Part shown: positions 1 through 64,000 of the stretch, in pieces
How positions within the stretch are numbered: the stretch's first letter is position 1
Layout of the letters: every line of letters starts with the position of its first letter
Source of the DNA: Streptomyces sp. TN58
GTDB taxonomy: Bacteria > Actinomycetota > Actinomycetes > Streptomycetales > Streptomycetaceae
Reading direction: 5' to 3'
NCBI RefSeq assembly: GCF_001941845.1
Contig: NZ_CP018870.1
Location: 992,001-1,056,000 of the forward strand
Length of the DNA stretch: 64,000 bases
Notes under the pieces: generated by a model
Told to the model about the DNA's origin: nothing
Database searches by the model: none
The model's input: only the letters and a program-made list of their open reading frames with translations
Translations under genes and position numbers: made by a program

Positions 1-1
1 C

Positions 2-577
2 TTCGACGCCGCCTGGGCGGATGTCGCCGTACGCCTCGCCGCCGACCTCCGCGTGAAGAACGACCTGTTGAGGCGCGAGGGTGCCGGTGCGGCGCTCGCG
101 GCCGTGTCCGGCGCCGTCTCGCTGGCCCCGGGCGGCGACTGCATCGTCGTGGACAAGCTGTTGGACAAGGCGACGGCCGCCCACGGCAGCGGAGTCACCT
201 TCATACCCAGCGTCTTCGGCAGCCCCCACCTGGCGGTGGTGCACGCGCCCGGATGGCAGCCGGTGGTGCAGTACCCGGTGGCCGGGCCGAGCCCGGCGGA
301 GCCGGTGTCGCTGGAGACGGTCACCCTGCGGCTGGAAGCGCTGTCGCATCCCGTACGGCTGCGGCTCCTGCGCACCCTGGCCCGCGGCCCGCACACCACC
401 CGGGAGCTGGCCCATGCCTGGGAACTGTCACCGCCGGAGGTATCCCGCCACCTCACCGTGCTGCGCCGCGCCGGTCTGCTCACGGCCCGGCGGCGCGGCC
501 GGTACGTCCGCTACACCCTCAACCTGCCCGACCTGACGGCGCTGGGTGCCGACCTGCTGGCGGCGGTACTGCGCTGA
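2..577 (+). CDS. ArsR-type winged-helix regulator (5' end cut by window edge)
   Basis: The reading frame is open from base 2, so the start lies upstream; 191 residues are visible. The C-terminal ~90 residues form a winged helix typical of ArsR regulators (SLETVTLRLEALSHPVRLRL, then a recognition-helix region EVSRHLTVLRRAGLL and a basic wing RRRGRYVRY). The N-terminal part resembles the dimerisation region of the larger ArsR-like/DUF5937 proteins common in Streptomyces. No CxC metal site is visible, so metal sensing is not supported. It lies 123 bp upstream of a flavoprotein dehydrogenase gene on the same strand and could regulate it; that is inference. Confidence 0.8.
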   Translation, partial: FDAAWADVAVRLAADLRVKNDLLRREGAGAALAAVSGAVSLAPGGDCIVVDKLLDKATAAHGSGVTFIPSVFGSPHLAVVHAPGWQPVVQYPVAGPSPAEPVSLETVTLRLEALSHPVRLRLLRTLARGPHTTRELAHAWELSPPEVSRHLTVLRRAGLLTARRRGRYVRYTLNLPDLTALGADLLAAVLR

Positions 578-700
578 GCGGCAGTGGACGGCCCCGTGTG
601 CTGCGGGTCACATGGGGTCCCCTGTCACAGCGGAGGAGGCACCGGTGTCTCGTGCCCGGAAGCCGACAGCAGCCGGCAACGAGAGCACGGGGAGCACACC

Positions 701-1915
701 ATGGCCGAGAACACCGAAGTCGTCGTCATCGGGGGCGGATACGCCGGCGTCATGGCGGCCAACCGCCTGACGCGGCACGGCGGGGTGACCGTGACGCTGG
801 TCAACCCGCGCCCGGACTTCGTGGAGCGGATCCGCCTGCACCAGCTGGTGGGCGGTTCCCACGACGCGGTCGTCGAGTACGCGAAGGTGCTGGGCGCGGG
901 TGTCCGCCTGCTGGTCGACAGCGTGACGGGGATCGACGCGGCCGCCCGCCGCGTGGCGCTGGCGTCGGGCGGCACGGCCGCGTACGACTACCTGGTGTAC
1001 GCGGTCGGCAGCGGCAGCGCCGACCCGGGAGTGCCCGGAGCCGCGGAGTCCGCCTACCCGCTCAACAGCCTGGAGGAGGCGCGGCGGCTGCGGCCGGTGC
1101 TGGACGCCACGCCCGCGACGGCGCCGGTGACGGTGGTCGGAGGCGGGCCGACCGGCATCGAGACGGCGGCCGAACTGGCGGAGCGGGGCCGGGCGGTGAC
1201 CCTGGTCTGCGGTGGGGTGCTCGGCCCGTACCTGCACGCCCGGGGCCGGCGCTCGGTCGCCGGACGGCTGGCCCGGCTGGGTGTGACCGTGCTGGAGGGA
1301 CCGGGAGCGAAGGTGACGGCCGTGACCGGAGCCGCCGTGCGCCTCGCCGACGGCCGCGAACTGCCCAGCGAGGTGACCGTCTGGACGGCCGGTTTCGCCG
1401 TGCCGGACCTGGCCGCCCGCAGTGGGCTGAGCACCGACGCGGAGGGGCGCCTGCTCACGGACGAGACGCTGACCAGCGTGGACGACGACCGCATCGTCGC
1501 GGCGGGAGACTCGGCGGCCCCCTCGGACCTGCCCCTGCGGATGAGCTGCCAGGCCGCGATCCCACTGGGCGCGCGGGCCGCCGACACGGTGCTCAGCCGG
1601 ATCGCGGGCGAGCGGCCCGAGCCCCTGAACGCGGTGTTCGCGGGTCAGTGCATCAGCCTGGGGCGGCGCGCGGGCATCTTCCAGGTCGCCCGCCGCCACG
1701 ACGTCGCGCTGTGGTTCCACGTGGCCGGCCGCCCCGGCGCGAAGCTGAAGGAGTTCATCTGCCAGGGCATCGTCAAGCACCTGGCCGGCGAGGCCCGCGA
1801 GCCCGGCTCGTACGGCCTGCACCGCGTCTCGGGCGGCCCCCACCGGCAGCGGCTGCTCGCCGCCACCCCCCGTCGCACCCCGGCCCCCACGGCCGCGGCC
1901 GACCAGCCTGCCTGA
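701..1915 (+). CDS. NDH-2-like FAD/NAD(P)-dependent oxidoreductase
   Basis: A 404-residue pyridine nucleotide-disulphide oxidoreductase-fold protein. An FAD dinucleotide-binding loop (VVVIGGGYAGVMAANRL) starts at about residue 7, a second NAD(P) loop (VTVVGGGPTGIETAAEL) at about 145, and the second FAD motif (IVAAGDSAAP) at about 266. Length and layout match type II NADH:quinone dehydrogenase-like proteins rather than thioredoxin reductase, since no CxxC is visible. The ATG at 701 was chosen because GGGGAG lies just upstream and the FAD motif starts right after it; the open frame extends to 584 without a good ribosome site. It probably transfers electrons from NAD(P)H to quinone or another acceptor at the membrane surface. 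Confidence 0.85.
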   Translation: MAENTEVVVIGGGYAGVMAANRLTRHGGVTVTLVNPRPDFVERIRLHQLVGGSHDAVVEYAKVLGAGVRLLVDSVTGIDAAARRVALASGGTAAYDYLVYAVGSGSADPGVPGAAESAYPLNSLEEARRLRPVLDATPATAPVTVVGGGPTGIETAAELAERGRAVTLVCGGVLGPYLHARGRRSVAGRLARLGVTVLEGPGAKVTAVTGAAVRLADGRELPSEVTVWTAGFAVPDLAARSGLSTDAEGRLLTDETLTSVDDDRIVAAGDSAAPSDLPLRMSCQAAIPLGARAADTVLSRIAGERPEPLNAVFAGQCISLGRRAGIFQVARRHDVALWFHVAGRPGAKLKEFICQGIVKHLAGEAREPGSYGLHRVSGGPHRQRLLAATPRRTPAPTAAADQPA

Positions 1916-1924
1916 CCCGCCCCC

Positions 1925-1951
1925 GAGGCCGGCCCACCCCGGGCCGGCCTC
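1925..1951. terminator. Hairpin terminator after the NDH-2-like gene
   Basis: Perfect 11-bp arms (1925-1935 and 1941-1951) with a 5-base loop, 10 bp after the plus-strand stop and before the stop of the convergent minus-strand gene. No T-tract follows. Likely serves both strands. Confidence 0.6.
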
Positions 1952-1979
1952 ACGCACATCCGGTGGCGGACTGCCGTCC

Positions 1980-2237
1980 TCACCCACCGGGCCCGGATCC
2001 GAGGCTCGGGTGCCCCGGGCCGGCCGCCTCGGCGTGCGGCTTCGGGGCGGTCACCGTGGCGTATTCCGTGTGGACGGCGCCCGCGGGGTCCAGGGGGAGG
2101 ATCAGGACGGCCGGTCGCGGAGCTGTGGCGGGGGTGGGGGCGGCCATCGAGGTCGCCAGCAGGCCGATGCCGGTGCCCACCAGGGTCACCGCGACTGCGG
2201 CCACGACGACTCCGCCGATCCAGGAACTCTCGTACAC
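1980..2237 (-). CDS. Small hypothetical membrane protein
   Basis: An 85-residue protein of unknown function. A single hydrophobic stretch at about residues 8-30 (WIGGVVVAAVAVTLVGTGIG) looks like a membrane anchor or uncleaved signal, followed by an Ala/Pro-rich polar tail. The GTG start at 2237 was chosen because GGAG lies 7 bases upstream; the frame stays open to 2303 but lacks a ribosome site there. Convergent with the flavoprotein gene, with a hairpin between them. No family is recognised. Confidence is moderate because the frame is short and GC-rich DNA gives many open frames. Confidence 0.5.
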   Translation of the reverse strand: MYESSWIGGVVVAAVAVTLVGTGIGLLATSMAAPTPATAPRPAVLILPLDPAGAVHTEYATVTAPKPHAEAAGPGHPSLGSGPGG

Positions 2238-2522
2238 GACGGTTCTCCATCCGATGCGTGGACCGGCCCCGGGCTTTCCGGTGACGGCGTACGTCGAATA
2301 CACCTCGGGCCGAGTACGGGCGTCAGGCCACTGGAACGCGTGACTTGACGTCCGCGGGCGGCCCTGGCAGCGGCTCCGCCGGACCTCCCTTCCCGACGGC
2401 TCCGCCTTCTGTCAAGTGACGAATGGCCGGGACTACGGCCCTTTCCCCGCCCCGGGCAGGGTGGCAGTCGACCGTCCTGCGCAAGTGCAGGAGCGAAACG
2501 CCATCCGGAGCGGAGGACCCCG

Positions 2523-5015
2523 ATGTTCCGTCGTGCAGGGAGCTTCGTGACCCGTCGTCCCCGACTGGTCCTCGTCGCCGCGCTCGTGTTCCTCGTGTTG
2601 TCCGCCGTGTTCGGCTCGGGGGCGACCGGCCGGCTGAAGACCCAGGGGTACGACGATCCGCGGTCCGAGTCCAGCCGTGCGGCGGCCGTCGCAGCCCGGC
2701 ATTCCGGGGGCTCCCCCAACCTGGTCGTCGTCGCGCAGGCCCGCGGCGGCTCCGTCGACGACCCGGCGGCCCGGAGCGCCGGCGAGGCCCTGACCCGGCG
2801 CCTCGCCGCCGAGCCGGACGTGGACGCGGTGACCTCGTACTGGGCCGGCGGCGCGGCGGAGCTGCGCAGCCGGGACGGCCGCGCGGCCATGCTGGTCGCG
2901 CACGTGGACGGCGAGGGGGACCGGCTCGGCGCCCGGGTCGAGCGGCTGAGCGCGGAGCTGACCACCCCGGCCGGTGCGGGGACGGCGGCAGCACCCCTGA
3001 GCGTGCGCGTCGGCGGGCCCGCGCTCGTCGACGCCGAACTCCAGAAGCTGTCGGAGTCCGACCTGAAGCGGGCCGAGGCCGTCGTCCTGCCGGGCACGCT
3101 GGTCCTGCTGGTCCTGGTGTTCGGCAGTGTCGTGGCCGCCGCCCTGCCCCTGCTCATCGGCGTGCTCGCCGTCCTCGGGACCCTGCTGGCCCTGAGCGTC
3201 CTCGGCAGCGTCACCGACGTGTCCGTCTTCGCGCTGAACCTCACCACGGCGCTCGGCCTGGGCCTGGGCATCGACTACGGGCTGCTGGTGGTCTCCCGTT
3301 TCCGTGAGGAGCTCACCGCCGGGTACGCGCCGCGCACCGCGGCCGTGCGGACCGTGCGTACCGCCGGCCACACCATCGTCTTCAGCGCCGCCACGGTCTC
3401 CGCGGCGCTCGCCACCCTGCTGGTGTTCCCGCCCTACTTCCTGCGTTCCTTCGCCTACGCGGGCATCGCCGTCGTGGTGATCGCCGCGGTGAGCGCCGTG
3501 ACCGTGCTGCCGGCCCTGCTCGCGCTGCTCGGCAGGCGGGTGAACGCCTGGGCGGTGCCGTGGCGCCGCCAAGTCCGCTCCGGGTCGCGCTCGCGGTTCT
3601 GGGAGGGGCTGGCGCGGATCGTCGTGCGCCGGCCGCTGCTGGCGGCGCTGCCGGTGATCGGGCTGCTGGCGCTGCTCGCCGGGCCGTTCGCCCATGCCGG
3701 TTTCGCCACGCCCGACGACCGGGCGCTGCCGGCCGGTTCGGCCGCCCGCCAGGTGGGTGACCTGGTGCGCGACGCGTTCGACATGAAGGGCGCCGGCGCG
3801 CTCACGGTCCTCACCACGGGTGAGGTGTCCCCGTCGGCGCGGGCGGAGCACGCCCGCCGGCTGTCCGCGCTGCCGCAGGTCGCACAGGTCGTGACGCCCG
3901 AGGGCGCCTTCCGCGACGGCGCGCGGGTCCCGCGCCCCGAGGCCGCGCAGCCCGAGCCCGAGCCCGCGCCCGCCGCCGAGCCTGCGGGCACCGCCGGGGC
4001 CCGACCGGCCGAAGCCCCGGCCGCCGGTCCCTCCCGGCTGTCCGTGGTCCCGCTGGTGGACCCCCGCTCGCACGCCGCCCAGCAGCTCGTACGCGACGTC
4101 CGGGCGACCCCCGGCCCGGCCGGCACCGACAGCCTCGTCGGCGGACCGAGCGCCGTGCTGGTCGACGCCAAGGCCACGGTGGGTGACCGGCTCCCGCTCG
4201 CCCTCGCCCTGATCACCGCGAGCACCTTCGTGCTGCTGCTCGCCTTCACCCGCAGCCTGCTGCTGCCGCTGAAGGCCATCGCGCTGAACGCCCTGAGCCT
4301 CGCGGCGGTCCTCGGAGCCATGACGTGGATCTTCCAGTCGGGCCACCTGCGGCACCTGCTCGGTTTCACCCCCGGCCCGCTCAGCACCACCATGCCGGTG
4401 CTGCTGTTCTGCATCGTCTTCGGGCTGTCGGTGGACTACGAGGTGTTCGTCCTCGCGCGCATCAAGGAGGCGCACGACGCCGGGGAGGACGACCGCGCCT
4501 CGATCGTCTCCGGCATCGGCCGCACCGGCGGCATCGTCACGACGGCCGGGGCGCTGCTCGCCTTCACCCTGTTCGGCTTCGGCACTTCCCAGGTCTCGCT
4601 CCTGCAGTTCTTCGGGATCGGCGCGGGGCTCGGCGTCCTCCTCGACGCCACGCTCGTACGGGGCGTCCTCGTACCGGCGCTCATGCGCCTGGCGGGCGGC
4701 CTGAACTGGTGGGCGCCGTGGCCGCTGCGGCGCAGGGTGCCGCTCCCGGCGTCCCGTCCGCCGCCGGACCGCCCGGAGCCGCCGGACCGCCCGGAGCCGC
4801 AGGACGGCCGGGAGCCGCCGGACGGCCCGGAACCCACCGCGCGCCTCCCGGAGTGCGCCGTGTGCCGGCCGCGGCCCGCGCCGCCGCCCTCACCGGCCGC
4901 CCCCGTCCCCAGCTGCCCCACCAAACCCACCTGCCTCATCAGCCCCACCGTCCCCGTCCCCACCACCCCGGCCGCCGTCCGGCCCGGGCACCACGACAAG
5001 GAAGACCCGTCATGA
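2523..5015 (+). CDS. MMPL-family (RND-type) lipid/metabolite exporter
   Basis: An 830-residue protein with two repeats of one TM helix, a large extracytoplasmic loop and five further helices, as in MmpL proteins. The proton-relay Asp-Tyr pairs are present in both halves (LGLGIDYGLLVVSRF, about residue 245; GLSVDYEVFVLARI, about 635). MmpL-type proteins export lipids or lipid-like metabolites using the proton motive force. The C-terminal ~90 residues are an odd Pro-rich cytoplasmic tail with a four-unit PDRPEP-type repeat and several Cys residues. The stop overlaps the PKS start by ATGA (5012-5015), so the genes are translationally coupled and the exporter probably handles the PKS product. Confidence 0.9.
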   Translation: MFRRAGSFVTRRPRLVLVAALVFLVLSAVFGSGATGRLKTQGYDDPRSESSRAAAVAARHSGGSPNLVVVAQARGGSVDDPAARSAGEALTRRLAAEPDVDAVTSYWAGGAAELRSRDGRAAMLVAHVDGEGDRLGARVERLSAELTTPAGAGTAAAPLSVRVGGPALVDAELQKLSESDLKRAEAVVLPGTLVLLVLVFGSVVAAALPLLIGVLAVLGTLLALSVLGSVTDVSVFALNLTTALGLGLGIDYGLLVVSRFREELTAGYAPRTAAVRTVRTAGHTIVFSAATVSAALATLLVFPPYFLRSFAYAGIAVVVIAAVSAVTVLPALLALLGRRVNAWAVPWRRQVRSGSRSRFWEGLARIVVRRPLLAALPVIGLLALLAGPFAHAGFATPDDRALPAGSAARQVGDLVRDAFDMKGAGALTVLTTGEVSPSARAEHARRLSALPQVAQVVTPEGAFRDGARVPRPEAAQPEPEPAPAAEPAGTAGARPAEAPAAGPSRLSVVPLVDPRSHAAQQLVRDVRATPGPAGTDSLVGGPSAVLVDAKATVGDRLPLALALITASTFVLLLAFTRSLLLPLKAIALNALSLAAVLGAMTWIFQSGHLRHLLGFTPGPLSTTMPVLLFCIVFGLSVDYEVFVLARIKEAHDAGEDDRASIVSGIGRTGGIVTTAGALLAFTLFGFGTSQVSLLQFFGIGAGLGVLLDATLVRGVLVPALMRLAGGLNWWAPWPLRRRVPLPASRPPPDRPEPPDRPEPQDGREPPDGPEPTARLPECAVCRPRPAPPPSPAAPVPSCPTKPTCLISPTVPVPTTPAAVRPGHHDKEDPS
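4764..4835 (+). repeat. Four tandem 18-bp units in the MMPL tail
   Basis: Units at 4764-4781, 4782-4799, 4800-4817 and 4818-4835; the first two are identical and the last two diverged. They encode PDRPEP, PDRPEP, QDGREP and PDGPEP. The Pro-rich cytoplasmic tail may vary in copy number between strains. Confidence 0.85.
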
Positions 5016-8000
5016 ACGACATCGCCATCGTCGGACTCGGCTGCCGCTTTCCCGGAGCCCGCGACATCCGCGCCTACTGGAAGCTCCTGATGGGCGGGGA
5101 ACGGCAGTTCTCCGCGGTCCCGGCGGACCGCTGGAACCACGACCCCTTCCACGACCCCGGCAACCCGTCGGCCCCCCATACCGCCTACACCGACCAGGTC
5201 GCCTTCCTCGACGACGTGGACCGCTTCGACGCCCTGCACTACGGGGTGCCGCCCGCCCGCGCCCGGGCCATGGACCCGCAGCACCGGCTGATGCTCGACG
5301 TCACGCGCGAGGCCCTCGACGACGCGGGGCTGGGCCGGGGCGACTTCGACCGCGAGAACACCGGGGTCTTCTGCGCGATGTCGGTTTCCGACTACAAGGA
5401 CGTCATGACGGCTCCGATCCGGGCCATCGCCCTGGCCGACCAGGCCCGGCGGTCCGCGTCGGACGACGGCCTCGGCGCCCTCGACGCGGTCAGGGAGCAC
5501 GCGGGGCGGCTGGGCACCGTCCAGCCCTTCAGCCTGCCGGGGAGCCTGCTCAACATGGCGGCCGGCACCGTCAGCCGGCAGTTCGACCTCGGCGGCCCCA
5601 GCTTCGCCGTCGACGCCGCCTGCTCCGGTTCGCTGGTGGCCCTGGACCAGGCCGTCGCCCAGCTGCGCCAGGGCCGATGCCGGATCGCCGTCGTCGGCGG
5701 CGTCTACGTCAACCTGACCCCCGACAGCCTGATCGGCTTCTCCACACTGCGCGCGCTGTCCGCCACCGGGGTCTGCCGACCGTTCGACGAGGAGGCCGAC
5801 GGCTTCGTGCTCGGCGAGGGCGCGGGCGCCGTCGTCGTCCGGCCGCTCCGGGACGCCCTCGCGGCCGGTGACCGCGTCTACGCCGTGATCAAGGGCGTCG
5901 GCTCGGCCAACGACGGCGCCTCCCCGGGCCCGCTGGCCCCCGCCCCCGAGGGCCAGCTGCGCGCGCTGCGCCGGGCGTACGACGACGCGGGCGTCTCCCC
6001 GTCCTCCGTGGGCTTCCTGGAAGCCCACGGCACCGCCACCCGGTCCGGAGACCGCGCCGAGGTCGAGGCGCTGCGCCGGCTGCGCACCGAGTGGCCCGAC
6101 GAGGACCCCTCGCTGTGCTACCTCGGCGCGGGCAAGGCGCTCATCGGGCACTCCCTGGCCGCCGCGGGCATGGCGGGCCTGATCAAGACGGCCCTGGTGG
6201 TCCACCACCGCACGATCGTGCCGCAGCCGGGCACCCGCCCCCACCCCGACCTGGGCGTCGGCGCCGCGGGCCTGCGGTTCGCCGAGACCGCGCGGCCCTG
6301 GCCCCGTACGGGCGGACCGCGGCGGGCCGCCGTGAGCTCGTTCGGCTTCGGCGGTACCAACGTCCACGTGGTGCTGGAGGCGGCGCCCGCCCCGGCGGCC
6401 GGTGCCCGGACCGCGGCCCCCGCGGCTCCTCCGGCCACCGCGGGCGGGGCAGGCGGCTCGGGCGGGACCCCGCAGGTCCTGCTGCTCTCGGCCGGTGACG
6501 CCCAACTCCTCGACCTGCACATCGGCGAGGTCCTGGACGCGGTGGAACGCGCCCCCGGCACTCCGGTCGGCGCGCTGGCGCACACCCTGGGCGGGCGGGC
6601 GCCGCTGAAGGCCCGGCTCGCGATCGTGGCCCGCGACACCTACGAGTTCGCCCGGCGGCTCAGGCGCGCCCGGGCGCGGCTCGCGGACGGCGCCCGCGGT
6701 GACCTCGGCGAGGGCGCCTACGCGGAGGACGCGCCCATGCCGGCCGCGCGGCGCCGTATCGCCTTCGTCTTCCCCGGTCAGGGCAGCCAGCGCCCGGGCA
6801 TGATGCGGGACCTGTACGAGGGGTTCGCCGGCTACCGCGCCGCGTTCGACGCGCTCGGCTCCGTCGCCCGGGGCGAGGCGGACCTCGACCTCGCCGAGCT
6901 GCTGTACGGCGGGCCGGCCGCGGCCGACGGGCACGGCGAGGTCGACGGCGGCCGCGGCGGGGAGCGCGGGCGGCGGCTCGCCGACACCGAGGTGTGCCAG
7001 CCGCTGCTCGGCACCGTCCAGATCGCCGCGACCCGGCTCCTCGCCGCCTGCGGTGTCACGCCCGACCTGGCGCTCGGCCACAGCGCCGGGGAGTTCGCCG
7101 CGGCCGCGGCGGCCGGAGCGCTCACCGCGGAGGAGGCCGTGCGGCTGCTGGCGCAACGGGGCGAGGCGCTGCGGCGGGCGGAGAGCGGCCTGCGGGGCGG
7201 CATGGTCGCCGTGCAGACCGACTGGGAGACCTGCCGGCAGCTGACCGTCGGCATCGACGACGTGTGGCCGGCCTGCTTCAACCAGCCGCGGCAGGTCGTG
7301 GTCAGCGGGACGCGGCAGGGCCTGGACGCCCTGCGGCGGGCGTGCGCCGAAGCGGGCGTCGTCACGGTGCGGCTGGAGGTCTCCCACGCCTTCCACTCGC
7401 CGCGGCTGGCCCGCGCCGAGGAGGCCGTGCGAGCGGCCCTCGCCGAGCGCCGCGTGAGCGCTCCGGTCCTGCCGTTCGTGTCGTCCGTGAACGCGGAGCC
7501 GTGCTCCGACCCGGCGCAGCTGCGTGAGCTGTGGGCGCGGCACGCCTCCGTTCCGGTGCGGTTCGGTGAGGCCGTCCGCGCCTCGTACGACGCGGGGGCC
7601 CGCCTGTTCCTCCAGGTGAGCGGTGGCCGCACGCTGCTCGACCCGGTCCGCCGCAACCTCGCCGACCGGGCCGACGTGCACGTGGTCGCCGCGAGCGGGA
7701 CGGCGCCGGACGGCGGACGCGACTTCGTCCGGGCCCTCGCCCGGCTCGCGGTCCTGGGCGTCCCCGTCGACCCGCGCGCCCTGGTCCCGGCGGAAGACCG
7801 CATGCTGGTCGACCTGCCGGTGGCCCGGCTCGCGGCGCAGTCCTACTGGGCGGGCCGGCCGACCCCGGCCCACGAGGCCCCGGCGCAGGAGGCCCCGGCG
7901 CAGGAGGCGACGGCCGAGGTCCCGGCGCAGGAGGGGCAGGGCCACGAGGCCCCGGCGAACAAGGTCACGGCGCAGGAAGGGCGGGCCCACGCGGCCCCGG

Positions 8001-9838
8001 CCCCCGACGTCCCGGCCCACGAGGCCCCGGCGGACCCGGTGCTCCACCCCATGGACGACCTGCGGCAGATGGTCCGCCGGCAGGTGGACCTCATGTCCCG
8101 CCTCTCCGCGGCCGAGTCAGCCGCGCCGCCCACCGGACCGGCGGTCGCGGAGCCCCCGGCGGCCGCCGAGCCTTCGGTGCCCGCGGAGCCCCCGGTGTCC
8201 GCGGTACCCGGGGCCGCACCCGCGGCGGCCGGAGACGTCCGCGAGGTCAAGGAGGCCGTGTACGCGCACATAGCCCGGATCAGCGCGTTCCCGGTGGGCC
8301 ACCTGCGCCACGAGCAGCTGCTGGTCGACGACCTCGGCTTCGACTCCCTGATGCTGACCGACCTGTTCACCGCCCTGCGGCGCCAGTGGCCGCTGTGGAC
8401 GTTCGACGAACAGGCCGCGGACCGGCCGACCGTCGGGGGTGTCGCGGCGGCCGTCGCGGACGCGGCCGGGGACCCCGCGCCGGGCCCGGTCCCCCAGCAG
8501 CGCGCCGCCGGCGGCGTACCGCGGGGGCCGGCCGTCCCGGAGCCCGCACCGGAACCCGCCCCGGAGCGCGTCCTCAAGCCGGCACCGGAGCCCGTACCGC
8601 AGCCCGCCGCGCTGCCCGAGCAGCACACGCGCATCGACCGCTTCCCGGAGGTCACCGCCCACGCCGAGCGCTTCGGCACGCTCTCCGCCGCCGGCCTGTC
8701 CAACCCGTACTTCCTCGTACACGAGGGCGGTATGTCGGACACGACCGTCGTCGAGGGCCGCAGGCTCCTGTCCTTCTCCGGCTACAACTACCTGGGGCTG
8801 GCCACCCACCCCCGGGTGACGGAGGCCGCCAGGGAGGCGGTCGCGGCCTACGGCACGTCGGTGTCCGCCAGCCGGCTGCTGTCCGGCAGCCGCCCGCTCC
8901 ACCTGGAACTGGAGGCCGAGCTCGCCGGCCTGCTCGGCTGCGAGGCCGCGCTCACCCTCGCCAACGGCCACGCCACCAACGTCACCGTGATCGGCCACCT
9001 CCTCGGTCCGGGCGACCTCGTCGTCCACGACGCGCTCGCCCACGACAGCATCCTCCAGGGCTGCAGGCTGTCGGGCGCGACCCGTCGGCCGTTCCCGCAC
9101 AACGACGCCGCCGCCCTCGACGCCCTGCTGCACCGCGTCCGCGGCCAGTTCCGGCGGGTGCTCGTCGTCGTCGAGGGCGTCTACAGCATGGACGGCGACA
9201 TCGCCGACCTGCCGGCCCTCGTCGAGGCCAAGCGGCGGCACGGCGCGCTGCTGATGGTCGACGAGGCGCACAGCCTCGGAACGACGGGCGCGACCGGCGC
9301 CGGCGTCGGCGAGGTCTTCGGCATCGACCGCGAGGCCGTCGACCTGTGGTCGGGGACCCTGTCCAAGGCCCTCGCCGGCTGCGGCGGCTACGTCGCGGCG
9401 AACCGCGCGGTCGTCGAGTACCTGCGCTACACCGCTCCCGGGTTCGTCTACAGCGCGGGCATGACCCCGGCCGACACCGCGGCGTGCCTGGCCTCCCTGC
9501 GGCTGCTGCGCGAGGAGCCGGAGCGGGTGGCCCGGCTGGCGGAGAACGCGGCGCTGTTCCTGCGCCTGGCGCGGGAGGCGGGCGTGGACACCGGGGACAG
9601 CCACGGCACACCGGTCGTCCCGTGCATCGTCGGGGACTCGCTGAAGGCGCTGCGACTGGCGGAGGCGCTGTTCCGGCGGGGCGTCAGCGTCAACCCGATC
9701 CTCCACCCGGCCGTGCCGGAGGAGATGGCACGGCTGCGGTTCTTCATCACCCGTGACCACTCGTCCGGGCAGATCCGCCACACGGTGGCCGCGCTCGCGC
9801 AGGAGCTGGGCCGGCTCGACGCGGTGCGTGCCGCATGA
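5012..9838 (+). CDS. KS-AT-ACP-alpha-oxoamine synthase fusion (single-module PKS)
   Basis: A 1608-residue multidomain enzyme. The KS domain (1 to ~440) has Cys204 in DAACSGSL, His339 in EAHGTAT and His380 in GKALIGHS. The AT domain (~585-880) has Ser691 in GHSAGEF and HAFH at 792-795, the malonyl-type signature. An EAPAQ-type repetitive linker follows (~955-1010), then an ACP with Ser1112 in GFDSLM, then a PLP-dependent alpha-oxoamine synthase (~1200-1600) with FSGYNYLGL, DEAHSLG and Lys1452 in GTLSKALAG. There are no KR, DH, ER or TE domains. Expected chemistry: one malonyl extension of an acyl starter, then decarboxylative condensation of the beta-ketoacyl-ACP with an amino acid, releasing an amino-diketone. 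RedL of undecylprodigiosin biosynthesis uses the same logic with glycine to give a 4-keto-2-alkyl-pyrroline. The start is fixed by the ATGA overlap. Confidence 0.92.
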   Translation: MNDIAIVGLGCRFPGARDIRAYWKLLMGGERQFSAVPADRWNHDPFHDPGNPSAPHTAYTDQVAFLDDVDRFDALHYGVPPARARAMDPQHRLMLDVTREALDDAGLGRGDFDRENTGVFCAMSVSDYKDVMTAPIRAIALADQARRSASDDGLGALDAVREHAGRLGTVQPFSLPGSLLNMAAGTVSRQFDLGGPSFAVDAACSGSLVALDQAVAQLRQGRCRIAVVGGVYVNLTPDSLIGFSTLRALSATGVCRPFDEEADGFVLGEGAGAVVVRPLRDALAAGDRVYAVIKGVGSANDGASPGPLAPAPEGQLRALRRAYDDAGVSPSSVGFLEAHGTATRSGDRAEVEALRRLRTEWPDEDPSLCYLGAGKALIGHSLAAAGMAGLIKTALVVHHRTIVPQPGTRPHPDLGVGAAGLRFAETARPWPRTGGPRRAAVSSFGFGGTNVHVVLEAAPAPAAGARTAAPAAPPATAGGAGGSGGTPQVLLLSAGDAQLLDLHIGEVLDAVERAPGTPVGALAHTLGGRAPLKARLAIVARDTYEFARRLRRARARLADGARGDLGEGAYAEDAPMPAARRRIAFVFPGQGSQRPGMMRDLYEGFAGYRAAFDALGSVARGEADLDLAELLYGGPAAADGHGEVDGGRGGERGRRLADTEVCQPLLGTVQIAATRLLAACGVTPDLALGHSAGEFAAAAAAGALTAEEAVRLLAQRGEALRRAESGLRGGMVAVQTDWETCRQLTVGIDDVWPACFNQPRQVVVSGTRQGLDALRRACAEAGVVTVRLEVSHAFHSPRLARAEEAVRAALAERRVSAPVLPFVSSVNAEPCSDPAQLRELWARHASVPVRFGEAVRASYDAGARLFLQVSGGRTLLDPVRRNLADRADVHVVAASGTAPDGGRDFVRALARLAVLGVPVDPRALVPAEDRMLVDLPVARLAAQSYWAGRPTPAHEAPAQEAPAQEATAEVPAQEGQGHEAPANKVTAQEGRAHAAPAPDVPAHEAPADPVLHPMDDLRQMVRRQVDLMSRLSAAESAAPPTGPAVAEPPAAAEPSVPAEPPVSAVPGAAPAAAGDVREVKEAVYAHIARISAFPVGHLRHEQLLVDDLGFDSLMLTDLFTALRRQWPLWTFDEQAADRPTVGGVAAAVADAAGDPAPGPVPQQRAAGGVPRGPAVPEPAPEPAPERVLKPAPEPVPQPAALPEQHTRIDRFPEVTAHAERFGTLSAAGLSNPYFLVHEGGMSDTTVVEGRRLLSFSGYNYLGLATHPRVTEAAREAVAAYGTSVSASRLLSGSRPLHLELEAELAGLLGCEAALTLANGHATNVTVIGHLLGPGDLVVHDALAHDSILQGCRLSGATRRPFPHNDAAALDALLHRVRGQFRRVLVVVEGVYSMDGDIADLPALVEAKRRHGALLMVDEAHSLGTTGATGAGVGEVFGIDREAVDLWSGTLSKALAGCGGYVAANRAVVEYLRYTAPGFVYSAGMTPADTAACLASLRLLREEPERVARLAENAALFLRLAREAGVDTGDSHGTPVVPCIVGDSLKALRLAEALFRRGVSVNPILHPAVPEEMARLRFFITRDHSSGQIRHTVAALAQELGRLDAVRAA
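7874..8037 (+). repeat. Degenerate EAPAQ-encoding 15-bp repeats in the PKS linker
   Basis: Two identical 15-bp units (7874-7888, 7889-7903) are followed by diverged copies. They form a flexible Ala/Pro/Glu linker between the AT and ACP domains. Confidence 0.75.
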
Positions 9839-10551
9839 CCGGCGGGAGCGCCGTGCGGACCGCTTTCCCGGTGCTCGCGCCGGGCCCGGTCCACCGGTGG
9901 GGCGGAGCCCTGCTGGTCGTGGCCCGGCGCTGCGGCCCGTACCGGCCACCGCCCCTGTCGGGGGCGGAGCGGCGGGTGCTGGAGGCACTGCCGGCGTGGC
10001 GGCGGGCCGAGTGGACGCTGGGCAGGCTGCTCGCCAAGCGCCTGGTCGGGGAAGTGCTCACGGTACCGCCGGGCGAGGTGGAAGTCCTCCCCCGCGACGA
10101 CGGCAGCCCGCGCGTGCTGGTGGGCGGCGTCCCGATGCCGCCGCTGCACGTGTCGATCAGCCACACCGCCCGGCACGCGGCGGCGGTCCTCGCCCCGGAT
10201 CCGGTCGGGGTGGACCTGTGCGAAAGGGCGTCGGCGGCCGCGGTACGCCGCGTCGCGGACCACGTCCTGTCCCCCGGGGAGCGCTCCCTGGTCACGGCGG
10301 ACGGTCCGGAGGCCGCGGCCGCCGCCTGGGCGCTGAAGGAAGCCGCCGTCAAGGCGGACCGGAGCTCCGTCTTCGGCGCTGCCCCGCGCCGTGTCGCACT
10401 CCTCGGGCTCCGGCCGCCCGTCCTCGGCGGACACCGCCGCGCGATGGTGTGGCGGGCGGACGACGCTCTCCTCGCCCTCGTACAGGTGCACCGGCCGGCC
10501 GGAGGCCCTGGCCGGCAGCACTGCGTTGGTGCTCCTTGCCCCGGCGGATGA
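9835..10551 (+). CDS. Sfp-type 4'-phosphopantetheinyl transferase
   Basis: A 238-residue enzyme that would load the phosphopantetheine arm of CoA onto the carrier-protein serine. The family signatures are GVDLCERAS at about residue 125 and WALKEAAVK at about 165, the latter being the (W/F)xxKEAxxK Mg-CoA motif. HVSISHT precedes them. Size matches Sfp rather than the ~120-residue AcpS type. It starts inside the PKS stop codon (ATGA at 9835), which ties it to activation of the upstream ACP, though Sfp enzymes are often promiscuous and could serve other carrier proteins in this genome. Confidence 0.9.
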   Translation: MTGGSAVRTAFPVLAPGPVHRWGGALLVVARRCGPYRPPPLSGAERRVLEALPAWRRAEWTLGRLLAKRLVGEVLTVPPGEVEVLPRDDGSPRVLVGGVPMPPLHVSISHTARHAAAVLAPDPVGVDLCERASAAAVRRVADHVLSPGERSLVTADGPEAAAAAWALKEAAVKADRSSVFGAAPRRVALLGLRPPVLGGHRRAMVWRADDALLALVQVHRPAGGPGRQHCVGAPCPGG

Positions 10552-10630
10552 TGCTTGTCAGTGGGGCCCCTGGCCGTGCAGGTCCCGTGGGACAGCGGTG
10601 ACGGATCTAGCGAGGGCGAGATGAGCGGCG

Positions 10631-13072
10631 ATGGAGCAACTTCCCACTCCTCCCGGTGAGCGGCCGGAGCAGACCGATGCCCCCCAGCAGCCCGCGTACA
10701 CGGCGACAGCCGCCGTCGACGAGCGGGGCATCGTGACCGAGTGGGGCGAAGGCGCCACCCGGCTGCTCGGCTACGCGCCCGCCGAGGTGGTGGGACGGTC
10801 CGCCGAGTTCCTGCTGGCCGACGGCATCGGCGACCAGGCGCGCCGGATCCCGCCCGAGCAGGAGCGGTGGAGCGGCACCGTGGCGCTGCGCCACCGGGAC
10901 GGCAGCCGCCTGGAACAGGGGCTGCTGGCACACCGCTGGACGTCCACCGGCGGGAGCACCAAGTGGTACGTGGTGTCCGCGGTGGCGGGCGGACGGGGCG
11001 GTGACGGCTCCTCGTGGGGCGATCCGCTGCACGAGTGGTCGTTCTCCCAGTCGCCCTGTTTTCTGGCGGTGTTCGACGCCGATCTGCGCCTGGTACGGGC
11101 GAACGCGGGCATGGAACGCACGCTGTCCCTCACGGAGTCCGAGATGCTCGGGCTGCGTCTGCCGGAGATCGCCCCGGACCCGGTGAGCGAGGAGACCGAG
11201 CGCAGGATGCGCCTGGCCCTGGAGTCCGGCGAGCCGCAGCACATGGAGGCCTTCGTCCGTGCCACCGGGGTCAGCGCGGAGCACGGCTGGGCCACGTCGG
11301 TGGCCCCGCTGCGGGACCGGGACGGTGCCGTACGCGCCGTGTGCCTCGCCGCGCACGACCGGACCGGCGCCGAGGTCGAGACGCAGCAGATGATCCTTCC
11401 GGACGCCGCCGACGCGCGCATCGGCACGACCGAGGACAGCACCCGTACCGCGCAGGAGCTCGCCGACGTGGCGGTGCCCCGGCTGGCCGACTTCGCGGTC
11501 GTCGACCTGCTCGATCCTCTGCCCCGCGGCAACGGGCACTCCTCCGGCCCGCCGCGGGGTCCGGTCACCGTGTGCCGTACGGCGGTGCGCTCGGCCGTCG
11601 AGGGGAGTTCCGAGGGGCGGGTCGCGGTCGGTGAGACGGCGGTCTACGCGCCGCTGTCACCGCCCGCCGAATGCCTGGCCTCGGGTCGGGGCGCCGTGTA
11701 CGCGACGACCGCCCCGGCGGTCGCCGAGTGGATGGCGCGCGACCCGGCGGCCGCCTGGCTCGGTGCGCACGGGGCCCATTCGATGCTGGTGGTCCCGATG
11801 CACTCCGACGGCATCAGTTTCGGCGTGGCGGTCTTCGGCCGCCGTGAGAGCCGGGAGCCCTTCCTGCCGGAGGACGTGACCCTGGCCGAGGAGCTGGCGG
11901 GGCGGGCGGCCACGAGCATCCACGCGGCGCACCGGTCCACGCGGGAGCACACCAGCACCATGACGCTCCAGCGCAGCCTGCTTCCGCAGACGCTGCCCGA
12001 CCATCCGGCGCTGGAGACGGCTTCCCGCTACCTTCCGGCCGGTACCGAGGCGGGTGTGGGCGGCGACTGGTTCGACGTCATCCCGCTCTCCGGTGCGCGG
12101 GTGGCGCTGGTCGTGGGCGACGTCGTCGGCCACGGCATCCGCGCCTCGGCGACGATGGGGCGGCTGCGCACCGCCGTACGCACGCTGGCCGATGTCGATC
12201 TGCCGCCCGACGAGCTGCTCACGCATCTCGACGACCTGATCATCCACCTGTCCGCCGACGAGGGTGGCAGGGAGGCCGTGGACGAGAGCGCCGGCGGCAT
12301 CGGTACGACGTGCCTGTACGTGGTCTACGACCCGGTCACCCGGCACTGCACGCTCGCCCGGGCCGGGCATCCGCCGCCGGCGGTGGTCTCCCCGGAGGGG
12401 TCGGTGTACCTGCTGGACGTGCCGGCCGGGCCGCCGCTGGGCCTGGGCGGCCTGCCCTTCGAGACACTGGACGTCGACCTTCCCGAGGGCAGCGTGCTGA
12501 CCCTCTACACCGACGGGCTGCTCCAGCCCCGCGAGCGGGACATCGACGACGCCCTGGACACGATGTTCGCCGCGCTCGCCCAGCCCGCCTCGACGCTGGA
12601 CACGGTCTGCGACCGGGTCCTGACGGCCCTGCTGACGCACCGTCCCGACGACGACGTGGCCCTGCTGGTGGCGCGGACGCGGGCCCTGCACGCCGACAAG
12701 GTCGTCGTGTGGGACCTGACCTCGGATCCCTCGGACGTCTCCCAGGCCCGCCGGCAGACCACGGACCAGCTGACGGAGTGGGGGCTGGAGGAGGCCTCGT
12801 TCGTCACCGAGCTGCTGGTCAGCGAGCTGGTCACGAACGCCATCCGGTACGGCGAGCCACCCATCCAGCTGCGGCTGATCCACGAGAAGGACACTCTGAT
12901 CTGCGAGGTCTCCGACGCGAGCAGCACGGCGCCGCACATGCGGCGGGCCCGGACCTTCGACGAGGGCGGGCGCGGCCTGCTGCTGGTGGCCCAGCTGGCT
13001 CAGCGCTGGGGCACCCGGCACGCGCCCGTCGGGAAGACCATCTGGGCGGAGCAGTCCCTGCTGGGGTTCTGA
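10631..13072 (+). CDS. PAS-PAS-GAF-SpoIIE phosphatase with C-terminal anti-sigma-type ATPase domain
   Basis: An 813-residue regulator of the multi-sensor RsbU/SpoIIE type. Two PAS domains (about 20-120 and 135-245) are followed by a GAF-like region (~260-440), a PP2C/SpoIIE phosphatase core (~455-680; GGDWFDVIPLSG and VVGDVVGHGIRA supply metal-binding Asp residues) and an RsbW-like HATPase (~690-810; ELLVSELVTNAIRYG, GRGLLLV). Such proteins dephosphorylate anti-anti-sigma factors and can bind sigma partners. No transmembrane segment. The ATG at 10631 starts MEQLPTPP. An earlier ATG at 10621 in another frame reads only 12 codons and sits closer to the GAGGGCGAG sequence, so it could be an upstream leader ORF. 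A Ser/Thr kinase gene lies convergently downstream. Confidence 0.88.
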   Translation: MEQLPTPPGERPEQTDAPQQPAYTATAAVDERGIVTEWGEGATRLLGYAPAEVVGRSAEFLLADGIGDQARRIPPEQERWSGTVALRHRDGSRLEQGLLAHRWTSTGGSTKWYVVSAVAGGRGGDGSSWGDPLHEWSFSQSPCFLAVFDADLRLVRANAGMERTLSLTESEMLGLRLPEIAPDPVSEETERRMRLALESGEPQHMEAFVRATGVSAEHGWATSVAPLRDRDGAVRAVCLAAHDRTGAEVETQQMILPDAADARIGTTEDSTRTAQELADVAVPRLADFAVVDLLDPLPRGNGHSSGPPRGPVTVCRTAVRSAVEGSSEGRVAVGETAVYAPLSPPAECLASGRGAVYATTAPAVAEWMARDPAAAWLGAHGAHSMLVVPMHSDGISFGVAVFGRRESREPFLPEDVTLAEELAGRAATSIHAAHRSTREHTSTMTLQRSLLPQTLPDHPALETASRYLPAGTEAGVGGDWFDVIPLSGARVALVVGDVVGHGIRASATMGRLRTAVRTLADVDLPPDELLTHLDDLIIHLSADEGGREAVDESAGGIGTTCLYVVYDPVTRHCTLARAGHPPPAVVSPEGSVYLLDVPAGPPLGLGGLPFETLDVDLPEGSVLTLYTDGLLQPRERDIDDALDTMFAALAQPASTLDTVCDRVLTALLTHRPDDDVALLVARTRALHADKVVVWDLTSDPSDVSQARRQTTDQLTEWGLEEASFVTELLVSELVTNAIRYGEPPIQLRLIHEKDTLICEVSDASSTAPHMRRARTFDEGGRGLLLVAQLAQRWGTRHAPVGKTIWAEQSLLGF

Positions 13073-13077
13073 CCGGC

Positions 13078-13125
13078 CGGCTCAAAGGGGGCCGTGCTTC
13101 TGAGCGGTCGGCTCAAAGGGGGCCG
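13078..13125. repeat. 17-bp direct repeat between phosphatase and kinase genes
   Basis: CGGCTCAAAGGGGGCCG occurs at 13078-13094 and again at 13109-13125, period 31 bp. The second copy contains the kinase stop codon (13113-13115), so the kinase 3' end looks partly duplicated. Confidence 0.8.
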
Positions 13126-14102
13126 GCCGGGCCGCGGAAGACGGGCAGGGCCCATTCGGGGGGCTCCGGAGGCGGTGCGGCCACCACCTCCGTGGTGCGC
13201 CGGGGCCTGTTGTCCGGCTGGGGGCCGTCCGCGGTGGCGACCCGCAGGGCCGCCACGAACTCCAGGCAGGATCCGTACCGGTCCTCGGGGACCTTGGCCA
13301 GGGCTTTGGCGAGGACCTCGTCGGCGGCGGGGGCGATGTCCGGGCGCCGCTCGGTCAGGGGCGGCGGAGCGTCGTACTGGTGCGCCCACAGCAGGGCCGC
13401 GTCCTCCTCGCGCACGAAGGGCGGCCCGCCTGCGAGGGTCTCGTAGACGACGCAGGCGAGGCTGTAGAGGTCGCAGCGGCCGTCGACCGGCCGGCCGGCG
13501 ATCTGCTCGGGCGCCATGTAGTCGAGGGTGCCGACGAACTCTCCGGCCGTGGTGAACCCGCTCAGCGACAGGGACTTCTTCGTCAGGCCGAAATCCGTCA
13601 GGTAGATGTGCTCCGGGTGCTCGCGGTCGGGCCCCGCGGCGACCAGGATGTTGCCGGGTTTGACGTCCCGGTGCACCAGGTCGTGGTCGTGGGCGGCGTC
13701 GAGGGCGGAAGCCACCTGGGCGGCGATCCGCAGGGCGGTCGGCACGGGGAGGGGGCCCTCCCGGTCCAGCAGACCCCGCAGGTCGAGCCCGGGGACGTAG
13801 CGCATGGCGATGTAGAGGACGCCGTCGGTCTCGCCGGCCTCGAAGATCGGCACGATGTGGGGGTGCTCGATGGAGGCGGCCACCCTCGACTCGTGGGTGA
13901 ACCGGCGCCGGAAGGTGTCGTCGCGGGCCCGCTCGGGGGCGATCAGCTTGATCGCGACCGTGCGGTCCAGGCGCAGGTCCCTGGCGCAGTAGACGACGGC
14001 CATGCCGCCCCGGCCGATCATGCGCTCGACCTTGTACCCGGCGATCTGCTTGCCGACCAGCCCGGAGGGCCGGCCCGTGTACTGGCTCAGGTCCGCGCCC
14101 AT
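13113..14102 (-). CDS. Soluble Hanks-type Ser/Thr protein kinase
   Basis: A 329-residue kinase. The glycine-rich loop is IGRGGMAVVYCA (~30), the ATP lysine is in VAIKLIAP (~50), the catalytic loop is VHRDVKPGN (~143), the metal motif is TDFGLTKK and the substrate lobe is MAPEQ. The 40-60-residue tail is Pro-rich and holds no TM helix or PASTA domain, so unlike PknB it should be cytoplasmic. ATG at 14102 has GGGAG upstream. It converges on a PP2C-type phosphatase gene; a functional kinase/phosphatase pair is possible but unproven. Confidence 0.9.
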   Translation of the reverse strand: MGADLSQYTGRPSGLVGKQIAGYKVERMIGRGGMAVVYCARDLRLDRTVAIKLIAPERARDDTFRRRFTHESRVAASIEHPHIVPIFEAGETDGVLYIAMRYVPGLDLRGLLDREGPLPVPTALRIAAQVASALDAAHDHDLVHRDVKPGNILVAAGPDREHPEHIYLTDFGLTKKSLSLSGFTTAGEFVGTLDYMAPEQIAGRPVDGRCDLYSLACVVYETLAGGPPFVREEDAALLWAHQYDAPPPLTERRPDIAPAADEVLAKALAKVPEDRYGSCLEFVAALRVATADGPQPDNRPRRTTEVVAAPPPEPPEWALPVFRGPAGPL

Positions 14103-14589
14103 CCGGCGCTCCCTTCCCCGTCCTCAGCAGGAATTCTATCGAGCGGCCCCGCCACCCGCCCGACGGGAGTCCGGGGGCCCGGCCGCCGGCCGAACGCTCC
14201 GCCTACCACGGTGCGGGCCGCGGCGGCAGGGCGCGGACCACCACCATTCGACGGTGGGCGGCACCTCGTCCGGGTGGGGGGTGGGGGCGGGGAACATGGG
14301 GGCCGCGCGCGCATGCGCCGGGGGGCGCGGATGGGGTTGAGTCGGACGTGCCGATCGGCCGGCGCCAGTCCTTCTCCCGCCGCGCGTCCCGCGCATTCGA
14401 CCCTTCGAGGAGGTGAACCGGGTGGCTCAGCACCGCCCGGGAGCCTGAACCGACCCGACGGATCCGTGCGGGGCGCTCCCCCGCGCCCGCGCACGGATCC
14501 TGTCGTTCCGCCGTTCTCCGCCCGCCCGTGGCGAGGCGCCGCCTCGCGCGGTCCGGGTACGAACCGGCCCCTCCGGCCGTGACGTCGGC
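14103..14589. other. Intergenic region without a convincing gene
   Basis: About 490 bp between the kinase start and the antiporter stop, both on the minus strand. Short open frames here (for example 14203-14433, minus) are Arg/Pro/Gly-rich and have no family likeness. The region holds the hairpin at 14460-14500 and presumably the kinase promoter. Confidence 0.6.
14460..14500 (-). terminator. Long hairpin downstream of the antiporter gene
   Basis: Perfect 11-bp outer arms (14460-14470 and 14490-14500) continue into a 6-bp inner stem (14471-14476 with 14483-14488) past a one-base bulge; the loop is 6 bases. It lies 90 bp beyond the antiporter stop. No T-tract. Confidence 0.6.
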
Positions 14590-15864
14590 TCAGGGTGGGG
14601 TACGAGACGCGTCGCGGAGCCGGTCGAGGCGTCGGATGACGGGGGTGGCGGTGGCGCCGTGCAGGAGGACCGACAGCATCACGGTGAAGGCGACGACGGT
14701 CCACAGCTGCTGTTCGTGAGAGCCGAAGTGGTCGCTGTGCCCGAGTGCGTAGGCGAGGTAGAACATCGAGCCGATGCCGCGGATTCCGAACGCGGCGATG
14801 ACGACGCGTTCGCGGCGGCCGGCCGGGCCGCCGAGCAGGCCCACCCAGCCGGCGGCGGGCCGGACGACCAGGACGAGTACCAGTGCCACGACGGCCTCCC
14901 GCCAGGTGAGCGAGGGCAGGCCCGCCACGACGAGGTAGCCGCCGAGGAGGAAGAGCAGGAAGGCGGTCAGCAGCCGTTCGATCTGCTCGGTGAACTCGTG
15001 CAGGACCTTGTGGTAGCCGTGGCTGCGTTCGGCGGCCCGGATCGTGCAGGCGGTGACGAAGACGGCGAGGAACCCGTAGCCCTGCAGGAGTTCGGTCGCC
15101 CCGTAGGCCGTGAACGTGGCGCCGAGGGCGACGAACCCCTCCATGTGCTCGGAGAGCCGAAGGGCCGAGGGGCGGGCTCGGAAGAACATCAGCCCCAGCA
15201 GCCGGCCCGTCAGGACGCCGACCGCCACCCCGATGGCGATCCGGGCCAGGACGTCGACGAGGACCCAGTGGGAGATCCACGCGGTCGCGGACTGCCCGGC
15301 GGGGACGGCGGCGAGGGCGACGGCGGCGAGTACGAATGGGAAGGCGAGCCCGTCGTTGAGTCCGGCTTCGGAGGTGAGGCAGAACCGGACCTCGTCCTCG
15401 TCGTCGTCCTCGTCCGTCGGCTCGCCCACCCGCACCTCGGCGGCGAGTACCGGGTCCGTCGGCGACAGCACGGCCGCCAGCAGCAGGGCCGGCGCCGGCG
15501 GCCAGCCGAGTACGAACGCCGCGGCCGCCGCCATGCCCGCGATCGTCAGGGGCAGGCTGATGCCGAGCAGCCGCCACGTCCCCGACCAGCTGCGCCGGCC
15601 GACCGCCCGGTTGAGGGCCAGCCCGGCTCCCATCAGGGAGACGATCACGCACACCTCGGTGGCGTGCTCCACCCACAGCCGCTGCCGCTGCGGATCCACC
15701 ACCGGCACCGGCACCGGCAGCAGCGCCACGAGGGCGCCCGCCGCGAGGAACACCATCGGCATGGACAGGGGCCGGCGGAAGACGAGCCGGGGCAGGACGG
15801 CCGCGCCGAGCGCACCGATCCCCGCAGCCAGGTACACCGCATCGGAAAGCGTCACCCGTCCCAT
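14590..15864 (-). CDS. CPA1-type cation:proton antiporter
   Basis: A 424-residue polytopic membrane protein with about 12 predicted helices. The antiporter core motif LLAAVLSPTDPVLAAEV (~135-150) and the EAGLNDGLAFPFVL helix (~195) with its paired Asp residues are typical of NhaP/NhaK-like Na+(K+)/H+ exchangers. A very acidic loop (EPTDEDDDEDEV) lies between them. There is no C-terminal RCK/TrkA domain. The start is placed at ATG 15864, which follows GGGACAGG; the open frame continues upstream but reads as low-complexity sequence. It follows the LAL regulator on the same strand with a 95-bp gap. Confidence 0.88.
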   Translation of the reverse strand: MGRVTLSDAVYLAAGIGALGAAVLPRLVFRRPLSMPMVFLAAGALVALLPVPVPVVDPQRQRLWVEHATEVCVIVSLMGAGLALNRAVGRRSWSGTWRLLGISLPLTIAGMAAAAAFVLGWPPAPALLLAAVLSPTDPVLAAEVRVGEPTDEDDDEDEVRFCLTSEAGLNDGLAFPFVLAAVALAAVPAGQSATAWISHWVLVDVLARIAIGVAVGVLTGRLLGLMFFRARPSALRLSEHMEGFVALGATFTAYGATELLQGYGFLAVFVTACTIRAAERSHGYHKVLHEFTEQIERLLTAFLLFLLGGYLVVAGLPSLTWREAVVALVLVLVVRPAAGWVGLLGGPAGRRERVVIAAFGIRGIGSMFYLAYALGHSDHFGSHEQQLWTVVAFTVMLSVLLHGATATPVIRRLDRLRDASRTPP

Positions 15865-15959
15865 CCTGTCCCAGCCGCTTGCCTGCACACGGTCTGCGGC
15901 CAGGGTGTTCGGGATCTTTTCGCCCGTGGGCCGTGCCCCGCCCGCGCCACCCGCGCCCG

Positions 15960-18900
15960 TCAGGCCGGCACCCGGGGGACGAGGTCGCGGGCAGCTGTGG
16001 CGAAGGCCGCTCTGTTGGGGTGGCCGGTCTTCTGCAGGACACTCGCCACGTGCTTCTCGACGGTGCGCGGCGAGATGTGCAGTCGGCCCGCTATGTCCCT
16101 GTTGCTGATCCGTTCCGCGACCAGCCGGGCGACCTCGAACTCGCGGACGGTGACACCGGACCTGCGCAGGTGCGGCGGCACCTGCTCGGTGCCGGTGCGC
16201 CGCTGCCGGACGGACGCGCCCATCCCGCGCAGCAGGGCCCGGCCGGCGGCGGCGGCCTGGTGGTGGCCGGCGGCGTGGAAGTACTCCTCGGCCTCGCGCA
16301 GCCACTCTACGGGCGTGCCCCAGCCGTCGTCGTAGGCGGGGCGGGCCACCAGCCGCAGGCACAGGCGGCGGGCCATGGGGTACGGGGCGGCCGCCGCCAG
16401 CGCCTGGTCCGCGGCGGCCGCAGCCTGTTCGCGGTGCCCCTCACGGCCGAGGAGCACGGCGTGGGCGAGGCCGGTGAACTGGCGGTTCCAGCGGGTGCCG
16501 CCGGCGCCGGCGGCGGCGAGGCCGGAGCAGTGCCGCCGGCCCATGCGTCCGGCCAGTACGCCGAGGAGTACGGCGATGCCGTGTCGGCCGAAGTCACCGG
16601 CGGCCGGGTTCTCGGTGTCGTAGGCGAGCGCGCGGGCGATCTCCTCCTCCGCTGCGTCGTGCCGCTCCTGCAGCAGCGAGCTGAAGGCCCGGGCCAGTCC
16701 GTACGACATGGCGCGCAGGCCGGGTGCGGCGTCGAGGAGGGGGTCCAGCCGCTCCAGCGCGGCGCCCGTCTCGGCGCGGCTCCCCTGGTGTGCGTGCCGT
16801 ACGGCGTCGGCGAGCCGGAACAGGGCGAGGGCCCGGTCCAGCCCGAGGCCGCGGGCCTCGGCCATGCACTCGGTGATCACGTCGCCGGCCGCGTCGAAGT
16901 CGCACCGCCGGACGTGCTCCAGTGCCAGGGCGAAGCCCGCCTCGTGCGCGGTGGGCAGCAGACCCCGGTGCCGGGCCTCCCGGAGGGCCCGCTCCAGGCG
17001 GGTCGGCCGCTCGTCGTGTCCGGCGGCGGTGACGGCCAGCTGTACCTCGGCCGCCGCGCGCGGTGCGGGGAGCCGGCGGGCGAGGGCGGTCGCGCGGGCG
17101 CGCTGGAAGTGGGCGATCGCCGCGGACTCGTCCTGGTTCCGGGCCAGTTGGCCGAGCAGCAGCAGGGCCGCGCACTCCGCGTCCGGCCGGTCGCCGGCCC
17201 GGGCGGCCTCCACGGCCCGGCGGGCGAGTCCGGTGGCGGTGTGCAGCCGGTCGGGGGCGGGCCCGCCCAGCTCGGCGTGGGCCGCGGCGAGTTCCACGAG
17301 GGCGGTGTGGCGGCCCTCGTCGGTACGGCCGGGGAGCAGCGAGCGGGCGGTGTCGACGTGGCGCAGGGCTTCGGCGGGCCGGCCGGCCAGGGTGGCGATG
17401 GCGCCGAGCCGGGCGTGGACCGCGGCGCGGTGCGCGGCGGGAAGGGTGTCGGCGGCCGCCTCGACCGGCAACCGGTCGAGGCGGCCCGACCTGGCGACGG
17501 CGTCCAGCAGCTGTTCCAGCACCGTGGCGTGGAGTCCGGGTGCCGCGGTGCCGGGTTCGAGGAGGCGGTGGGCGCTGGTGAGCAGTTCCAGGGCCTCCTG
17601 CCGGGACGGGTCCGGGGCCTGCCGCAGGACCTGCTCCGAAGCTTGCTCCGAGGCCTGTAGGGGAGCGGGGCCGTCCGCCGCCCATCGCGCCGCTTCGCAG
17701 TACAGGCGCACGGCTTCGAGGGTTTCGCCGGCGTGTTCGTGCAGCCGGGCGGCGTGGGCGCGCCAGGGTCCGGGCAGTCCCGGGTGCAGGTGGGCAAGGG
17801 CGCGCGCCGCACTGCGCGCGTACCGGGCGCGTTCGCCCGGCCCGAGGTCGGCGAGGAGCACCTCGGCCGCCGGCGGGCAGCGGAAGGCGTACCACTGGGT
17901 GCCCGGCGTCGCGTCCGGTGTGATCAGGGACGAGGCGAGGGCGGCGCGCAGGACCTCGGACAGGGCCGTGTGGTCGACGCCCATGGCGTGCTCCACCACG
18001 GGCAGGGGGAAGCTCCGGCCGAACAGGGCGGCCGTGCCCAGGAACCGGGTGCCGAGCGGCCCGAGGGGGGCGGTCCGGCGCCTGACGTCGTCGGCGACGG
18101 CGGAGGGTACGGACGGGGCCGGGGCGCCGTGGCGGGTGGGGCGGTCGGTGTGGTCGTGGACGAGTTCCTTGACGACGAACGGGATTCCGCCGCTGTCGGC
18201 CACCGCGCGGTGCAGGAGCTCGGGGCAGACGTCCTCCTGTGCGACGCCCAGCTCGGCCGCGACGAGGAGGCGCACGTCGGAGTGGTTCAGCGGGGCCAGG
18301 TCGAGGGTCGCGGCGGCCTCCCGCCGGCGGGCGCGCAGGGCCAGTTCGGCCGCGGCGCGGGGGGTGCGCCCCGCGACGAGCAGGAGTACGGCCGGCTGGT
18401 GCCCGATGTGGTCGAGGAGGTAGTCGACGACGGCCAGGGTGCCGGCGTCGGCGTCGTGGAGGTCGTCCAGGACGAGCAGGCAGCCCCGCCGCCGGCCCAC
18501 GGCGCCGAGCAGGCACAGCATGGTCTCGGCGACGGTGAGCGGCGACGGTACCCGGTCCGCGGCGCCCGCCGTGACCGCGGCGCCCGGTGTGGCCGCCTCG
18601 CCCAGGGCCTCCTCCGCGGCCGGGGGGTCGCTCAGCAGGCGTGTCAAGACGGGGCCGTAGCGGCCAAGTTCGTCCGGGTCGGGCAGCAGTCCGGCGCGGG
18701 CGAGCAGGAGCAGTGCCTCGACGAGCGGGCGGTAGGGGACGGGCGGGCCGACGGTGCCGGCCCGCCCCCGTACGGTGACCATGTCCGCGGCGGCGGCCTC
18801 GGTGAGGGCCGCGGTGGCGAGCCTGGTCTTGCCGACGCCGGGCTCGCCGGTGACGAACAGGGCTTCGCCCCGCCCGGACCGGGCGGCGGCCAGTGCGTCC

Positions 18901-19088
18901 GCGATGCGTGCCGTCTCGGCCGTACGCCCGACGAGAGGGCCCCGCCCCGCACGCGGACCGCAGACGCGGCCCGCGGCGGTACGGTCCGTGGCGGTACGGC
19001 CCGTGGCGGTACGGCCCGTGGCGGTACGGCCCGTGGCGGTGCGGTCCCCGGCCGGCCCCGCCGGCCCCCCCGACCTGAGTGCGGTCAC
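15960..19088 (-). CDS. LAL-family (large ATP-binding LuxR-type) transcriptional regulator
   Basis: A 1042-residue protein. After an N-terminal tandem GRTAT repeat (~15-40), an AAA/STAND ATPase starts with LVGRTAE and has Walker A GEPGVGKTRLA (~85) and Walker B CLLVLDDLHDAD (~200). A long helical TPR-like middle region follows, and the last ~65 residues form a LuxR helix-turn-helix (LTVREFEVARLV-type start, ISNRDIAGRLHISPRTVEKH). LALs such as MalT and many Streptomyces pathway activators have this layout. GTG at 19088 is preceded by GGAGGGGAG. It could control the antiporter downstream or the nearby PKS operon, but no target is evident. Confidence 0.9.
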   Translation of the reverse strand: MTALRSGGPAGPAGDRTATGRTATGRTATGRTATDRTAAGRVCGPRAGRGPLVGRTAETARIADALAAARSGRGEALFVTGEPGVGKTRLATAALTEAAAADMVTVRGRAGTVGPPVPYRPLVEALLLLARAGLLPDPDELGRYGPVLTRLLSDPPAAEEALGEAATPGAAVTAGAADRVPSPLTVAETMLCLLGAVGRRRGCLLVLDDLHDADAGTLAVVDYLLDHIGHQPAVLLLVAGRTPRAAAELALRARRREAAATLDLAPLNHSDVRLLVAAELGVAQEDVCPELLHRAVADSGGIPFVVKELVHDHTDRPTRHGAPAPSVPSAVADDVRRRTAPLGPLGTRFLGTAALFGRSFPLPVVEHAMGVDHTALSEVLRAALASSLITPDATPGTQWYAFRCPPAAEVLLADLGPGERARYARSAARALAHLHPGLPGPWRAHAARLHEHAGETLEAVRLYCEAARWAADGPAPLQASEQASEQVLRQAPDPSRQEALELLTSAHRLLEPGTAAPGLHATVLEQLLDAVARSGRLDRLPVEAAADTLPAAHRAAVHARLGAIATLAGRPAEALRHVDTARSLLPGRTDEGRHTALVELAAAHAELGGPAPDRLHTATGLARRAVEAARAGDRPDAECAALLLLGQLARNQDESAAIAHFQRARATALARRLPAPRAAAEVQLAVTAAGHDERPTRLERALREARHRGLLPTAHEAGFALALEHVRRCDFDAAGDVITECMAEARGLGLDRALALFRLADAVRHAHQGSRAETGAALERLDPLLDAAPGLRAMSYGLARAFSSLLQERHDAAEEEIARALAYDTENPAAGDFGRHGIAVLLGVLAGRMGRRHCSGLAAAGAGGTRWNRQFTGLAHAVLLGREGHREQAAAAADQALAAAAPYPMARRLCLRLVARPAYDDGWGTPVEWLREAEEYFHAAGHHQAAAAGRALLRGMGASVRQRRTGTEQVPPHLRRSGVTVREFEVARLVAERISNRDIAGRLHISPRTVEKHVASVLQKTGHPNRAAFATAARDLVPRVPA
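18971..19045. repeat. Five 15-bp tandem repeats in the LAL N-terminus
   Basis: Units 18971-18985 to 19031-19045; the middle three (18986-19030) are identical (CCGTGGCGGTACGGC). They encode GRTAT repeats near the LAL amino end. In-frame copy changes would alter only linker length. Confidence 0.9.
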
Positions 19089-19192
19089 CGGCTCTCCCCT
19101 CCCCGACGGGCCGTCCGAGGCGCCGCCGGGACGACCGTACGAGAGGCGCGGCCCCCGTTGAAGCCGTCCGTTTGGGGGGCTTGCGCCGGGGG

Positions 19193-19852
19193 TCAGCCCC
19201 CGTCGAGGCTGTCCTCCCGTACGCGCTGGGCGAGGTCGAGCTTGGTGTAGGCGGGGCGGCCGGCCTGCTGGTACTTGGCCTTGACGCGGTCCAGGTAGTC
19301 CTTGGCCGTGTGGACGGTGATACCGGCCCGCCGGGCCGCGGACTTCAGGGTCATGCCGGACGCGTAGTCGAGCAGGATCTGCCGTTCGCGGGGTGACAGC
19401 CGGGGGCGGGCGGGGCTGTCGTCGTAGGCGCAGGCGAAGGCGAGTTCCATGGAGGGGGTGCCCCGGCCCTCCGCCAGGTCCTGGACGGCGGCGGCGAGGG
19501 TCGGCAGGTCGTGGTCCTTGGTCAGGTATCCGTCGGCCCCGGCCCGGATCGCCTCGATGATCCGGGACCGGTCCGGCACCGTGCTGATCATGAGGACGCG
19601 GCTCCCGGTGCGTCGCAGCCTGCGGATGTTGTCGACGGGGTCCGAGCCGTCCCGCAGCACGAGGTCGAGGAGGACGACGTCGGCCGGGGGCTCGTGCGGG
19701 GCGCCGGGCCGGCCGTGGTCCGCGAGGAGTTCGCCGACGGTGCCGGCGGTCGCGACGAGCCGCAGGTCCGGTACGCCGCCGAGCCAGGACCGCAGTCCGT
19801 CGCGGAGCATCCGGTCGTCGTCGACCACCGCGACGCTGGTCACCCGGGCCAT
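19193..19852 (-). CDS. NarL/FixJ-type response regulator
   Basis: A 219-residue protein. The receiver domain (residues 1-130) has the acidic pair in VVDDDRM, the phospho-acceptor Asp in VVLLDLVLRDGS and the conserved Lys in GYLTKDHD. The C-terminal LuxR-type helix-turn-helix (~155-219) starts LSPRERQILLDYASG. It overlaps the sensor kinase stop by 13 bp, so the pair is translationally coupled. The HTH recognition segment (ITVHTAKDYLDRVKAKY) departs from the usual TVRxHLxxIYxKL pattern, so its DNA target may be unusual. Confidence 0.9.
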   Translation of the reverse strand: MARVTSVAVVDDDRMLRDGLRSWLGGVPDLRLVATAGTVGELLADHGRPGAPHEPPADVVLLDLVLRDGSDPVDNIRRLRRTGSRVLMISTVPDRSRIIEAIRAGADGYLTKDHDLPTLAAAVQDLAEGRGTPSMELAFACAYDDSPARPRLSPRERQILLDYASGMTLKSAARRAGITVHTAKDYLDRVKAKYQQAGRPAYTKLDLAQRVREDSLDGG

Positions 19853-21054
19853 CTCAGCTCCACCCGTACGCCGTCGCCGGGGGCGGTGTCCACGGTCGCC
19901 CGGCCCCCCGCCTCGGCCATCCGGCCGTGGACCGAGCCGCGCAGGCCGAGGCCGGGCTCGCACCGCGCGGGGTCGAAGCCCGGGCCGCGGTCGACCACGG
20001 TGACGACGGCCGCGCCGCCGCCGTCCGGGTCGGCGGTGGCGGTGAGGTAGGCGTGGCCGGTGCCCGCGTGCCGCCGTACGTTGTTGAGGGCTTCGCGTGC
20101 GGCGTGTCCCAGGGCGGCGGCGACCTCGGGCGGTACCTGCGGCAGGGCGTGGTACTGGGCGGTGACCCGCAGCCCGAGGCTCTCCACGGAGGCGACGGCC
20201 TCCTCCAGGGCGGCGCCGATCTCCCGGTGGTGGACCTCGTCGGCGGTCTGCTGGATCAGCCGGCGCAGGTAGTCGGCCTCGCGGGCGCACCGGCGGCGCA
20301 CCTCGGGCGCGTTGGCGTCGACGGTGCCGGCGGCCAGGGTGGTCAGGGTCGCGAGGACGGTGTCGTGCAGGGCCCGGTGGTGTTCGAGGCGTTCGGCGTA
20401 GCGCGCCCTGTGCGCCTCCGCGCGCAGCGCGCGGTCGTTGGCCTCGTCGAGGAGACGGCCCTGCCTGAGCAGGTACCAGCGGAAGGCCCAGGTCATCACG
20501 GCGGACGAGACCAGCGAGTTGAGGTGGCCGACGACGACGGCCGGGGTCGCTCCGACGGCCTGGTAGCCGATGAAGTGGGTCACTACGAGGAGTGCGACCG
20601 CGGCGATGGCGTGGAGGCGTTCGAGGGAGATGGCGGCGGCGGCACTGGCCGATCCGCCGAGCAGCATCGCCCAGGCGATGGTGGGCGGTTCGCGGACGCC
20701 TCCCCAGGCGCACAGGGCCAGGGGCAGGACGCATCCGGTGACGAGGATGTCGGCCCAGATGTGCCGCCGGTCGAACCAGCCGCGGCGCAGTGCCGTGCCG
20801 TAGGCCAGTGCGCTGAGCCCCAGGGCCGCGGCGAGGCCCAGGTGGTGCAGGGGCAGGTTCCACGGGCGGTGGGCGACGGCCATGACGGCGACGGTGAGGT
20901 GGCTGCCCCGGTAGAGCAGGGTGGCCACGACCAGGAAGGACTGGGCCCGGTGCAGCCCCGACCCGACGGAGGTCGTCGCGCGCAGCGCTCGTATGCGGCG
21001 CATCTGTAAGGACCGCAACGCCAGGACCACCCCTCGCCGAGCCGTGGGCACCAC
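19840..21054 (-). CDS. DesK/NarX-like sensor histidine kinase
   Basis: A 404-residue protein with about six membrane helices in the first ~200 residues. A HisKA_3-like dimerisation helix has the phospho-His in HHRALHDTVLATL (~235), and the HATPase has N-box HAAREALNNVRRHAG (~310) and GLGLRGSVHGRM (~365). Transcribed before its response regulator. The start is uncertain: GTG 21054 gives the full frame, while ATG 21003 begins at MRRIRAL. The region between them contains a TTA leucine codon (rare in Streptomyces, read by the bldA tRNA), so the choice decides whether translation would depend on bldA. Confidence 0.88.
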   Translation of the reverse strand: MVPTARRGVVLALRSLQMRRIRALRATTSVGSGLHRAQSFLVVATLLYRGSHLTVAVMAVAHRPWNLPLHHLGLAAALGLSALAYGTALRRGWFDRRHIWADILVTGCVLPLALCAWGGVREPPTIAWAMLLGGSASAAAAISLERLHAIAAVALLVVTHFIGYQAVGATPAVVVGHLNSLVSSAVMTWAFRWYLLRQGRLLDEANDRALRAEAHRARYAERLEHHRALHDTVLATLTTLAAGTVDANAPEVRRRCAREADYLRRLIQQTADEVHHREIGAALEEAVASVESLGLRVTAQYHALPQVPPEVAAALGHAAREALNNVRRHAGTGHAYLTATADPDGGGAAVVTVVDRGPGFDPARCEPGLGLRGSVHGRMAEAGGRATVDTAPGDGVRVELRWPG

Positions 21055-21287
21055 GGTCTACCGGCCGTTCCCGTGGGACGGACAATGCCGCGGAGCCCGC
21101 AATTGCCAGTGACACCAGGCATCTTGCCCGAGCGGGTACGCGTCGGAAAGGCGCGTCCCGGACGGCCGGCACCGGTACTCGGCCGATACCCGATCCGCGG
21201 CACGAGCGTCGGTGGGGGTAGCCGCACCGCGCTTCGGTGGTCAGCCGGAGTGTGGTGACCCCACCCCCGTTCGTAGCGTCCACGTGT

Positions 21288-22913
21288 ATGACACATGGAC
21301 AGCACACCGAGAGCGGCGGCGGTTCCGGACCGGTCCGGCCCGGCCGCGTCCGGCGGTACGCCCTGACGCCCGCCCTGGCGCCCGCTCTGGCCGTGACCTT
21401 ACTGGCCGGCGCGGTCCCGGCGGCGTACGCTGCGGCCCCGGCGCACGGCGGCGCGGACGGCCTCGACCGCTACCACCGGCAGCGCCTCGCCTGGGGGAGC
21501 TGTGCCACCGGCCCGGACGACACGACCGGCCACGACCTGGACAGGGCCGGCGTGCAGTGCGCCGGCGTGACCGTCCCACTGGACTACGCGGAGCCCCGCG
21601 GCCGCACGATCACCGTCGCGATCTCCCGGCTCAAGGCCACCGACACCCGCCGCCGTATCGGCGCCGTCCTCCTCAACAACGGCGGCCCCGGCGGCACCGC
21701 CGTCGAGTCCCCGCCGCACATCCGCAAGGCGATGAAGGAGGTCGGTGCCCGCTACGACATCATCGGCTTCGACCCGCGGTTCGTCGGCCGCAGCACTCCG
21801 CTGGACTGCGGCTGGCCGATCGGCACGGCATGGCTCTCGGCGGGCTCCGGCCGGGCCGGCTTCGACCGCCAGGTCGCCCTCCAGAAGGACCTGGCCGCCA
21901 AGTGCCGCGCGGCCGGCGCCTCGGTGCTGCCCCACGCCGGCACCCGCAACACCGCCCGCGACATGGACGTCATCCGCGGCGCGCTCGGCGAGCGGAAGAT
22001 CTCGTACCTGGGCTACTCCTACGGCACCTACCTGGGCACGGTCTACACGCAGATGTTCCCCGGACGCCACGACCGGGTCGTCCTGGACGGGGCCCTCGCC
22101 CCCGACGACTACAAGGCCCGGCTGATGCGGGGCACCGAGCACGAGAACGAACGGGCGCTGTCGGACTGGGCCGCCTGGGCCGCCGGCCGCCACGACGCCT
22201 ACGGGCTGGGCCGCACCCGCGCCGAGGTCCTCGCCACCGTCGACGCGGTCGTGGCGGCGTCGGCGCGGGGGCCGCTGACCGTCGGCACCGCCCCGGACCT
22301 CTTCCGGCTCGACGACACGCACGTCCCGCTGCTCCTCTTCATGGGTATCGCCGACGACACCGACACGGCGCGGAGCGACCTCTCCGAGCTGGTGTCCGTC
22401 CTGGCCAGGGCGGCACAGGGTCAGGACGCGCCGCTGTCGCCGGACTTCGCGCAACTGCTCCGCCACACGCTGGGCGGGGAGCAGGCGCGGTCGGGCGGCG
22501 TCCAGGCCGCGATCCTCTGCGGGGACACCGCCGCTCCGCGCGATCCCGAGACCTACTGGCGCGACATCGAGCGCAGCCGCGCCGCGCACCCGCTGTTCGG
22601 GCCGTTCACCAACAACATCGGGCCCTGCGCGTTCTGGGACCGGCCGCGGGAGGAGCCCACCCGGGTGCGGCGCGACGTCCCCGCACTGATCGTCGCGGCC
22701 ACCGGAGACCCGCGCACCACCTACCGGAGCAGCGTCAGGCTGCACCGGCAGCTGCCGAGTTCGAAGCTGGTCACCCTGGAGGGCGCCAACCGGCACGGGC
22801 TGTACGGCGAGTACGGCAACGCCTGTGTCGACGACGCGGTGAACGCCTACCTCGCCTCCGGAAGGCTGCCGAAGCAGGACAGGACCTGCGGGGGCGGCCC
22901 CTCCTCCGATTGA
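21288..22913 (+). CDS. Secreted alpha/beta-hydrolase, tripeptidyl-aminopeptidase (S33) type
   Basis: A 541-residue protein. The signal peptide (about 1-47) ends near AVPAAYA-AAP. The oxyanion region LLNNGGPGGTAVES (~125), the nucleophile elbow GYSYGTYLG (~245), an Asp region near VAATGDPRTTY (~468) and a late His in EGANRHGLYG complete the SlpD/SlpE-like hydrolase family fold. These exported enzymes remove tripeptides or process small peptides. The ATG at 21288 was chosen because the signal peptide follows it directly, although no strong ribosome site is seen. Codon 38 (21399-21401), inside the signal peptide, is TTA, so synthesis may depend on the developmental bldA tRNA. Divergent from the sensor kinase. 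Confidence 0.88.
   Translation: MTHGQHTESGGGSGPVRPGRVRRYALTPALAPALAVTLLAGAVPAAYAAAPAHGGADGLDRYHRQRLAWGSCATGPDDTTGHDLDRAGVQCAGVTVPLDYAEPRGRTITVAISRLKATDTRRRIGAVLLNNGGPGGTAVESPPHIRKAMKEVGARYDIIGFDPRFVGRSTPLDCGWPIGTAWLSAGSGRAGFDRQVALQKDLAAKCRAAGASVLPHAGTRNTARDMDVIRGALGERKISYLGYSYGTYLGTVYTQMFPGRHDRVVLDGALAPDDYKARLMRGTEHENERALSDWAAWAAGRHDAYGLGRTRAEVLATVDAVVAASARGPLTVGTAPDLFRLDDTHVPLLLFMGIADDTDTARSDLSELVSVLARAAQGQDAPLSPDFAQLLRHTLGGEQARSGGVQAAILCGDTAAPRDPETYWRDIERSRAAHPLFGPFTNNIGPCAFWDRPREEPTRVRRDVPALIVAATGDPRTTYRSSVRLHRQLPSSKLVTLEGANRHGLYGEYGNACVDDAVNAYLASGRLPKQDRTCGGGPSSD
21399..21401 (+). promoter_or_regulatory. TTA (bldA-dependent) codon in the hydrolase signal peptide
   Basis: In-frame TTA encoding the first Leu of VTLLAGAV. 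TTA is rare in high-GC Streptomyces and marks genes under developmental translational control. Confidence 0.8.
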
Positions 22914-22918
22914 CATTC

Positions 22919-22960
22919 TTGCACTCCCAGTGCAAACGTAAAACTGCACGGCGAGTGCAA
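22919..22960. promoter_or_regulatory. Two palindromic operator candidates upstream of the second MMPL gene
   Basis: TTGCACTCCCAGTGCAA (22919-22935) is a perfect 7-3-7 inverted repeat; a second copy, CTGCACGGCGAGTGCAA (22944-22960), matches at all but two arm positions. Their centres are 25 bp apart. A TTGACA -35-like hexamer lies at 22910-22915, but no good -10 follows. TetR-type repressors bind such sites; the TetR gene at 26070-26705 is the obvious candidate. Confidence 0.75.
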
Positions 22961-22990
22961 GATGTTGTCTTCGGATCACGGAGGGCCCGG

Positions 22991-25279
22991 ATGTTCCTCA
23001 CGCTGGGGCGCTGGTGCGCCCGCCGGCCCAAACGGGTGGCAGCCGCCTGGATACTGCTGCTCCTCCTGCTCGACGGAACCGTCATGGCGCACGGCCGGGC
23101 GACCAGCGAGGCGGTGGCCATCCCGGGCAGCGACAGCCAGGCCGCGCTCGACACCGCGGCGGCGGCCTTCCCCGGCCCGGCCTCCGGCGGTCAGCCGCTC
23201 GTCCTGCGGACCGGACCCGACGGCCCGGTCCTGACCGGCGACGACGCCCGGGAGGCCGTCGAGCGCAGCGCCCGGGCGATCGCCGAGGTGCCGCACGTGG
23301 TGAGCGTGGCCGTGCCCTACGAGGGCGCCGGGGCCGCCGCGATGAGCCGCGACGGGCACACCGCCTACGTCACCGTGGGGCTCGACGTCACCGGCCGCGA
23401 CATCACCCCCGAGGTCGCCGAGCGGATCACCGACGCGGCCGGACCGGCGGAGGCCGCCGGGATCGAGGTCACCCCGGGCGGCGACCTGGCGGCCGCCGTG
23501 GACCGGCCGGACACCGGACACAGCGAACTCATCGGCCTGGGGGCCGCCGCCGTGATCCTGTTCGCCGGCTTCCACAGGGCGGCCGCGGCCGGTCTGCCCC
23601 TGGTCATCGGGGTCACCGGGCTGATCGCGTCGGTGGCCGCCATCGGCCTGGCGGGGCACCTCATGGACATGCCGTCCTCCGGCACCACCATCGCCGCGAT
23701 GATCGGCCTCGGCGTGGGCATCGACTACACGCTGTTCTGCCTGACCCGCTTCCGTGAGTTCCGCGGCCGGGGCGTACCGGCCGCCGAGGCCGCCGCCCTG
23801 GCCACGGCCACCGCCGGGAAGGCCTCCGCCTTCGCCGGGTGCGCCGTGATCGCCGCGCTGGCCGGGCTCGCACTGGGCGGGTTGCCGCTGCTGCGCGCCC
23901 TGGCGCTGGCGCCGGCGATCGCGGTGCTCGTCGCGGTGGCCGCGACCCTCACCCTGCTGCCCGCCCTGCTGAGCCTGCTGGCCCGGTTCCTCGGCGCGGC
24001 CCGTGAGCAGGGCGGCCCCGCCGGACAGGACGGGAAGGACGCGCCCACCGGCCGCGGCTGGCAGCGGATCGCCGAACGCGTCACGGCCCGGCCCTGGCGC
24101 CACCTCCTTGCCGGCCTCGCCCTGCTCCTGCTGCTCGCCGCCCCCGCCACCCAGCTGACCTTCGGGCAGCTCGACGCCGGGGACAAGCCCGCCGGCTCGG
24201 CCGGCCGTACCGCCTACCAGCAGCTTTCGGACGCCTTCGGGCCCGGTGTCAACGGCCCCCTCCAGGTGACCGACAGGCTGTCCGCGCCCGCCGCCGGCCC
24301 GCAGGACACCCGGGTGGCCGCGGTGTCCTCCGCCCTGGCCGCGACCCCCGGCGTGGCGTCGGTCAGCCCGCCGCAGCTCAGCGCCGACGGCCGAACCGTC
24401 CGCTGGCAGGTCACGCCCGCCACCGGCCCCGGCGACCCGGCGACCGCCCGGCTGGTCGCCGACCTGCGCGAGGGCACACTGCCCGCCGCCACCGCCGGCG
24501 GCGGCGCCGGGACGGCACACGTCGGAGGAGCCGCGGCCGCCGTCACCGACCTCAACGACCGCCTCGCGGACCGGCTGCCCACCGTGATCGCGACCGTGGT
24601 GCTCGTGGCCGGACTGCTGCTCCTGGCCGCCTTCCGCTCACCGCTGCTCGCGCTGAAGGCCGCCGCCTTGAACCTGCTGTCGGTGGCCGCCGCCTACGGG
24701 GTGCTCACCGCGGTGTTCCAGTGGGGCTGGGGCGCACGGCTCATCGGCCTGGAAGGCCCGGTGCCCGTGCCCGGCTACGTACCGCTGGTGATGTTCGCCG
24801 TCCTGTTCGGCCTGTCCATGGACTACGAGGTGTTCCTCCTGACCTCGGTGCGCGAGAAGTGGCTGGCGGGCGGCGACAGCCGGCGGGCCGTGGTCGCGGG
24901 CCTCGCCTCGACCGGCCGGATCATCACCTCCGCCGCGCTGATCATGGTCAGCGTCTTCCTCGCCTACCTGCTCTCGGACGACCCCGTGGTGAAGATGTTC
25001 GGTACCGGGCTCGCCGCGGCCGTCGCCCTCGACGTCACGGTCGTACGCGGGCTGCTGGTCCCCGCCACCATGGCGCTGCTCGGGGACCGGGGGTGGTGGC
25101 TGCCGCGCCGCCTCGACCGGATCCTGCCCGAGCTCGACATCGAGGGCAGCGCCCACACCCTGCCGGCCGGCCGGCCCGGTACCGCCGCGCCCGCGTCCGG
25201 CGGGGCCACCGCCACCAGGGGGTGTCGTCAAAGTAGGGACTCTGACGACACCCCCGCCAGCCCCCTTCCCACCCGGTGA
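22991..25279 (+). CDS. MMPL-family exporter (second copy)
   Basis: A 762-residue RND/MMPL transporter with the same two-repeat layout as the first copy. The Asp-Tyr pairs are in LGVGIDYTLFCLTRF (~240) and GLSMDYEVFLLTSV (~610). ATG at 22991 is preceded by CGGAGGG at good spacing. Two palindromic operator candidates lie in the 77-bp gap upstream. The last ~20 codons are disrupted by a perfect hairpin (25218-25255), so the tail sequence (RGCRQSRDSDD) is probably not conserved. It is followed by a DUF2993 gene and a TetR gene, a grouping that suggests repressor-controlled export of a lipid or envelope component. Confidence 0.9.
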   Translation: MFLTLGRWCARRPKRVAAAWILLLLLLDGTVMAHGRATSEAVAIPGSDSQAALDTAAAAFPGPASGGQPLVLRTGPDGPVLTGDDAREAVERSARAIAEVPHVVSVAVPYEGAGAAAMSRDGHTAYVTVGLDVTGRDITPEVAERITDAAGPAEAAGIEVTPGGDLAAAVDRPDTGHSELIGLGAAAVILFAGFHRAAAAGLPLVIGVTGLIASVAAIGLAGHLMDMPSSGTTIAAMIGLGVGIDYTLFCLTRFREFRGRGVPAAEAAALATATAGKASAFAGCAVIAALAGLALGGLPLLRALALAPAIAVLVAVAATLTLLPALLSLLARFLGAAREQGGPAGQDGKDAPTGRGWQRIAERVTARPWRHLLAGLALLLLLAAPATQLTFGQLDAGDKPAGSAGRTAYQQLSDAFGPGVNGPLQVTDRLSAPAAGPQDTRVAAVSSALAATPGVASVSPPQLSADGRTVRWQVTPATGPGDPATARLVADLREGTLPAATAGGGAGTAHVGGAAAAVTDLNDRLADRLPTVIATVVLVAGLLLLAAFRSPLLALKAAALNLLSVAAAYGVLTAVFQWGWGARLIGLEGPVPVPGYVPLVMFAVLFGLSMDYEVFLLTSVREKWLAGGDSRRAVVAGLASTGRIITSAALIMVSVFLAYLLSDDPVVKMFGTGLAAAVALDVTVVRGLLVPATMALLGDRGWWLPRRLDRILPELDIEGSAHTLPAGRPGTAAPASGGATATRGCRQSRDSDDTPASPLPTR
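25218..25255. repeat. Perfect palindromic element at the 3' end of the MMPL gene
   Basis: 13-bp perfect arms (GGGGGTGTCGTCA at 25218-25230; complement at 25243-25255) flank a 12-base loop. It lies within the coding region, 24 bp before the stop. It may be a REP-like insertion or an attenuating hairpin before the next gene. Confidence 0.8.
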
Positions 25280-25287
25280 GGTTGCCC

Positions 25288-26034
25288 ATGCTCCCCCGCA
25301 CCACCGCGCGGCCCGGCGACACCGCGGGCCGCCGCACGGCCCGGCCCGGCGCCCGGCCGCCCCGCTCCGGGCGCCGCCGCGCCCTGCTCGCGGTCTGCCT
25401 GGCCGCCGTACCCCTGCTCGCGCTGCCCGTCGCCGACTCGGTGGCCCGCGGCCTGGCCGAGAGCCGGCTCGCGGACCGGATCAGCGAGCGGCAGACCCGG
25501 CTCGCCGGACGTCCGGACGTGTCCATCGAGGGGCTGCCCTTCCTCCTCCAGGCCGCCCGCGAGACCTACCCCGGGGTGCGGGTGCGGGCGGACGCGACGA
25601 CCGAAGGCGGCAGCCCGGTCAAGGCCGACGTCACCCTCCACAACGTCACCCGCGAGGGCGGCGGCTTCACGGCCGGCTCCGCGTCCGCCCGTTTCACCGC
25701 TCCCTTCTCCTCGCTGGGCGGCGGACCGGACGGCGACACCCGGATCTCGGATGCGGGCAACGGCCAACTCCTCGTCCGCCGTACCGTGATGGGCGCCCCC
25801 GTCGTGCTGACGGCGGGCGTGGAACTCCACGGGGGTGTCGTCTCCCTGCGCCCCACGGCCGCCTCGGTGGCCGGCCGGCCCCTGGACCCGTCGAGTCCGC
25901 TCATCGCGCAGGCGCTCAGGCGGCAGGCCCGGACGCTGCCCGCGCTGCCCCTGGGCCTGCGGCCCTCGGGTGTGTCGGTGGGCGCCGACGGCGTGACGGT
26001 GACCGCGTGGGCCGAGGACGTCCGCGAGGTCTGA
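25288..26034 (+). CDS. DUF2993 (LmeA-like) exported protein
   Basis: A 248-residue protein. A basic Arg-rich N-terminus leads into a hydrophobic segment (ALLAVCLAAVPLLALPVAD, ~33-51) that acts as a signal peptide or anchor, then a beta-rich DUF2993 domain (PDVSIEGLPFLLQAA, typical of the family). Mycobacterial LmeA is an envelope phospholipid-binding member linked to lipomannan; a similar lipid-binding role here is inference. ATG 25288 was preferred over the overlapping GTG 25276 because GGTGAGG sits 6 bases upstream of the ATG. The neighbouring MMPL exporter suggests a shared envelope-lipid function. Confidence 0.8.
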   Translation: MLPRTTARPGDTAGRRTARPGARPPRSGRRRALLAVCLAAVPLLALPVADSVARGLAESRLADRISERQTRLAGRPDVSIEGLPFLLQAARETYPGVRVRADATTEGGSPVKADVTLHNVTREGGGFTAGSASARFTAPFSSLGGGPDGDTRISDAGNGQLLVRRTVMGAPVVLTAGVELHGGVVSLRPTAASVAGRPLDPSSPLIAQALRRQARTLPALPLGLRPSGVSVGADGVTVTAWAEDVREV

Positions 26035-26069
26035 GGGCGTGCCCGTGCGGCTCGCGGCCACCCGCCGCC

Positions 26070-26705
26070 TCACGCGCGCGGGTGGTCGCCCGCCGCCAGC
26101 AGGTTCAGCACGGTGGCCTCCATCGCCGCGCGCGCCTGCCGCGGGCTCTTCCCGCCGGAGCGCCAGTGGTGCCAGGCCCCCCAGGTGGTGACGGCGTCCA
26201 GGCCGTCGAGGAGTTCGGACGCACGGTTCGCGTCCAGGCGGCCGAGCTCCTCCGCGAAGACCTCCGCGACCTTGCGCCGCGCCTCCGCGAACGCCTCGTC
26301 CGTGACCTGCTGGATACGCGGGGACGGGTGGTCGATCCGCATCAGCGTCAGCCGCGCCGGGGTGATCCACTCCAGGATCCGCGCCCGCTGTTCGGCCAGT
26401 GCCTCCACCCGGACCCGGCGGGGACCGGTCACGGGCAACGGCCTGATCTGATCGGCCAGTTGCTCCAGCCTCCGGGTGATGGCCAGGTCCACCAGCTCGG
26501 ACATGTCGGCGAAGTGGTGGAAGACCAGCCGGCGCGAGACACCCGCACGCTCGGCGACCCGCTCGGCCGGGAACTCCACGACGCCCTCGTCCAGCAGGTC
26601 GAGCAGCGCGTCGACGATCCTGTCCCGGGTACGGCGTCCGCGCTCGGTCCGCCCGTCCACCCGCGCCGGCGCAGGCCCGGGCGCCCGCTCGTCCGCCTCC
26701 GCCAC
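26070..26705 (-). CDS. TetR-family repressor
   Basis: A 211-residue regulator. The N-terminal helix-turn-helix (~25-70) includes RDRIVDALLDLLDEG and RAGVSRRLVFHHFADMSEL, followed by an all-helical ligand domain with Trp/His-rich C-terminal helices (WGAWHHW). Convergent with the DUF2993 gene (35 bp between stops). It is the likely repressor of the MMPL/DUF2993 pair through the palindromes at 22919-22960; no similar palindrome was seen at its own promoter, so autoregulation is not supported. Confidence 0.88.
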   Translation of the reverse strand: MAEADERAPGPAPARVDGRTERGRRTRDRIVDALLDLLDEGVVEFPAERVAERAGVSRRLVFHHFADMSELVDLAITRRLEQLADQIRPLPVTGPRRVRVEALAEQRARILEWITPARLTLMRIDHPSPRIQQVTDEAFAEARRKVAEVFAEELGRLDANRASELLDGLDAVTTWGAWHHWRSGGKSPRQARAAMEATVLNLLAAGDHPRA

Positions 26706-26774
26706 CGCTGCTCCCTCCGCCGTACGCCTCGCCGGTATCTTCGCACCCGCGGCACGGCCCGGGGGCCCGGCGGA

Positions 26775-27374
26775 TCACGGCCGGGCCGGGGCCGCGGCGG
26801 CGAAGCGGTGGCGCATCCGGTGCAGGCCCCGCCGGGTGTGGCTCTTGACCGTGCCCAGCGGCATCCCCGTGCGCTCGGCGATCTGCGTCTGTGTGAGGTC
26901 CCCGTAGAAGGCCATGGCCAGCACCTCACGCTGCGGGCCGGGCAGCTGCGCCAGCTCTCCGCTGATCAGCAGCCGGTCCAGGACGGCTTCGGGGCCGGCG
27001 GCGGGCTCGTCCGGCCCGGGCAGCGCCACGCCGGCGGCGGTGACCAGGGCGAGGCGCCGGGTGCGCTCCGCGAGCGCGTCGGCGATCTTCCGCCGGGTGA
27101 TGCCGACGAGCCAGCCGGGGAAGGTGCCGCGCTCCGGCCGGTAGCCGGCCCGTCCCCGCCAGGCGGCCAGGAACACCTGCTGACTGACGTCCTCGGCCTC
27201 TCGGGGATCGCCGAGCGTACGGGCCGCCAGGGCCTGGACGAGGCCGCCCCAGCGGCGGTAGGCGGCGGTCAGGCACTGCTCGTCGCCGCGTACGAAGCCC
27301 TCGGCGACCTCGTGGTCGGGCAGGGCGTCCGCGGTCGCGGGGGACGGCTGGACGGTGGCGCTCCGGGCGGTCAT
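26775..27374 (-). CDS. ECF sigma factor, LitS-like
   Basis: A 199-residue sigma factor. Region 2 has LGDPREAEDVSQQVFLAAWR (~60-80). Region 4 has LPGPQREVLAMAFYGDLTQT then QIAERTGMPLGTVKSHTRRG (~145-185), the -35 recognition helix. ATG 27374 is preceded by GGAGCAGCC. It is divergent from a MerR/cobalamin regulator and near a photolyase gene; in S. coelicolor the LitR/LitS pair has this arrangement and drives light-induced carotenoid and photolyase genes. No anti-sigma gene is adjacent. The LitS assignment rests on context. Confidence 0.82.
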   Translation of the reverse strand: MTARSATVQPSPATADALPDHEVAEGFVRGDEQCLTAAYRRWGGLVQALAARTLGDPREAEDVSQQVFLAAWRGRAGYRPERGTFPGWLVGITRRKIADALAERTRRLALVTAAGVALPGPDEPAAGPEAVLDRLLISGELAQLPGPQREVLAMAFYGDLTQTQIAERTGMPLGTVKSHTRRGLHRMRHRFAAAAPARP

Positions 27375-27475
27375 GTCGGCTGCTCCTACGGGGTGTCGGG
27401 TCGGCCGGGCCGGATCGGGGAGCGGGGGCTCCGCGCCGGGGCCGGAGGCCGGGGCGGGCCCCTCCAGGTTCGGGC

Positions 27476-27493
27476 GGTGCGCGCCTGTGCACC
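27476..27493. promoter_or_regulatory. Inverted repeat in the sigma/MerR divergent promoter region
   Basis: GGTGC (27476-27480) and GCACC (27489-27493) with an 8-base spacer, in the 152-bp gap between the divergent genes. A possible operator for the MerR protein; short arms make this tentative. Confidence 0.35.
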
Positions 27494-27526
27494 ACTCGCA
27501 TCGGTTGTGCGTCGCATCATGGATCC

Positions 27527-28585
27527 ATGACGGATTCCGCACACGGCCTGACCACGGGGGCGGTGGCTCGCAGCCTGGGCGTCTCCCCGACGACCCTGCG
27601 CTCCTGGGACCGGCGCTACGGCATAGGACCGGCCGCCCGCGAGGACGGCCGGCACCGGAGGTGGGCCCCCGGGGACCTCGCCGTCCTGCACGAGATGTGC
27701 CGGCTGACCTCGTCGGGGATACCGCCCGCGGAGGCCGCGCGGGCCGCCCTCGCCGGTCCGGCGCCCGCGCCTCCCGCCGGCCGGGAACCGCTCCCCCGCC
27801 CGGCCCGGCGGCCGCCCGGATCGGGCAACGGCCTGCCCCTGGGCGCCGTACGGCAGGAGTGCCGCGGTCTGGGGCGGGCCGCGGTACGCCTCGACGCCTG
27901 GGCCGTGGACGACCTGCTGGCCTCAGTGATCGCCCGGTACGGCCTGGTCACCGCCTGGGAGGAGGTGATGGCGCCGACCCTGCACGCCGTGGGCCGCAAG
28001 TGGGAGACCTCGGGCGACCGGTACGTGGAGGTGGAGCACCTGCTGTCCTGGCACGTGTCGAGCGCGCTGCGCCGCGCCGCCGTGCCGCCGCCCGCCGGGG
28101 CGAGGGCCGGCGTACCGCCGGTGCTGCTGGCCTGCGTGCCGGGCGAGCAGCACACCCTCGCCCTGGAGGCGCTGGCCGCGGGACTGGCCGAACTGGGCGT
28201 GCCCACGCTGATGTTCGGTCCGGCCGTACCGCCCGACGCGCTCGACCAGGCGGTACGCAGGACCGGTCCCGCCGCGGTGGTGCTCTGGTCCCAGGCCCGG
28301 TCGACCGCGAACTCCGCGCTGGCCCGGCACGTCGCCGACACCGTGTGGGGCGTCCGGGGGGCCCGTGCCCGGCCCGCCGTGCTGCCGACGGGGCCGGGCT
28401 GGGCCGGGCAGCCCCTCGCCCCTGGAACACTGCGGCCCGGCGGGCTGCGGGACGCCCTGGACCTGCTGCGCGGGCTGTGCGGCACGGCGGGGGCGGGGCG
28501 GCCCGCCGTCCCCGATCAGTCCAGACCGCGTGCCCTGCGGAAGCGGGCCAGGCCGTCCGGGAGTGCGATCAGCGGCTCGGGGTAG
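27527..28585 (+). CDS. MerR-type regulator with cobalamin-binding domain, LitR/CarH-like
   Basis: A 352-residue protein. The N-terminal MerR winged helix (TTGAVARSLGVSPTTLRSWD, ~8-28) is followed by a Pro-rich linker, a helical cobalamin-cap region (~110-185) and a B12-binding Rossmann region (~200-310; GEQHTLALEALA supplies the axial-His position). The cap carries W-x10-EH (KWETSGDRYVEVEH) where CarH has W-x9-EH. Family members use adenosylcobalamin as a light sensor and repress in the dark. Its last 70 bp overlap the 3' end of the convergent photolyase gene; the final ~20 residues therefore may be little constrained. Confidence 0.85.
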   Translation: MTDSAHGLTTGAVARSLGVSPTTLRSWDRRYGIGPAAREDGRHRRWAPGDLAVLHEMCRLTSSGIPPAEAARAALAGPAPAPPAGREPLPRPARRPPGSGNGLPLGAVRQECRGLGRAAVRLDAWAVDDLLASVIARYGLVTAWEEVMAPTLHAVGRKWETSGDRYVEVEHLLSWHVSSALRRAAVPPPAGARAGVPPVLLACVPGEQHTLALEALAAGLAELGVPTLMFGPAVPPDALDQAVRRTGPAAVVLWSQARSTANSALARHVADTVWGVRGARARPAVLPTGPGWAGQPLAPGTLRPGGLRDALDLLRGLCGTAGAGRPAVPDQSRPRALRKRARPSGSAISGSG

Positions 28586-29892
28586 CCGTCGTACCGGGCC
28601 CGCTCGGGGCCGTCCAGCTTCCACGGCTCGTGGATCCGGGAGCCACGCAGCTGCGCGAGTTCGGGCACCCACCGGCGTACGTACTCCCCCTCCGGGTCGT
28701 AGCGCTTGCCCTGGATCACCGGGTTGAGGACCCGGTTGGGGCGGCTGTCGGTGCCCGTGCCGGCCACCCACTGCCAGTTGAGCTGGTTGTCGGCGACGTC
28801 CCCGTCGACCAGCAGGTCCAGGAAGTGGCGGGCTCCGGCGCGCCAGTCGAGGTAGAGCGTCTTGGTCAGGAACGAGGCGGTGAGCAGCCTGCCGCGGCCG
28901 GGCATCCAGCCCTCGTGGGCGAGTTGGCGCATGGCCGCGTCCACGACGGGATAGCCGGTGCGGCCGTCCTGCCAGGCCCGCAGGTCTGCCTCCGCCTGCG
29001 GGCCGCGCCGCCAGCGGTCGCCCCGGGTGCGGTAGTCGGCGTACGCGACGGCGGGACGGGCGGCGAGGAGCTGGTGGTTGAAGTCGCGCCAGCACAGCTG
29101 CCGTACGAAGGCCTCGGCGCCCGGGCCGCCCCGGTCACGGGCCAGGTGCACGGCCTCGGCCGCCGACAGCGCGCCGAAGTGGAAGTACGGGGAGAGGCGG
29201 GAGGTGAGGTCGGCGGCGAGGTCGTCGTGGTGCTCCTCGTAGGCGTCGGCGTGCCGGTCGAGCCACTGCGCGAGCCGCTTGCGGCCCTCGGACTCGCCTC
29301 CGCGCGCCAGGCCCGCCGAGAGGGCTTCCCCGGCCGGCCGGGCGGGGAGGGGGTCGGAGCGGACGCCGGACGGCACCCGCACCACGCGCGGAGCCGCGAG
29401 CGGCGGCCGCAGCCGCTCTCCCGACCAGCGCCTGAAGTACGGCGTGAACACGGCGAAGTGATCGGATCCGCTCGGTGTCACGGCGCCGGCCGGCAGGGCG
29501 GTGACGACCGCGTCGTGGACGTAGAGGCGGCGGCCGTCGGCCTCCAGTGCCCGGCGCAGCCGCTGCTCGCGGCGCAGGGCGAAGGCACTGCATCCGGCGG
29601 CCGTGTGCACCTCGTCGGCGTCGGCCTCCCGTACGACGGCGCACACCTCGTCGACGGGGTCGCCCGAGCGGACGACGAGCCTGCCGCCCCGCCTCCGCAG
29701 CCCCTCGTCGAGGTCGGCGAGGCAGTCCGCGAGGAAGGCGAGGCGGTTCGGCGCGGCGAAGCCGGCCCGGTCCACCGCCGGGTCGCGGACGAAGAGCGGG
29801 ACGGTGTCGTGGTGCGGGCCGAGCGCGGCGCGCAGCGGCGGATGGTCGTGGACCCGCAGGTCAGAGGTGTACAGGACGACCGTGGCGCTCAT
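28516..29892 (-). CDS. phr: Deoxyribodipyrimidine photolyase (CPD class I)
   Basis: A 458-residue enzyme that repairs cyclobutane pyrimidine dimers with light. The N-terminal antenna domain starts VVLYTSDLRVHDHPPL. The C-terminal FAD domain has LSPYFHFGALS (~235), WRDFNHQLLAARP (~275), MPGRGRLLTASFLTKTLYLDW (positions ~330-350) and NQLNWQWVAGTGTDSRP-type FAD contacts with Trp residues of the electron-transfer chain. ATG 29892 overlaps the upstream SDR stop (ATGA), so both are one operon. The nearby LitR/LitS-like genes suggest light-induced transcription. Confidence 0.93.
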   Translation of the reverse strand: MSATVVLYTSDLRVHDHPPLRAALGPHHDTVPLFVRDPAVDRAGFAAPNRLAFLADCLADLDEGLRRRGGRLVVRSGDPVDEVCAVVREADADEVHTAAGCSAFALRREQRLRRALEADGRRLYVHDAVVTALPAGAVTPSGSDHFAVFTPYFRRWSGERLRPPLAAPRVVRVPSGVRSDPLPARPAGEALSAGLARGGESEGRKRLAQWLDRHADAYEEHHDDLAADLTSRLSPYFHFGALSAAEAVHLARDRGGPGAEAFVRQLCWRDFNHQLLAARPAVAYADYRTRGDRWRRGPQAEADLRAWQDGRTGYPVVDAAMRQLAHEGWMPGRGRLLTASFLTKTLYLDWRAGARHFLDLLVDGDVADNQLNWQWVAGTGTDSRPNRVLNPVIQGKRYDPEGEYVRRWVPELAQLRGSRIHEPWKLDGPERARYDGYPEPLIALPDGLARFRRARGLD

Positions 29893-31439
29893 GACGCCGC
29901 CCCCGTGCCGGTGCCGCCGGCCGCCGCTTCCGCGGTGCGCGCGATGTTGCGGGCCATACCGCCGAAGACGAGGGCGTGGAAGGGCGAGACGCTCCACCAG
30001 TAGGCGTGGCCGGCGAGGCCCCTGGGGTGGAAGAGCGCCCGCTGCCGGTACCGCGTACGGCCCTCGTCGTCGTGCTCGGCGTACATCTCCAGCCAGGCGA
30101 GGCCGGGGAGCCGCATCTCGGCCCGGAGCCGGAGCAGCCGCCCCCGTTCGATCTCCTCGACCCGCCAGAAGTCCAGGGAGTCGCCGATCCGCAGGCGGGC
30201 TGCGTCGCGCCGGCCCCGGCGCAGTCCGACGCCTCCGACGAGGCGGTCGAGCCAGCCGCGGACGGCCCAGGCGAGCGGGAAGGAGTACCAGCCGTTCTCG
30301 CCGCCGATGCCCTCCACGACCCGCCACAGCGCCTCGGGCGGGGCGTCGACGGTGCGCTCGCGAACGTCGGTGTACAGGCTGCCTCCGGCCCAGTCGGGGT
30401 CGGTGGGCAGCGGGTCGCTGGGCGTGCCGGGCACGGAGGCGGAGGACCAGCGGGTGTCGACCTGGGCGTCGCGGACCTTCTGCAGGGCGAGCGAGAGCGC
30501 CCGGTCGAAGGGGATCGGGGTGCCGGGTGGGTCGGGCACCCAGTCGGCGATGTCGTGCTCGTCGCAGACGACCTCGTACTTGAGGGACTCGGCGAGCGGT
30601 CGGGCGATGGACCGGGGCACGGGGGTGACCAGACCGACCCAGTGGCTGGACAGGCGCGGTGTGAGGACCGGCACGGGCAGGATCAGCCGCCGGGGCAGTC
30701 CGTCGACGTCGGCGTAGCGTCGCATCATGTCGAGGTAGGTGAGGACTTCGGGGCCGCCGATGTCGAAGGCGCGGCTGACGTGGGCGGGCATCGTGGCACT
30801 GCCGACCAGGTAGCGCAGCACGTCGCGGACGGCGATGGGCTGGATGCGGGTGCGCACCCAGCTGGGGGTGACCATCACGGGCAGCCGCTCGGTGAGGTAG
30901 CGGAGCATCTCGAAGGACGCCGAGCCGGAGCCGATGATGACGGCGGCGCGGAGCACGGTGGTGGGCACGCCGGAGTCGAGGAGGATGCGGCCGACCTCGG
31001 CGCGGGAGCGCAGGTGGGGCGAGAGGTCTCGGTCGGGGACCCCGCGCGGGACGAGTCCGCCGAGGTAGACGATGCGGCGTACGCCGGCGGCGCGTGCCTG
31101 GTCGGCGAAGGTGCGTGCGGCCCGGCGGTCGGTCTCCTCGAAGTCGCGTCCGCTGCCGAGGGCGTGTACGAGGTAGTAGGCGGCGTCGACGCCTCGCAGG
31201 GCCTCGGCGAGCGACGCGGCGTCGGTGACGTCGCCGCGGACGATTTCCGCCTGGTCCGCCCAGGGGTGGTCGCGCAGCTTCCCGGGGGTGCGGGCGAGGC
31301 AGCGGACGCGGTGTCCGGCGGCGATCAGCTCGGGGACGAGCCTGCCGCCGATGTAGCCGGTGGCGCCGGTGACCAGGCACAGCGAACCGGGGGGCGGCGG
31401 GCCGGGGGGCCGGGCCGGGTGCCCTTGTGTGTCGGTCAT
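29889..31439 (-). CDS. NAD(P)-binding SDR/epimerase-like protein with DUF2867 domain
   Basis: A 516-residue protein. The N-terminal extended-SDR Rossmann fold has VTGATGYIGGRLVPEL (~23), with an NmrA-like rather than classical YxxxK active site. The C-terminal ~160 residues (SLYTDVRERTVDAPPEALW onwards) match DUF2867, an SRPBCC-like fold. The combined protein is common beside Streptomyces photolyase genes. Substrate unknown; a role in light or redox stress is inferred from the operon. ATG 31439 starts the operon; its stop overlaps the photolyase start. Confidence 0.82.
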   Translation of the reverse strand: MTDTQGHPARPPGPPPPGSLCLVTGATGYIGGRLVPELIAAGHRVRCLARTPGKLRDHPWADQAEIVRGDVTDAASLAEALRGVDAAYYLVHALGSGRDFEETDRRAARTFADQARAAGVRRIVYLGGLVPRGVPDRDLSPHLRSRAEVGRILLDSGVPTTVLRAAVIIGSGSASFEMLRYLTERLPVMVTPSWVRTRIQPIAVRDVLRYLVGSATMPAHVSRAFDIGGPEVLTYLDMMRRYADVDGLPRRLILPVPVLTPRLSSHWVGLVTPVPRSIARPLAESLKYEVVCDEHDIADWVPDPPGTPIPFDRALSLALQKVRDAQVDTRWSSASVPGTPSDPLPTDPDWAGGSLYTDVRERTVDAPPEALWRVVEGIGGENGWYSFPLAWAVRGWLDRLVGGVGLRRGRRDAARLRIGDSLDFWRVEEIERGRLLRLRAEMRLPGLAWLEMYAEHDDEGRTRYRQRALFHPRGLAGHAYWWSVSPFHALVFGGMARNIARTAEAAAGGTGTGAAS

Positions 31440-31674
31440 GGGGGTGCTCCGTTTCCGCCGTCGGCCGGGGTGGTTCCCTGATCTCTTCCGCGCCGGCGGG
31501 CGGGACGGATGCGGGGTACGCCGGATGGCCGTGTGCCCTGTGCCCGAGGGGTCCGGTGGACGGCGGCGACCTGCGCGGACTCGACGCCGAGACCGGCCAG
31601 TGCGGGCGGAGGCCTCCCCGGTTCCGGCCGGGGCCGCCTGCCGCCCGGGCGCGGCTCTGTGCGACTCTTCCGCC

Positions 31675-32889
31675 GTGTCTTCCGCCGTCTCCTCCGCCGT
31701 GTCTCTCCTGAGGCGTCCGCACCCCCTGGACCTGCTGGCCGGCGGGCTGCTCGCGCTCGGTGTGCTCTGCGTCGCCACCGGTCTGCTGCCGCGTGCGCCC
31801 GCCGGGGACGTCATGGAACGCGTCGGTCCGCTGGTGGTGTTCCTGGCCACCGTCATCGTGCTGGCCGAACTGGCCGGCAGGGCGGAGGTGTTCGACGTGG
31901 TCGCCACCTGGGTGGCGCGTGTGGGGCGCGGCCACTACGCCCTGCTCTTCTGCCTCTGCGTCGTGTTCGCCTCCGTCACCACCATCACCCTGAACCTGGA
32001 CACGACGGCGGTCCTGCTGACCCCGGTGATGCTGGCGCTGGCGGCCCGGGTGGGGATCGCGCCGTTGCCGCTGGCGATGACCACGGTGTGGCTGGCCAAC
32101 ACGGCGAGCCTGCTGCTGCCCGTGTCGAACCTGACGAACCTGCTCGCCGCGGACCGGGTGGCGCTGGCACCGTCGCAGATGGCCGCCACCCTGTGGGCTC
32201 CACAGCTGGCCGCCATAGCGGTGACGATGGGCTGCCTGTGGGGCTTTTACTGGCGCCCGGGCCGGCGCGGTGCGGTCAGCTACGTGCCTCCGGAGCCGCC
32301 GCGGCCCAGGGACCGGGTCCTGTTCCGGGTGGCCGCCCTGGCGTGCGGCGGCTTCCTGGTGGCGCTGCTCCTGGCCGACGTACCGCTGTGGTCGGCGTCG
32401 ACGGCGGCCGCGCTCGTCGTGCTGGCGGCCTTCGCGGTCCGCGACCGCGGCGCGCTGCGGCTGTCGCTGATCCCGTGGCGGCTGCTCGTCCTGGTCCCGG
32501 GGATGTTCCTGGTCGTGGAGACCGTGAACGCGCACGGGCTGCACGACCTCCTGGCCGCGGCGATGGGCTCGGACGACGACTTCGCCGGCATGCTGCGGTC
32601 GGCCGCGGTCGGTGCGGGCTTCTCCAACGTGCTCAACAACCTGCCGGCGTACCTGGCGGGCGAGGCTGCCGTCCCCGAGGCCAACCACCACCAGCTGCTG
32701 GCACTGCTCGTCGGCGTCAACGTCGGCCCGGTCGTCACACCGTGGGCCTCGCTGGCCACCCTGCTGTGGTTCGAGCGGTGCCGCTGGCACGGCACCCGCA
32801 TCGAGCTGCGCCGCTTCCTCGGTACGGGGCTGGTCCTCTCGGTCGCCGGCACCCTGTCGGCGACGCTGGCGCTGGCCGCCGCGTCCTGA
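31675..32889 (+). CDS. SLC13/ArsB-like anion transporter
   Basis: About 404 residues and roughly 10-11 membrane helices. Two matching half-repeats carry Asn/Thr-rich re-entrant motifs (TLNLDTTAVLLTPVML near residue 105 and AGFSNVLNNLPAYLAG near 320), as in the ion transporter superfamily that includes ArsB and dicarboxylate or citrate carriers. Substrate cannot be read from sequence. The start is uncertain: GTG 31675 or GTG 31699, within a (TCTTCCGCCGTG)-like repeat and without a clear ribosome site. Divergent from the SDR-photolyase operon. Confidence 0.78.
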   Translation: MSSAVSSAVSLLRRPHPLDLLAGGLLALGVLCVATGLLPRAPAGDVMERVGPLVVFLATVIVLAELAGRAEVFDVVATWVARVGRGHYALLFCLCVVFASVTTITLNLDTTAVLLTPVMLALAARVGIAPLPLAMTTVWLANTASLLLPVSNLTNLLAADRVALAPSQMAATLWAPQLAAIAVTMGCLWGFYWRPGRRGAVSYVPPEPPRPRDRVLFRVAALACGGFLVALLLADVPLWSASTAAALVVLAAFAVRDRGALRLSLIPWRLLVLVPGMFLVVETVNAHGLHDLLAAAMGSDDDFAGMLRSAAVGAGFSNVLNNLPAYLAGEAAVPEANHHQLLALLVGVNVGPVVTPWASLATLLWFERCRWHGTRIELRRFLGTGLVLSVAGTLSATLALAAAS

Positions 32890-32982
32890 GCCGGTCGCCG
32901 GCGGCCGCGCCGGCGGGGATGACCGTCGCGACGGGCACCGCGGAGCCAGGCGCCCGCCGCCCGCCGCCCGCCCCAGGCCGTC

Positions 32983-34880
<1,898 letters not shown>

Positions 34881-34926
34881 CCTCCGCCCGGCGGGCCCGG
34901 CCGGCACGCTCCCGCGGCCCGGCTCC

Positions 34927-35226
34927 TCAGTCGGTGCCCACCGCGTCGTCGCACGCGGGGCAGACCCGGTCCGCGTACCGCGCTTCGTACCACGTCGCGC
35001 CGGGCTGTCCCGCGGGCTGCCCGGCCGGCGGCGGGCCGCCGGCGGCCCGCATCGCGAAGGTGTCCCTGCCGCAGAAGGTCCGCGGGCCGGGGGCACCGGG
35101 CATCCCGGGCGCCGCCGGCGCCGCGTGCACGCGTACGACGACCGCCTCCCCGCCGCCCGCCACCGGCCCGCCGGGGTGCGCCGCCACCGGGTCCTCGACC
35201 TCGTACACCACCGCCATCGCACTCAT
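34927..35226 (-). CDS. Hypothetical 99-residue protein with C-terminal CxxC
   Basis: A small protein of unknown function. The N-terminus starts MSAMAVVYEVEDPVAA, the centre is Gly/Pro/Ala-rich, and the C-terminus ends YADRVCPACDDAVGTD, where CPAC could bind metal or act in redox chemistry together with the earlier Cys in RTFCGRD. Codon bias supports coding. Convergent with the beta-lactamase-fold gene (46-bp gap). Confidence 0.6.
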   Translation of the reverse strand: MSAMAVVYEVEDPVAAHPGGPVAGGGEAVVVRVHAAPAAPGMPGAPGPRTFCGRDTFAMRAAGGPPPAGQPAGQPGATWYEARYADRVCPACDDAVGTD

Positions 35227-35465
35227 GGCTCGACGGTAGGCGGTGCCCGGGCCTCCCGCCGGCCGGCCACGCCGGACCGGCACGGCCGGCCGTTACTGAC
35301 GAATCATCAGGTCATCCGTCCCGGACTCTTGACTCCGTCGGCGGCAGTGGCGATTCTCGGACCACCGTTTGCGGGTTCATGACAAGTTGGCGGTCGTGCG
35401 GCCGCCTCGTCCCCGAACGGGTCCGGTTCCTCCACCGCGCCATCCGCTGACCGAAGACGTGAGTG

Positions 35466-37529
35466 ATGACCATTTCCCGACACACGCACCCCAGGCGCAG
35501 CCCCATCGCGGTCCTGTCATTGCTCCTCGCCGTGGTGGCTATGGTGCTCGGCCCCGTGCCCAGCTCCGCCGCCGACCCCGGCTGGTGGAATCCGGTGGCG
35601 CGGCCCGCACCCGACTCCGACATCAACATCACCGGCGAACCCTTCAAGGGCACGGACTCCCAGGGCCGGGTGCGCGGTTTCGTCGACGCGCACGACCACC
35701 TGATGTCCAACGAGGGCTTCGGGGGCCGCCTCATCTGCGGCAAGCCCTTCTCCGACCTGGGCGTGGCCGACGCGCTCAAGGACTGCCCCGAGCACTACCC
35801 CGACGGCACCCTGGCGATCTTCGACTTCATCACCAAGGGCGGCGACGGCAAGCACGACCCGAACGGCTGGCCGACCTTCAAGGACTGGCCCGCCCACGAC
35901 TCGCTGACCCACCAGCAGAACTACTACGCCTGGGTCGAACGCGCCTGGCGCGGCGGCCAGCGCGTACTCGTCAACGACCTCGTCACCAACGGCGTGATCT
36001 GCTCGGTCTACTTCTTCAAGGACCGCAGCTGCGACGAGATGACCGCCATCCGGCTGGAGGCGCAGAAGACGTACGACATGCAGGCCTACATCGACAAGAT
36101 GTACGGCGGCCCCGGAAAGGGCTGGTTCCGCATCGTCACCGACTCCGCCCAGGCCCGCGAGGTCGTCAAGCAGGGCAAGCTGGCCGTCGTCCTGGGCGTC
36201 GAGACCTCCGAGCCCTTCGGTTGCAAGCAGATCCTCGACATCGCGCAGTGCAGCAAGGAGGACGTCGACCGCGGCCTCGACGAGCTGCACCGGCTGGGCG
36301 TGCGCAGCATGTTCCTCTGCCACAAGTTCGACAACGCCCTGTGCGGCGTCCGCTTCGACCAGGGCGCGCTCGGCACCGCCATCAACGTGGGCCAGTTCCT
36401 GTCGACCGGCACCTTCTGGAAGACGGAGAAGTGCACCGGCCCGCAGCACGACAACCCCATCGGGCTCGCTGCCGCTCCGCAGGCGCAGAAGCAGCTCCCG
36501 GCGGGCGTGTCCGTGCCCTCGTACGCGGCGGACGCGCAGTGCAACACCCGCGGCCTGACCCCGCTCGGCGAGTACGCGCTGCGCGGGATGATGAAACGCA
36601 AGATGATGCTGGAGATCGACCACATGAGCGTCAAGGCCGCCGGCCGGGCCTTCGACATCCTGGAGTCCGAGTCCTACCCGGGCGTCATCTCCTCGCACGG
36701 CTGGATGGACGACAGCTGGACCGAGCGGCTCTACAAGCTCGGCGGGTTCGTCGCCCAGTACATGAACGGGGCCGAGAGCTTCAGCGCGGAGGCCAAGGCC
36801 AAGAACGCCCTGCGCGACAAGTACGGCGTCGGCTACGGCTACGGCACCGACATGAACGGCGTCGGCGGCTGGCCCGGCCCCCGCGGGGCCGACACCCCCA
36901 ACCCGGTGCGCTACCCGTTCCGCAGCGTCGACGGCGGCTCCGTCATCGACAGGCAGACCACCGGACAGCGCACCTGGGACCTCAACACCGACGGCGCCGC
37001 GCACTACGGCCTGGTCCCGGACTGGATCGAGGACCTCCGCAACGTCGGCGGCCAGGACGTGGTCGACGACCTCTTCCGCGGAGCGGAGTCCTACCTCACC
37101 ACCTGGGGCTCGTCCGAGAAGCACAAGGCCGGCGTGAACCTCGCCGCGGGCGCGTCCACGGCGGCCAGCTCCGCCGAGTGGAACCCCTTCACCAGCTACG
37201 CCCCGTCCCGGGCCGTCGACGGGAACACGGGCACCCGCTGGGCGAGCGACTGGAGCGACGACCAGTGGATCCAGATCGACCTCGGCGCGGCCAACCTGGT
37301 CAAGCGCGTCACGCTCGACTGGGAGCGGGCGCACGGGCAGGCCTACCGGGTCGAGCTGTCGAACGACGGCAGCACCTGGCAGTCCGCGTGGTCGACCACC
37401 ACCGGTGACGGCGGTCTGGACACGGCGCTGTTCACCGGTACCACGGCCCGCTACGTGCGCGTCCACGGCGTGCAGCGCGGCACGAAATGGGGCTACTCGC
37501 TCTACGAGGTCGGCGTCTACAGCAGCTGA
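35466..37529 (+). CDS. Secreted membrane-dipeptidase-like metallohydrolase with discoidin (F5/8C) domain
   Basis: A 687-residue exported protein. Signal peptide about 1-36 (IAVLSLLLAVVAMVLG, cleavage near SSAA-DPG). The amidohydrolase-like TIM-barrel domain (~65-555) has the metal HxH of FVDAHDHL (~75) and further candidate ligands in LEIDHMSVKAA and ISSHGWMDD. The last ~125 residues form an F5/8 type C carbohydrate-binding module (SRAVDGNTGTRWASDWSDDQ). It may hydrolyse a cell-wall or extracellular substrate while bound to glycans. GTG 35463 is one codon upstream of the preferred ATG 35466. A strong terminator follows. Confidence 0.87.
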   Translation: MTISRHTHPRRSPIAVLSLLLAVVAMVLGPVPSSAADPGWWNPVARPAPDSDINITGEPFKGTDSQGRVRGFVDAHDHLMSNEGFGGRLICGKPFSDLGVADALKDCPEHYPDGTLAIFDFITKGGDGKHDPNGWPTFKDWPAHDSLTHQQNYYAWVERAWRGGQRVLVNDLVTNGVICSVYFFKDRSCDEMTAIRLEAQKTYDMQAYIDKMYGGPGKGWFRIVTDSAQAREVVKQGKLAVVLGVETSEPFGCKQILDIAQCSKEDVDRGLDELHRLGVRSMFLCHKFDNALCGVRFDQGALGTAINVGQFLSTGTFWKTEKCTGPQHDNPIGLAAAPQAQKQLPAGVSVPSYAADAQCNTRGLTPLGEYALRGMMKRKMMLEIDHMSVKAAGRAFDILESESYPGVISSHGWMDDSWTERLYKLGGFVAQYMNGAESFSAEAKAKNALRDKYGVGYGYGTDMNGVGGWPGPRGADTPNPVRYPFRSVDGGSVIDRQTTGQRTWDLNTDGAAHYGLVPDWIEDLRNVGGQDVVDDLFRGAESYLTTWGSSEKHKAGVNLAAGASTAASSAEWNPFTSYAPSRAVDGNTGTRWASDWSDDQWIQIDLGAANLVKRVTLDWERAHGQAYRVELSNDGSTWQSAWSTTTGDGGLDTALFTGTTARYVRVHGVQRGTKWGYSLYEVGVYSS

Positions 37530-37546
37530 CGCCCCGCGGCCCCCGG

Positions 37547-37590
37547 GGCCGGGGCCGGCCGGATCCGCGCCGATCCGGCCGGCCCCGGCC
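37547..37590 (+). terminator. Strong intrinsic terminator after the dipeptidase-like gene
   Basis: Perfect 19-bp arms (37547-37565 and 37572-37590), a 6-base loop, and TTTT at 37594-37597. It begins 17 bp after the stop. Confidence 0.88.
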
Positions 37591-37682
37591 GCCGTTTTGC
37601 ACCCCCGGCACCCCCGGTACCCGGAACACCGCCCCCGCAGCACCGCGCACGGCACCGAGCGCAACGAAGGGACCGAACGCCC

Positions 37683-38288
37683 ATGGCACGGATGCCGTCG
37701 GCCGAGCGACGCCGCCAGCTGACCGAGGCGGCGATCCGTGTGATGGCCCGCGACGGCGTCGCCAGGGCGACGACGCGCTCGATCTGCGCGGAGGCCGGCG
37801 TGTCCCTGAGCGTCTTCCACTACTGCTTCGACTCCAAGCAGGTGCTGCTGGAATCGGTGATCGTGGCGATCACCGAGCACGGCATCACCGTGGCGAGGGA
37901 GGCCATCCGGCCCAGGGCCACCCTCCGGGAGACCATCCGGGCCGGCTTCCAGGCGTACTGGGACCATGTCGCCGCCAACCCGGGCGAGCACATGCTCACC
38001 TACGAGCTCACGCAGTACGCCCTGCGCCGGCCCGGGTTCGAGCACCTGGCGCGACGCCAGTACGAGCTGTACTGCGACACCTACACCGAGCTCATCGAGC
38101 AGCTGCGCCGGCGCATGCCCTTCGAACTGCGGGTGCCGGTACCCGTACTGGCCCGCTACCTGGCCGCCATGACGGACGGCCTGACCCTCAACCACCTCGT
38201 GCTCGGCGACGCCGAGGTCGTCGAAGCCGTCCTCGACATGGTCACCGACCATGTGGCGGGCCTCACCGTCACCCCGGCCCCCGCCTGA
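37683..38288 (+). CDS. TetR-family regulator
   Basis: A 201-residue regulator. The N-terminal helix-turn-helix includes TEAAIRVMARDGVARAT and AEAGVSLSVFHYCFDSKQ, followed by a helical effector domain of the BetI/TetR_C6 type. Convergent with the FAD hydroxylase gene (46 bp apart). It may control the spore-pigment-like genes to its right, but nothing in the sequence fixes its target. Confidence 0.88.
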   Translation: MARMPSAERRRQLTEAAIRVMARDGVARATTRSICAEAGVSLSVFHYCFDSKQVLLESVIVAITEHGITVAREAIRPRATLRETIRAGFQAYWDHVAANPGEHMLTYELTQYALRRPGFEHLARRQYELYCDTYTELIEQLRRRMPFELRVPVPVLARYLAAMTDGLTLNHLVLGDAEVVEAVLDMVTDHVAGLTVTPAPA

Positions 38289-38334
38289 GCGGCGGCGCCT
38301 TCCGTGCCCGGGCGGGACGGGGTGGGTGGGGCGG

Positions 38335-40005
38335 TCAGTAGCGGTCCAGAAGGGTGGTCAGGACCTTGTAGAGGGCCGATTCGGGGTCCGCCACGCTGTC
38401 CGGTGAGCGCCAGGCCACGAAGCCGTCCGGGCGGACGAGTACCGCGCCGGACGCCGTGGTGCCGTGCGCCTCGGCCCAGTCGCCGCCGTCCTCCGGGATC
38501 AGGTCGGCCTCCGGGCCGGTGCCGATCGCGTAGGCGTCCAGGCGTACGTTCATCCGCTTGGCGACCGACCCCGCCGCGCCGCTCCACGGTGTGCCCTCGG
38601 AGCTGAGCAGGACGAAGGACCGCTCGTAGAGGTCGACGGTCGACCTCCGCTCCCCCCGCGCCGGGTCGCGCAGCCACAGGTGCGGGGCGCGCGTGCCCGG
38701 GTCCCCGCACAGGCGCATCCGCTCGGGCACGACCGGCAGGTCCGGGTCGGCTCCCACCACCGCGCCCTGGCCGTAGCGGTAGCCCATGGCCACCGTGAGG
38801 ACGCCGTTCTGCCGGCCGCCGCCGCGCGCCGGCGCTCCGGCGGCGGGCTCGGCGACGGTCTCCGGGTCCGGCTCGTACCCCGGGTGGCTGTGCTCCGCCG
38901 AACGGGCCGAGGCCCGTTCGCTCGTCGCCCGTGCCACCGGGAGCCGCTCGGACTCGTAGGTCTCCAGCAGCCCCGGGCCGGCGGCGCCGTCGAGTACCGC
39001 GGCGATCTTCCAGGCGAGGTTGTGCGCGTCCTGGATGCCGGTGTTCGAGCCGAACGCCCCGGTGGGCGACATCTCGTGGGCGGAGTCGCCGGCCAGGAAG
39101 ACTCGGCCGGCCGCGTACCGCTGGGCGACGCGCTCGGCGGCGTGCCACGGCGCCTTCCCGGTGATCTCGACGTCCAGTCCGGGTGCGCCGACGGCCCGGC
39201 GGATGTGTTCCACGCAGCGCTCGTCGGTGAAGTCCTCCAGCGTCTCGCCCCGGTCGGGGTGCCACGGCGCGTGGAAGACCCACCGCTCCCGGTTGTCGAC
39301 GGGCAGCAGGGCCCCGTCCGCGTCCGGCTTGGTGAGGTAGCACACGATGAAGCGCCGGTCGCCGATCACGTCCGCGAGCATCCGGGACCGGAAGGTGATG
39401 CTCACGTTGTGGAAGAGGTCGCCGGGACCGCTCTGGCCGATCCGGAGCTGTTCGCGCACGGGGCTGCGCGGGCCGTCGGCGGCGACCAGGTAGTCGGCGC
39501 GCACCGTGCTGTGCTCGCCGCTCTCGCGGTTCTTGACGATCGCGGTGACCCCGCTCTCGTCCTGTTCGAAGGAGAGCAGTTCGGTGGAGAACCGCAGGTC
39601 CGCCCCGAGTGTGGGGGTGACCGACATCAGCACCGGCTCGATGTCGTTCTGGCTGCACAGGCACCAGGTCGAAGGGCTGAAACGGGCCAGCGCGCCGCCC
39701 GGGTCGATCTGTTCGAACAGCCACTCCTGGTCGTCGCCGGTCAGGGATCCGCCCTGCAGGATGCCGTGGTTGTCCGCCAGGACCGAGGCGGCCTCACGGA
39801 TCCGGTCCTCGACGTGGGCGACGCGGAACAGTTCCATGGTGCGGACGTTGATACCGCGTCCACGCGGGTGCAGCGAGGTTCCCGCATGCTTCTCGACCAG
39901 CATGTGCGTGATGCCATGACGGCCGAGGAACAGCGAGGTGCACAGGCCCACCAGCGAGCCGCCCACGATGAGGACCGGGACGCGGTGGTCGACGTTTTCC
40001 TTCAT
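38335..40005 (-). CDS. FAD-dependent aromatic polyketide hydroxylase
   Basis: A 556-residue class A flavoprotein monooxygenase. FAD motif VLIVGGSLVGLCTSLFLGRHG (starts ~9), the DG motif YLVAADGPRSPVREQL (~160) and the GD motif FLAGDSAHEMSPTGAFGSN (~295) are all present. The C-terminal thioredoxin-like domain (~410-556) resembles RdmE/PgaE-type hydroxylases and the WhiE ORFVIII/SchC hydroxylases. ATG 40005 has GGAAG upstream. Divergent from the SchA/CurD-like gene with a 147-bp shared promoter region, the same arrangement as in spore-pigment clusters. Confidence 0.88.
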   Translation of the reverse strand: MKENVDHRVPVLIVGGSLVGLCTSLFLGRHGITHMLVEKHAGTSLHPRGRGINVRTMELFRVAHVEDRIREAASVLADNHGILQGGSLTGDDQEWLFEQIDPGGALARFSPSTWCLCSQNDIEPVLMSVTPTLGADLRFSTELLSFEQDESGVTAIVKNRESGEHSTVRADYLVAADGPRSPVREQLRIGQSGPGDLFHNVSITFRSRMLADVIGDRRFIVCYLTKPDADGALLPVDNRERWVFHAPWHPDRGETLEDFTDERCVEHIRRAVGAPGLDVEITGKAPWHAAERVAQRYAAGRVFLAGDSAHEMSPTGAFGSNTGIQDAHNLAWKIAAVLDGAAGPGLLETYESERLPVARATSERASARSAEHSHPGYEPDPETVAEPAAGAPARGGGRQNGVLTVAMGYRYGQGAVVGADPDLPVVPERMRLCGDPGTRAPHLWLRDPARGERRSTVDLYERSFVLLSSEGTPWSGAAGSVAKRMNVRLDAYAIGTGPEADLIPEDGGDWAEAHGTTASGAVLVRPDGFVAWRSPDSVADPESALYKVLTTLLDRY

Positions 40006-40152
40006 GGATCTTCCATGCCCTCTGCGGCGGGTGTTCCCTCGCTCGTTCACCCGCTTGGTTCTCTCCTCTCGCGCCGACGGCGCTACCGGACCACGATCGG
40101 TTCGGGTGGCGCCGCCCCGTGGCGACCGTGTGGTCTCGAAGGAGTGTGAACG

Positions 40153-41349
40153 ATGACAACCTTGTCGGAACGGATATCCCAGTCCGCCTTCGACGACTCA
40201 AGGCTTCGGGTCGTGCTGCTGCTGGATCTGTACGACGGTGCGCAGAACCAGTTCCTGGAGGTCTACGAGGACCTCCACAAGCAGGTGTCCTCCGTCCCCG
40301 GGCACATCCGGGACGAACTGTGCCAGTCGATCGAGAATCCGTCCCAGTGGCTGATCACCAGCGAATGGGAGAGCGCACCGCGGTTCTTGGCCTGGGTCAA
40401 CAGCGAGGAGCACGTCGCCTCTGTCCAGCCGCTCCACGGCTGCGTACGGGACACGCGCTCGCTGCGGTTCAGCGTGCTGCGGGAGACGGGCAGGGACCAC
40501 GGTCCCGGCGCCGCCGCCTTCTCCGCCGGCCCGTCCGCCGAGACCCCCTTCGCCGCCGCTGCCGCGTCCGCGGCGGCCGGCGGACCGGACCGTGCGAGGG
40601 GCCGCCTGCAGGTCGCCCCGCGGCGCGGTGACGGCGTGGTCCGCCACGCCCTGACCTTCACGGTCAAGCCGGGCAGCGAGTCCGTCGTGGCGGACCTGCT
40701 GAGCGGGTACGCCTCGCCGCAGGCACAGGTGGACGAACACACCCGGCTGCGCCGCACCTCCCTCTTCATGCACGGCAACCGCGTCGTACGGGCCTTGGAG
40801 GTCGAGGGCGACCTGCTCGCGGCGCTGCGCCATGTGGCTCAGCAGCCCGAGGTCAGGAAGCTGGAGGAGGCCATCAACCCGTACCTGGAGCAGCACCGCG
40901 ATCTCAGCGATCCCGGTTCCGCCCGGACGTTCTTCACCCGTGCGGCGCTGCCCGCCGTGCACCACGTGGCGGCGGGCGGGAGCGACGGCGCGGAACTCGG
41001 GCGGCACGCGCTGTTCTATCCCGCCAAGAAGGGGTGCGGTACGGAACTGGCCCGGCTGCTGGCCGCACAGGACGAGGCGGCCGTGGACGACGCGACGAGT
41101 CCGATCGAGGCGAGCACCGTCTTCCAGCGCGACGACGTCGTCGTCCGCCTCCTCGACCTGCGCGGCCCGCACGACGCCCGGCCGGCCCTGACGCTCGGCG
41201 TCGAGGGCGGCCACAAGGCGGCGGTGCTCGCCCGGCTGCTCGACAGCGCCAAGGACGGCGTGCCCACCACCCACCAGGAGATCTCGCGCTTCCTGGAGCG
41301 CTCCGAGATGCGCCTGATCACCGACCGGCGCTCGCCGGCCCGAGCTTGA
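40153..41349 (+). CDS. SchA/CurD-like protein (spore-pigment cluster ORFI type)
   Basis: A 398-residue protein. The first ~105 residues resemble an antibiotic-biosynthesis monooxygenase (ABM) fold, followed by an Ala-rich linker and the SchA/CurD-like domain (~155-395). Homologues are the first ORF in whiE, sch and cur type II PKS spore-pigment clusters, where the role is not settled. Ribosome site AAGGAG precedes ATG 40153. It is followed after 13 bp by an ACP gene. Confidence 0.85.
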   Translation: MTTLSERISQSAFDDSRLRVVLLLDLYDGAQNQFLEVYEDLHKQVSSVPGHIRDELCQSIENPSQWLITSEWESAPRFLAWVNSEEHVASVQPLHGCVRDTRSLRFSVLRETGRDHGPGAAAFSAGPSAETPFAAAAASAAAGGPDRARGRLQVAPRRGDGVVRHALTFTVKPGSESVVADLLSGYASPQAQVDEHTRLRRTSLFMHGNRVVRALEVEGDLLAALRHVAQQPEVRKLEEAINPYLEQHRDLSDPGSARTFFTRAALPAVHHVAAGGSDGAELGRHALFYPAKKGCGTELARLLAAQDEAAVDDATSPIEASTVFQRDDVVVRLLDLRGPHDARPALTLGVEGGHKAAVLARLLDSAKDGVPTTHQEISRFLERSEMRLITDRRSPARA

Positions 41350-41362
41350 GGAGAAGCCCGCC

Positions 41363-41620
41363 ATGACCGACCGACTGACCGTGGAAGAGCTGGCCGCGCT
41401 GATGAAGAAGGGTGCGGGCATCGCCGTCGACCCCGCCGTCATGGCGGACCGGCCCGATGCGAAGTTCGACGAGTGGGGGCTGGACTCCCTGGGCCTGCTC
41501 GGTATCGTCGGCGAGCTGGAGAACCGGCACGGCCGGTCCCTGCCCGCCGGTGCGGACCAGTGCAAGTCGCCGCGCGAGTTCCTCGACCTCGTCAACAACG
41601 CCCTGACGGCCGGAACCTGA
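41363..41620 (+). CDS. Acyl carrier protein of type II PKS kind
   Basis: An 85-residue carrier protein with phosphopantetheine Ser in WGLDSLGLLG (~43). Sequence resembles WhiE/SchF-like spore-pigment ACPs more than fatty-acid AcpP. GAGGAG lies upstream of the ATG. No KS/CLF gene is adjacent on either side, so its partner synthase must be elsewhere. Confidence 0.88.
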   Translation: MTDRLTVEELAALMKKGAGIAVDPAVMADRPDAKFDEWGLDSLGLLGIVGELENRHGRSLPAGADQCKSPREFLDLVNNALTAGT

Positions 41621-41659
41621 CGCGACCGGGCGGACGGGCGCAGCCGCCCGGCACGTACG

Positions 41660-41702
41660 ACGACGCCCCGGCGCCGGCCGACCGCCGGTACCGGGGCGTC
41701 GT
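41660..41702. terminator. Bidirectional hairpin between ACP and methyltransferase genes
   Basis: 12-bp perfect arms (41660-41671, 41691-41702) around a 19-base, partly self-pairing loop, between convergent genes. Confidence 0.7.
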
Positions 41703-41725
41703 GGCGCGTGCCGGGAAGGCCAGGA

Positions 41726-42814
41726 TCACCCGGGCACGGTGCACTCGAAGGCGTGCAGGTAGGCGTTGACGGGGCGGACGTCGCCGAGCAGGAGTCCGGC
41801 GTCCGCCAGACGGGTGCGCAGGCTCTCCTCGGTGTGCTTGGCCCCGCCGACGTTGAGCAGCAGCATCAGGTCCATGGCCGTGGTGAACCGCATCGAGGGG
41901 GTGTCGTCGACGAGGTTCTCGATGACGACGACCCTGGCTCCGGGGCGGGCCGCGGCGACGACGTTGCGCAGGGTCCTGCGGGTGCTCTCGTCGTCCCATT
42001 CGAGGATGTTCTTGATGATGTAGAGGTCGGCGTCGACCGGGACGGCCTCGCGGCAGTCGCCGGGGACGATGGCGGTCCGGTCGGCGAGGGTGCCGCCGTC
42101 GCGCAGCCTGGGATCGGCCTTCGCGGCCACGCCGGGCAGGTCGAGCAGGTGCCCGCGTACCGTCGGGTGCTTCTCCAGCAGGCAGGCCAGGACGTGTCCC
42201 TGCCCGCCGCCGATGTCGGCGACGACGGAGACGCCGGTGAGGTCGAGCAGGTCCGCGACGTCCAGCGCCGACTGCATGCTGGAGGTGGTCATGGCGCGGT
42301 TGAAGACGTGCGCCGACTCGTGCGCGTCCTGGTGCAGGTATTCGAAGAACCCCTTGCCGAAGAGGTCGTGGAAGATGCTGCCGCCGGTGCTGACGGCGTC
42401 GTCGAGCCGCGGCCACGCCTGCCAGGTCCAGGGTTCGGTGCACCACAGGGAGATGTAGCGCAGGCTGTGCGGGTCGTCCTCGCGCAGCAGCCGCGACATG
42501 TCCGTGTGGACGAAGCCGCCGTCCTCGGTCTCGGCGAAGATCCCGTAGCAGGACAGGGCGCGGAGCAGCCGTCGCAGGGGCTCCGGTTCCGCGTGCACCG
42601 CGGCGGCGAGCTCGGCGGCGGTGGCGGGTGACTCGCCGAGGGCGTCGGCCACCTTGAGCCGGGCGGCGGCGCGTACGGCGGCGGCGACGGCCGCGCCGAA
42701 GGCCAGCTCGCGCAGCCGCATGGCCGGTGGGGGCGTGTGCGGGGGGCCCGCGTTCGGAGCGGGGACGGGCGAGGGCGCGGGGGTGGAGGCAGCGGTGGAA
42801 CTCACCGTGGTCAT
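41726..42814 (-). CDS. SAM-dependent O-methyltransferase
   Basis: A 362-residue protein of the DnrK/TcmO/COMT-like family. An N-terminal winged-helix dimerisation domain (~30-115) precedes the class I SAM fold with VVADIGGGQGHVLACLLEKH (~195) and the IIKNILEWDDE region (~265) near the active site. Such enzymes methylate phenolic or carboxyl oxygens of polyketides. The first ~30 residues are Ser/Pro-rich and poorly conserved in appearance. Lies next to the ACP and 34 bp downstream of the beta-helix gene on the same strand. Confidence 0.88.
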   Translation of the reverse strand: MTTVSSTAASTPAPSPVPAPNAGPPHTPPPAMRLRELAFGAAVAAAVRAAARLKVADALGESPATAAELAAAVHAEPEPLRRLLRALSCYGIFAETEDGGFVHTDMSRLLREDDPHSLRYISLWCTEPWTWQAWPRLDDAVSTGGSIFHDLFGKGFFEYLHQDAHESAHVFNRAMTTSSMQSALDVADLLDLTGVSVVADIGGGQGHVLACLLEKHPTVRGHLLDLPGVAAKADPRLRDGGTLADRTAIVPGDCREAVPVDADLYIIKNILEWDDESTRRTLRNVVAAARPGARVVVIENLVDDTPSMRFTTAMDLMLLLNVGGAKHTEESLRTRLADAGLLLGDVRPVNAYLHAFECTVPG

Positions 42815-42848
42815 AGGGGCTCGATTCTCCTGATGAGGGGGAAGCGGT

Positions 42849-43934
42849 TCAGCACAGGCCGGCCGGCACGGAGGTGTCGCACTCGTTGTCGAGGAACCGG
42901 TTGCCCGATCCGGCCCCCTGGTTGGCCAGGTCGTAGGGCAGGTTGTCCAGCACCACGTTGTCCTCGACGACGTTGTCGGTGTTCGTCGCGCCCACGAAGC
43001 TCTTGAACAGCAGGACGCCGCCCGACAGGGGGGAGGATCCGACGTTGCCCCGGATGGAGTTCGACCGTACGACCGTCTCTTCGGCGCCGGTGAGGACGAC
43101 GCCGACGCCCTGGATGTCGGGGAGGCGGCTGTTGCCCTTGCAGAACTTGTTGTTCTCGTGGATGCGGTTGCCCCGGATGGTCAGGTCCCCGGCGCCGGGT
43201 TCGCCCTCGTCGCCGACGACGAAGACGCCGCCGCAGTTGCCGGTGAGGTGGTTGCCGCTGACGGTGAGGTTGCGGACGCGCCGGACCGTGACGCCGATCC
43301 GGTTGCCGGTCAGCCTGTTGCCGCGGATCACGGCGCCGTGGGTGTCGGTGGCGCCGCCCTCGCGCGCGACGGTGTTGGCGATGAAGATGCCCGACTCGGC
43401 GTTGTCGCGGGCGATGTTGTCGCGGAAGAAGCCGCGGGTGGACCGCTCCTGGGCGATGCCCCAGGTGCTGTTGTTCTCGGAGATCACGCGCTCGACGCTC
43501 AGGCGGTCGGTGTACGAGGCCCAGATGCCGTTCCGCTTGAAGCCGGAGACCGTCAGAGCCCGGATCTCGACACCGGTGACGGGCTGCTCCTCCGTACCCA
43601 TGACGCAGATTCCGGTGTCGGCCTGCGAGCAGGCGAGGGCGGCCCGTCCGGACGCCTCCGGGGCGGGCAGGGTCTTCGCGGCCGGCGGCCTGATCACCGT
43701 CCGCTCTCCCCATCCGCGCAGCGTCAGCCTCTTCGTGATCAGCACGTTCTCGTAGTAGGTGCCCGGCATCACGGTGATGATGTCGCCCGGCCGCGCGGAG
43801 TCCACCGCGTCCTGGATCGAATCGCCCGGGCGTACCCGGTGTCCGGCCGCGGACGCGGGTGGCGAGAAGACGCCGAACCCGGCGGCCATGACGACGGCGA
43901 TGCACGTGAGGGACTTGAGTTGTCGATTCGTCAC
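42849..43934 (-). CDS. Secreted right-handed parallel beta-helix protein
   Basis: A 361-residue protein. Signal peptide about 1-28 (IAVVMAAGFGVFSPPASA). The mature part starts with a DUF1565-like rung (GDSIQDAVDSARPGDIITV) and continues with many Asn-rich beta-helix rungs (VISENNSTWGI, NRLTGNRIGV, NHLTGNCGGV, NRIHENN, NSIRGN), as in pectate-lyase-fold and NosD-like proteins. Four or more Cys residues may form disulphides. GTG 43934 was chosen because the signal peptide follows directly; no clear ribosome site. Catalytic residues are not recognisable. Confidence 0.82.
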   Translation of the reverse strand: MTNRQLKSLTCIAVVMAAGFGVFSPPASAAGHRVRPGDSIQDAVDSARPGDIITVMPGTYYENVLITKRLTLRGWGERTVIRPPAAKTLPAPEASGRAALACSQADTGICVMGTEEQPVTGVEIRALTVSGFKRNGIWASYTDRLSVERVISENNSTWGIAQERSTRGFFRDNIARDNAESGIFIANTVAREGGATDTHGAVIRGNRLTGNRIGVTVRRVRNLTVSGNHLTGNCGGVFVVGDEGEPGAGDLTIRGNRIHENNKFCKGNSRLPDIQGVGVVLTGAEETVVRSNSIRGNVGSSPLSGGVLLFKSFVGATNTDNVVEDNVVLDNLPYDLANQGAGSGNRFLDNECDTSVPAGLC

Positions 43935-43950
43935 AATGCAGAAGTTATGG

Positions 43951-43968
43951 GCGATTGCGACAAATCGC
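43951..43968. promoter_or_regulatory. Inverted repeat upstream of the beta-helix gene
   Basis: GCGATT (43951-43956) and AATCGC (43963-43968) with a 6-base spacer, 17 bp before the GTG start. Possible operator or part of the promoter. Confidence 0.4.
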
Positions 43969-44224
43969 CACACTGGGTGAGCGGATCGACGCATGCCGTG
44001 GGCAAACGGCCGCATTTTGACGCCCGGAGAGTGGATCGTCGTACCGCAGCCGGCTCCCCCGGCCCACAACCCCCGCGCCGTTGCCCCCTGGCCGACAACG
44101 GGGCAGGCCACGAGGGGTTTCCCGGTCCGACACGGGACGGGCAACGGGCAACCCGTCGACCCCGGAGCCCGGCCGGCGCCAGGCTGGAGCCGTCAGCACG
44201 AAGCACGAACCGCAAGGGGAAACC

Positions 44225-44587
44225 ATGCGCAAGCTGTTCCGCGGCGCCGCCGCTCTCGCCACGTCCGTCGTCGCGGTGATCGCCCTCAGCGCCTCGGTGG
44301 AGGCCAAGCCGGTCGACGCCTGGGCGGGATGCCCGGACGGGGCGGTGTGCATCTACCCTCAGAACCAGAACCCGGCCGTCAAGCCGACGCACGTCTTCTA
44401 CCGGTACGGGGCGCACAACCTCACCAACCAGTTCGGACACCACTGGGTGCTCAACAACCAGTACGGCGGTGCGACCGCAAACCTGTGCACCGGCTCGGGC
44501 GGCGCGGGCTGTGGCAGCCCCATCGCCGCCAAGACCGGTGTGTACGCCGACCTCACCCCGATCAACTCGATCCGCCTCAACCCCTGA
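44225..44587 (+). CDS. Secreted peptidase inhibitor I36-like small protein
   Basis: A 120-residue exported protein. Signal peptide about 1-27 (LATSVVAVIALSASVEA). The mature part has CPDGAVCIYPQ and later Cys residues in LCTGSGGAGCGS, a four-Cys pattern like the I36/SMI-type inhibitor family of Streptomyces. AAGGGGAAACC precedes ATG 44225. A strong terminator follows. Target protease unknown. Confidence 0.8.
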   Translation: MRKLFRGAAALATSVVAVIALSASVEAKPVDAWAGCPDGAVCIYPQNQNPAVKPTHVFYRYGAHNLTNQFGHHWVLNNQYGGATANLCTGSGGAGCGSPIAAKTGVYADLTPINSIRLNP

Positions 44588-44604
44588 CGCCAGGGCGAGA
44601 CCGG

Positions 44605-44638
44605 CGTCCCGGAGCCGCCGTGCGGCGGCTCCGGGACG
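44605..44638 (+). terminator. Intrinsic terminator after the I36-like gene
   Basis: 15-bp perfect arms (44605-44619, 44624-44638) with a GTGC loop, followed by TTCCTGTTCT. Confidence 0.85.
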
Positions 44639-44733
44639 TTCCTGTTCTCGTCATACCGGCTGGAAGCTCCCCATTTCCGGCCGTCCCGCGCGGTAGCCTG
44701 GGCAGCACCGTCTCGCTGCCTGGGCGCACTGCC

Positions 44734-47700
44734 ATGGGGGATGTCTTGGGGGACCCGGATCCGGACCGCCGGCGCACGACCGACCAGCTGCGGGAGTCCG
44801 ACGACACCGTGCGGCCCTTCCCTGCCCAGCTGAGACGTCTGCGGTTGCAACGCGGCCTGTCCCTCGCGGACCTGGCGCGCGAGACGCACTACAGCAAGGG
44901 CTACCTGAGCAAGATCGAGACCGGTGCGAAGCGGGTCACCGTCGACGTCGCACGGCGCTGCGACGACGTGTTGCGGGCGGGGGGCGAACTGCTGCGGATG
45001 GCCCGGGAAGCCGAGGCGTCCGAGGGCGGGACCGCCTCCGCCGGGGCCACCGTGGCCGGGCCGCGGCAGGAGGGCGAGTGCCCCTACCGCGGCCTGCCCG
45101 CCTTCACCGCGCGGGACGCCCGCTGGTTCTTCGGCCGGGAGCGGGCCACCGCCGAACTGGCCGAACGGGTCTTCGAGCGGATCGGCGCCGGGCCCCTGGT
45201 GCTCGTCGCCCCGTCGGGCGCCGGCAAGTCCTCCCTGCTGCACGCGGGGCTCGTACCGGCCCTGCGCGGCGGCGGCTTCCCCATGCCGGGGGCCGACACC
45301 TGGCCGGTGGTCGCGCTGACCCCCACCGCACAGCCGCTGGAGGAACTGCTCGGCCGCGCCGCGAAGGTGCTGGGGGGCGATCTCGGCATCACGGCACGGG
45401 AGTTGCGGGAGCGCCCCCGGGCCCTGCTCGAAGCGGTCCACCGGCTGTCGGAGCCGGCCCCGGCGGCCGATCCGGGCCTGCCCGCGCCGCCCCTGCGCCC
45501 GGTGCTGCTGGTCGACCAGTTCGAGGAGCTGTTCACCCTCTGCACCGACGAGGACGAGCGGCGCGCGTTCGTACGGGTGCTCCGCGAGCTGTCGGTCCCG
45601 TGCCCCGAGCCGGCCGCGCACGAGCCGGCCGTCGTGGTGCTCGGCGTGCGGGCCGACTTCTCCGGCAACTGCCTGGAGCTGCCGGAGCTGGCCCCGGTGT
45701 TCACCGGCGGGCTGTTCGTCCTGTCGCCGATGTCGCCCGCGGAGCTGCGGGAGTCGATCACCCGCCCGGCCCGGCTCGCCGGCCTCGCCCTGGAACCGGG
45801 GCTGGTCCCCCTGCTGCTGCGTGATGCCGGCCTGCGCGACGACCCGTCCGGCGGGACGACGCCCTCCGGCGCGCTGCCGCTGGTCTCCCACGCGCTGCTG
45901 GCCACCTGGCGCCGGCGCGAGGGCGCCGTCCTGACCGTCTCCGGATACGAGCGCACCGGCGGCATCCAGGGCGCCGTCGCCCGGACCGCCGAGGAGGTGT
46001 TCGGCCGCCTCCACCCCGCCGAGCAGAGCACCCTCCGCCGTGTCCTGCTGCGGCTGGTGCACGTCGCCGACGACACCGGTGCGACGCGTCGCCGGACGAG
46101 CCGGACGGCCCTGCTGGAGCAGCCGGCCGACGCCGGCCCGGCCGCCGCCGCGCTCGACGCCTTCGTACGGGCCCGGCTGATCACCATGGACAGCGACACC
46201 GTGGAGATCACCCACGAAGCCCTGCTGCACGCCTGGCCGCGGCTGCGCGGATGGATCCGCGCCGACCGGGCGGGGCTCCTGGTCCACCGGCAGCTGTCCC
46301 ACGCCGCGGCCGAATGGGAGCGCGAGGGCCGCGATCCGTCGGCGCTCTACCGGGGCACCCGGTTGGAGGCCGCCCGCTCCTGGGCGGACGAACTCGGCGG
46401 CAGGGACCGGCTCGCGCCCCTGGAGGCGGCCTTCCTGCGCGAGAGCGGGGCGGTGCAGGACGGCCGTGAGCGGCAGGCCGCCCGCCAGGCGCGGCTGCGC
46501 CGGTGGATGCTGGCCACGCTGGCCGTCCTGCTGGTCCTGGCGGTGGGCGCCGGCGGGCTGGCCTACCAGCAGCGCACCGGCGCGCTCGCCCAGGAGCGGA
46601 CCGCCCGCTCGCGGGCGCTCGCCCTGCAGTCGGCGGCGCTGGCCGCGGGGCAGCCGGAGGCCTCGATGCTGCTCGCCGGGGACGCGTACCGGACGGCGCG
46701 GACGAGCGAGGCGCGCGGGGCGCTGCTGAGCACGCAGTCGCAGCCGTTCCTGGCCCGCCTGCGCGGGCACGGCGGGCCGGTCAACGCGGTGGCCTTCGGG
46801 CCGGCCAACGGCGTGCTGGCGACGGGCAGTTCGGACGGTACGGTGACCCTGCGGCGGGTGTCCGACCGGCGCACGACCGCGACGTTCACGATGGCCGGCC
46901 GGGTCCGCGCGGTCGCCGTGAGCCCCGACGGCCGGACCCTCGCGGCGGTCTCCACGGACGGGCCGGCCCGGCTCTGGGACACCGCCGACGGCAGCACGAG
47001 GGCGGTGCTCCCGGCGAGTACGACGGGTTCGCGGACGGTTGTCTTCGCGCCGGACGGGCGGACCCTGGCGACCGGCTGCGCGGACGGGTCGGTGCGGCTG
47101 TGGGAGGCCTCCGGTCAGTATCGCGCCGTCGCTTCCCTGGCCGGGCACACCGGGCAGGTCAACGCCCTGTCGTTCGCCTCGGACGGGCGGACGCTGGCCT
47201 CGGCCGGCGCGGACCGGAGCGTGCGGCTGTGGGATCCGGTGGAGGCCGCGCCGCTGGCCGTGCTGTCCGGGCACACCGACGAGGTACTGGGGGTGGCGTT
47301 CGCCCCGGACGGCCGTACGGTCGCCTCCGGGGGCGTCGACCGGACCGTGAGGCTGTGGGACGTGGCCGGGCGCCGTACGACGGCGACGCTGACGGGGCAC
47401 AGCGACGACGTCAACGGCGTCGCCTTCACACCGGACGGGACGACGGTGGTCAGCGCGGGCGGTGACGGTGCGACCCGGCTGTGGGACGTCGCGGGCGGCC
47501 GGCTGACGGCGACGCTCGCCGGGCACACCGACTACGTGCTCGGGGTGGCCGTGGACGGCCGGGGCGCACTCGTGGCCACCGCCGGGTTCGACCAGTCGGT
47601 GGTGCTCTGGGACCTGCGGGGCGCGGTGCTGGCGTCACGGCCGTTCACGGAGATCTGGCACGCCGCGTACAGCCCGGACGGGAAGCTGCTGGCCACCGCG

Positions 47701-48600
47701 GAGGCGGATCACGTGGTGCGGCTGTGGGACGTGGCGGGGCGCCGGGTCGTGGCCGCGTTCGAGGGGCACGGCGAGACGGTCTTCTCGGTGGACTTCTCGC
47801 CGGACGGCCGGACGCTGGCCTCGGCCGGATCCGACGGCACCGTCCGGCTCTGGGACGTCGCGGCGGGGGGCCCGTCGGCCACGCTGGCCGGCCAGGACGG
47901 AACGGTGTTCGCTGTGGACTTCGCGCCGGACGGGCGGACCCTGGCCTCGGCCGGATCCGACGGCACGGTCCGGCTGTGGGACGTCGCATCGCGCCGTCCG
48001 CTGGCCACACTCAGCGGGCACACGGATTTCGCCAACGACGTGGAGTTCAGCCCGGACGGGCGCACCCTGGCCAGCGCCGGCGACGATCTGACCGTCCGCC
48101 TGTGGGACGTGGCAGGACGCAGGCCGCTGGCGGCTCTTGCCGGCCACTCGGGTGCGGTCCGGGGCGTCGCCTTCAGTCCCGACGGGCGGACGCTCGCCAG
48201 CAGCGGCAACGACGGGACCGTACGGCTGTGGGACGCGCGGCGGCACCGTGTGGAGGCGGAACTGGCCGGCCACACCGGCTCGGCCCGCGGCATCGCGTTC
48301 TCCCCCGACGGCCGCACGCTCGCGAGCAGCGGCAACGACCGGAGCGTACGGCTGTGGGACGTGGCCGGCCGGCGCGCGCTGGCGGCGCTTTCCGGGCACA
48401 CGAACGCCGTGTGGGGCGTCGCCTTCGCCCCGGACGGGGGGACGGTGGCGAGCAGCAGCACGGACGGCACCGTACGGCTGTGGGACCTGGACGTGGAGGC
48501 GCGGTTGGCGGTGGTCGACCGGCTGCGGGAAGGGCCGGCCGGGGCGGCGTTCCACGGCGTCCGCGCCACCCGAAGAGGGGCGTTTTCCAGCCTGATCTGA
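44734..48600 (+). CDS. XRE-HTH / STAND NTPase / TM / 14-blade WD40 protein
   Basis: A 1288-residue protein. An XRE helix-turn-helix (~30-90; LSLADLARETHYSKGYLSKI) is followed by an nSTAND1 NTPase (~120-580; YRGLPAFTARDARWFFGRE, Walker A APSGAGKSSLL, Walker B PVLLVDQFEELF). A single hydrophobic segment follows at ~590-612 (WMLATLAVLLVLAVGAGGLA), then 14 WD40 units (~675-1275), enough for two seven-bladed propellers. The repeat signature is SPDGRTLASAGSDGTVRLWD-like. Related Streptomyces proteins are signal-transduction or conflict-type STANDs. ATG 44734 begins just before the HTH. The DNA-binding and NTPase parts should be cytoplasmic. Confidence 0.88.
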   Translation: MGDVLGDPDPDRRRTTDQLRESDDTVRPFPAQLRRLRLQRGLSLADLARETHYSKGYLSKIETGAKRVTVDVARRCDDVLRAGGELLRMAREAEASEGGTASAGATVAGPRQEGECPYRGLPAFTARDARWFFGRERATAELAERVFERIGAGPLVLVAPSGAGKSSLLHAGLVPALRGGGFPMPGADTWPVVALTPTAQPLEELLGRAAKVLGGDLGITARELRERPRALLEAVHRLSEPAPAADPGLPAPPLRPVLLVDQFEELFTLCTDEDERRAFVRVLRELSVPCPEPAAHEPAVVVLGVRADFSGNCLELPELAPVFTGGLFVLSPMSPAELRESITRPARLAGLALEPGLVPLLLRDAGLRDDPSGGTTPSGALPLVSHALLATWRRREGAVLTVSGYERTGGIQGAVARTAEEVFGRLHPAEQSTLRRVLLRLVHVADDTGATRRRTSRTALLEQPADAGPAAAALDAFVRARLITMDSDTVEITHEALLHAWPRLRGWIRADRAGLLVHRQLSHAAAEWEREGRDPSALYRGTRLEAARSWADELGGRDRLAPLEAAFLRESGAVQDGRERQAARQARLRRWMLATLAVLLVLAVGAGGLAYQQRTGALAQERTARSRALALQSAALAAGQPEASMLLAGDAYRTARTSEARGALLSTQSQPFLARLRGHGGPVNAVAFGPANGVLATGSSDGTVTLRRVSDRRTTATFTMAGRVRAVAVSPDGRTLAAVSTDGPARLWDTADGSTRAVLPASTTGSRTVVFAPDGRTLATGCADGSVRLWEASGQYRAVASLAGHTGQVNALSFASDGRTLASAGADRSVRLWDPVEAAPLAVLSGHTDEVLGVAFAPDGRTVASGGVDRTVRLWDVAGRRTTATLTGHSDDVNGVAFTPDGTTVVSAGGDGATRLWDVAGGRLTATLAGHTDYVLGVAVDGRGALVATAGFDQSVVLWDLRGAVLASRPFTEIWHAAYSPDGKLLATAEADHVVRLWDVAGRRVVAAFEGHGETVFSVDFSPDGRTLASAGSDGTVRLWDVAAGGPSATLAGQDGTVFAVDFAPDGRTLASAGSDGTVRLWDVASRRPLATLSGHTDFANDVEFSPDGRTLASAGDDLTVRLWDVAGRRPLAALAGHSGAVRGVAFSPDGRTLASSGNDGTVRLWDARRHRVEAELAGHTGSARGIAFSPDGRTLASSGNDRSVRLWDVAGRRALAALSGHTNAVWGVAFAPDGGTVASSSTDGTVRLWDLDVEARLAVVDRLREGPAGAAFHGVRATRRGAFSSLI

Positions 48601-48895
48601 CGGGTCGACCATAAAGACCCGGCCATAGTTTGGCTGAAATTCCTTTGCAGAAAATGTTGTTGAGAACCCGCCAATCGATAGTACGATTTACACCGAACAT
48701 GTGCCCTTGGCAACCATCGACCGGGACCTCGACCACCCAGATCCGCCGCCGAAGGGTGCATGCCGCATTGCTGTTCACCACCGGCACCTTCAGGTGCCCG
48801 GCCGAGGTCACAAGCCTTGACGGGCGGGATACGGGCGACGCGCACATCACGCACGCCACCCGTCCTCCGCCGGCAACAACCAGGGGAGCTTTTTC
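48601..48895 (+). promoter_or_regulatory. AT-richer promoter region of the streptavidin gene
   Basis: About 295 bp with no supported gene; its first ~110 bp are much more AT-rich than the surroundings. A candidate promoter is TTGAGA (48660-48665), a 16-bp spacer, then TACGAT (48682-48687). A long leader (about 200 bases) would precede the coding region. Confidence 0.5.
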
Positions 48896-49456
48896 GTGTC
48901 GCACATGCGCAAGATCGTCGTTGCAGCCATTGCCGTTTCTCTGACCACCGTCGGTATTACGGCCAGCGCGTCCGCGGACCCGTCGAAGGACTCGAAGGCC
49001 CAGGCCGCCGTCGCCGAGGCCGGCATCACCGGCACCTGGTACAACCAGCTCGGCTCGACCTTCATCGTGACCGCGAACGCGGACGGCAGCCTCACCGGCA
49101 CCTACGAGTCGGCCGTCGGCAACGCCGAGAGCCGCTACGTCCTGACCGGCCGTTACGACAGCGCTCCGGCCACCGACGGCAGCGGCACCGCCCTCGGCTG
49201 GACGGTGGCGTGGAAGAACAACTACCGCAACGCCCACTCCGCCACCACGTGGAGCGGCCAGTACGTCGGCGGCTCCGAGGCCCGTATCAACACCCAGTGG
49301 CTGCTGACCTCGGGGACCACCGAGGCCAACGCCTGGAAGTCCACGCTGGTCGGCCACGACACCTTCACGAAGGTGAAGCCGTCAGCCGCGGCCATCGACG
49401 CCGCCAAGAAGGCCGGCGTCAACAACGGCAACCCGCTCGACGCCGTCCAGCAGTAG
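48896..49456 (+). CDS. Streptavidin (biotin-binding protein)
   Basis: An exported avidin-family protein of 186 residues from GTG 48896, or 183 from ATG 48905. The signal peptide ends at SASA-DPSK. The mature chain matches S. avidinii streptavidin apart from a few substitutions as I recall the reference (for example AAV for VSA near the N-terminus, NADGS for GADGA, GGSEAR for GGAEAR). Biotin-contact residues are all visible: Asn and Ser in WYNQLGSTF, Tyr and Ser in TYESAVG, Trp/Ser/Thr in [14 protein letters not shown], Trp in NTQWLL, Trp and Asp in [19 protein letters not shown] sits 7 bases before the GTG but 16 before the usual ATG, favouring the GTG. It secretes a tetramer that depletes environmental biotin. 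Confidence 0.98.
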
Positions 49457-49505
49457 AAGCGTCCGGGCGCCCCCAGGGTGCCGAGACGCCGGACCGTACA
49501 CGTGC

Positions 49506-49538
49506 GGGCGGCCCGGAGGTATCCCCTCCGGATCGCCC
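49506..49538 (+). terminator. Hairpin after streptavidin
   Basis: Stem of GGGCG plus CCGGAGG (49506-49519) pairing with CCTCCGG plus CGCCC (49525-49538), with a 2-base internal mismatch and 5-base loop; 50 bp after the stop. Confidence 0.65.
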
Positions 49539-49615
49539 GCCGCCGGCGGACCCCGCCCCGGGCGGCGTCCGCGCGAGACGCGTCTCACAGGGTTTCCTCC
49601 CCGGCTGGTATTCAG

Positions 49616-49625
49616 CGTGATCACG
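49616..49625. promoter_or_regulatory. Perfect palindrome CGTGATCACG upstream of the P450 gene
   Basis: A 10-bp palindrome 43 bp before the P450 start, flanked by GGTAT (49607-49611) and ATACC (49634-49638). The core GTGATCA recurs upstream of the MFS gene (54987-55000), suggesting one regulator for both units. Confidence 0.4.
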
Positions 49626-49667
49626 ACGGCTTGATACCGTCGACCGGGGGAAGGTGGAATTGACGTG

Positions 49668-50912
49668 ATGGCAATACCCGTTGACAGTGTGGACCTGTTC
49701 GACCAGGGGTACGCGCTCGACCCGTATCCGGCGATGGCGGCGCTACGAGAACACGAACCCGTGAAGTTCGACGAGAACACGGGACTTTGGCTGATCAGCC
49801 GGTACGCGGACGTGCGCGCCATTCTGCTCGATCCGGAGAATTACCTTCCGGACAATGCGATCGACGCAATAGGAAGATTTTCCGTGCCGACGCTGCGCGT
49901 CCTTGCACGGGTCAGGTTCGACCTTCCGCAAACGCTTGCAAACAACGGTTCCGACAGCCACGCCGGCTATCGGCGCATCATGACCAGGCTGTTCAACGCC
50001 CAGGCCGTGGCCGCCTCGGTGCCGATGGTCGAGAAGGTCGTCGCGGAGGCCCTCGACGACGTCGAGCAGCGGCTCGCCGCCGACGGCGTCTGCGATCTGG
50101 CGACGACCATCGCCCGGGACGTTCCCTTCCGGGTGATGCTGCGCCTGCTCGGGCTGGAAGCGGCCATCGACGTGGACATCGACACCCTCGCCCGCTGGAG
50201 CGACGCCTCCCTTGAGCTGTTCTGGGGGCGGCCGCGCGGCGAGCGCGAGGTGGCGCTGGCCCGCGAGGCCGCCGAGTTCTACGCCTGGCTCACCGGCCTG
50301 GTGTCCCAGCCCGCGCCCGAGGAGGGCACGCTCCTCGGCGCACTGGCCGCGCACCGGCTGCCGGACGGTGAGCCGCTGGGGGTGACCCAGAAGGCGGCCG
50401 TGGTCTACTTCATGATCATTGCCGGTCAGATGACGACCACCCAGATGCTGAGCACCATGTACCGCAGGGCGCTCCGGGAACCGGGTCTGTGGCAGCGGTT
50501 CGCCGCCGAGCCGGCGGTCGTGGAACCGTGGACCGAGGAGGTGCTGCGGCGGGACCCGCCCATCACCACCTGGCGCCGCGTCACCGCCCGGCCGGTGACG
50601 CTGTCCGGTGTCGGCCTCCCGGCAGGGGCTCCCCTGCTGCTGATGCTGTCGTCCACCGGATCGGACACCGAGGTCTTCGAACACCCCGAGCAGATCTGTC
50701 CGCACCGGGCCAACGTACGCAGGCACCTGTCCTTCGGTATCGGGCGCCACCGCTGCTCCGGGGCCGAACTGGCCAGGATGGAGGCCGACGTGGTGATGCG
50801 GATGACCGCCGAGCGGCTTCCGGACCTCCGCTTCTGCGAGGGGTCCTCGCCGGAGATGCTGGCGCTGCTGTCCTTCCGCGCCCCGCTCCAGGTACTGGTG
50901 CGGCGGGGCTGA
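49668..50912 (+). CDS. Cytochrome P450
   Basis: A 414-residue bacterial class I P450. The I-helix is IIAGQMTTTQ (~245), the K-helix ExxR is EEVLRR (~290), and the haem-Cys loop is FGIGRHRCSG (~350). It needs separate ferredoxin and reductase partners, not seen here. It lies between streptavidin and a BioF/KAS/ACP operon transcribed towards it. Bacillus BioI is a P450 that makes pimeloyl-ACP from acyl-ACP, so a role in a biotin-type precursor is possible; another tailoring oxidation cannot be excluded. ATG 49668 was chosen over GTG 49665 because AAGGTGG is better spaced. Confidence 0.9.
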   Translation: MAIPVDSVDLFDQGYALDPYPAMAALREHEPVKFDENTGLWLISRYADVRAILLDPENYLPDNAIDAIGRFSVPTLRVLARVRFDLPQTLANNGSDSHAGYRRIMTRLFNAQAVAASVPMVEKVVAEALDDVEQRLAADGVCDLATTIARDVPFRVMLRLLGLEAAIDVDIDTLARWSDASLELFWGRPRGEREVALAREAAEFYAWLTGLVSQPAPEEGTLLGALAAHRLPDGEPLGVTQKAAVVYFMIIAGQMTTTQMLSTMYRRALREPGLWQRFAAEPAVVEPWTEEVLRRDPPITTWRRVTARPVTLSGVGLPAGAPLLLMLSSTGSDTEVFEHPEQICPHRANVRRHLSFGIGRHRCSGAELARMEADVVMRMTAERLPDLRFCEGSSPEMLALLSFRAPLQVLVRRG

Positions 50913-50934
50913 CCCACCGCGCCCCGGTGCGCCC

Positions 50935-50960
50935 GGGGCCGGCCGATCCCGGCCGGCCCC
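50935..50960. terminator. Bidirectional hairpin between P450 and BioF-like genes
   Basis: 10-bp arms (50935-50944, 50951-50960) plus a closing G-C pair and 4-base loop, 23 bp after the P450 stop and before the convergent BioF-like stop. Confidence 0.7.
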
Positions 50961-50988
50961 CGAGCCGCCGTGCGCTCGGTCAAAGGCC

Positions 50989-52152
50989 TTACCAGGGACT
51001 GTGCTTGACCACCGTCTCGATGGCGCGGTCGATCTCCGCCTCGGTCAGGTCGGCCCGGGAGGTCAGCCGGATACGGGAGAACCGGTCGGGTACCGACGGC
51101 GGGCGGAAGCATGCCACCTTGACCCCCTCGGCCAGGCAGTCCTCCGCCCACCGCGCGGTCTGGGCCGCGGAGGGTCCGCGCACCGAGACCACGGCCGCCT
51201 GCGCGTCCGTCACCGGCAGGCCGGCCGCCCTGAGGCGTTCGGCGAGTGCCGCCGCGACCGCGCGGGTACGTGCCGGACGGTCCGGCTCGGCGCGCAGGAC
51301 CCGCAGCGCCGCCAGGGCGCCGGCCGCGGAGCCCGGGGCGAGCCCGGTGTCGAAGAGGAAGCTCCGGGCCATGTTCATGACGTGGTCGACGACCCGGCGG
51401 GGGCCGATCACCGCGCCGCCCTGGGCGCCCAGGGACTTCGACAGGGTGATGGTGGTGACCACGTCGGGGCTGCCGGCCAGGCCGGCGGCGGTCACCGCGC
51501 CCTCTCCGCGCCCGCCGACGACCCCGAAGCCGTGCGCGTCGTCGACGAGGAGTCCGGCGCCCTGCCGGCGGCAGGCGTCGAGTACGGCACCGAGGTCGAC
51601 GAGGTCGCCGTCGACGGAGAACACCGACTCGGTCACCGCCACCGCGCGCTGCTGCTCCCGTCCGGCGAGCACCCGTTCCAGAGCCTGCGGGTCGGCGTGC
51701 GCGGTGTCGACCACCTCGGCGCCGGAGAGGCGGTAGCCGTCGATCAGGGAGGCGTGGTTGAACGCGTCGGAGGCGATCAGGGTGCCCGGGCGGGCCAGTG
51801 CGGTCACCGCGCCCAGGTTGGCCAGGTAGCCGGAGGAGAAGACCAGCGCGGCCTCCGCCCCGGTGAACTCCGCCAGCTCCCGCTCCAGTTCGGTGTGCAC
51901 CTCGGTGGTTCCGGTGGCCAGCCGGGAGCCGGTGGAGCCGGCTCCCCAGGTCAGGGAGGCGTCGGCCACCGCCCGGACCACGCCGGGGTGGCGGGTGAGG
52001 CCGAGGTAGTCGTTCCCGCCGAAGTCGATCACGTCGGGCCGGGGGCCCCGGACCTGGACCCGGCGGGTGAGGCCCGCCCGGTCCCGGCGCCGGGTGCTGT
52101 CGTCGATCCACGCGAAGACGTCGTGCGGATCGCCGTGTCGCTCTGTTTCCAT
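50989..52152 (-). CDS. bioF: 8-amino-7-oxononanoate (KAPA) synthase, BioF-like
   Basis: A 387-residue PLP enzyme of the alpha-oxoamine synthase family, condensing an acyl thioester with L-alanine in the canonical BioF reaction. The family motifs are IDFGGNDYLGLTRHP (~43), DAFNHASLIDG (~128), LLVDDAHGFGVVG (~203) and the PLP Lys in TLSKSLGAQGGAV (~235). Identity to genuine BioF is closer than to serine palmitoyltransferase. It is the last gene of a minus-strand MFS-ACP-KAS-BioF operon, 16 bp after KAS. It could make KAPA or an analogue from the acyl chain built by the neighbouring KAS/ACP. Confidence 0.88.
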   Translation of the reverse strand: METERHGDPHDVFAWIDDSTRRRDRAGLTRRVQVRGPRPDVIDFGGNDYLGLTRHPGVVRAVADASLTWGAGSTGSRLATGTTEVHTELERELAEFTGAEAALVFSSGYLANLGAVTALARPGTLIASDAFNHASLIDGYRLSGAEVVDTAHADPQALERVLAGREQQRAVAVTESVFSVDGDLVDLGAVLDACRRQGAGLLVDDAHGFGVVGGRGEGAVTAAGLAGSPDVVTTITLSKSLGAQGGAVIGPRRVVDHVMNMARSFLFDTGLAPGSAAGALAALRVLRAEPDRPARTRAVAAALAERLRAAGLPVTDAQAAVVSVRGPSAAQTARWAEDCLAEGVKVACFRPPSVPDRFSRIRLTSRADLTEAEIDRAIETVVKHSPW

Positions 52153-52168
52153 CGCTTCGCTCCGAACG

Positions 52169-53350
52169 CTATCGGGCAGGGCCGAGGACGAGGACGCCGT
52201 TGTGGCCGCCGAAGCCGAACGACTGTGTCAGGGACGGTCCGGGTTCCCACTTCCTGCCCTCGCCCGCCACCACGTCCACGGCGAGCGCGGGATCGAGGGC
52301 GGTCAGACCGACGGTCGGGGGTATCACCGCGTGCCGCATGGACAGGAGCACCGCGACAGCCTCGAAGGCGCCGCCCGCGCCGAAGGCGTGCCCGGTGGCC
52401 CCCTTGGTGGAGGTCACCGGCGGGCAGTCGGCGAAGACCGACAGGATGGCGTTGGTCTCCGCTTCGTCGTTGCGCAGGGTTCCGGTGCCGTGGGCGTTGA
52501 TCTGCCGTACGTCCTCCGGGCGCACCCCGGCGTCCTGGAGGGCCAGGCGGATGCAGCGGGCCGCGTCGGCGCCGGTGGGCGCGGGCATGGTGATGTCGTG
52601 CGCGTCGGCCGTGCTGGCCGAGCCGAGCACCTCGCCGTGGATGACCGCGCCGCGCGCCACCGCCGTGTCCCACTCCTCCAGTACGAGTACCGCGGCGCCC
52701 TCGGCGATGGCGAAGCCGTCGCGCTCCGCGTCGAAGGGCCGGGTGCGGCCGGACGGGGACAGGGCCCGCATGTTGGTGAACCCGGCGACGATGGTGGGCG
52801 TGACGGCCGCCTCGGTGCCGCCGGCGATGACCCGGTCGCAGGTGCCGTCGGCGATCATCCGTGCCGCGTGCCCGATGGCGTGGGTGGCGGCGGCGCAGGC
52901 GGTCTCCAGGCTCTCGCACGGCCCCCGCCAGCCCTGGCGCATGGCCACGGTCGCGGCGGCGGCGTTGGCCATCATCATCGGCACGAGGAAGGGGGAGACC
53001 CGCCTGCCGCCGCGCTCGTGGTGGATGACGCTCTGCCGCTCGAAGGTGCTGACTCCGGCGAGGGCCGTGGCGACGACGACGCCGCTGCGTTCGGCGTCCA
53101 CCTCCGTCAGGCCCGAGTCGCGGTAGGCCATGTCGGCGGCCGCGACGGCGAACTGGGTGAACCGGTCGGTGTGCCGGGCCTCCCGGACGTCCAGCCAGGG
53201 TGACGGGTCCCAGTCGGTCAGTTCCCGGTGTCCGTCCGGGGGCGTTCGGAAGAGGCCCTCCCAGAAGGCCTCCGCCCCGGTGCCGCAGGCGCTCACGACA
53301 CCGAGGCCCGTGATCGCGACGCGGCGTGCCACGTCTGTCCGGCCGCTCAT
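52169..53350 (-). CDS. FabF-like beta-ketoacyl-ACP synthase
   Basis: A 393-residue KAS II-type enzyme with the Cys-His-His triad in ETACAAATHA (~150), NAHGTGTLRND (~285) and KGATGHAFGAGG (~320). Size and motifs match FabF/type II PKS KSalpha; there is no CLF partner. Its ATG overlaps the ACP stop (ATGA), so KAS and ACP work together. It probably elongates an acyl chain delivered to the BioF-like enzyme. Confidence 0.9.
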   Translation of the reverse strand: MSGRTDVARRVAITGLGVVSACGTGAEAFWEGLFRTPPDGHRELTDWDPSPWLDVREARHTDRFTQFAVAAADMAYRDSGLTEVDAERSGVVVATALAGVSTFERQSVIHHERGGRRVSPFLVPMMMANAAAATVAMRQGWRGPCESLETACAAATHAIGHAARMIADGTCDRVIAGGTEAAVTPTIVAGFTNMRALSPSGRTRPFDAERDGFAIAEGAAVLVLEEWDTAVARGAVIHGEVLGSASTADAHDITMPAPTGADAARCIRLALQDAGVRPEDVRQINAHGTGTLRNDEAETNAILSVFADCPPVTSTKGATGHAFGAGGAFEAVAVLLSMRHAVIPPTVGLTALDPALAVDVVAGEGRKWEPGPSLTQSFGFGGHNGVLVLGPAR

Positions 53351-53592
53351 CAGGCGACCAGCGAAAGGATCAGCCGGTGCAGGTCGCCGACGGTCTGGAT
53401 CTCCTCGACGGACTCGTCGGGCACCGAGATGCCGAACTCCTCCTCGATGGCCATGACCAGCTCGACCTGGATGAGGCTGCTGGCGCCCAGGTCGTCGGCC
53501 AGATGCGCGTCCGGGGTCACGGACGCGGCCTTGACCTGCAGGACGTCGACGGTGCAGGTGGTGAGCCGGTCGAAAACGTCGTCGTTAGCCAC
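53350..53592 (-). CDS. Dedicated acyl carrier protein
   Basis: An 80-residue carrier protein. The phosphopantetheine Ser is in [16 protein letters not shown] (~40). This departs from the usual DSL motif, as GASSL replaces GxDSL, but keeps the modified Ser and following hydrophobic residues. GTG start with GGGGAGG upstream. Coupled to the KAS by a 4-bp overlap. Confidence 0.88.
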
Positions 53593-53646
53593 GGGTGGCC
53601 AACCTCCCCCAAAATCGGATGGATTGCATAGGTTTTTTCAAAGGTT

Positions 53647-54879
53647 TCAAGGTCGTGCTTCGGGCACGGGCTCCCGCAGACCGCCGGCCGGCTGCCCGGC
53701 CCGGGGCTTGCGGCCCGCGCGAACCCCCGGCAGGACGGCCAGGGCCAGGGCGATCAGCTCCAGGCCCGCGCCCGTCCAAGCCAGGGCGGCCGGCGAGAGC
53801 CGGTCGAGGACCGCGCCGCCGACCGCACCGCCGAGGGCGACGCCGAGATACGACGCGGAGCTGTTGACGGAGATGGCCACGCTCGGGGCCGTCGGCGCCA
53901 GGTCCAGCACACGGTGGATGGCGGTGGGCGGTTCGGCCCAGTAGACCGTCCCCCAGGCGACCGTCACGGCGAGGAAGACGGCCACCACGGCCGCCGATCC
54001 GGAGGCGAAGAAGCTCGACAGCACCGCCAGCAGCGCCATGGCCAGGGCGACGCCCGACACCGAGGCGGTGAAGGTGCGTTGCGCCCCGATGCGGTCGCTG
54101 AGCCGGCCGCCGACCGCGTTGCCGACCGCCCCCGCGAGGCCGAACACCAGCAGGACGATGCTCACCCGGGCGTCGTCCATGCCCGTCGTGGCGCGGGTGA
54201 AGGCCGCCAGGTAGGTGAAGACGGTGAAACAGCCGGCGACCGCGAACAGGTTGGCGAGGACGGCCAGCAGCACCGGGCGCTGCGCGCCGATGCGCACCCG
54301 GTCCCGCATGCTGATCGCGGGCGGCTGCGGTACCGCCGGCAGGACCGCGAACAGGCCGACGAGGACGGGCAGGGCGAGCACCACGACCAGCGCCAGCGTC
54401 AGCCGCCAGCTGCCGAGTTGCCCGACCAGCGTGCCGCCCGGCACGCCGAGCGCCGTGGCCACGGTGAGCCCGCCGATGATCATGGAGACCGCCCGCCCCC
54501 GGTACCGCTCCCCCGCGAGCGCCGTCGCGGTGGCCGCGGCGGTGTTCATGTAGAGGGCGGCGCTGACCCCGGCGAGGATGCGGGCCGTCATCAGCGCCCC
54601 GTACGTCGGGGCGAGCGCGCCCAGGACGTTGGCGAGCAGGAAGGCCGCCATCGAACCGCGCAGCATGACGCGCCGGGACAGTCCGGCGGTCAGGGTCATC
54701 AGGACCGGTGCGCTGATCGCGTAGCTCAGCGCGAACGCGGTGACGAGCTGCCCGGCCATCGGCTCGGACACGTCCAGCTCACCGGCGATACGCGGAAGGA
54801 TCCCGCTGATGACGAAGCCGTCCGTGCCGACGGCGAAGGAGCCGATTGCGAGAAGCGCCAGAATCACCTTGTGGGGCAT
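53647..54879 (-). CDS. MFS drug/metabolite exporter (DHA1 type)
   Basis: A 410-residue, 12-helix major facilitator protein. Motif A is seen after helix 2-3 (LSRRVMLRG) and the motif C-like Gly/Pro region is in VATALGVPGGTLVG. Starts MPHKVILALLAIGSFAVGTD, with GGGAGG 5 bases upstream. First gene of the minus-strand operon with ACP, KAS and BioF-like genes (54-bp gap). It is likely to export the small-molecule product of this island, serving secretion and self-protection. Confidence 0.9.
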   Translation of the reverse strand: MPHKVILALLAIGSFAVGTDGFVISGILPRIAGELDVSEPMAGQLVTAFALSYAISAPVLMTLTAGLSRRVMLRGSMAAFLLANVLGALAPTYGALMTARILAGVSAALYMNTAAATATALAGERYRGRAVSMIIGGLTVATALGVPGGTLVGQLGSWRLTLALVVVLALPVLVGLFAVLPAVPQPPAISMRDRVRIGAQRPVLLAVLANLFAVAGCFTVFTYLAAFTRATTGMDDARVSIVLLVFGLAGAVGNAVGGRLSDRIGAQRTFTASVSGVALAMALLAVLSSFFASGSAAVVAVFLAVTVAWGTVYWAEPPTAIHRVLDLAPTAPSVAISVNSSASYLGVALGGAVGGAVLDRLSPAALAWTGAGLELIALALAVLPGVRAGRKPRAGQPAGGLREPVPEARP

Positions 54880-55633
54880 GACGCCTCCCGGGGACCCTGC
54901 GCGGGATCACGCATGTCAGGATCGTGAATTTCCCAGCTCCCCTTTCAGGTCGAGCCGGTCTCGTGAACCGGCTTTACGAACGGGGTCGTTGTGATCAACG
55001 TACCAGCAAGCATATGCCGACACGGACGGAGCGGGCGTGAGTGCGGTCACGCCCACCGCTGGCCGAAATCACCCTCCATGTCGCCGACTTGAATGACGGC
55101 GGAAAAGTCGATTTCCGGTCAACGGCAAGCCACACGCGGTACATGTGGCCTGAAACTACCGGGTCGGTCGACGAGATCGGACGGCTTGTCAATACCTGTT
55201 TCCGCCGAAGCGGGCCGACGATCCCTCAATAATCGCTTGCGCCGACGCGGTCGGGGGTGTGACAACTGACTGGAGCCACGCCAGGGGAAGTTGACGCAGA
55301 CCGCAGTGGGTTGAGTCACACGAGGATGCATATTCGGCCCGACGTGACTAGCATCGAACACCGGAACGGCCTTCCCGGACCGCGACACCGGCCATCGACC
55401 AACGGCCGATTATGAACATCCGGTGAAGATCCGAGCAGTGACAGACACAACGGGGGCTTGAAAACATGTCACTTTCATCCGCATCGCCATGCCCGGCTTC
55501 CGCCTGAGCGTGCCGTCGTGCGCTCGATTCGGCGCAATGGATTCATCCGTGAATCACCACCGATAGAAAAGTCGGTCAGCCGGTCCACCGTGCCCGAAAA
55601 GCCGGGCCGGCCGTCAAGGAGCTCGACCACATC
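54880..55633. promoter_or_regulatory. Large divergent intergenic region of the biotin-antagonist island
   Basis: About 750 bp, less GC-rich than its neighbours, with no convincing gene; open frames at 54995-55192, 55119-55388 and 55475-55786 (minus) look random. It must carry promoters for the MFS operon and the ADC-synthase operon. A TAGCAT -10-like element occurs near 55350 on the plus strand, about 280 bp before the ADC synthase start. Confidence 0.55.
54953..55000. promoter_or_regulatory. Two operator-like inverted repeats upstream of the MFS operon
   Basis: AGCCGGT (54953-54959)/ACCGGCT (54967-54973) with a 7-base spacer, and CGTTG (54987-54991)/CAACG (54996-55000) with a 4-base spacer. 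On the minus strand TTGATC and TAAAGC (16-bp spacing) could be -35/-10, with the second repeat over the -35. Confidence 0.45.
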
Positions 55634-57643
55634 GTGATAGACCTGCGAATCCTTCTCGTAGACAACTATGACTCCTACACGTGGAACCTCTTCCAGCTGA
55701 TCTGGAAGGTGGCGGGTGTGCCGCCGGTCGTCGTACGCAATGACGAGGCGACGGCGGAAGAACTGCTCGGACAGGACTTCACCCACGTCGTGATCTCACC
55801 GGGCCCGGGCACCGCGGCCAGGGACGAGGACTTCGGGCTGTGCCGGGACCTGCTGGAGCGGGCCGCCGTGCCCGTCCTCGGGGTGTGCCTCGGCCACCAG
55901 GGCCTGGCCCTCGCCTTCGGCGGCGAGGTGCGCCACGCGCCCGAGACCGTGCACGGGCAGACCAGCGCGATCACCCACACGGGCACCGGCGTCTTCGCCG
56001 GCATCCCGCAGGGCTTCCGCGCGGTGCGCTACCACTCCCTCACCGTCACCGAGCCGCTGCCGGAGCACCTCGTCGCGACCGCCTGGTCCGAGGACGGCGT
56101 CCTGATGGGCCTGCGGCACCGCGAACGCCCGCTGCACGGTGTGCAGTTCCACCCCGAGTCGGTGGACAGCGAGTACGGCGAGGAGATCGTCGCCAACTTC
56201 CTGGGCGTCACGCCCGCGCTGCGCTGGAGCGAACTGGAGGCGGACCTCGACGCCGAGGGCCTGTTCGTGCGCGCCTTCGCCGACAGCCCGTACAGCTTCT
56301 GGCTCGACAGCTCACGCGCCGCCTACGGGATGGGCCGCTACAGCTACCTCGGCTCCTGCGCCGGCGACGGCCTGGAGGTCCTTCGGGCGTACGCGGGGGC
56401 CGGCGTCGTGGAACGCGAGACCGACGAGGCCGTGGAGCGGCTGCCCGGCACCGTCTTCGAGCACCTGCGGGCCGGCCTCGCGACCGCACCCGTACCGGTC
56501 GGCGCGTCACCGGTGCCGTTCGCCGGCGGCTACGTCGGCTACCTCGGCTACGGCGTCAAGGGAAGCGTCGGCATCGGCCGGCCCGGCAGCGGTGAGCGGC
56601 CGGACGCCGAGCTGCTCCGGGTCGACCGCTTCGTGGCCTTCGACCACGAGGCCGACCGGCGCTACCTGGTCACCGTCGGCCTGTCCGCCGAGGAGCACAA
56701 CGCCTGGTGCGAGGAGGTGCGCGCTCTGGCGCGCCGCCCGCTGGTGCCCCGTCCCCGGCGCGAGAGCCCGCCCGCCGTACTGGAGCCGGGCGTCGACCGG
56801 GAGACGTACCTGCGCCACTTCGACACCGTGCGGCAGTGGCTGCACGACGGCGAGTCGTACGAGGCCTGCTACACCTACCAGATCAGCGGCACCAGCGAGG
56901 CCGACCCGCTGGAGACCTACCTGCGGCTGCGGGCCGAGAACCCGGCACCCTACGCCGCCTACGTCCGGCTCGGCGAGCGCTCGCTGCTGAGCTCCTCGCC
57001 GGAGCGGTTCGTCACGGTCGCGGGCAACGGCGAGGTGGAGGCGAAGCCCATCAAGGGCACGGCCCCCCGGCACGCCGACCCGGTGGCCGACGAGGCCGCC
57101 CGCGAGGCACTGGAGACGGACCGCAAGATCCGCAGCGAGAACCTGATGATCGCGGACCTGCTGCGCAACGACCTCGGGCAGGTCTGCGACGCCGGCACCG
57201 TCCACGTGCCCCGCCTGATGGCCGCCGAGTCCTACGCCACCGTCCACCAGCTGGTCACCACCGTGCGCGGCAGGCTGCGCTCCGACCGCGGCGCGGTCGA
57301 CTGCGTGCAGGCGCTCTTCCCCGGCGGCTCGATGACCGGCGCGCCGAAGAAGCGGACGGTGGAACTCCTTGACGAGCTGGAGCCGGAGGAGCGGGGGGTC
57401 TACTCCGGCAGCCTCGGCTGGTTCGGGTTCGACGGGGCGGCGGACCAGTCCATCGTCATCCGCACCATCGTCTGGGAGGGCAAGCGCGTGCGCATCGGCG
57501 TGGGCGGAGCGCTGATCGTGCTCTCCGACGGCGAGGAGGAGTTCCAGGAGACGCGGCTCAAGGCCCGTGCGCTGCTGCGGGTCCTCGGCGTCGAGGAGCT
57601 GGACGGGGCCACATCGGGAACGGCTGCGAGGTGCCGGGGATGA
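55634..57643 (+). CDS. 4-amino-4-deoxychorismate (ADC) synthase, fused PabA-PabB type
   Basis: A 669-residue fusion. The N-terminal glutamine amidotransferase (~1-195) has the nucleophile Cys in GVCLGHQG and the His-Glu pair in GVQFHPESVD. The C-terminal chorismate-binding domain (~220-650) has PIKGTAPR, whose Lys is the hallmark of ADC synthase (anthranilate synthases have PIAGT), plus SENLMIADLLRNDLG and FPGGSMTGAPK. It aminates chorismate to ADC. GTG 55634 follows AGGAG at 12 bases. Start of a long operon; with the mutase downstream this points to an aminodeoxyprephenate-derived amino acid, not folate. Confidence 0.93.
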   Translation: MIDLRILLVDNYDSYTWNLFQLIWKVAGVPPVVVRNDEATAEELLGQDFTHVVISPGPGTAARDEDFGLCRDLLERAAVPVLGVCLGHQGLALAFGGEVRHAPETVHGQTSAITHTGTGVFAGIPQGFRAVRYHSLTVTEPLPEHLVATAWSEDGVLMGLRHRERPLHGVQFHPESVDSEYGEEIVANFLGVTPALRWSELEADLDAEGLFVRAFADSPYSFWLDSSRAAYGMGRYSYLGSCAGDGLEVLRAYAGAGVVERETDEAVERLPGTVFEHLRAGLATAPVPVGASPVPFAGGYVGYLGYGVKGSVGIGRPGSGERPDAELLRVDRFVAFDHEADRRYLVTVGLSAEEHNAWCEEVRALARRPLVPRPRRESPPAVLEPGVDRETYLRHFDTVRQWLHDGESYEACYTYQISGTSEADPLETYLRLRAENPAPYAAYVRLGERSLLSSSPERFVTVAGNGEVEAKPIKGTAPRHADPVADEAAREALETDRKIRSENLMIADLLRNDLGQVCDAGTVHVPRLMAAESYATVHQLVTTVRGRLRSDRGAVDCVQALFPGGSMTGAPKKRTVELLDELEPEERGVYSGSLGWFGFDGAADQSIVIRTIVWEGKRVRIGVGGALIVLSDGEEEFQETRLKARALLRVLGVEELDGATSGTAARCRG

Positions 57644-58140
57644 GTACGGTGGAATGCGGGACGGGCGGCGGGAGCGGCTTCGAGGCGGGACCGGCCAGGC
57701 CCGACGAGGCGCAGGCGGTGGCCGACGCCGTCACCGCGCTCCTGCGGGAGCTGCGCGGGGACGCCTCGCACACGATCCCGGGGCTCGGGGCCGCGGTGGC
57801 GGACGCCATCGCCGGCCGGGACGGCGCCGGGGTGCTGGTCGCGCGGGACGAAGGGGGCCGCGTCGCCGGCGTACTGGGGTACACCACCCAGACCGCGCTG
57901 CGACTCGCCGCGCCGTACCGGCACGTCCAGGAGCTGTGGGTGGAGCCGGGCCTGCGGTCGAAGGGGGTCGCCGCCCTGCTGCTGGCCGAACTGGACGCGC
58001 TGTGCGCCGCCGACGGCGTGCGCCGGGTCGAAGTCTGCCTGCCGTCCGAGCAGTTCCCCTCCTACCCGCGGACGCTGGCCTTCTACGAGCGCTCCGGATT
58101 CCGTGCCATCGGCCCGCGCGTGATCAAGGACCTGTCATGA
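57640..58140 (+). CDS. GNAT N-acetyltransferase
   Basis: A 166-residue GCN5-type acetyltransferase. The acetyl-CoA loop is LRSKGVAALLLAELD (~108-122), preceded by HVQELWVEPG. ATG 57640 overlaps the ADC synthase stop (ATGA). Paired directly with a deacetylase-like gene. It could acetylate the ring or backbone amine of the pathway product or an intermediate for self-protection; that is inference. Confidence 0.85.
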   Translation: MSTVECGTGGGSGFEAGPARPDEAQAVADAVTALLRELRGDASHTIPGLGAAVADAIAGRDGAGVLVARDEGGRVAGVLGYTTQTALRLAAPYRHVQELWVEPGLRSKGVAALLLAELDALCAADGVRRVEVCLPSEQFPSYPRTLAFYERSGFRAIGPRVIKDLS

Positions 58141-59075
58141 CCCTGCATGTGGTGGTACCGGAGGAGTCCGAGGCCCTGCCGTTCACGGTCGAGCCGGGCG
58201 GCGCCCAGGTGGCCAGCAAGGAGGTGCCCGAGCGGATCCACCGGATCCTGGCCGGGCTGCTCGACGGCGGGGCGGTCCTCGCCCCGCCCGGCGCGGACGA
58301 GACGGCCCGCGCCGAACGCCTCGCCGAGGCCGTGCACGGCAAGGAACTGCTGGAGCACCTGCGCCACGGGGTGCCCGCGGGCGCGGAGTCCGTCCTGGAC
58401 GACGCGTTCGCGGCGCCCGGTCTGGTGCAGGAGACGCCCGTCACCCGCGGGGTCTGGCCGGCGGCGCTGGGCGCCGCGGCCGCCGCCGTCCGGGCGGCCG
58501 GGCTGACGGCCCGCCTCGGAGAGCACGCCTACGCGCTGGTGCGGCCGCCGGGCCACCACGCGGGGCCCGGCTGGTACGGCGGGTACTGCTTCCTGAACAA
58601 CGCCGTCATCGCCGCCCGGACCCTCCAGGAGGAGGGCGCCTCCCGGGTCGGCATCCTCGACGTCGACTACCACCTGGGCAACGGCACGCTCGCCTGCGTC
58701 CAGGGCGATCCGACGCTGCCGTTCGCGTCGGTGCACTCCACCCGGCCCGACGACTTCCCGTACTCCTTCGAGCCGGGCCCCGGCCTCTTCGGGGCGGGGG
58801 CCGACCCCGGCCCGGAGGGGTTCGCGGCGCTCGTCGGGGACGCCCTGTCGCATCTGCGCGGCCACGGCGCCGAGGCCCTGGTCGTCTCGGTCGGCTTCGA
58901 CGTGCTCGGGGGCGACCCGCACGGCTCCTGGAGCCTCGCGCCGGAGGTGTTCGGTCCCGTCGCCGCGCTGGTGGCGGAGCAGCGGCTGCCCACCGTCTTC
59001 GTCCAGGAGGGCGGATACGGACTCCCGTCCCTGCGCGGCGCGGCCCGCGCCCTGGCATTGGAGGCCTCGCGATGA
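58137..59075 (+). CDS. Histone deacetylase-fold amidohydrolase (acetylpolyamine amidohydrolase type)
   Basis: A 312-residue Zn-dependent deacetylase-fold enzyme. Catalytic His pair RPPGHHAGPG (~140), metal ligands in LDVDYHLGNGT (~178) and VGFDVLGGDP (~260), and the active-site Tyr in QEGGYGLPS (~290). These bacterial enzymes remove acetyl groups from amines. ATGA overlap with the GNAT gene. The adjacent acetyltransferase/deacetylase pair suggests an acetyl-masking and unmasking cycle. Confidence 0.87.
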   Translation: MTLHVVVPEESEALPFTVEPGGAQVASKEVPERIHRILAGLLDGGAVLAPPGADETARAERLAEAVHGKELLEHLRHGVPAGAESVLDDAFAAPGLVQETPVTRGVWPAALGAAAAAVRAAGLTARLGEHAYALVRPPGHHAGPGWYGGYCFLNNAVIAARTLQEEGASRVGILDVDYHLGNGTLACVQGDPTLPFASVHSTRPDDFPYSFEPGPGLFGAGADPGPEGFAALVGDALSHLRGHGAEALVVSVGFDVLGGDPHGSWSLAPEVFGPVAALVAEQRLPTVFVQEGGYGLPSLRGAARALALEASR

Positions 59076-59392
59076 ACGCGACCCCCGAAGAGGTCCTGCG
59101 GCCGTTCCGCGAACGGCTGGAGGCACTGGACCAGCAGCTCGCGGAACTCGTCGCGGCCCGTCTGGCCGTCTGCTGCGAGGTGGCCGAGGCCAAGCGGGCC
59201 AACGGCATCCCGATGATGCAGCCGCAGCGGGTCACCGCGGTCCGCGAGGCGTACGCGGCCCGGGGCGAACGGCTGGACCTCTCCCCCGACTTCATGCGCT
59301 CCCTGGCGACCTTGCTCATCGACGAGGCCTGCCGCCTGGAGGACGAGATCATCGACTCTCCCCCGGCGGCCGGCGCGGAGGCACTGCGATGA
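59072..59392 (+). CDS. Chorismate-mutase-fold ADC mutase (PapB-like)
   Basis: A 106-residue AroQ-type helical mutase. Key residues appear in LDQQLAELVAARLAVCCEV (first helix Arg) and EAKRANGIPMMQPQRVTAVR (Lys, Arg and turn). With ADC synthase in the same operon, the likely substrate is 4-amino-4-deoxychorismate, giving 4-amino-4-deoxyprephenate, as PapB does in pristinamycin and chloramphenicol-type pathways. ATGA overlap at 59072. Confidence 0.87.
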   Translation: MNATPEEVLRPFRERLEALDQQLAELVAARLAVCCEVAEAKRANGIPMMQPQRVTAVREAYAARGERLDLSPDFMRSLATLLIDEACRLEDEIIDSPPAAGAEALR

Positions 59393-59976
59393 CCCTGACC
59401 TTCACCACCCTCGGCCCCGAGGGAAGCTGCCACGAGAACGCCGTGCGCAACTACCTCGCCTTCCAGGGCATCGGGGACGACGCGAAGATCGACCTCACCA
59501 TCGACCTGCACGAGGGCCTGGAGCGGGTGCGCCGGAGCGAGTCCGACTACCTCGTCCAGTGCAGCGCCCACCCCGAGGTGCACCTGCTCACCGAGCGGTA
59601 CTTCGAAGAGGTCCACGTGGTGGACACCTTCATCCACCCCACGAAGGAACTGGTCCTCCTCAGCCGCGCCGACGTCGAGCGGCCCCGGTCGATCGGGCTG
59701 GTCCCGGCGACCGCCGGCTACGTCGACGTGTCGCAGTGGGAGGAGGTCGTACCCGTGGCGTCCAAGCCGGTGGTCGGCGCCGGACTGCTGGCCGGGGCGT
59801 ACGAGTCCGGGCTCACGCACCTGGAGTACCTGGAGAAGTCGGACGGGGCGCTGCGCCTGGACCGCTACATCGGCGCGGTGACCACCACCTGGGTGGTCTA
59901 CGGACGCCGCCCCCGGTTCTCCGGTGACGTCATCGGCACCAAGTGCCGCGCATACCTGCTGGGAGAGGACGTATGA
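59389..59976 (+). CDS. Prephenate-dehydratase-like, probable aminodeoxyprephenate decarboxylase
   Basis: A 195-residue protein with the periplasmic-binding fold of prephenate dehydratase (TFTTLGPEGSCHENAV at the N-terminus; VASKPVVGAGLLAG). It lacks the TRF motif essential for dehydratase chemistry (the equivalent region reads AVTTTWVVYGRR) and has no ACT domain. The same pattern marks BacA-type non-aromatising prephenate decarboxylases (bacilysin and related pathways). Here it would decarboxylate 4-amino-4-deoxyprephenate while keeping a cyclohexadienyl ring. ATGA overlap at 59389. Confidence 0.8.
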   Translation: MTLTFTTLGPEGSCHENAVRNYLAFQGIGDDAKIDLTIDLHEGLERVRRSESDYLVQCSAHPEVHLLTERYFEEVHVVDTFIHPTKELVLLSRADVERPRSIGLVPATAGYVDVSQWEEVVPVASKPVVGAGLLAGAYESGLTHLEYLEKSDGALRLDRYIGAVTTTWVVYGRRPRFSGDVIGTKCRAYLLGEDV

Positions 59977-61133
59977 GCGAGACCGCACCCGCCGCGCGGA
60001 GGATCCGCGTCTGCGACACCACCCTGCGCGACGGCGAGCAGACCTGCGGTGTGGCCTTCCAGGTCGAGGAGAAGGTGCGGATCGCCCGTCTCCTGGACGA
60101 GATGGGCGTCGACGTCATCGACGCCGGCTTCCCGGCCTCCTCGCAGGCCGACCAGGACGCCGTGCGCGGCATGGCCGAGCTGGGGCTGAACGCGCGCGTC
60201 GTGGCGTTCTGCCGGCCGAACCGCGCCGAGATCGACCTGGCCAGGGCCTGCGGCGCGAACGCGATCTACACCTTCCTCCCCACCTCCGACGTGCACATGC
60301 GGGTCAAGTTCGGCGGTACGGACAGCTCGGTGCGCGACCGCCTCAAGCGGGAGATGGCCGACGGCGTCGCCTATGCCAAGGACCTCGGCATGTACGTCGG
60401 CTGCGGGTCGGAGGACGCCACCCGGACCCCGTACGACTACCTGGAGGAGGTCCTCGTACTCGCCCAGGAGAGCGGCGCGGACCTGGTCGGTGTCGCGGAC
60501 ACCGTCGGCTCGACCACTCCCGACGCCTTCCGTGCGCTCATCGGGCGGCTGCGCTCGAAGATCCACGTGACGCTCTCGCTGCACTGCCACAACGACTTCG
60601 GCCTGGCCACGGCCAACACCGTCGCCGGCATCCTCGGCGGCGCCGACGAGGTCCAGTGCACGGTCAACGGGCTCGGCGAGCGCGCCGGCAACGCCTCCCT
60701 GGAGGAGGTCGTGGTGGCCCTCACCCAGCTGTACGGCTTCGAGACGAACATCGACCTGTCCCGGCTCAAGCCCATGTCGAACCTGATCGCCGACCTGTCC
60801 GGCATCGAGGTCAGCCCCATGAAGCCGATCGTCGGCGGGAACGCCTTCTCGCACGAGTCCGGCCTGCACGTGTCCTCCGTGATGAAGGACTCCACCGCCT
60901 ACGAGCCGCTGCGGCCCGAGCTGGTGGGCCACACGCGGCGGATCGTCATGGGCAAGCACTCCGGGAAGGGCATCATCTCGCACGTCCTGGACAAGCACGG
61001 GCTGGCCTACGACGACCAGGTCCTCGGGGCGGTCCTGCGCGAGGTCAAGGAGGCGTCCGTGCTGACGAAGTCGAGCGTCACCGAGGCTCAGGTCGTCGCG
61101 ATCTACCACGAGCGAACGGCCATGGCGGTATGA
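59973..61133 (+). CDS. Short isopropylmalate/homocitrate synthase-like enzyme (chain extension)
   Basis: A 386-residue HMGL-like TIM barrel. The catalytic motifs are CDTTLRDGEQTCGVAF (~13), LHCHNDFGLATANT (~200) and the Gly-rich VNGLGERAGNASLEE (~228). It ends after the linker (GKHSGKGIISHVL) and lacks the LeuA allosteric domain, so it resembles NifV or AksA and should not be feedback regulated. It would add an acetyl unit to the 2-oxo acid side chain, making the homologated amino acid backbone. ATGA overlap at 59973. Confidence 0.9.
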   Translation: MSETAPAARRIRVCDTTLRDGEQTCGVAFQVEEKVRIARLLDEMGVDVIDAGFPASSQADQDAVRGMAELGLNARVVAFCRPNRAEIDLARACGANAIYTFLPTSDVHMRVKFGGTDSSVRDRLKREMADGVAYAKDLGMYVGCGSEDATRTPYDYLEEVLVLAQESGADLVGVADTVGSTTPDAFRALIGRLRSKIHVTLSLHCHNDFGLATANTVAGILGGADEVQCTVNGLGERAGNASLEEVVVALTQLYGFETNIDLSRLKPMSNLIADLSGIEVSPMKPIVGGNAFSHESGLHVSSVMKDSTAYEPLRPELVGHTRRIVMGKHSGKGIISHVLDKHGLAYDDQVLGAVLREVKEASVLTKSSVTEAQVVAIYHERTAMAV

Positions 61134-61906
61134 GCGAAGAGCACGACACCGGCGCCTGGTTCGCGGACCAGGCGTTCTGGAGGGACTTCTACCCCCATCT
61201 GTTCTCGGCGGAGCGGGCCGCGCAGGCGGTGCGGATCGTGGAGCGGTCCCCGCTGTTCCGCTTCCCGTCCGGTGCCCGTGTGCTGGACCTGTGCTGCGGG
61301 CCGGGCCTGTTCACCGTTCCGCTGGCCCGGGCCGGGCACAGGGTCACTGGCGTGGACCTGAGCGCGCCGCTGCTGGAGCGGGCCCGGGCCGGCAGCCGGG
61401 ACGCGGGCGTCGACGTCCGGTTCGTGGAGGCGGACATGCTGGCCTTCGCCGAGCCGGAGGCGTTCGACGCCGCCGTCAACATGTTCACGTCGTTCGGGTA
61501 TCTGGACCGGCACGAGGACAACGTCCAGGTGCTGCGCAACCTGCACGCCAGCCTCGCTCCGGGCGGAACCCTGCTCGTCGACGTCGTAGGCAAGGAGGTC
61601 CTCGCGCGCCGCGACGAACGCGTCTCCCTGTCCGAGCTGGACGGGAGGGTGCTGGTCCAGCGGGACACCGTCCTCGACGACTGGAGCCGGCTGCGCAGCG
61701 ACTGGTACTCGATCGAGGGCTCGCGCGCGGCCACCGGATCGATGACCATCCACCTCTACAGCGCGGCCGAACTGCGGGACATGCTGCGCCGCGCGGGCTT
61801 CGCAGAGGTCCGCTTCCACGGGGACTACGACGGCGGACCGTACGACCACCGGGCCGAGCGCCTGATCGCGGTCGCCACGAAGGGCGTGGACGTCCGTGGG
61901 GGCTGA
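61130..61906 (+). CDS. SAM-dependent methyltransferase (class I)
   Basis: A 258-residue methyltransferase. Motif I VLDLCCGPGLFTVPLARAGH (~47-66), motif II acidic VTGVDLSAP, then FDAAVNMFTSFGY. Neither O- nor N-specificity is readable; stravidin-type peptides carry N-methyl groups, which fits. ATGA overlap at 61130; the next gene overlaps its end by 11 bp. Confidence 0.88.
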   Translation: MSEEHDTGAWFADQAFWRDFYPHLFSAERAAQAVRIVERSPLFRFPSGARVLDLCCGPGLFTVPLARAGHRVTGVDLSAPLLERARAGSRDAGVDVRFVEADMLAFAEPEAFDAAVNMFTSFGYLDRHEDNVQVLRNLHASLAPGGTLLVDVVGKEVLARRDERVSLSELDGRVLVQRDTVLDDWSRLRSDWYSIEGSRAATGSMTIHLYSAAELRDMLRRAGFAEVRFHGDYDGGPYDHRAERLIAVATKGVDVRGG

Positions 61907-63143
61907 GGTCGTGGTGGTGCGGTCGGCGTCCGCCGTCGGCCGTGAGGGGTGGGACGCGCTGGTCCCGCCGGAGCAGGTGTACCTCTCGTACGACTGGCTG
62001 CGCGCGGTCGAGGAGTGCTTCGGCTTCGAACTGGTGCTGTTTCTGCTGCGGGACGGCGGGCGCACGGTGGCCGGCGTACAGGGCCTGCTGGTGCGGGACC
62101 CGGACGCGTTCCCGTACCACGATCCGGCGGGCGCCCTGTTCGGCGACTACGAGATGGACCACCTCCGGCAGGCGCTGGCACGCGACCGGTCGCCGCGGGA
62201 GTCGGCCGACGCGGGCGCGCTGCTCGCCGCGGTCGTGCGCGCCGAGGCCGCGCACACGCGTGCGGCGGCCTATCCGGCGCTGGTGATGACCAGTCCGTAC
62301 GGGTACGCGAGCGACGTGCTGACCCTGCCCGGGACCGACCGGGAGGCCGCGATCGGCGAACTGCTCGCCGCCGTGGAGGCGTTCTGCCGCACCGAGCGGA
62401 TCCCCTCGCAGTCCTTCCTGTGGGAGTCCGGCGGGGACGCGGAGCTGCACCGGGCGCTCGCCGGCCACGGCTACCTGGAGTTCCTCTCCGACCTGGAGTA
62501 CCACCTCGACACCGCGTCCTGCGGCTCGCTGGAGGAGTACCTGGAGACCCTGGAACGCAAGCGGCGTACGGCCGCCCGCGCCGAGATCCGCAAGTTCGGC
62601 GAGGCCGGGCTGCGTGTGGAGCGGATCGCGGACCCCGACCCCGCGGTGATCGCCCGCTGCGCCGAACTGTCCGAGGGGCAGCAGAAGAAGTACGGGCTGC
62701 CCGTCGACCGCGGCGCGATGGAGCGGCTGTTCACCGCGCTGCTGGCCGCCCCGGCGCTGGGCCCCTCGCTGTTCGTGGTGCGGCGGCACGGCGCGCAGGG
62801 CCCGGACGTCTCGGGCTTCCTGCTCTGCCTGGAGGCCGGCGGCGTCCTGCACCCCAAGTTCCTCGGCTTCGACGCCGCCGCCGTCGGGGCCGGCTATGCC
62901 TACTTCAACCTCGTCTTCTACCACCAGGTCGAGCGGGCGGTGGCGGGCGGCGCCCGCCGCGTCTCGTACGGCATGGGTTCGGCGGACGCGAAGCGGCTGC
63001 GCGGCTGCCGCCCGGCCCCGGTGCGCGGATGGATCCGGTTCTCCTCGCCGGCGGCGCAGCGGCGGATCGAGCCGTACGTCGCCGTCTTCGACTGCCTCAA
63101 GAAACAGCTTCTCGGCGACCAGGACGGACGCGTTCAGCGATGA
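61896..63143 (+). CDS. FemAB/GNAT-fold acyl- or aminoacyl-transferase
   Basis: A 415-residue protein with two GNAT-like halves. The peptidogalycan-biosynthesis (CysN/FemX-like) pattern is visible: an aromatic-rich YLSYDWLRAVEECFGFELVL start, SQSFLWESGG mid-protein, and LEYHLDTASCGSLEEYLETL then KRRTAARAEIRKF (~215-235). FemAB proteins form peptide bonds using aminoacyl-tRNA, or use acyl-CoA. It is a candidate peptide-bond former for the final product in the absence of an NRPS or ATP-grasp in view. GTG 61896, overlapping the methyltransferase. Confidence 0.72.
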   Translation: MGAEVVVVRSASAVGREGWDALVPPEQVYLSYDWLRAVEECFGFELVLFLLRDGGRTVAGVQGLLVRDPDAFPYHDPAGALFGDYEMDHLRQALARDRSPRESADAGALLAAVVRAEAAHTRAAAYPALVMTSPYGYASDVLTLPGTDREAAIGELLAAVEAFCRTERIPSQSFLWESGGDAELHRALAGHGYLEFLSDLEYHLDTASCGSLEEYLETLERKRRTAARAEIRKFGEAGLRVERIADPDPAVIARCAELSEGQQKKYGLPVDRGAMERLFTALLAAPALGPSLFVVRRHGAQGPDVSGFLLCLEAGGVLHPKFLGFDAAAVGAGYAYFNLVFYHQVERAVAGGARRVSYGMGSADAKRLRGCRPAPVRGWIRFSSPAAQRRIEPYVAVFDCLKKQLLGDQDGRVQR

Positions 63144-64000
63144 CTCTCGTAAAACAGCTCTTCGAGCACAAACTCGGCCGTCCCGTCAGCACCGGCGAGG
63201 TCGTGGACCTGCCGTTCGACCTGTGCTGGGGCAGCGAGATGACCGTCAAGTGGGCCCTGGACATCCTGCGCGACTCCGGCTTCGACGACGCGTACATCGC
63301 CGCGGGCCTCGCCGCGCAGCGGGAGAAGACCGCCTTCGTCTTCGACCACGTGGTCCCCACCCACACCGCCTCGATGGCCTCGATCCTCGTGGAGCTGCGG
63401 CGCTTCGCGCGCGAGCACGGGATCAGGGTGTTCGACGTGGGCTACGACGGCGGCATCCAGCACAAGATCCTCATCGAGCAGGGTCTGATCCGCCCCGGCG
63501 ACGTCGCGGTCGGCGCGGACTCGCACAGCTGCACCGCGGGCGCGATCGCCTCGCTCGCGACCGGCATCGGCTCCACGGACCTGGCGGTGGCGCTGGTCCG
63601 GGGCAGCTGCTGGATGCGGGTGCCTGAGGCGACGCTGGTCCGCTTCCACGGGAGCCTGCGCCCGCACGTCCAGGGCAAGGACGTGGCGCTGTACCTGTGC
63701 GGCCTGATCGGCGTGCACGGGGCGGTCTACCGCAGCCTGGAGTTCGGCGGACCGGGTCTGGCGTCCCTCGCGGTCACCGACCGGCTGTCGCTGAGCAACA
63801 TGGCGGTGGAGATGGGCGCCAAGTACGGCCTGTTCCCCACGGACGGGGTGCTCGCCGACTACCTCGGCGACGGGGTGGAGTACCCGTCCTTCACCGTCGA
63901 CGAGGACGACGCCGGGTACGCCGACGTGATCGACGTCGACCTGGGCCTGATCGAGCCGACGGTCGCGCTGCCGTTCTCCCCGGACAACGCCGTGGGCACC
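63140..64000 (+). CDS. LeuC/aconitase-like dehydratase large subunit (3' end cut by window edge)
   Basis: The frame is open from ATG 63140 to the window end: 287 residues visible. It starts MTLVKQLFEHKLGRPVSTGE and has VFDHVVPTH, the Fe-S/substrate segment VGADSHSCTAGAIASLATG, TDLAVALVRGSCWMRVPEA, and LSNMAVEMGAKYGLFPTDG, as in LeuC/HacA large subunits. Only the first cluster Cys region is visible; the CxxC pair should lie beyond the edge. It would isomerise the malate-type intermediate made by the isopropylmalate-synthase-like enzyme. ATGA overlap with the FemAB-like gene. A LeuD-like small subunit is expected next. Confidence 0.9.
   Translation, partial: MTLVKQLFEHKLGRPVSTGEVVDLPFDLCWGSEMTVKWALDILRDSGFDDAYIAAGLAAQREKTAFVFDHVVPTHTASMASILVELRRFAREHGIRVFDVGYDGGIQHKILIEQGLIRPGDVAVGADSHSCTAGAIASLATGIGSTDLAVALVRGSCWMRVPEATLVRFHGSLRPHVQGKDVALYLCGLIGVHGAVYRSLEFGGPGLASLAVTDRLSLSNMAVEMGAKYGLFPTDGVLADYLGDGVEYPSFTVDEDDAGYADVIDVDLGLIEPTVALPFSPDNAVGT

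Follow-up and report, generated by a model that had tools for sequence, protein, structure and literature searches.

The block and the island around it

The window analyzed here, 64,000 nucleotides of Streptomyces sp. TN58 (contig NZ_CP018870.1, positions 992,001 to 1,056,000), contains at 49668-54879 a block in which a P450 gene converges on a minus-strand operon read in the order MFS protein, ACP, KAS, and BioF-like protein (Table 1). All five genes are uninterrupted frames from start to stop with Pfam support, which bears out the sequence-only reading that placed a KAS-ACP-BioF-P450-exporter block between streptavidin and an amiclenomycin-type operon. Four of them bring together in one locus the MkpB, C, D, and G set (ACP, FabF-like KS, BioF-like protein, and P450); the first gene of the operon, for the MFS protein, is from its position probably mkpA, although the available text of PMC13336041 does not state the nature of MkpA. 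KAS and ACP are probably translationally coupled, since the ATG of the former overlaps the stop of the latter (ATGA). Scored against the NCBIfam models, the ACP is over the acyl carrier protein cut-off (82.8 bits, cut-off 71), and both the KAS (fabF, 414.4 bits, cut-off 493.75) and the BioF-like protein (bioF, 373.6 bits, equivalog cut-off 426.45) are under theirs. The motifs that we take to be catalytic are present: the Cys/His/His of the KAS, Ser39 of the ACP (in LGASSL), Lys239 of the BioF-like protein, and the heme motif FGIGRHRCSG and ExxR of the P450.

Table 1. Features of the block and its surroundings, in window coordinates
Feature	Position	Strand	Remarks
Streptavidin (sav1), left border of the island	48896..49456	+	Pfam Avidin; NCBIfam streptavidin 358.4 bits (cut-off 300)
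P450, MkpG-type cytochrome	49668..50912	+	Pfam p450 above cut-off
Convergent gap, P450 stop to BioF stop	50913..50988		76 bp; one or two extra genes here in relatives
BioF paralogue, MkpD-type (alpha-oxoamine synthase)	50989..52152	-	Pfam Aminotran_1_2 above cut-off
FabF-like ketosynthase (KAS), MkpC-type	52169..53350	-	Pfam ketoacyl-synt N and C above cut-off
Acyl carrier protein (ACP), MkpB-type	53350..53592	-	Pfam PP-binding above cut-off
MFS protein, predicted exporter	53647..54879	-	Pfam MFS_1 above cut-off
Divergent intergenic region, mkp-type versus stravidin operon	54880..55633		Site of a spare bioA in G063
Start of the stravidin/amiclenomycin-type (sta) operon	55634..64000	+	Chorismate-binding, chorismate mutase, HMGL-like, and other domains

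The block thus sits between sav1, whose best 60 PDB sequence matches are streptavidins or constructs thereof, and the sta operon, which runs on beyond the window end and is putatively amiclenomycin-type by synteny and by comparison with PMC13336041. Beyond sta come acidomycin-type (acd) genes and then a second streptavidin gene (sav2), so that the island (G000:C1:1040.9-1074.7 kb) has an avidin gene at each border; primary-type biotin genes follow about 26 kb past sav2, including a primary-type BioF in an open frame about 57 kb from the block. Because of the two avidin borders, the position of acd before sav2, and the primary biotin genes beyond, this layout is that of the “Streptavidin BGC Nexus” described in May 2026 (PMC13336041). 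The convergent gap has a GC-rich inverted repeat that is visible by eye and unflagged in the terminator scan; nothing firm was gained from the promoter and terminator scan as a whole; there are no Rfam matches within 47000-64000; and a search for a common operator across seven promoter regions, taken from island and biotin genes, found none, the best three-way score being 39 against 37 to 40 in 30 crude two-base-block shuffles.

Relatives and the published mkp cluster

The mkp cluster of S. virginiae DSM 40094, likewise located between sav1 and sta, has seven genes including mkpE and mkpF, and its heterologous expression gave alpha-methyl-KAPA, an inhibitor of BioA (PMC13336041). In S. virginiae the product was lost on deletion of mkpC (KAS), mkpD (BioF), or mkpG (P450) and retained on disruption of mkpE or of mkpF, and labelling showed that branched starters are incorporated; a strain missing both mkpE and mkpF is not described in the available text (PMC13336041). 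Among the genomes compared with TN58, G066 has an arrangement that fits S. virginiae, with avidins 48 kb apart and a PKS/NRPS-like (nda) block between acd and sta that is lacking in TN58. It carries the same five genes in identical order and relative strands, with protein identities of 94% for MFS, 92% for ACP, 98% for KAS, 94% for BioF, and 95% for the P450, but in G066 an AMP ligase and a thiolase lie between BioF and P450, and TN58 has neither. G063, which from its 36-kb avidin spacing and the absence of the nda block is probably S. avidinii, whose published nexus has the island order of TN58 (PMC13336041), is somewhat more distant (MFS 89%, ACP 90%, KAS 91%, BioF 91%, P450 91%). It retains the AMP ligase without the thiolase and, unlike TN58, has a spare bioA in the intergenic region that separates the exporter from sta; the flanks of that region align at 78 to 82%, and between them lie 92 bp in TN58 versus 1442 bp in G063. 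The sta operon proteins are 76 to 97% identical in the two genomes. Since the block is syntenic in two further genomes at 89 to 98% protein identity, with dN/dS of 0.10 to 0.28 for the TN58 genes against each of G066 and G063, it is more than a chance grouping.

TN58 thus lacks a gene in both the mkpE and the mkpF position and does not carry the published seven-gene set. Close homologues are also missing among the best own-genome matches, where the nearest families of those two genes reach 169 and 236 bits, versus 348 and 341 for the proteins of the relative. The gene in the “FabH-like” position is a thiolase. The absence of both genes agrees with the published finding that mkpE and mkpF are dispensable. 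Neither the double absence in TN58 nor the thiolase in the “FabH-like” position appears in the available text of PMC13336041, and the same is true of a spare BioA present in an S. avidinii-like nexus and absent from that of TN58, and of the disparity, taken up below, between a single MkpD clade and non-monophyletic P450s.

A second type of locus is represented by the mdb cluster of S. lydicus (PMC13336041), likely matched by our G161, whose P450 is a close tree neighbour of P0024 (named S. lydicus), and by a plasmid of S. cattleyicolor. The mdb cluster shares with TN58 the ACP-KAS-BioF set convergent with a P450, and a BioF-like protein of the MkpD clade. G161 and S. cattleyicolor differ in having BioB, BioD, and BioMNY-like transporter genes, an AMP ligase, and a thiolase, with BioA in G161 only; TN58 has no adjoining second bioADB operon. 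The S. cattleyicolor plasmid and G161 stretches (31 and 20 kb) have no MkpA, sta, or sav matches (MFS at E<=1e-3). The plasmid search gave 559 records with a match, of which 10 were listed and two examined: S. cattleyicolor, which carries the block, and Streptomyces sp. BHT-5-2, which has BioF alone, grouping with primary-type BioFs. In an MkpD-led search of genome contigs, 0 of 80 loci (from 589 confirmed places) matched at least three of six queries (sav1, MkpA-D, and MkpG), in a sample where several flanks are short and near records may be omitted. Among 61 genomes, with up to 31 candidates scored, two listed matches of at least 50% identity were found only in TN58 itself.

Clades of MkpD and of the P450s

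The BioF-like protein belongs to the same enzyme family as the primary biotin BioF (KAPA synthase) and is 60% identical to the primary-type BioF of TN58, but it differs in clade as well as in falling under the equivalog cut-off. In a tree of 51 rows, the MkpD proteins fall in a single clade whether they come from nexus or from mdb-type loci (5 of 5 rows, 100/99), so the MkpD clade also occurs in avidin-free clusters. A BioF duplicated in place is ruled out, as MkpD branches outside both a 34-row clade with the Streptomyces BioFs (95/95) and a 9-row Pseudonocardiaceae clade, the relative order of the three branches not being fixed. Six conserved positions are specific to the clade (5 rows versus 43, the three outgroup rows dropped), and none is in the motifs presumed catalytic; with so few changes, the substrate preference of MkpD is not readable from sequence.

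The P450s behave differently. Nexus and mdb-type loci do not have P450s of a single clade: in a tree built by a quick method, with mkp-cluster context established for a minority of the P rows, the five MkpG rows require four changes, at least three of them forced by starred branches, and 16 of 500 shuffles were equally low. The point that stands is that the two known stand-alone P450s, of G109 and G138, nest in the group that unites nexus and mdb P450s; P450s may have been swapped, or the stand-alone copies may have departed from a cluster. Because nexus and mdb-type P450s are not a single clade, the function of the TN58 P450 is transferred mainly from its close relative. The BioI comparison made in the sequence-only reading holds for the proposed role, which is BioI-like. 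The closest solved P450s listed are other proteins, of CYP116 type, and of 163 solved matches the best 60 include no entry known to be BioI.

Two candidate signatures were rejected. The I-helix reads AGQMTT, with Met where solved relatives have Glu, but loss of the acid is not an mkp-specific trait: the acid is absent in 141 of 143 rows, with Glu in one and one unmatched by the pattern (the rows being that of TN58, 120 proteins listed of 520 minus P0019, whose C-terminal part is seemingly out of frame, and 23 genome and plasmid loci). Nor is the P450 a cluster marker. Among 199 same-genus genomes including TN58, with up to 9 candidates scored in each, a P450 at E<=1e-100 is present in 23; three are TN58, G063, and G066, and in the other 20, whose loci were retrieved, the ACP-KAS-BioF set adjoins in G161 only (surroundings partial on the short contigs of G017, 7.3 kb, and G174, 11.0 kb). 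By this route the block is seen in 4 of the 199 genomes. In G206 there is BioF alone near the P450, and it groups with primary-type BioFs.

Proposed pathway, rival readings, and self-protection

Alpha-methyl-KAPA is 8-amino-7-oxononanoate bearing a methyl group adjacent to the carboxyl. We consider it very probable, judging from gene content and homology, that the TN58 block is an mkp-type cluster making and exporting this compound; for TN58 itself we infer the product, its FabH priming, and its export. A branched starter, isobutyryl- or 2-methylbutyryl-CoA, would be primed through the host FabH, and the FabF-like KAS would lengthen the chain on the ACP, giving a branched acyl-ACP of C8 or C9 length. 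The P450 is proposed to oxidize the branched chain end to the carboxylate, yielding 6-methylpimeloyl-ACP, by methyl oxidation for the isobutyryl chain and with loss of the end carbon for the 2-methylbutyryl chain. The BioF-like enzyme would condense 6-methylpimeloyl-ACP with L-alanine, and the MFS protein would plausibly release the resulting alpha-methyl-KAPA, which could then compete at the BioA of neighbours and be converted in part to alpha-methyldethiobiotin.

The sequence-only reading had offered two options, either of them a separate small system, and on that point it was right; the option of a biotin-pathway analogue, alpha-methyl forms among them, that the MFS protein exports matches the published mkp cluster and is backed by homology (PMC13336041). 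The other option, that the block makes surplus ordinary KAPA to outcompete amiclenomycin for the BioA of the producer, found no support and is very unlikely: the cluster of the relative yielded a BioA inhibitor (PMC13336041), MkpD and the primary BioFs fall in separate clades, a primary-type BioF exists elsewhere in the genome, and relatives of the block occur on the S. cattleyicolor plasmid and in G161 in stretches with no sta or sav protein matches. What speaks for it is that the block adjoins the stravidin-type operon and that only 1 of 14 BioA-family matches in TN58 is over the cut-off, which leaves no spare target enzyme; this BioA, like the one of six BioB-family matches over its cut-off, adjoins the primary-type BioF.

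An equally slim chance attaches to a different biotin-pathway analogue (dehydro or ethyl-branched, for example), arising, for want of the accessory genes, from other starters or from an altered P450. The empty mkpE and mkpF positions and the diversity of the P450 family would suit it, but P450 and BioF remain 95% and 94% identical to those of the relative. Slimmer still is the chance that ACP, KAS, and P450 supply pimelate to the neighbouring acidomycin cluster, which does require a pimelate-type chain and shares the island; the acd genes by themselves yielded acidomycin in S. albus, a fragment listed as streptavidin plus acidomycin genes yielded it in two other hosts, and the BioF would be superfluous. 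As for a decaying cluster, no longer functional after losing 2 of 7 genes, we regard it as the least probable of all, given five open genes with catalytic motifs kept, the low dN/dS, and the published dispensability of the two that are missing (PMC13336041).

With alpha-methyl-KAPA as the favored product, the kind of pathway is already known from close relatives, in a publication of 2026, and TN58 would be a slimmed-down natural version of it. It is a further genome confirming that several biotin-pathway poisons are encoded side by side in a streptavidin island, and a natural five-gene version is usable to ask which genes are required. More tentatively, and at somewhat less than even odds, ACP, KAS, BioF, P450, and exporter may be the natural minimum for alpha-methyl-KAPA, and methyl-KAPA clusters may share an old MkpD core and exist in two forms, one with an exporter, in streptavidin islands, and one at avidin-free loci that brings its own biotin genes and a transporter of BioMNY type. 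The P450 would have been recruited or exchanged separately. For protection of its BioA, the producer would rely on the exporter in one form and on dedicated biotin genes in the other.

The question of self-protection is sharpened by TN58, which has a single BioA over the cut-off against two predicted BioA inhibitors. A resistant primary BioA is unsupported, as the changes common to the three nexus primaries (127, 270, 394, 406, and a two-residue insertion) are not tied to the active site. The two complete spare BioAs were compared with 28 primaries, a third extra BioA (58%, G109, partial at a contig end) being left out, and the comparison does not show a single clade for them. They share changed positions 48, 144, 146, and 230, at each of which the 28 primaries are unanimous, and 159, on which 27 of 28 agree. 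These spare BioAs may simply retain an older state, since PDB 4w1v, a BioA that we take to be from M. tuberculosis, has Phe and Ala at the equivalents of 144 and 146.

The mkp-type block in the streptavidin island

The genome of Streptomyces sp. TN58, a single contig of 7.585 Mb on which the window spans C1:992001-1056000, carries two avidin genes, sav1 and sav2, between which lie, in order, a P450 gene on the plus strand, BioF-like, KAS, ACP and MFS genes (all on the minus strand), the stravidin/amiclenomycin-type operon (sta) and the acidomycin-type cluster (acd). The long plus-strand sta operon contains chorismate-binding, chorismate mutase and HMGL-like proteins, and acd contains PPTase-like, P450, AMP ligase, NRPS, SDR and MFS genes, of which PPTase-like, NRPS and the second MFS are assigned by synteny rather than by a domain search. 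This arrangement corresponds to the "Streptavidin BGC Nexus" (PMC13336041). The sequence-only reading had placed a KAS-ACP-BioF-P450-exporter group beside streptavidin and sta, and so it stands: five open frames with catalytic motifs present, between sav1 and sta. The MFS gene is first in the minus-strand operon; the beginning of the KAS gene overlaps the stop of the ACP gene, and KAS and BioF lie 16 bp apart.

Locations of the features discussed
Feature	Location	Basis or locus
sav1	window 49025-49369	avidin search of genome
sav2	about 18 kb past window end	avidin search of genome
Five-gene block	window 49668-54879	
P450 (MkpG-type)	window 49668-50912	
Large protein beside sav1	window 44734-48600	
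Histone-deacetylase-family protein	window 58137-59075	
FemAB/GNAT-like gene	window 61896-63143	
BioF-like domain, 1883-codon frame	window about 8732-9787	
BioF-like domain, 1487-codon frame	C1:6948015-6949091	L090
Second BioA of G063	C18:39929-41167	L222
G066 gene in MkpF position	L133:16924-18123	L133
S. cattleyicolor plasmid locus	L091:13582-25657	L091
G206 P450 and BioF	L193:9826-12531	L193

Matching islands occur in two other Streptomyces genomes, whose arrangements suggest species labels: G066, S. virginiae-like, has avidins 48 kb apart and a PKS/NRPS-like block between acd and sta, whereas G063, S. avidinii-like, has avidins 36 kb apart without that block. For MFS, ACP, KAS, BioF and P450, respectively, protein identity is 94%, 92%, 98%, 94% and 95% with G066 and 89%, 90%, 91%, 91% and 91% with G063. 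The dN/dS of block genes against both is 0.10-0.28, a ratio hardly affected by leaving out the stop codon for mkpC (both relatives) and mkpA (G063), or by mkpC of both relatives not being cut at its start codon. A large protein beside sav1, with by eye a helix-turn-helix-like start and WD-like repeats, has 80-91% identity in both other islands. The histone-deacetylase-family and FemAB/GNAT-like genes within the stravidin-type operon may, speculatively, point to an acyl-protected intermediate.

The block is rare, being found through its P450 in 4 of 199 same-genus genomes; avidin genes occur in 5 of 150 genomes. On a Streptantibioticus cattleyicolor plasmid and in G161 (L177), ACP-KAS-BioF is convergent with the P450 in what are methyl-KAPA-type clusters; next come BioB and BioD, genes for a BioMNY-like transporter, an AMP ligase and a thiolase, with BioA only in G161. 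A search of these two stretches with 54 TN58 proteins encoded in or around the island gave no match at E<=1e-3 to the exporter, either streptavidin or any sta protein. The P450 of G161 forms a tight group with a protein labelled S. lydicus, so this genome is probably S. lydicus-like.

Product of the block

The relevant papers found by literature search on stravidin, acidomycin, alpha-methyl-KAPA and biotin antimetabolites are PMC13336041 and PMC13111796, both from 2026; for the stravidin cluster the former cites Montaser and Kelleher 2020. The seven-gene mkp cluster, in which MkpB is the ACP, MkpC the ketosynthase, MkpD BioF-like, MkpG the P450 and MkpF 56% similar to FabH, gave alpha-methyl-KAPA on heterologous expression, and deletion of mkpC, mkpD or mkpG abolished it (PMC13336041). 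The compound inhibits E. coli BioA (Ki 14.9 uM) and is converted to alpha-methyldethiobiotin (PMC13336041). By homology, the block is predicted with high confidence to make alpha-methyl-KAPA in TN58.

It had been suggested that the block supplies ordinary KAPA, in excess, to outcompete amiclenomycin at the producer's own BioA. This fails on the published product (PMC13336041), on the phylogeny, in which MkpD stands apart from Streptomyces BioFs, and on the occurrence of the block away from stravidin genes. Several strains carry acidomycin and stravidin clusters together (PMC13111796). A supply of pimelate for acidomycin, another possible role of the block, fails as an explanation since the acd genes suffice for acidomycin production (PMC13336041, PMC13111796). 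A literature search found no paper on streptavidin with dehydrobiotin.

Production of alpha-methyl-KAPA can be set against published labels, +4 from valine-d8 and +2 from threonine-13C4 (PMC13336041). The former would reflect an isobutyryl starter that retains CD3 and CD and has one of its methyls oxidised to the carboxyl, and the latter a 2-methylbutyryl starter losing its end carbon. Starter plus two malonyl units would give a chain of C8 or C9, built by a single FabH step followed by a single round of MkpC. The two MkpC rounds after MkpF condensation described in PMC13336041 would, by our own count, make the chain two carbons too long.

Accessory genes and self-protection

The BioF-P450 gap holds an AMP ligase and a thiolase in G066, the AMP ligase only in G063, and neither in TN58, where it is 76 bp. 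Their positions would make them MkpE and MkpF. Against their nearest NCBIfam models, the best TN58 matches reach 169 and 236 bits, where the G066 proteins score 348 and 341, and matches among the TN58 loci retained there show 28-31% and 33-45% identity. TN58 thus naturally lacks both genes, which agrees with the report that mkpE and mkpF are dispensable (PMC13336041); such a version was not found in the sections of that paper covered here, though it may be in supplements or figures.

The G066 protein in the MkpF position matches Thiolase_N (240.6 bits), Thiolase_C (104.2 bits) and TIGR01930 (390 bits, cut-off 240.55), and, weakly, ketoacyl-synt (26.5 bits); none of its 3 Pfam families, and none of the 25 listed among 44 NCBIfam families, is a FabH-type model. 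Its domains identify it as a thiolase, not a FabH-type ketosynthase, and if it is MkpF, the resemblance to FabH given in the paper is better taken to mean the thiolase superfamily. Neither this identity nor the word "thiolase" was found in the covered sections of PMC13336041; supplements or figures may hold it. The nearest specific models of the two accessory proteins, PRK07638 (acyl-CoA synthetase) and PRK06690 (acyl-CoA acyltransferase), match below cut-offs that were each exceeded in 1 of 14 control genomes. The Bacillus yhfT-yhfS pair we take to be enzymes of these two types. In S. aureus, BirA controls a yhfS-yhfT operon whose products are putative homologues of the two enzyme types (PMC6391492), and descent of the accessory genes from such a biotin-regulated pair is offered as a lead only.

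Between the mkp exporter gene and sta, G063 has a second BioA (77% identity to TN58 BioA; TIGR00508 540 bits, cut-off 405). The site spans 1442 bp there and 92 bp in TN58, where it is empty with both flanks homologous, and the spare BioA is therefore an optional part of the island; none was found in G066. Neither the gene nor "second bioA" was found in the covered sections of PMC13336041, although supplements or figures may include it. One of 14 BioA-family matches in TN58 exceeds the cut-off, as does one of 6 BioB-family matches, both beside the primary-type BioF. Lacking this spare copy, TN58 must protect itself in another way, for which the putative MFS exporter is the obvious candidate.

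History of the core genes

MkpD of the five loci forms one clade (support 100/99; tree of 51 rows), whereas in a quick tree the P450s do not, relatives from G109 and G138 falling among them; hence the BioF core is common to the loci and probably old, and the P450 history more mixed. The G109 and G138 P450s (L175, L176), 71-75% identical to MkpG, have no mkp genes around them, share part of their neighbourhood and may show an older role of the family. In 141 of 143 rows, comprising the TN58 P450 and its relatives, Ser, Ala, Met, Thr, Val or Leu stands in place of the acid of the acid-alcohol pair. G206 has a related P450 divergent from a BioF gene whose protein falls with the primary-type BioFs; this may be a biotin route fed by the P450. 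Two further BioF-like domains occur in TN58: an alpha-oxoamine synthase domain far from the island, 37% identical to MkpD, and another (36%) adjacent to a weak match to KAS.
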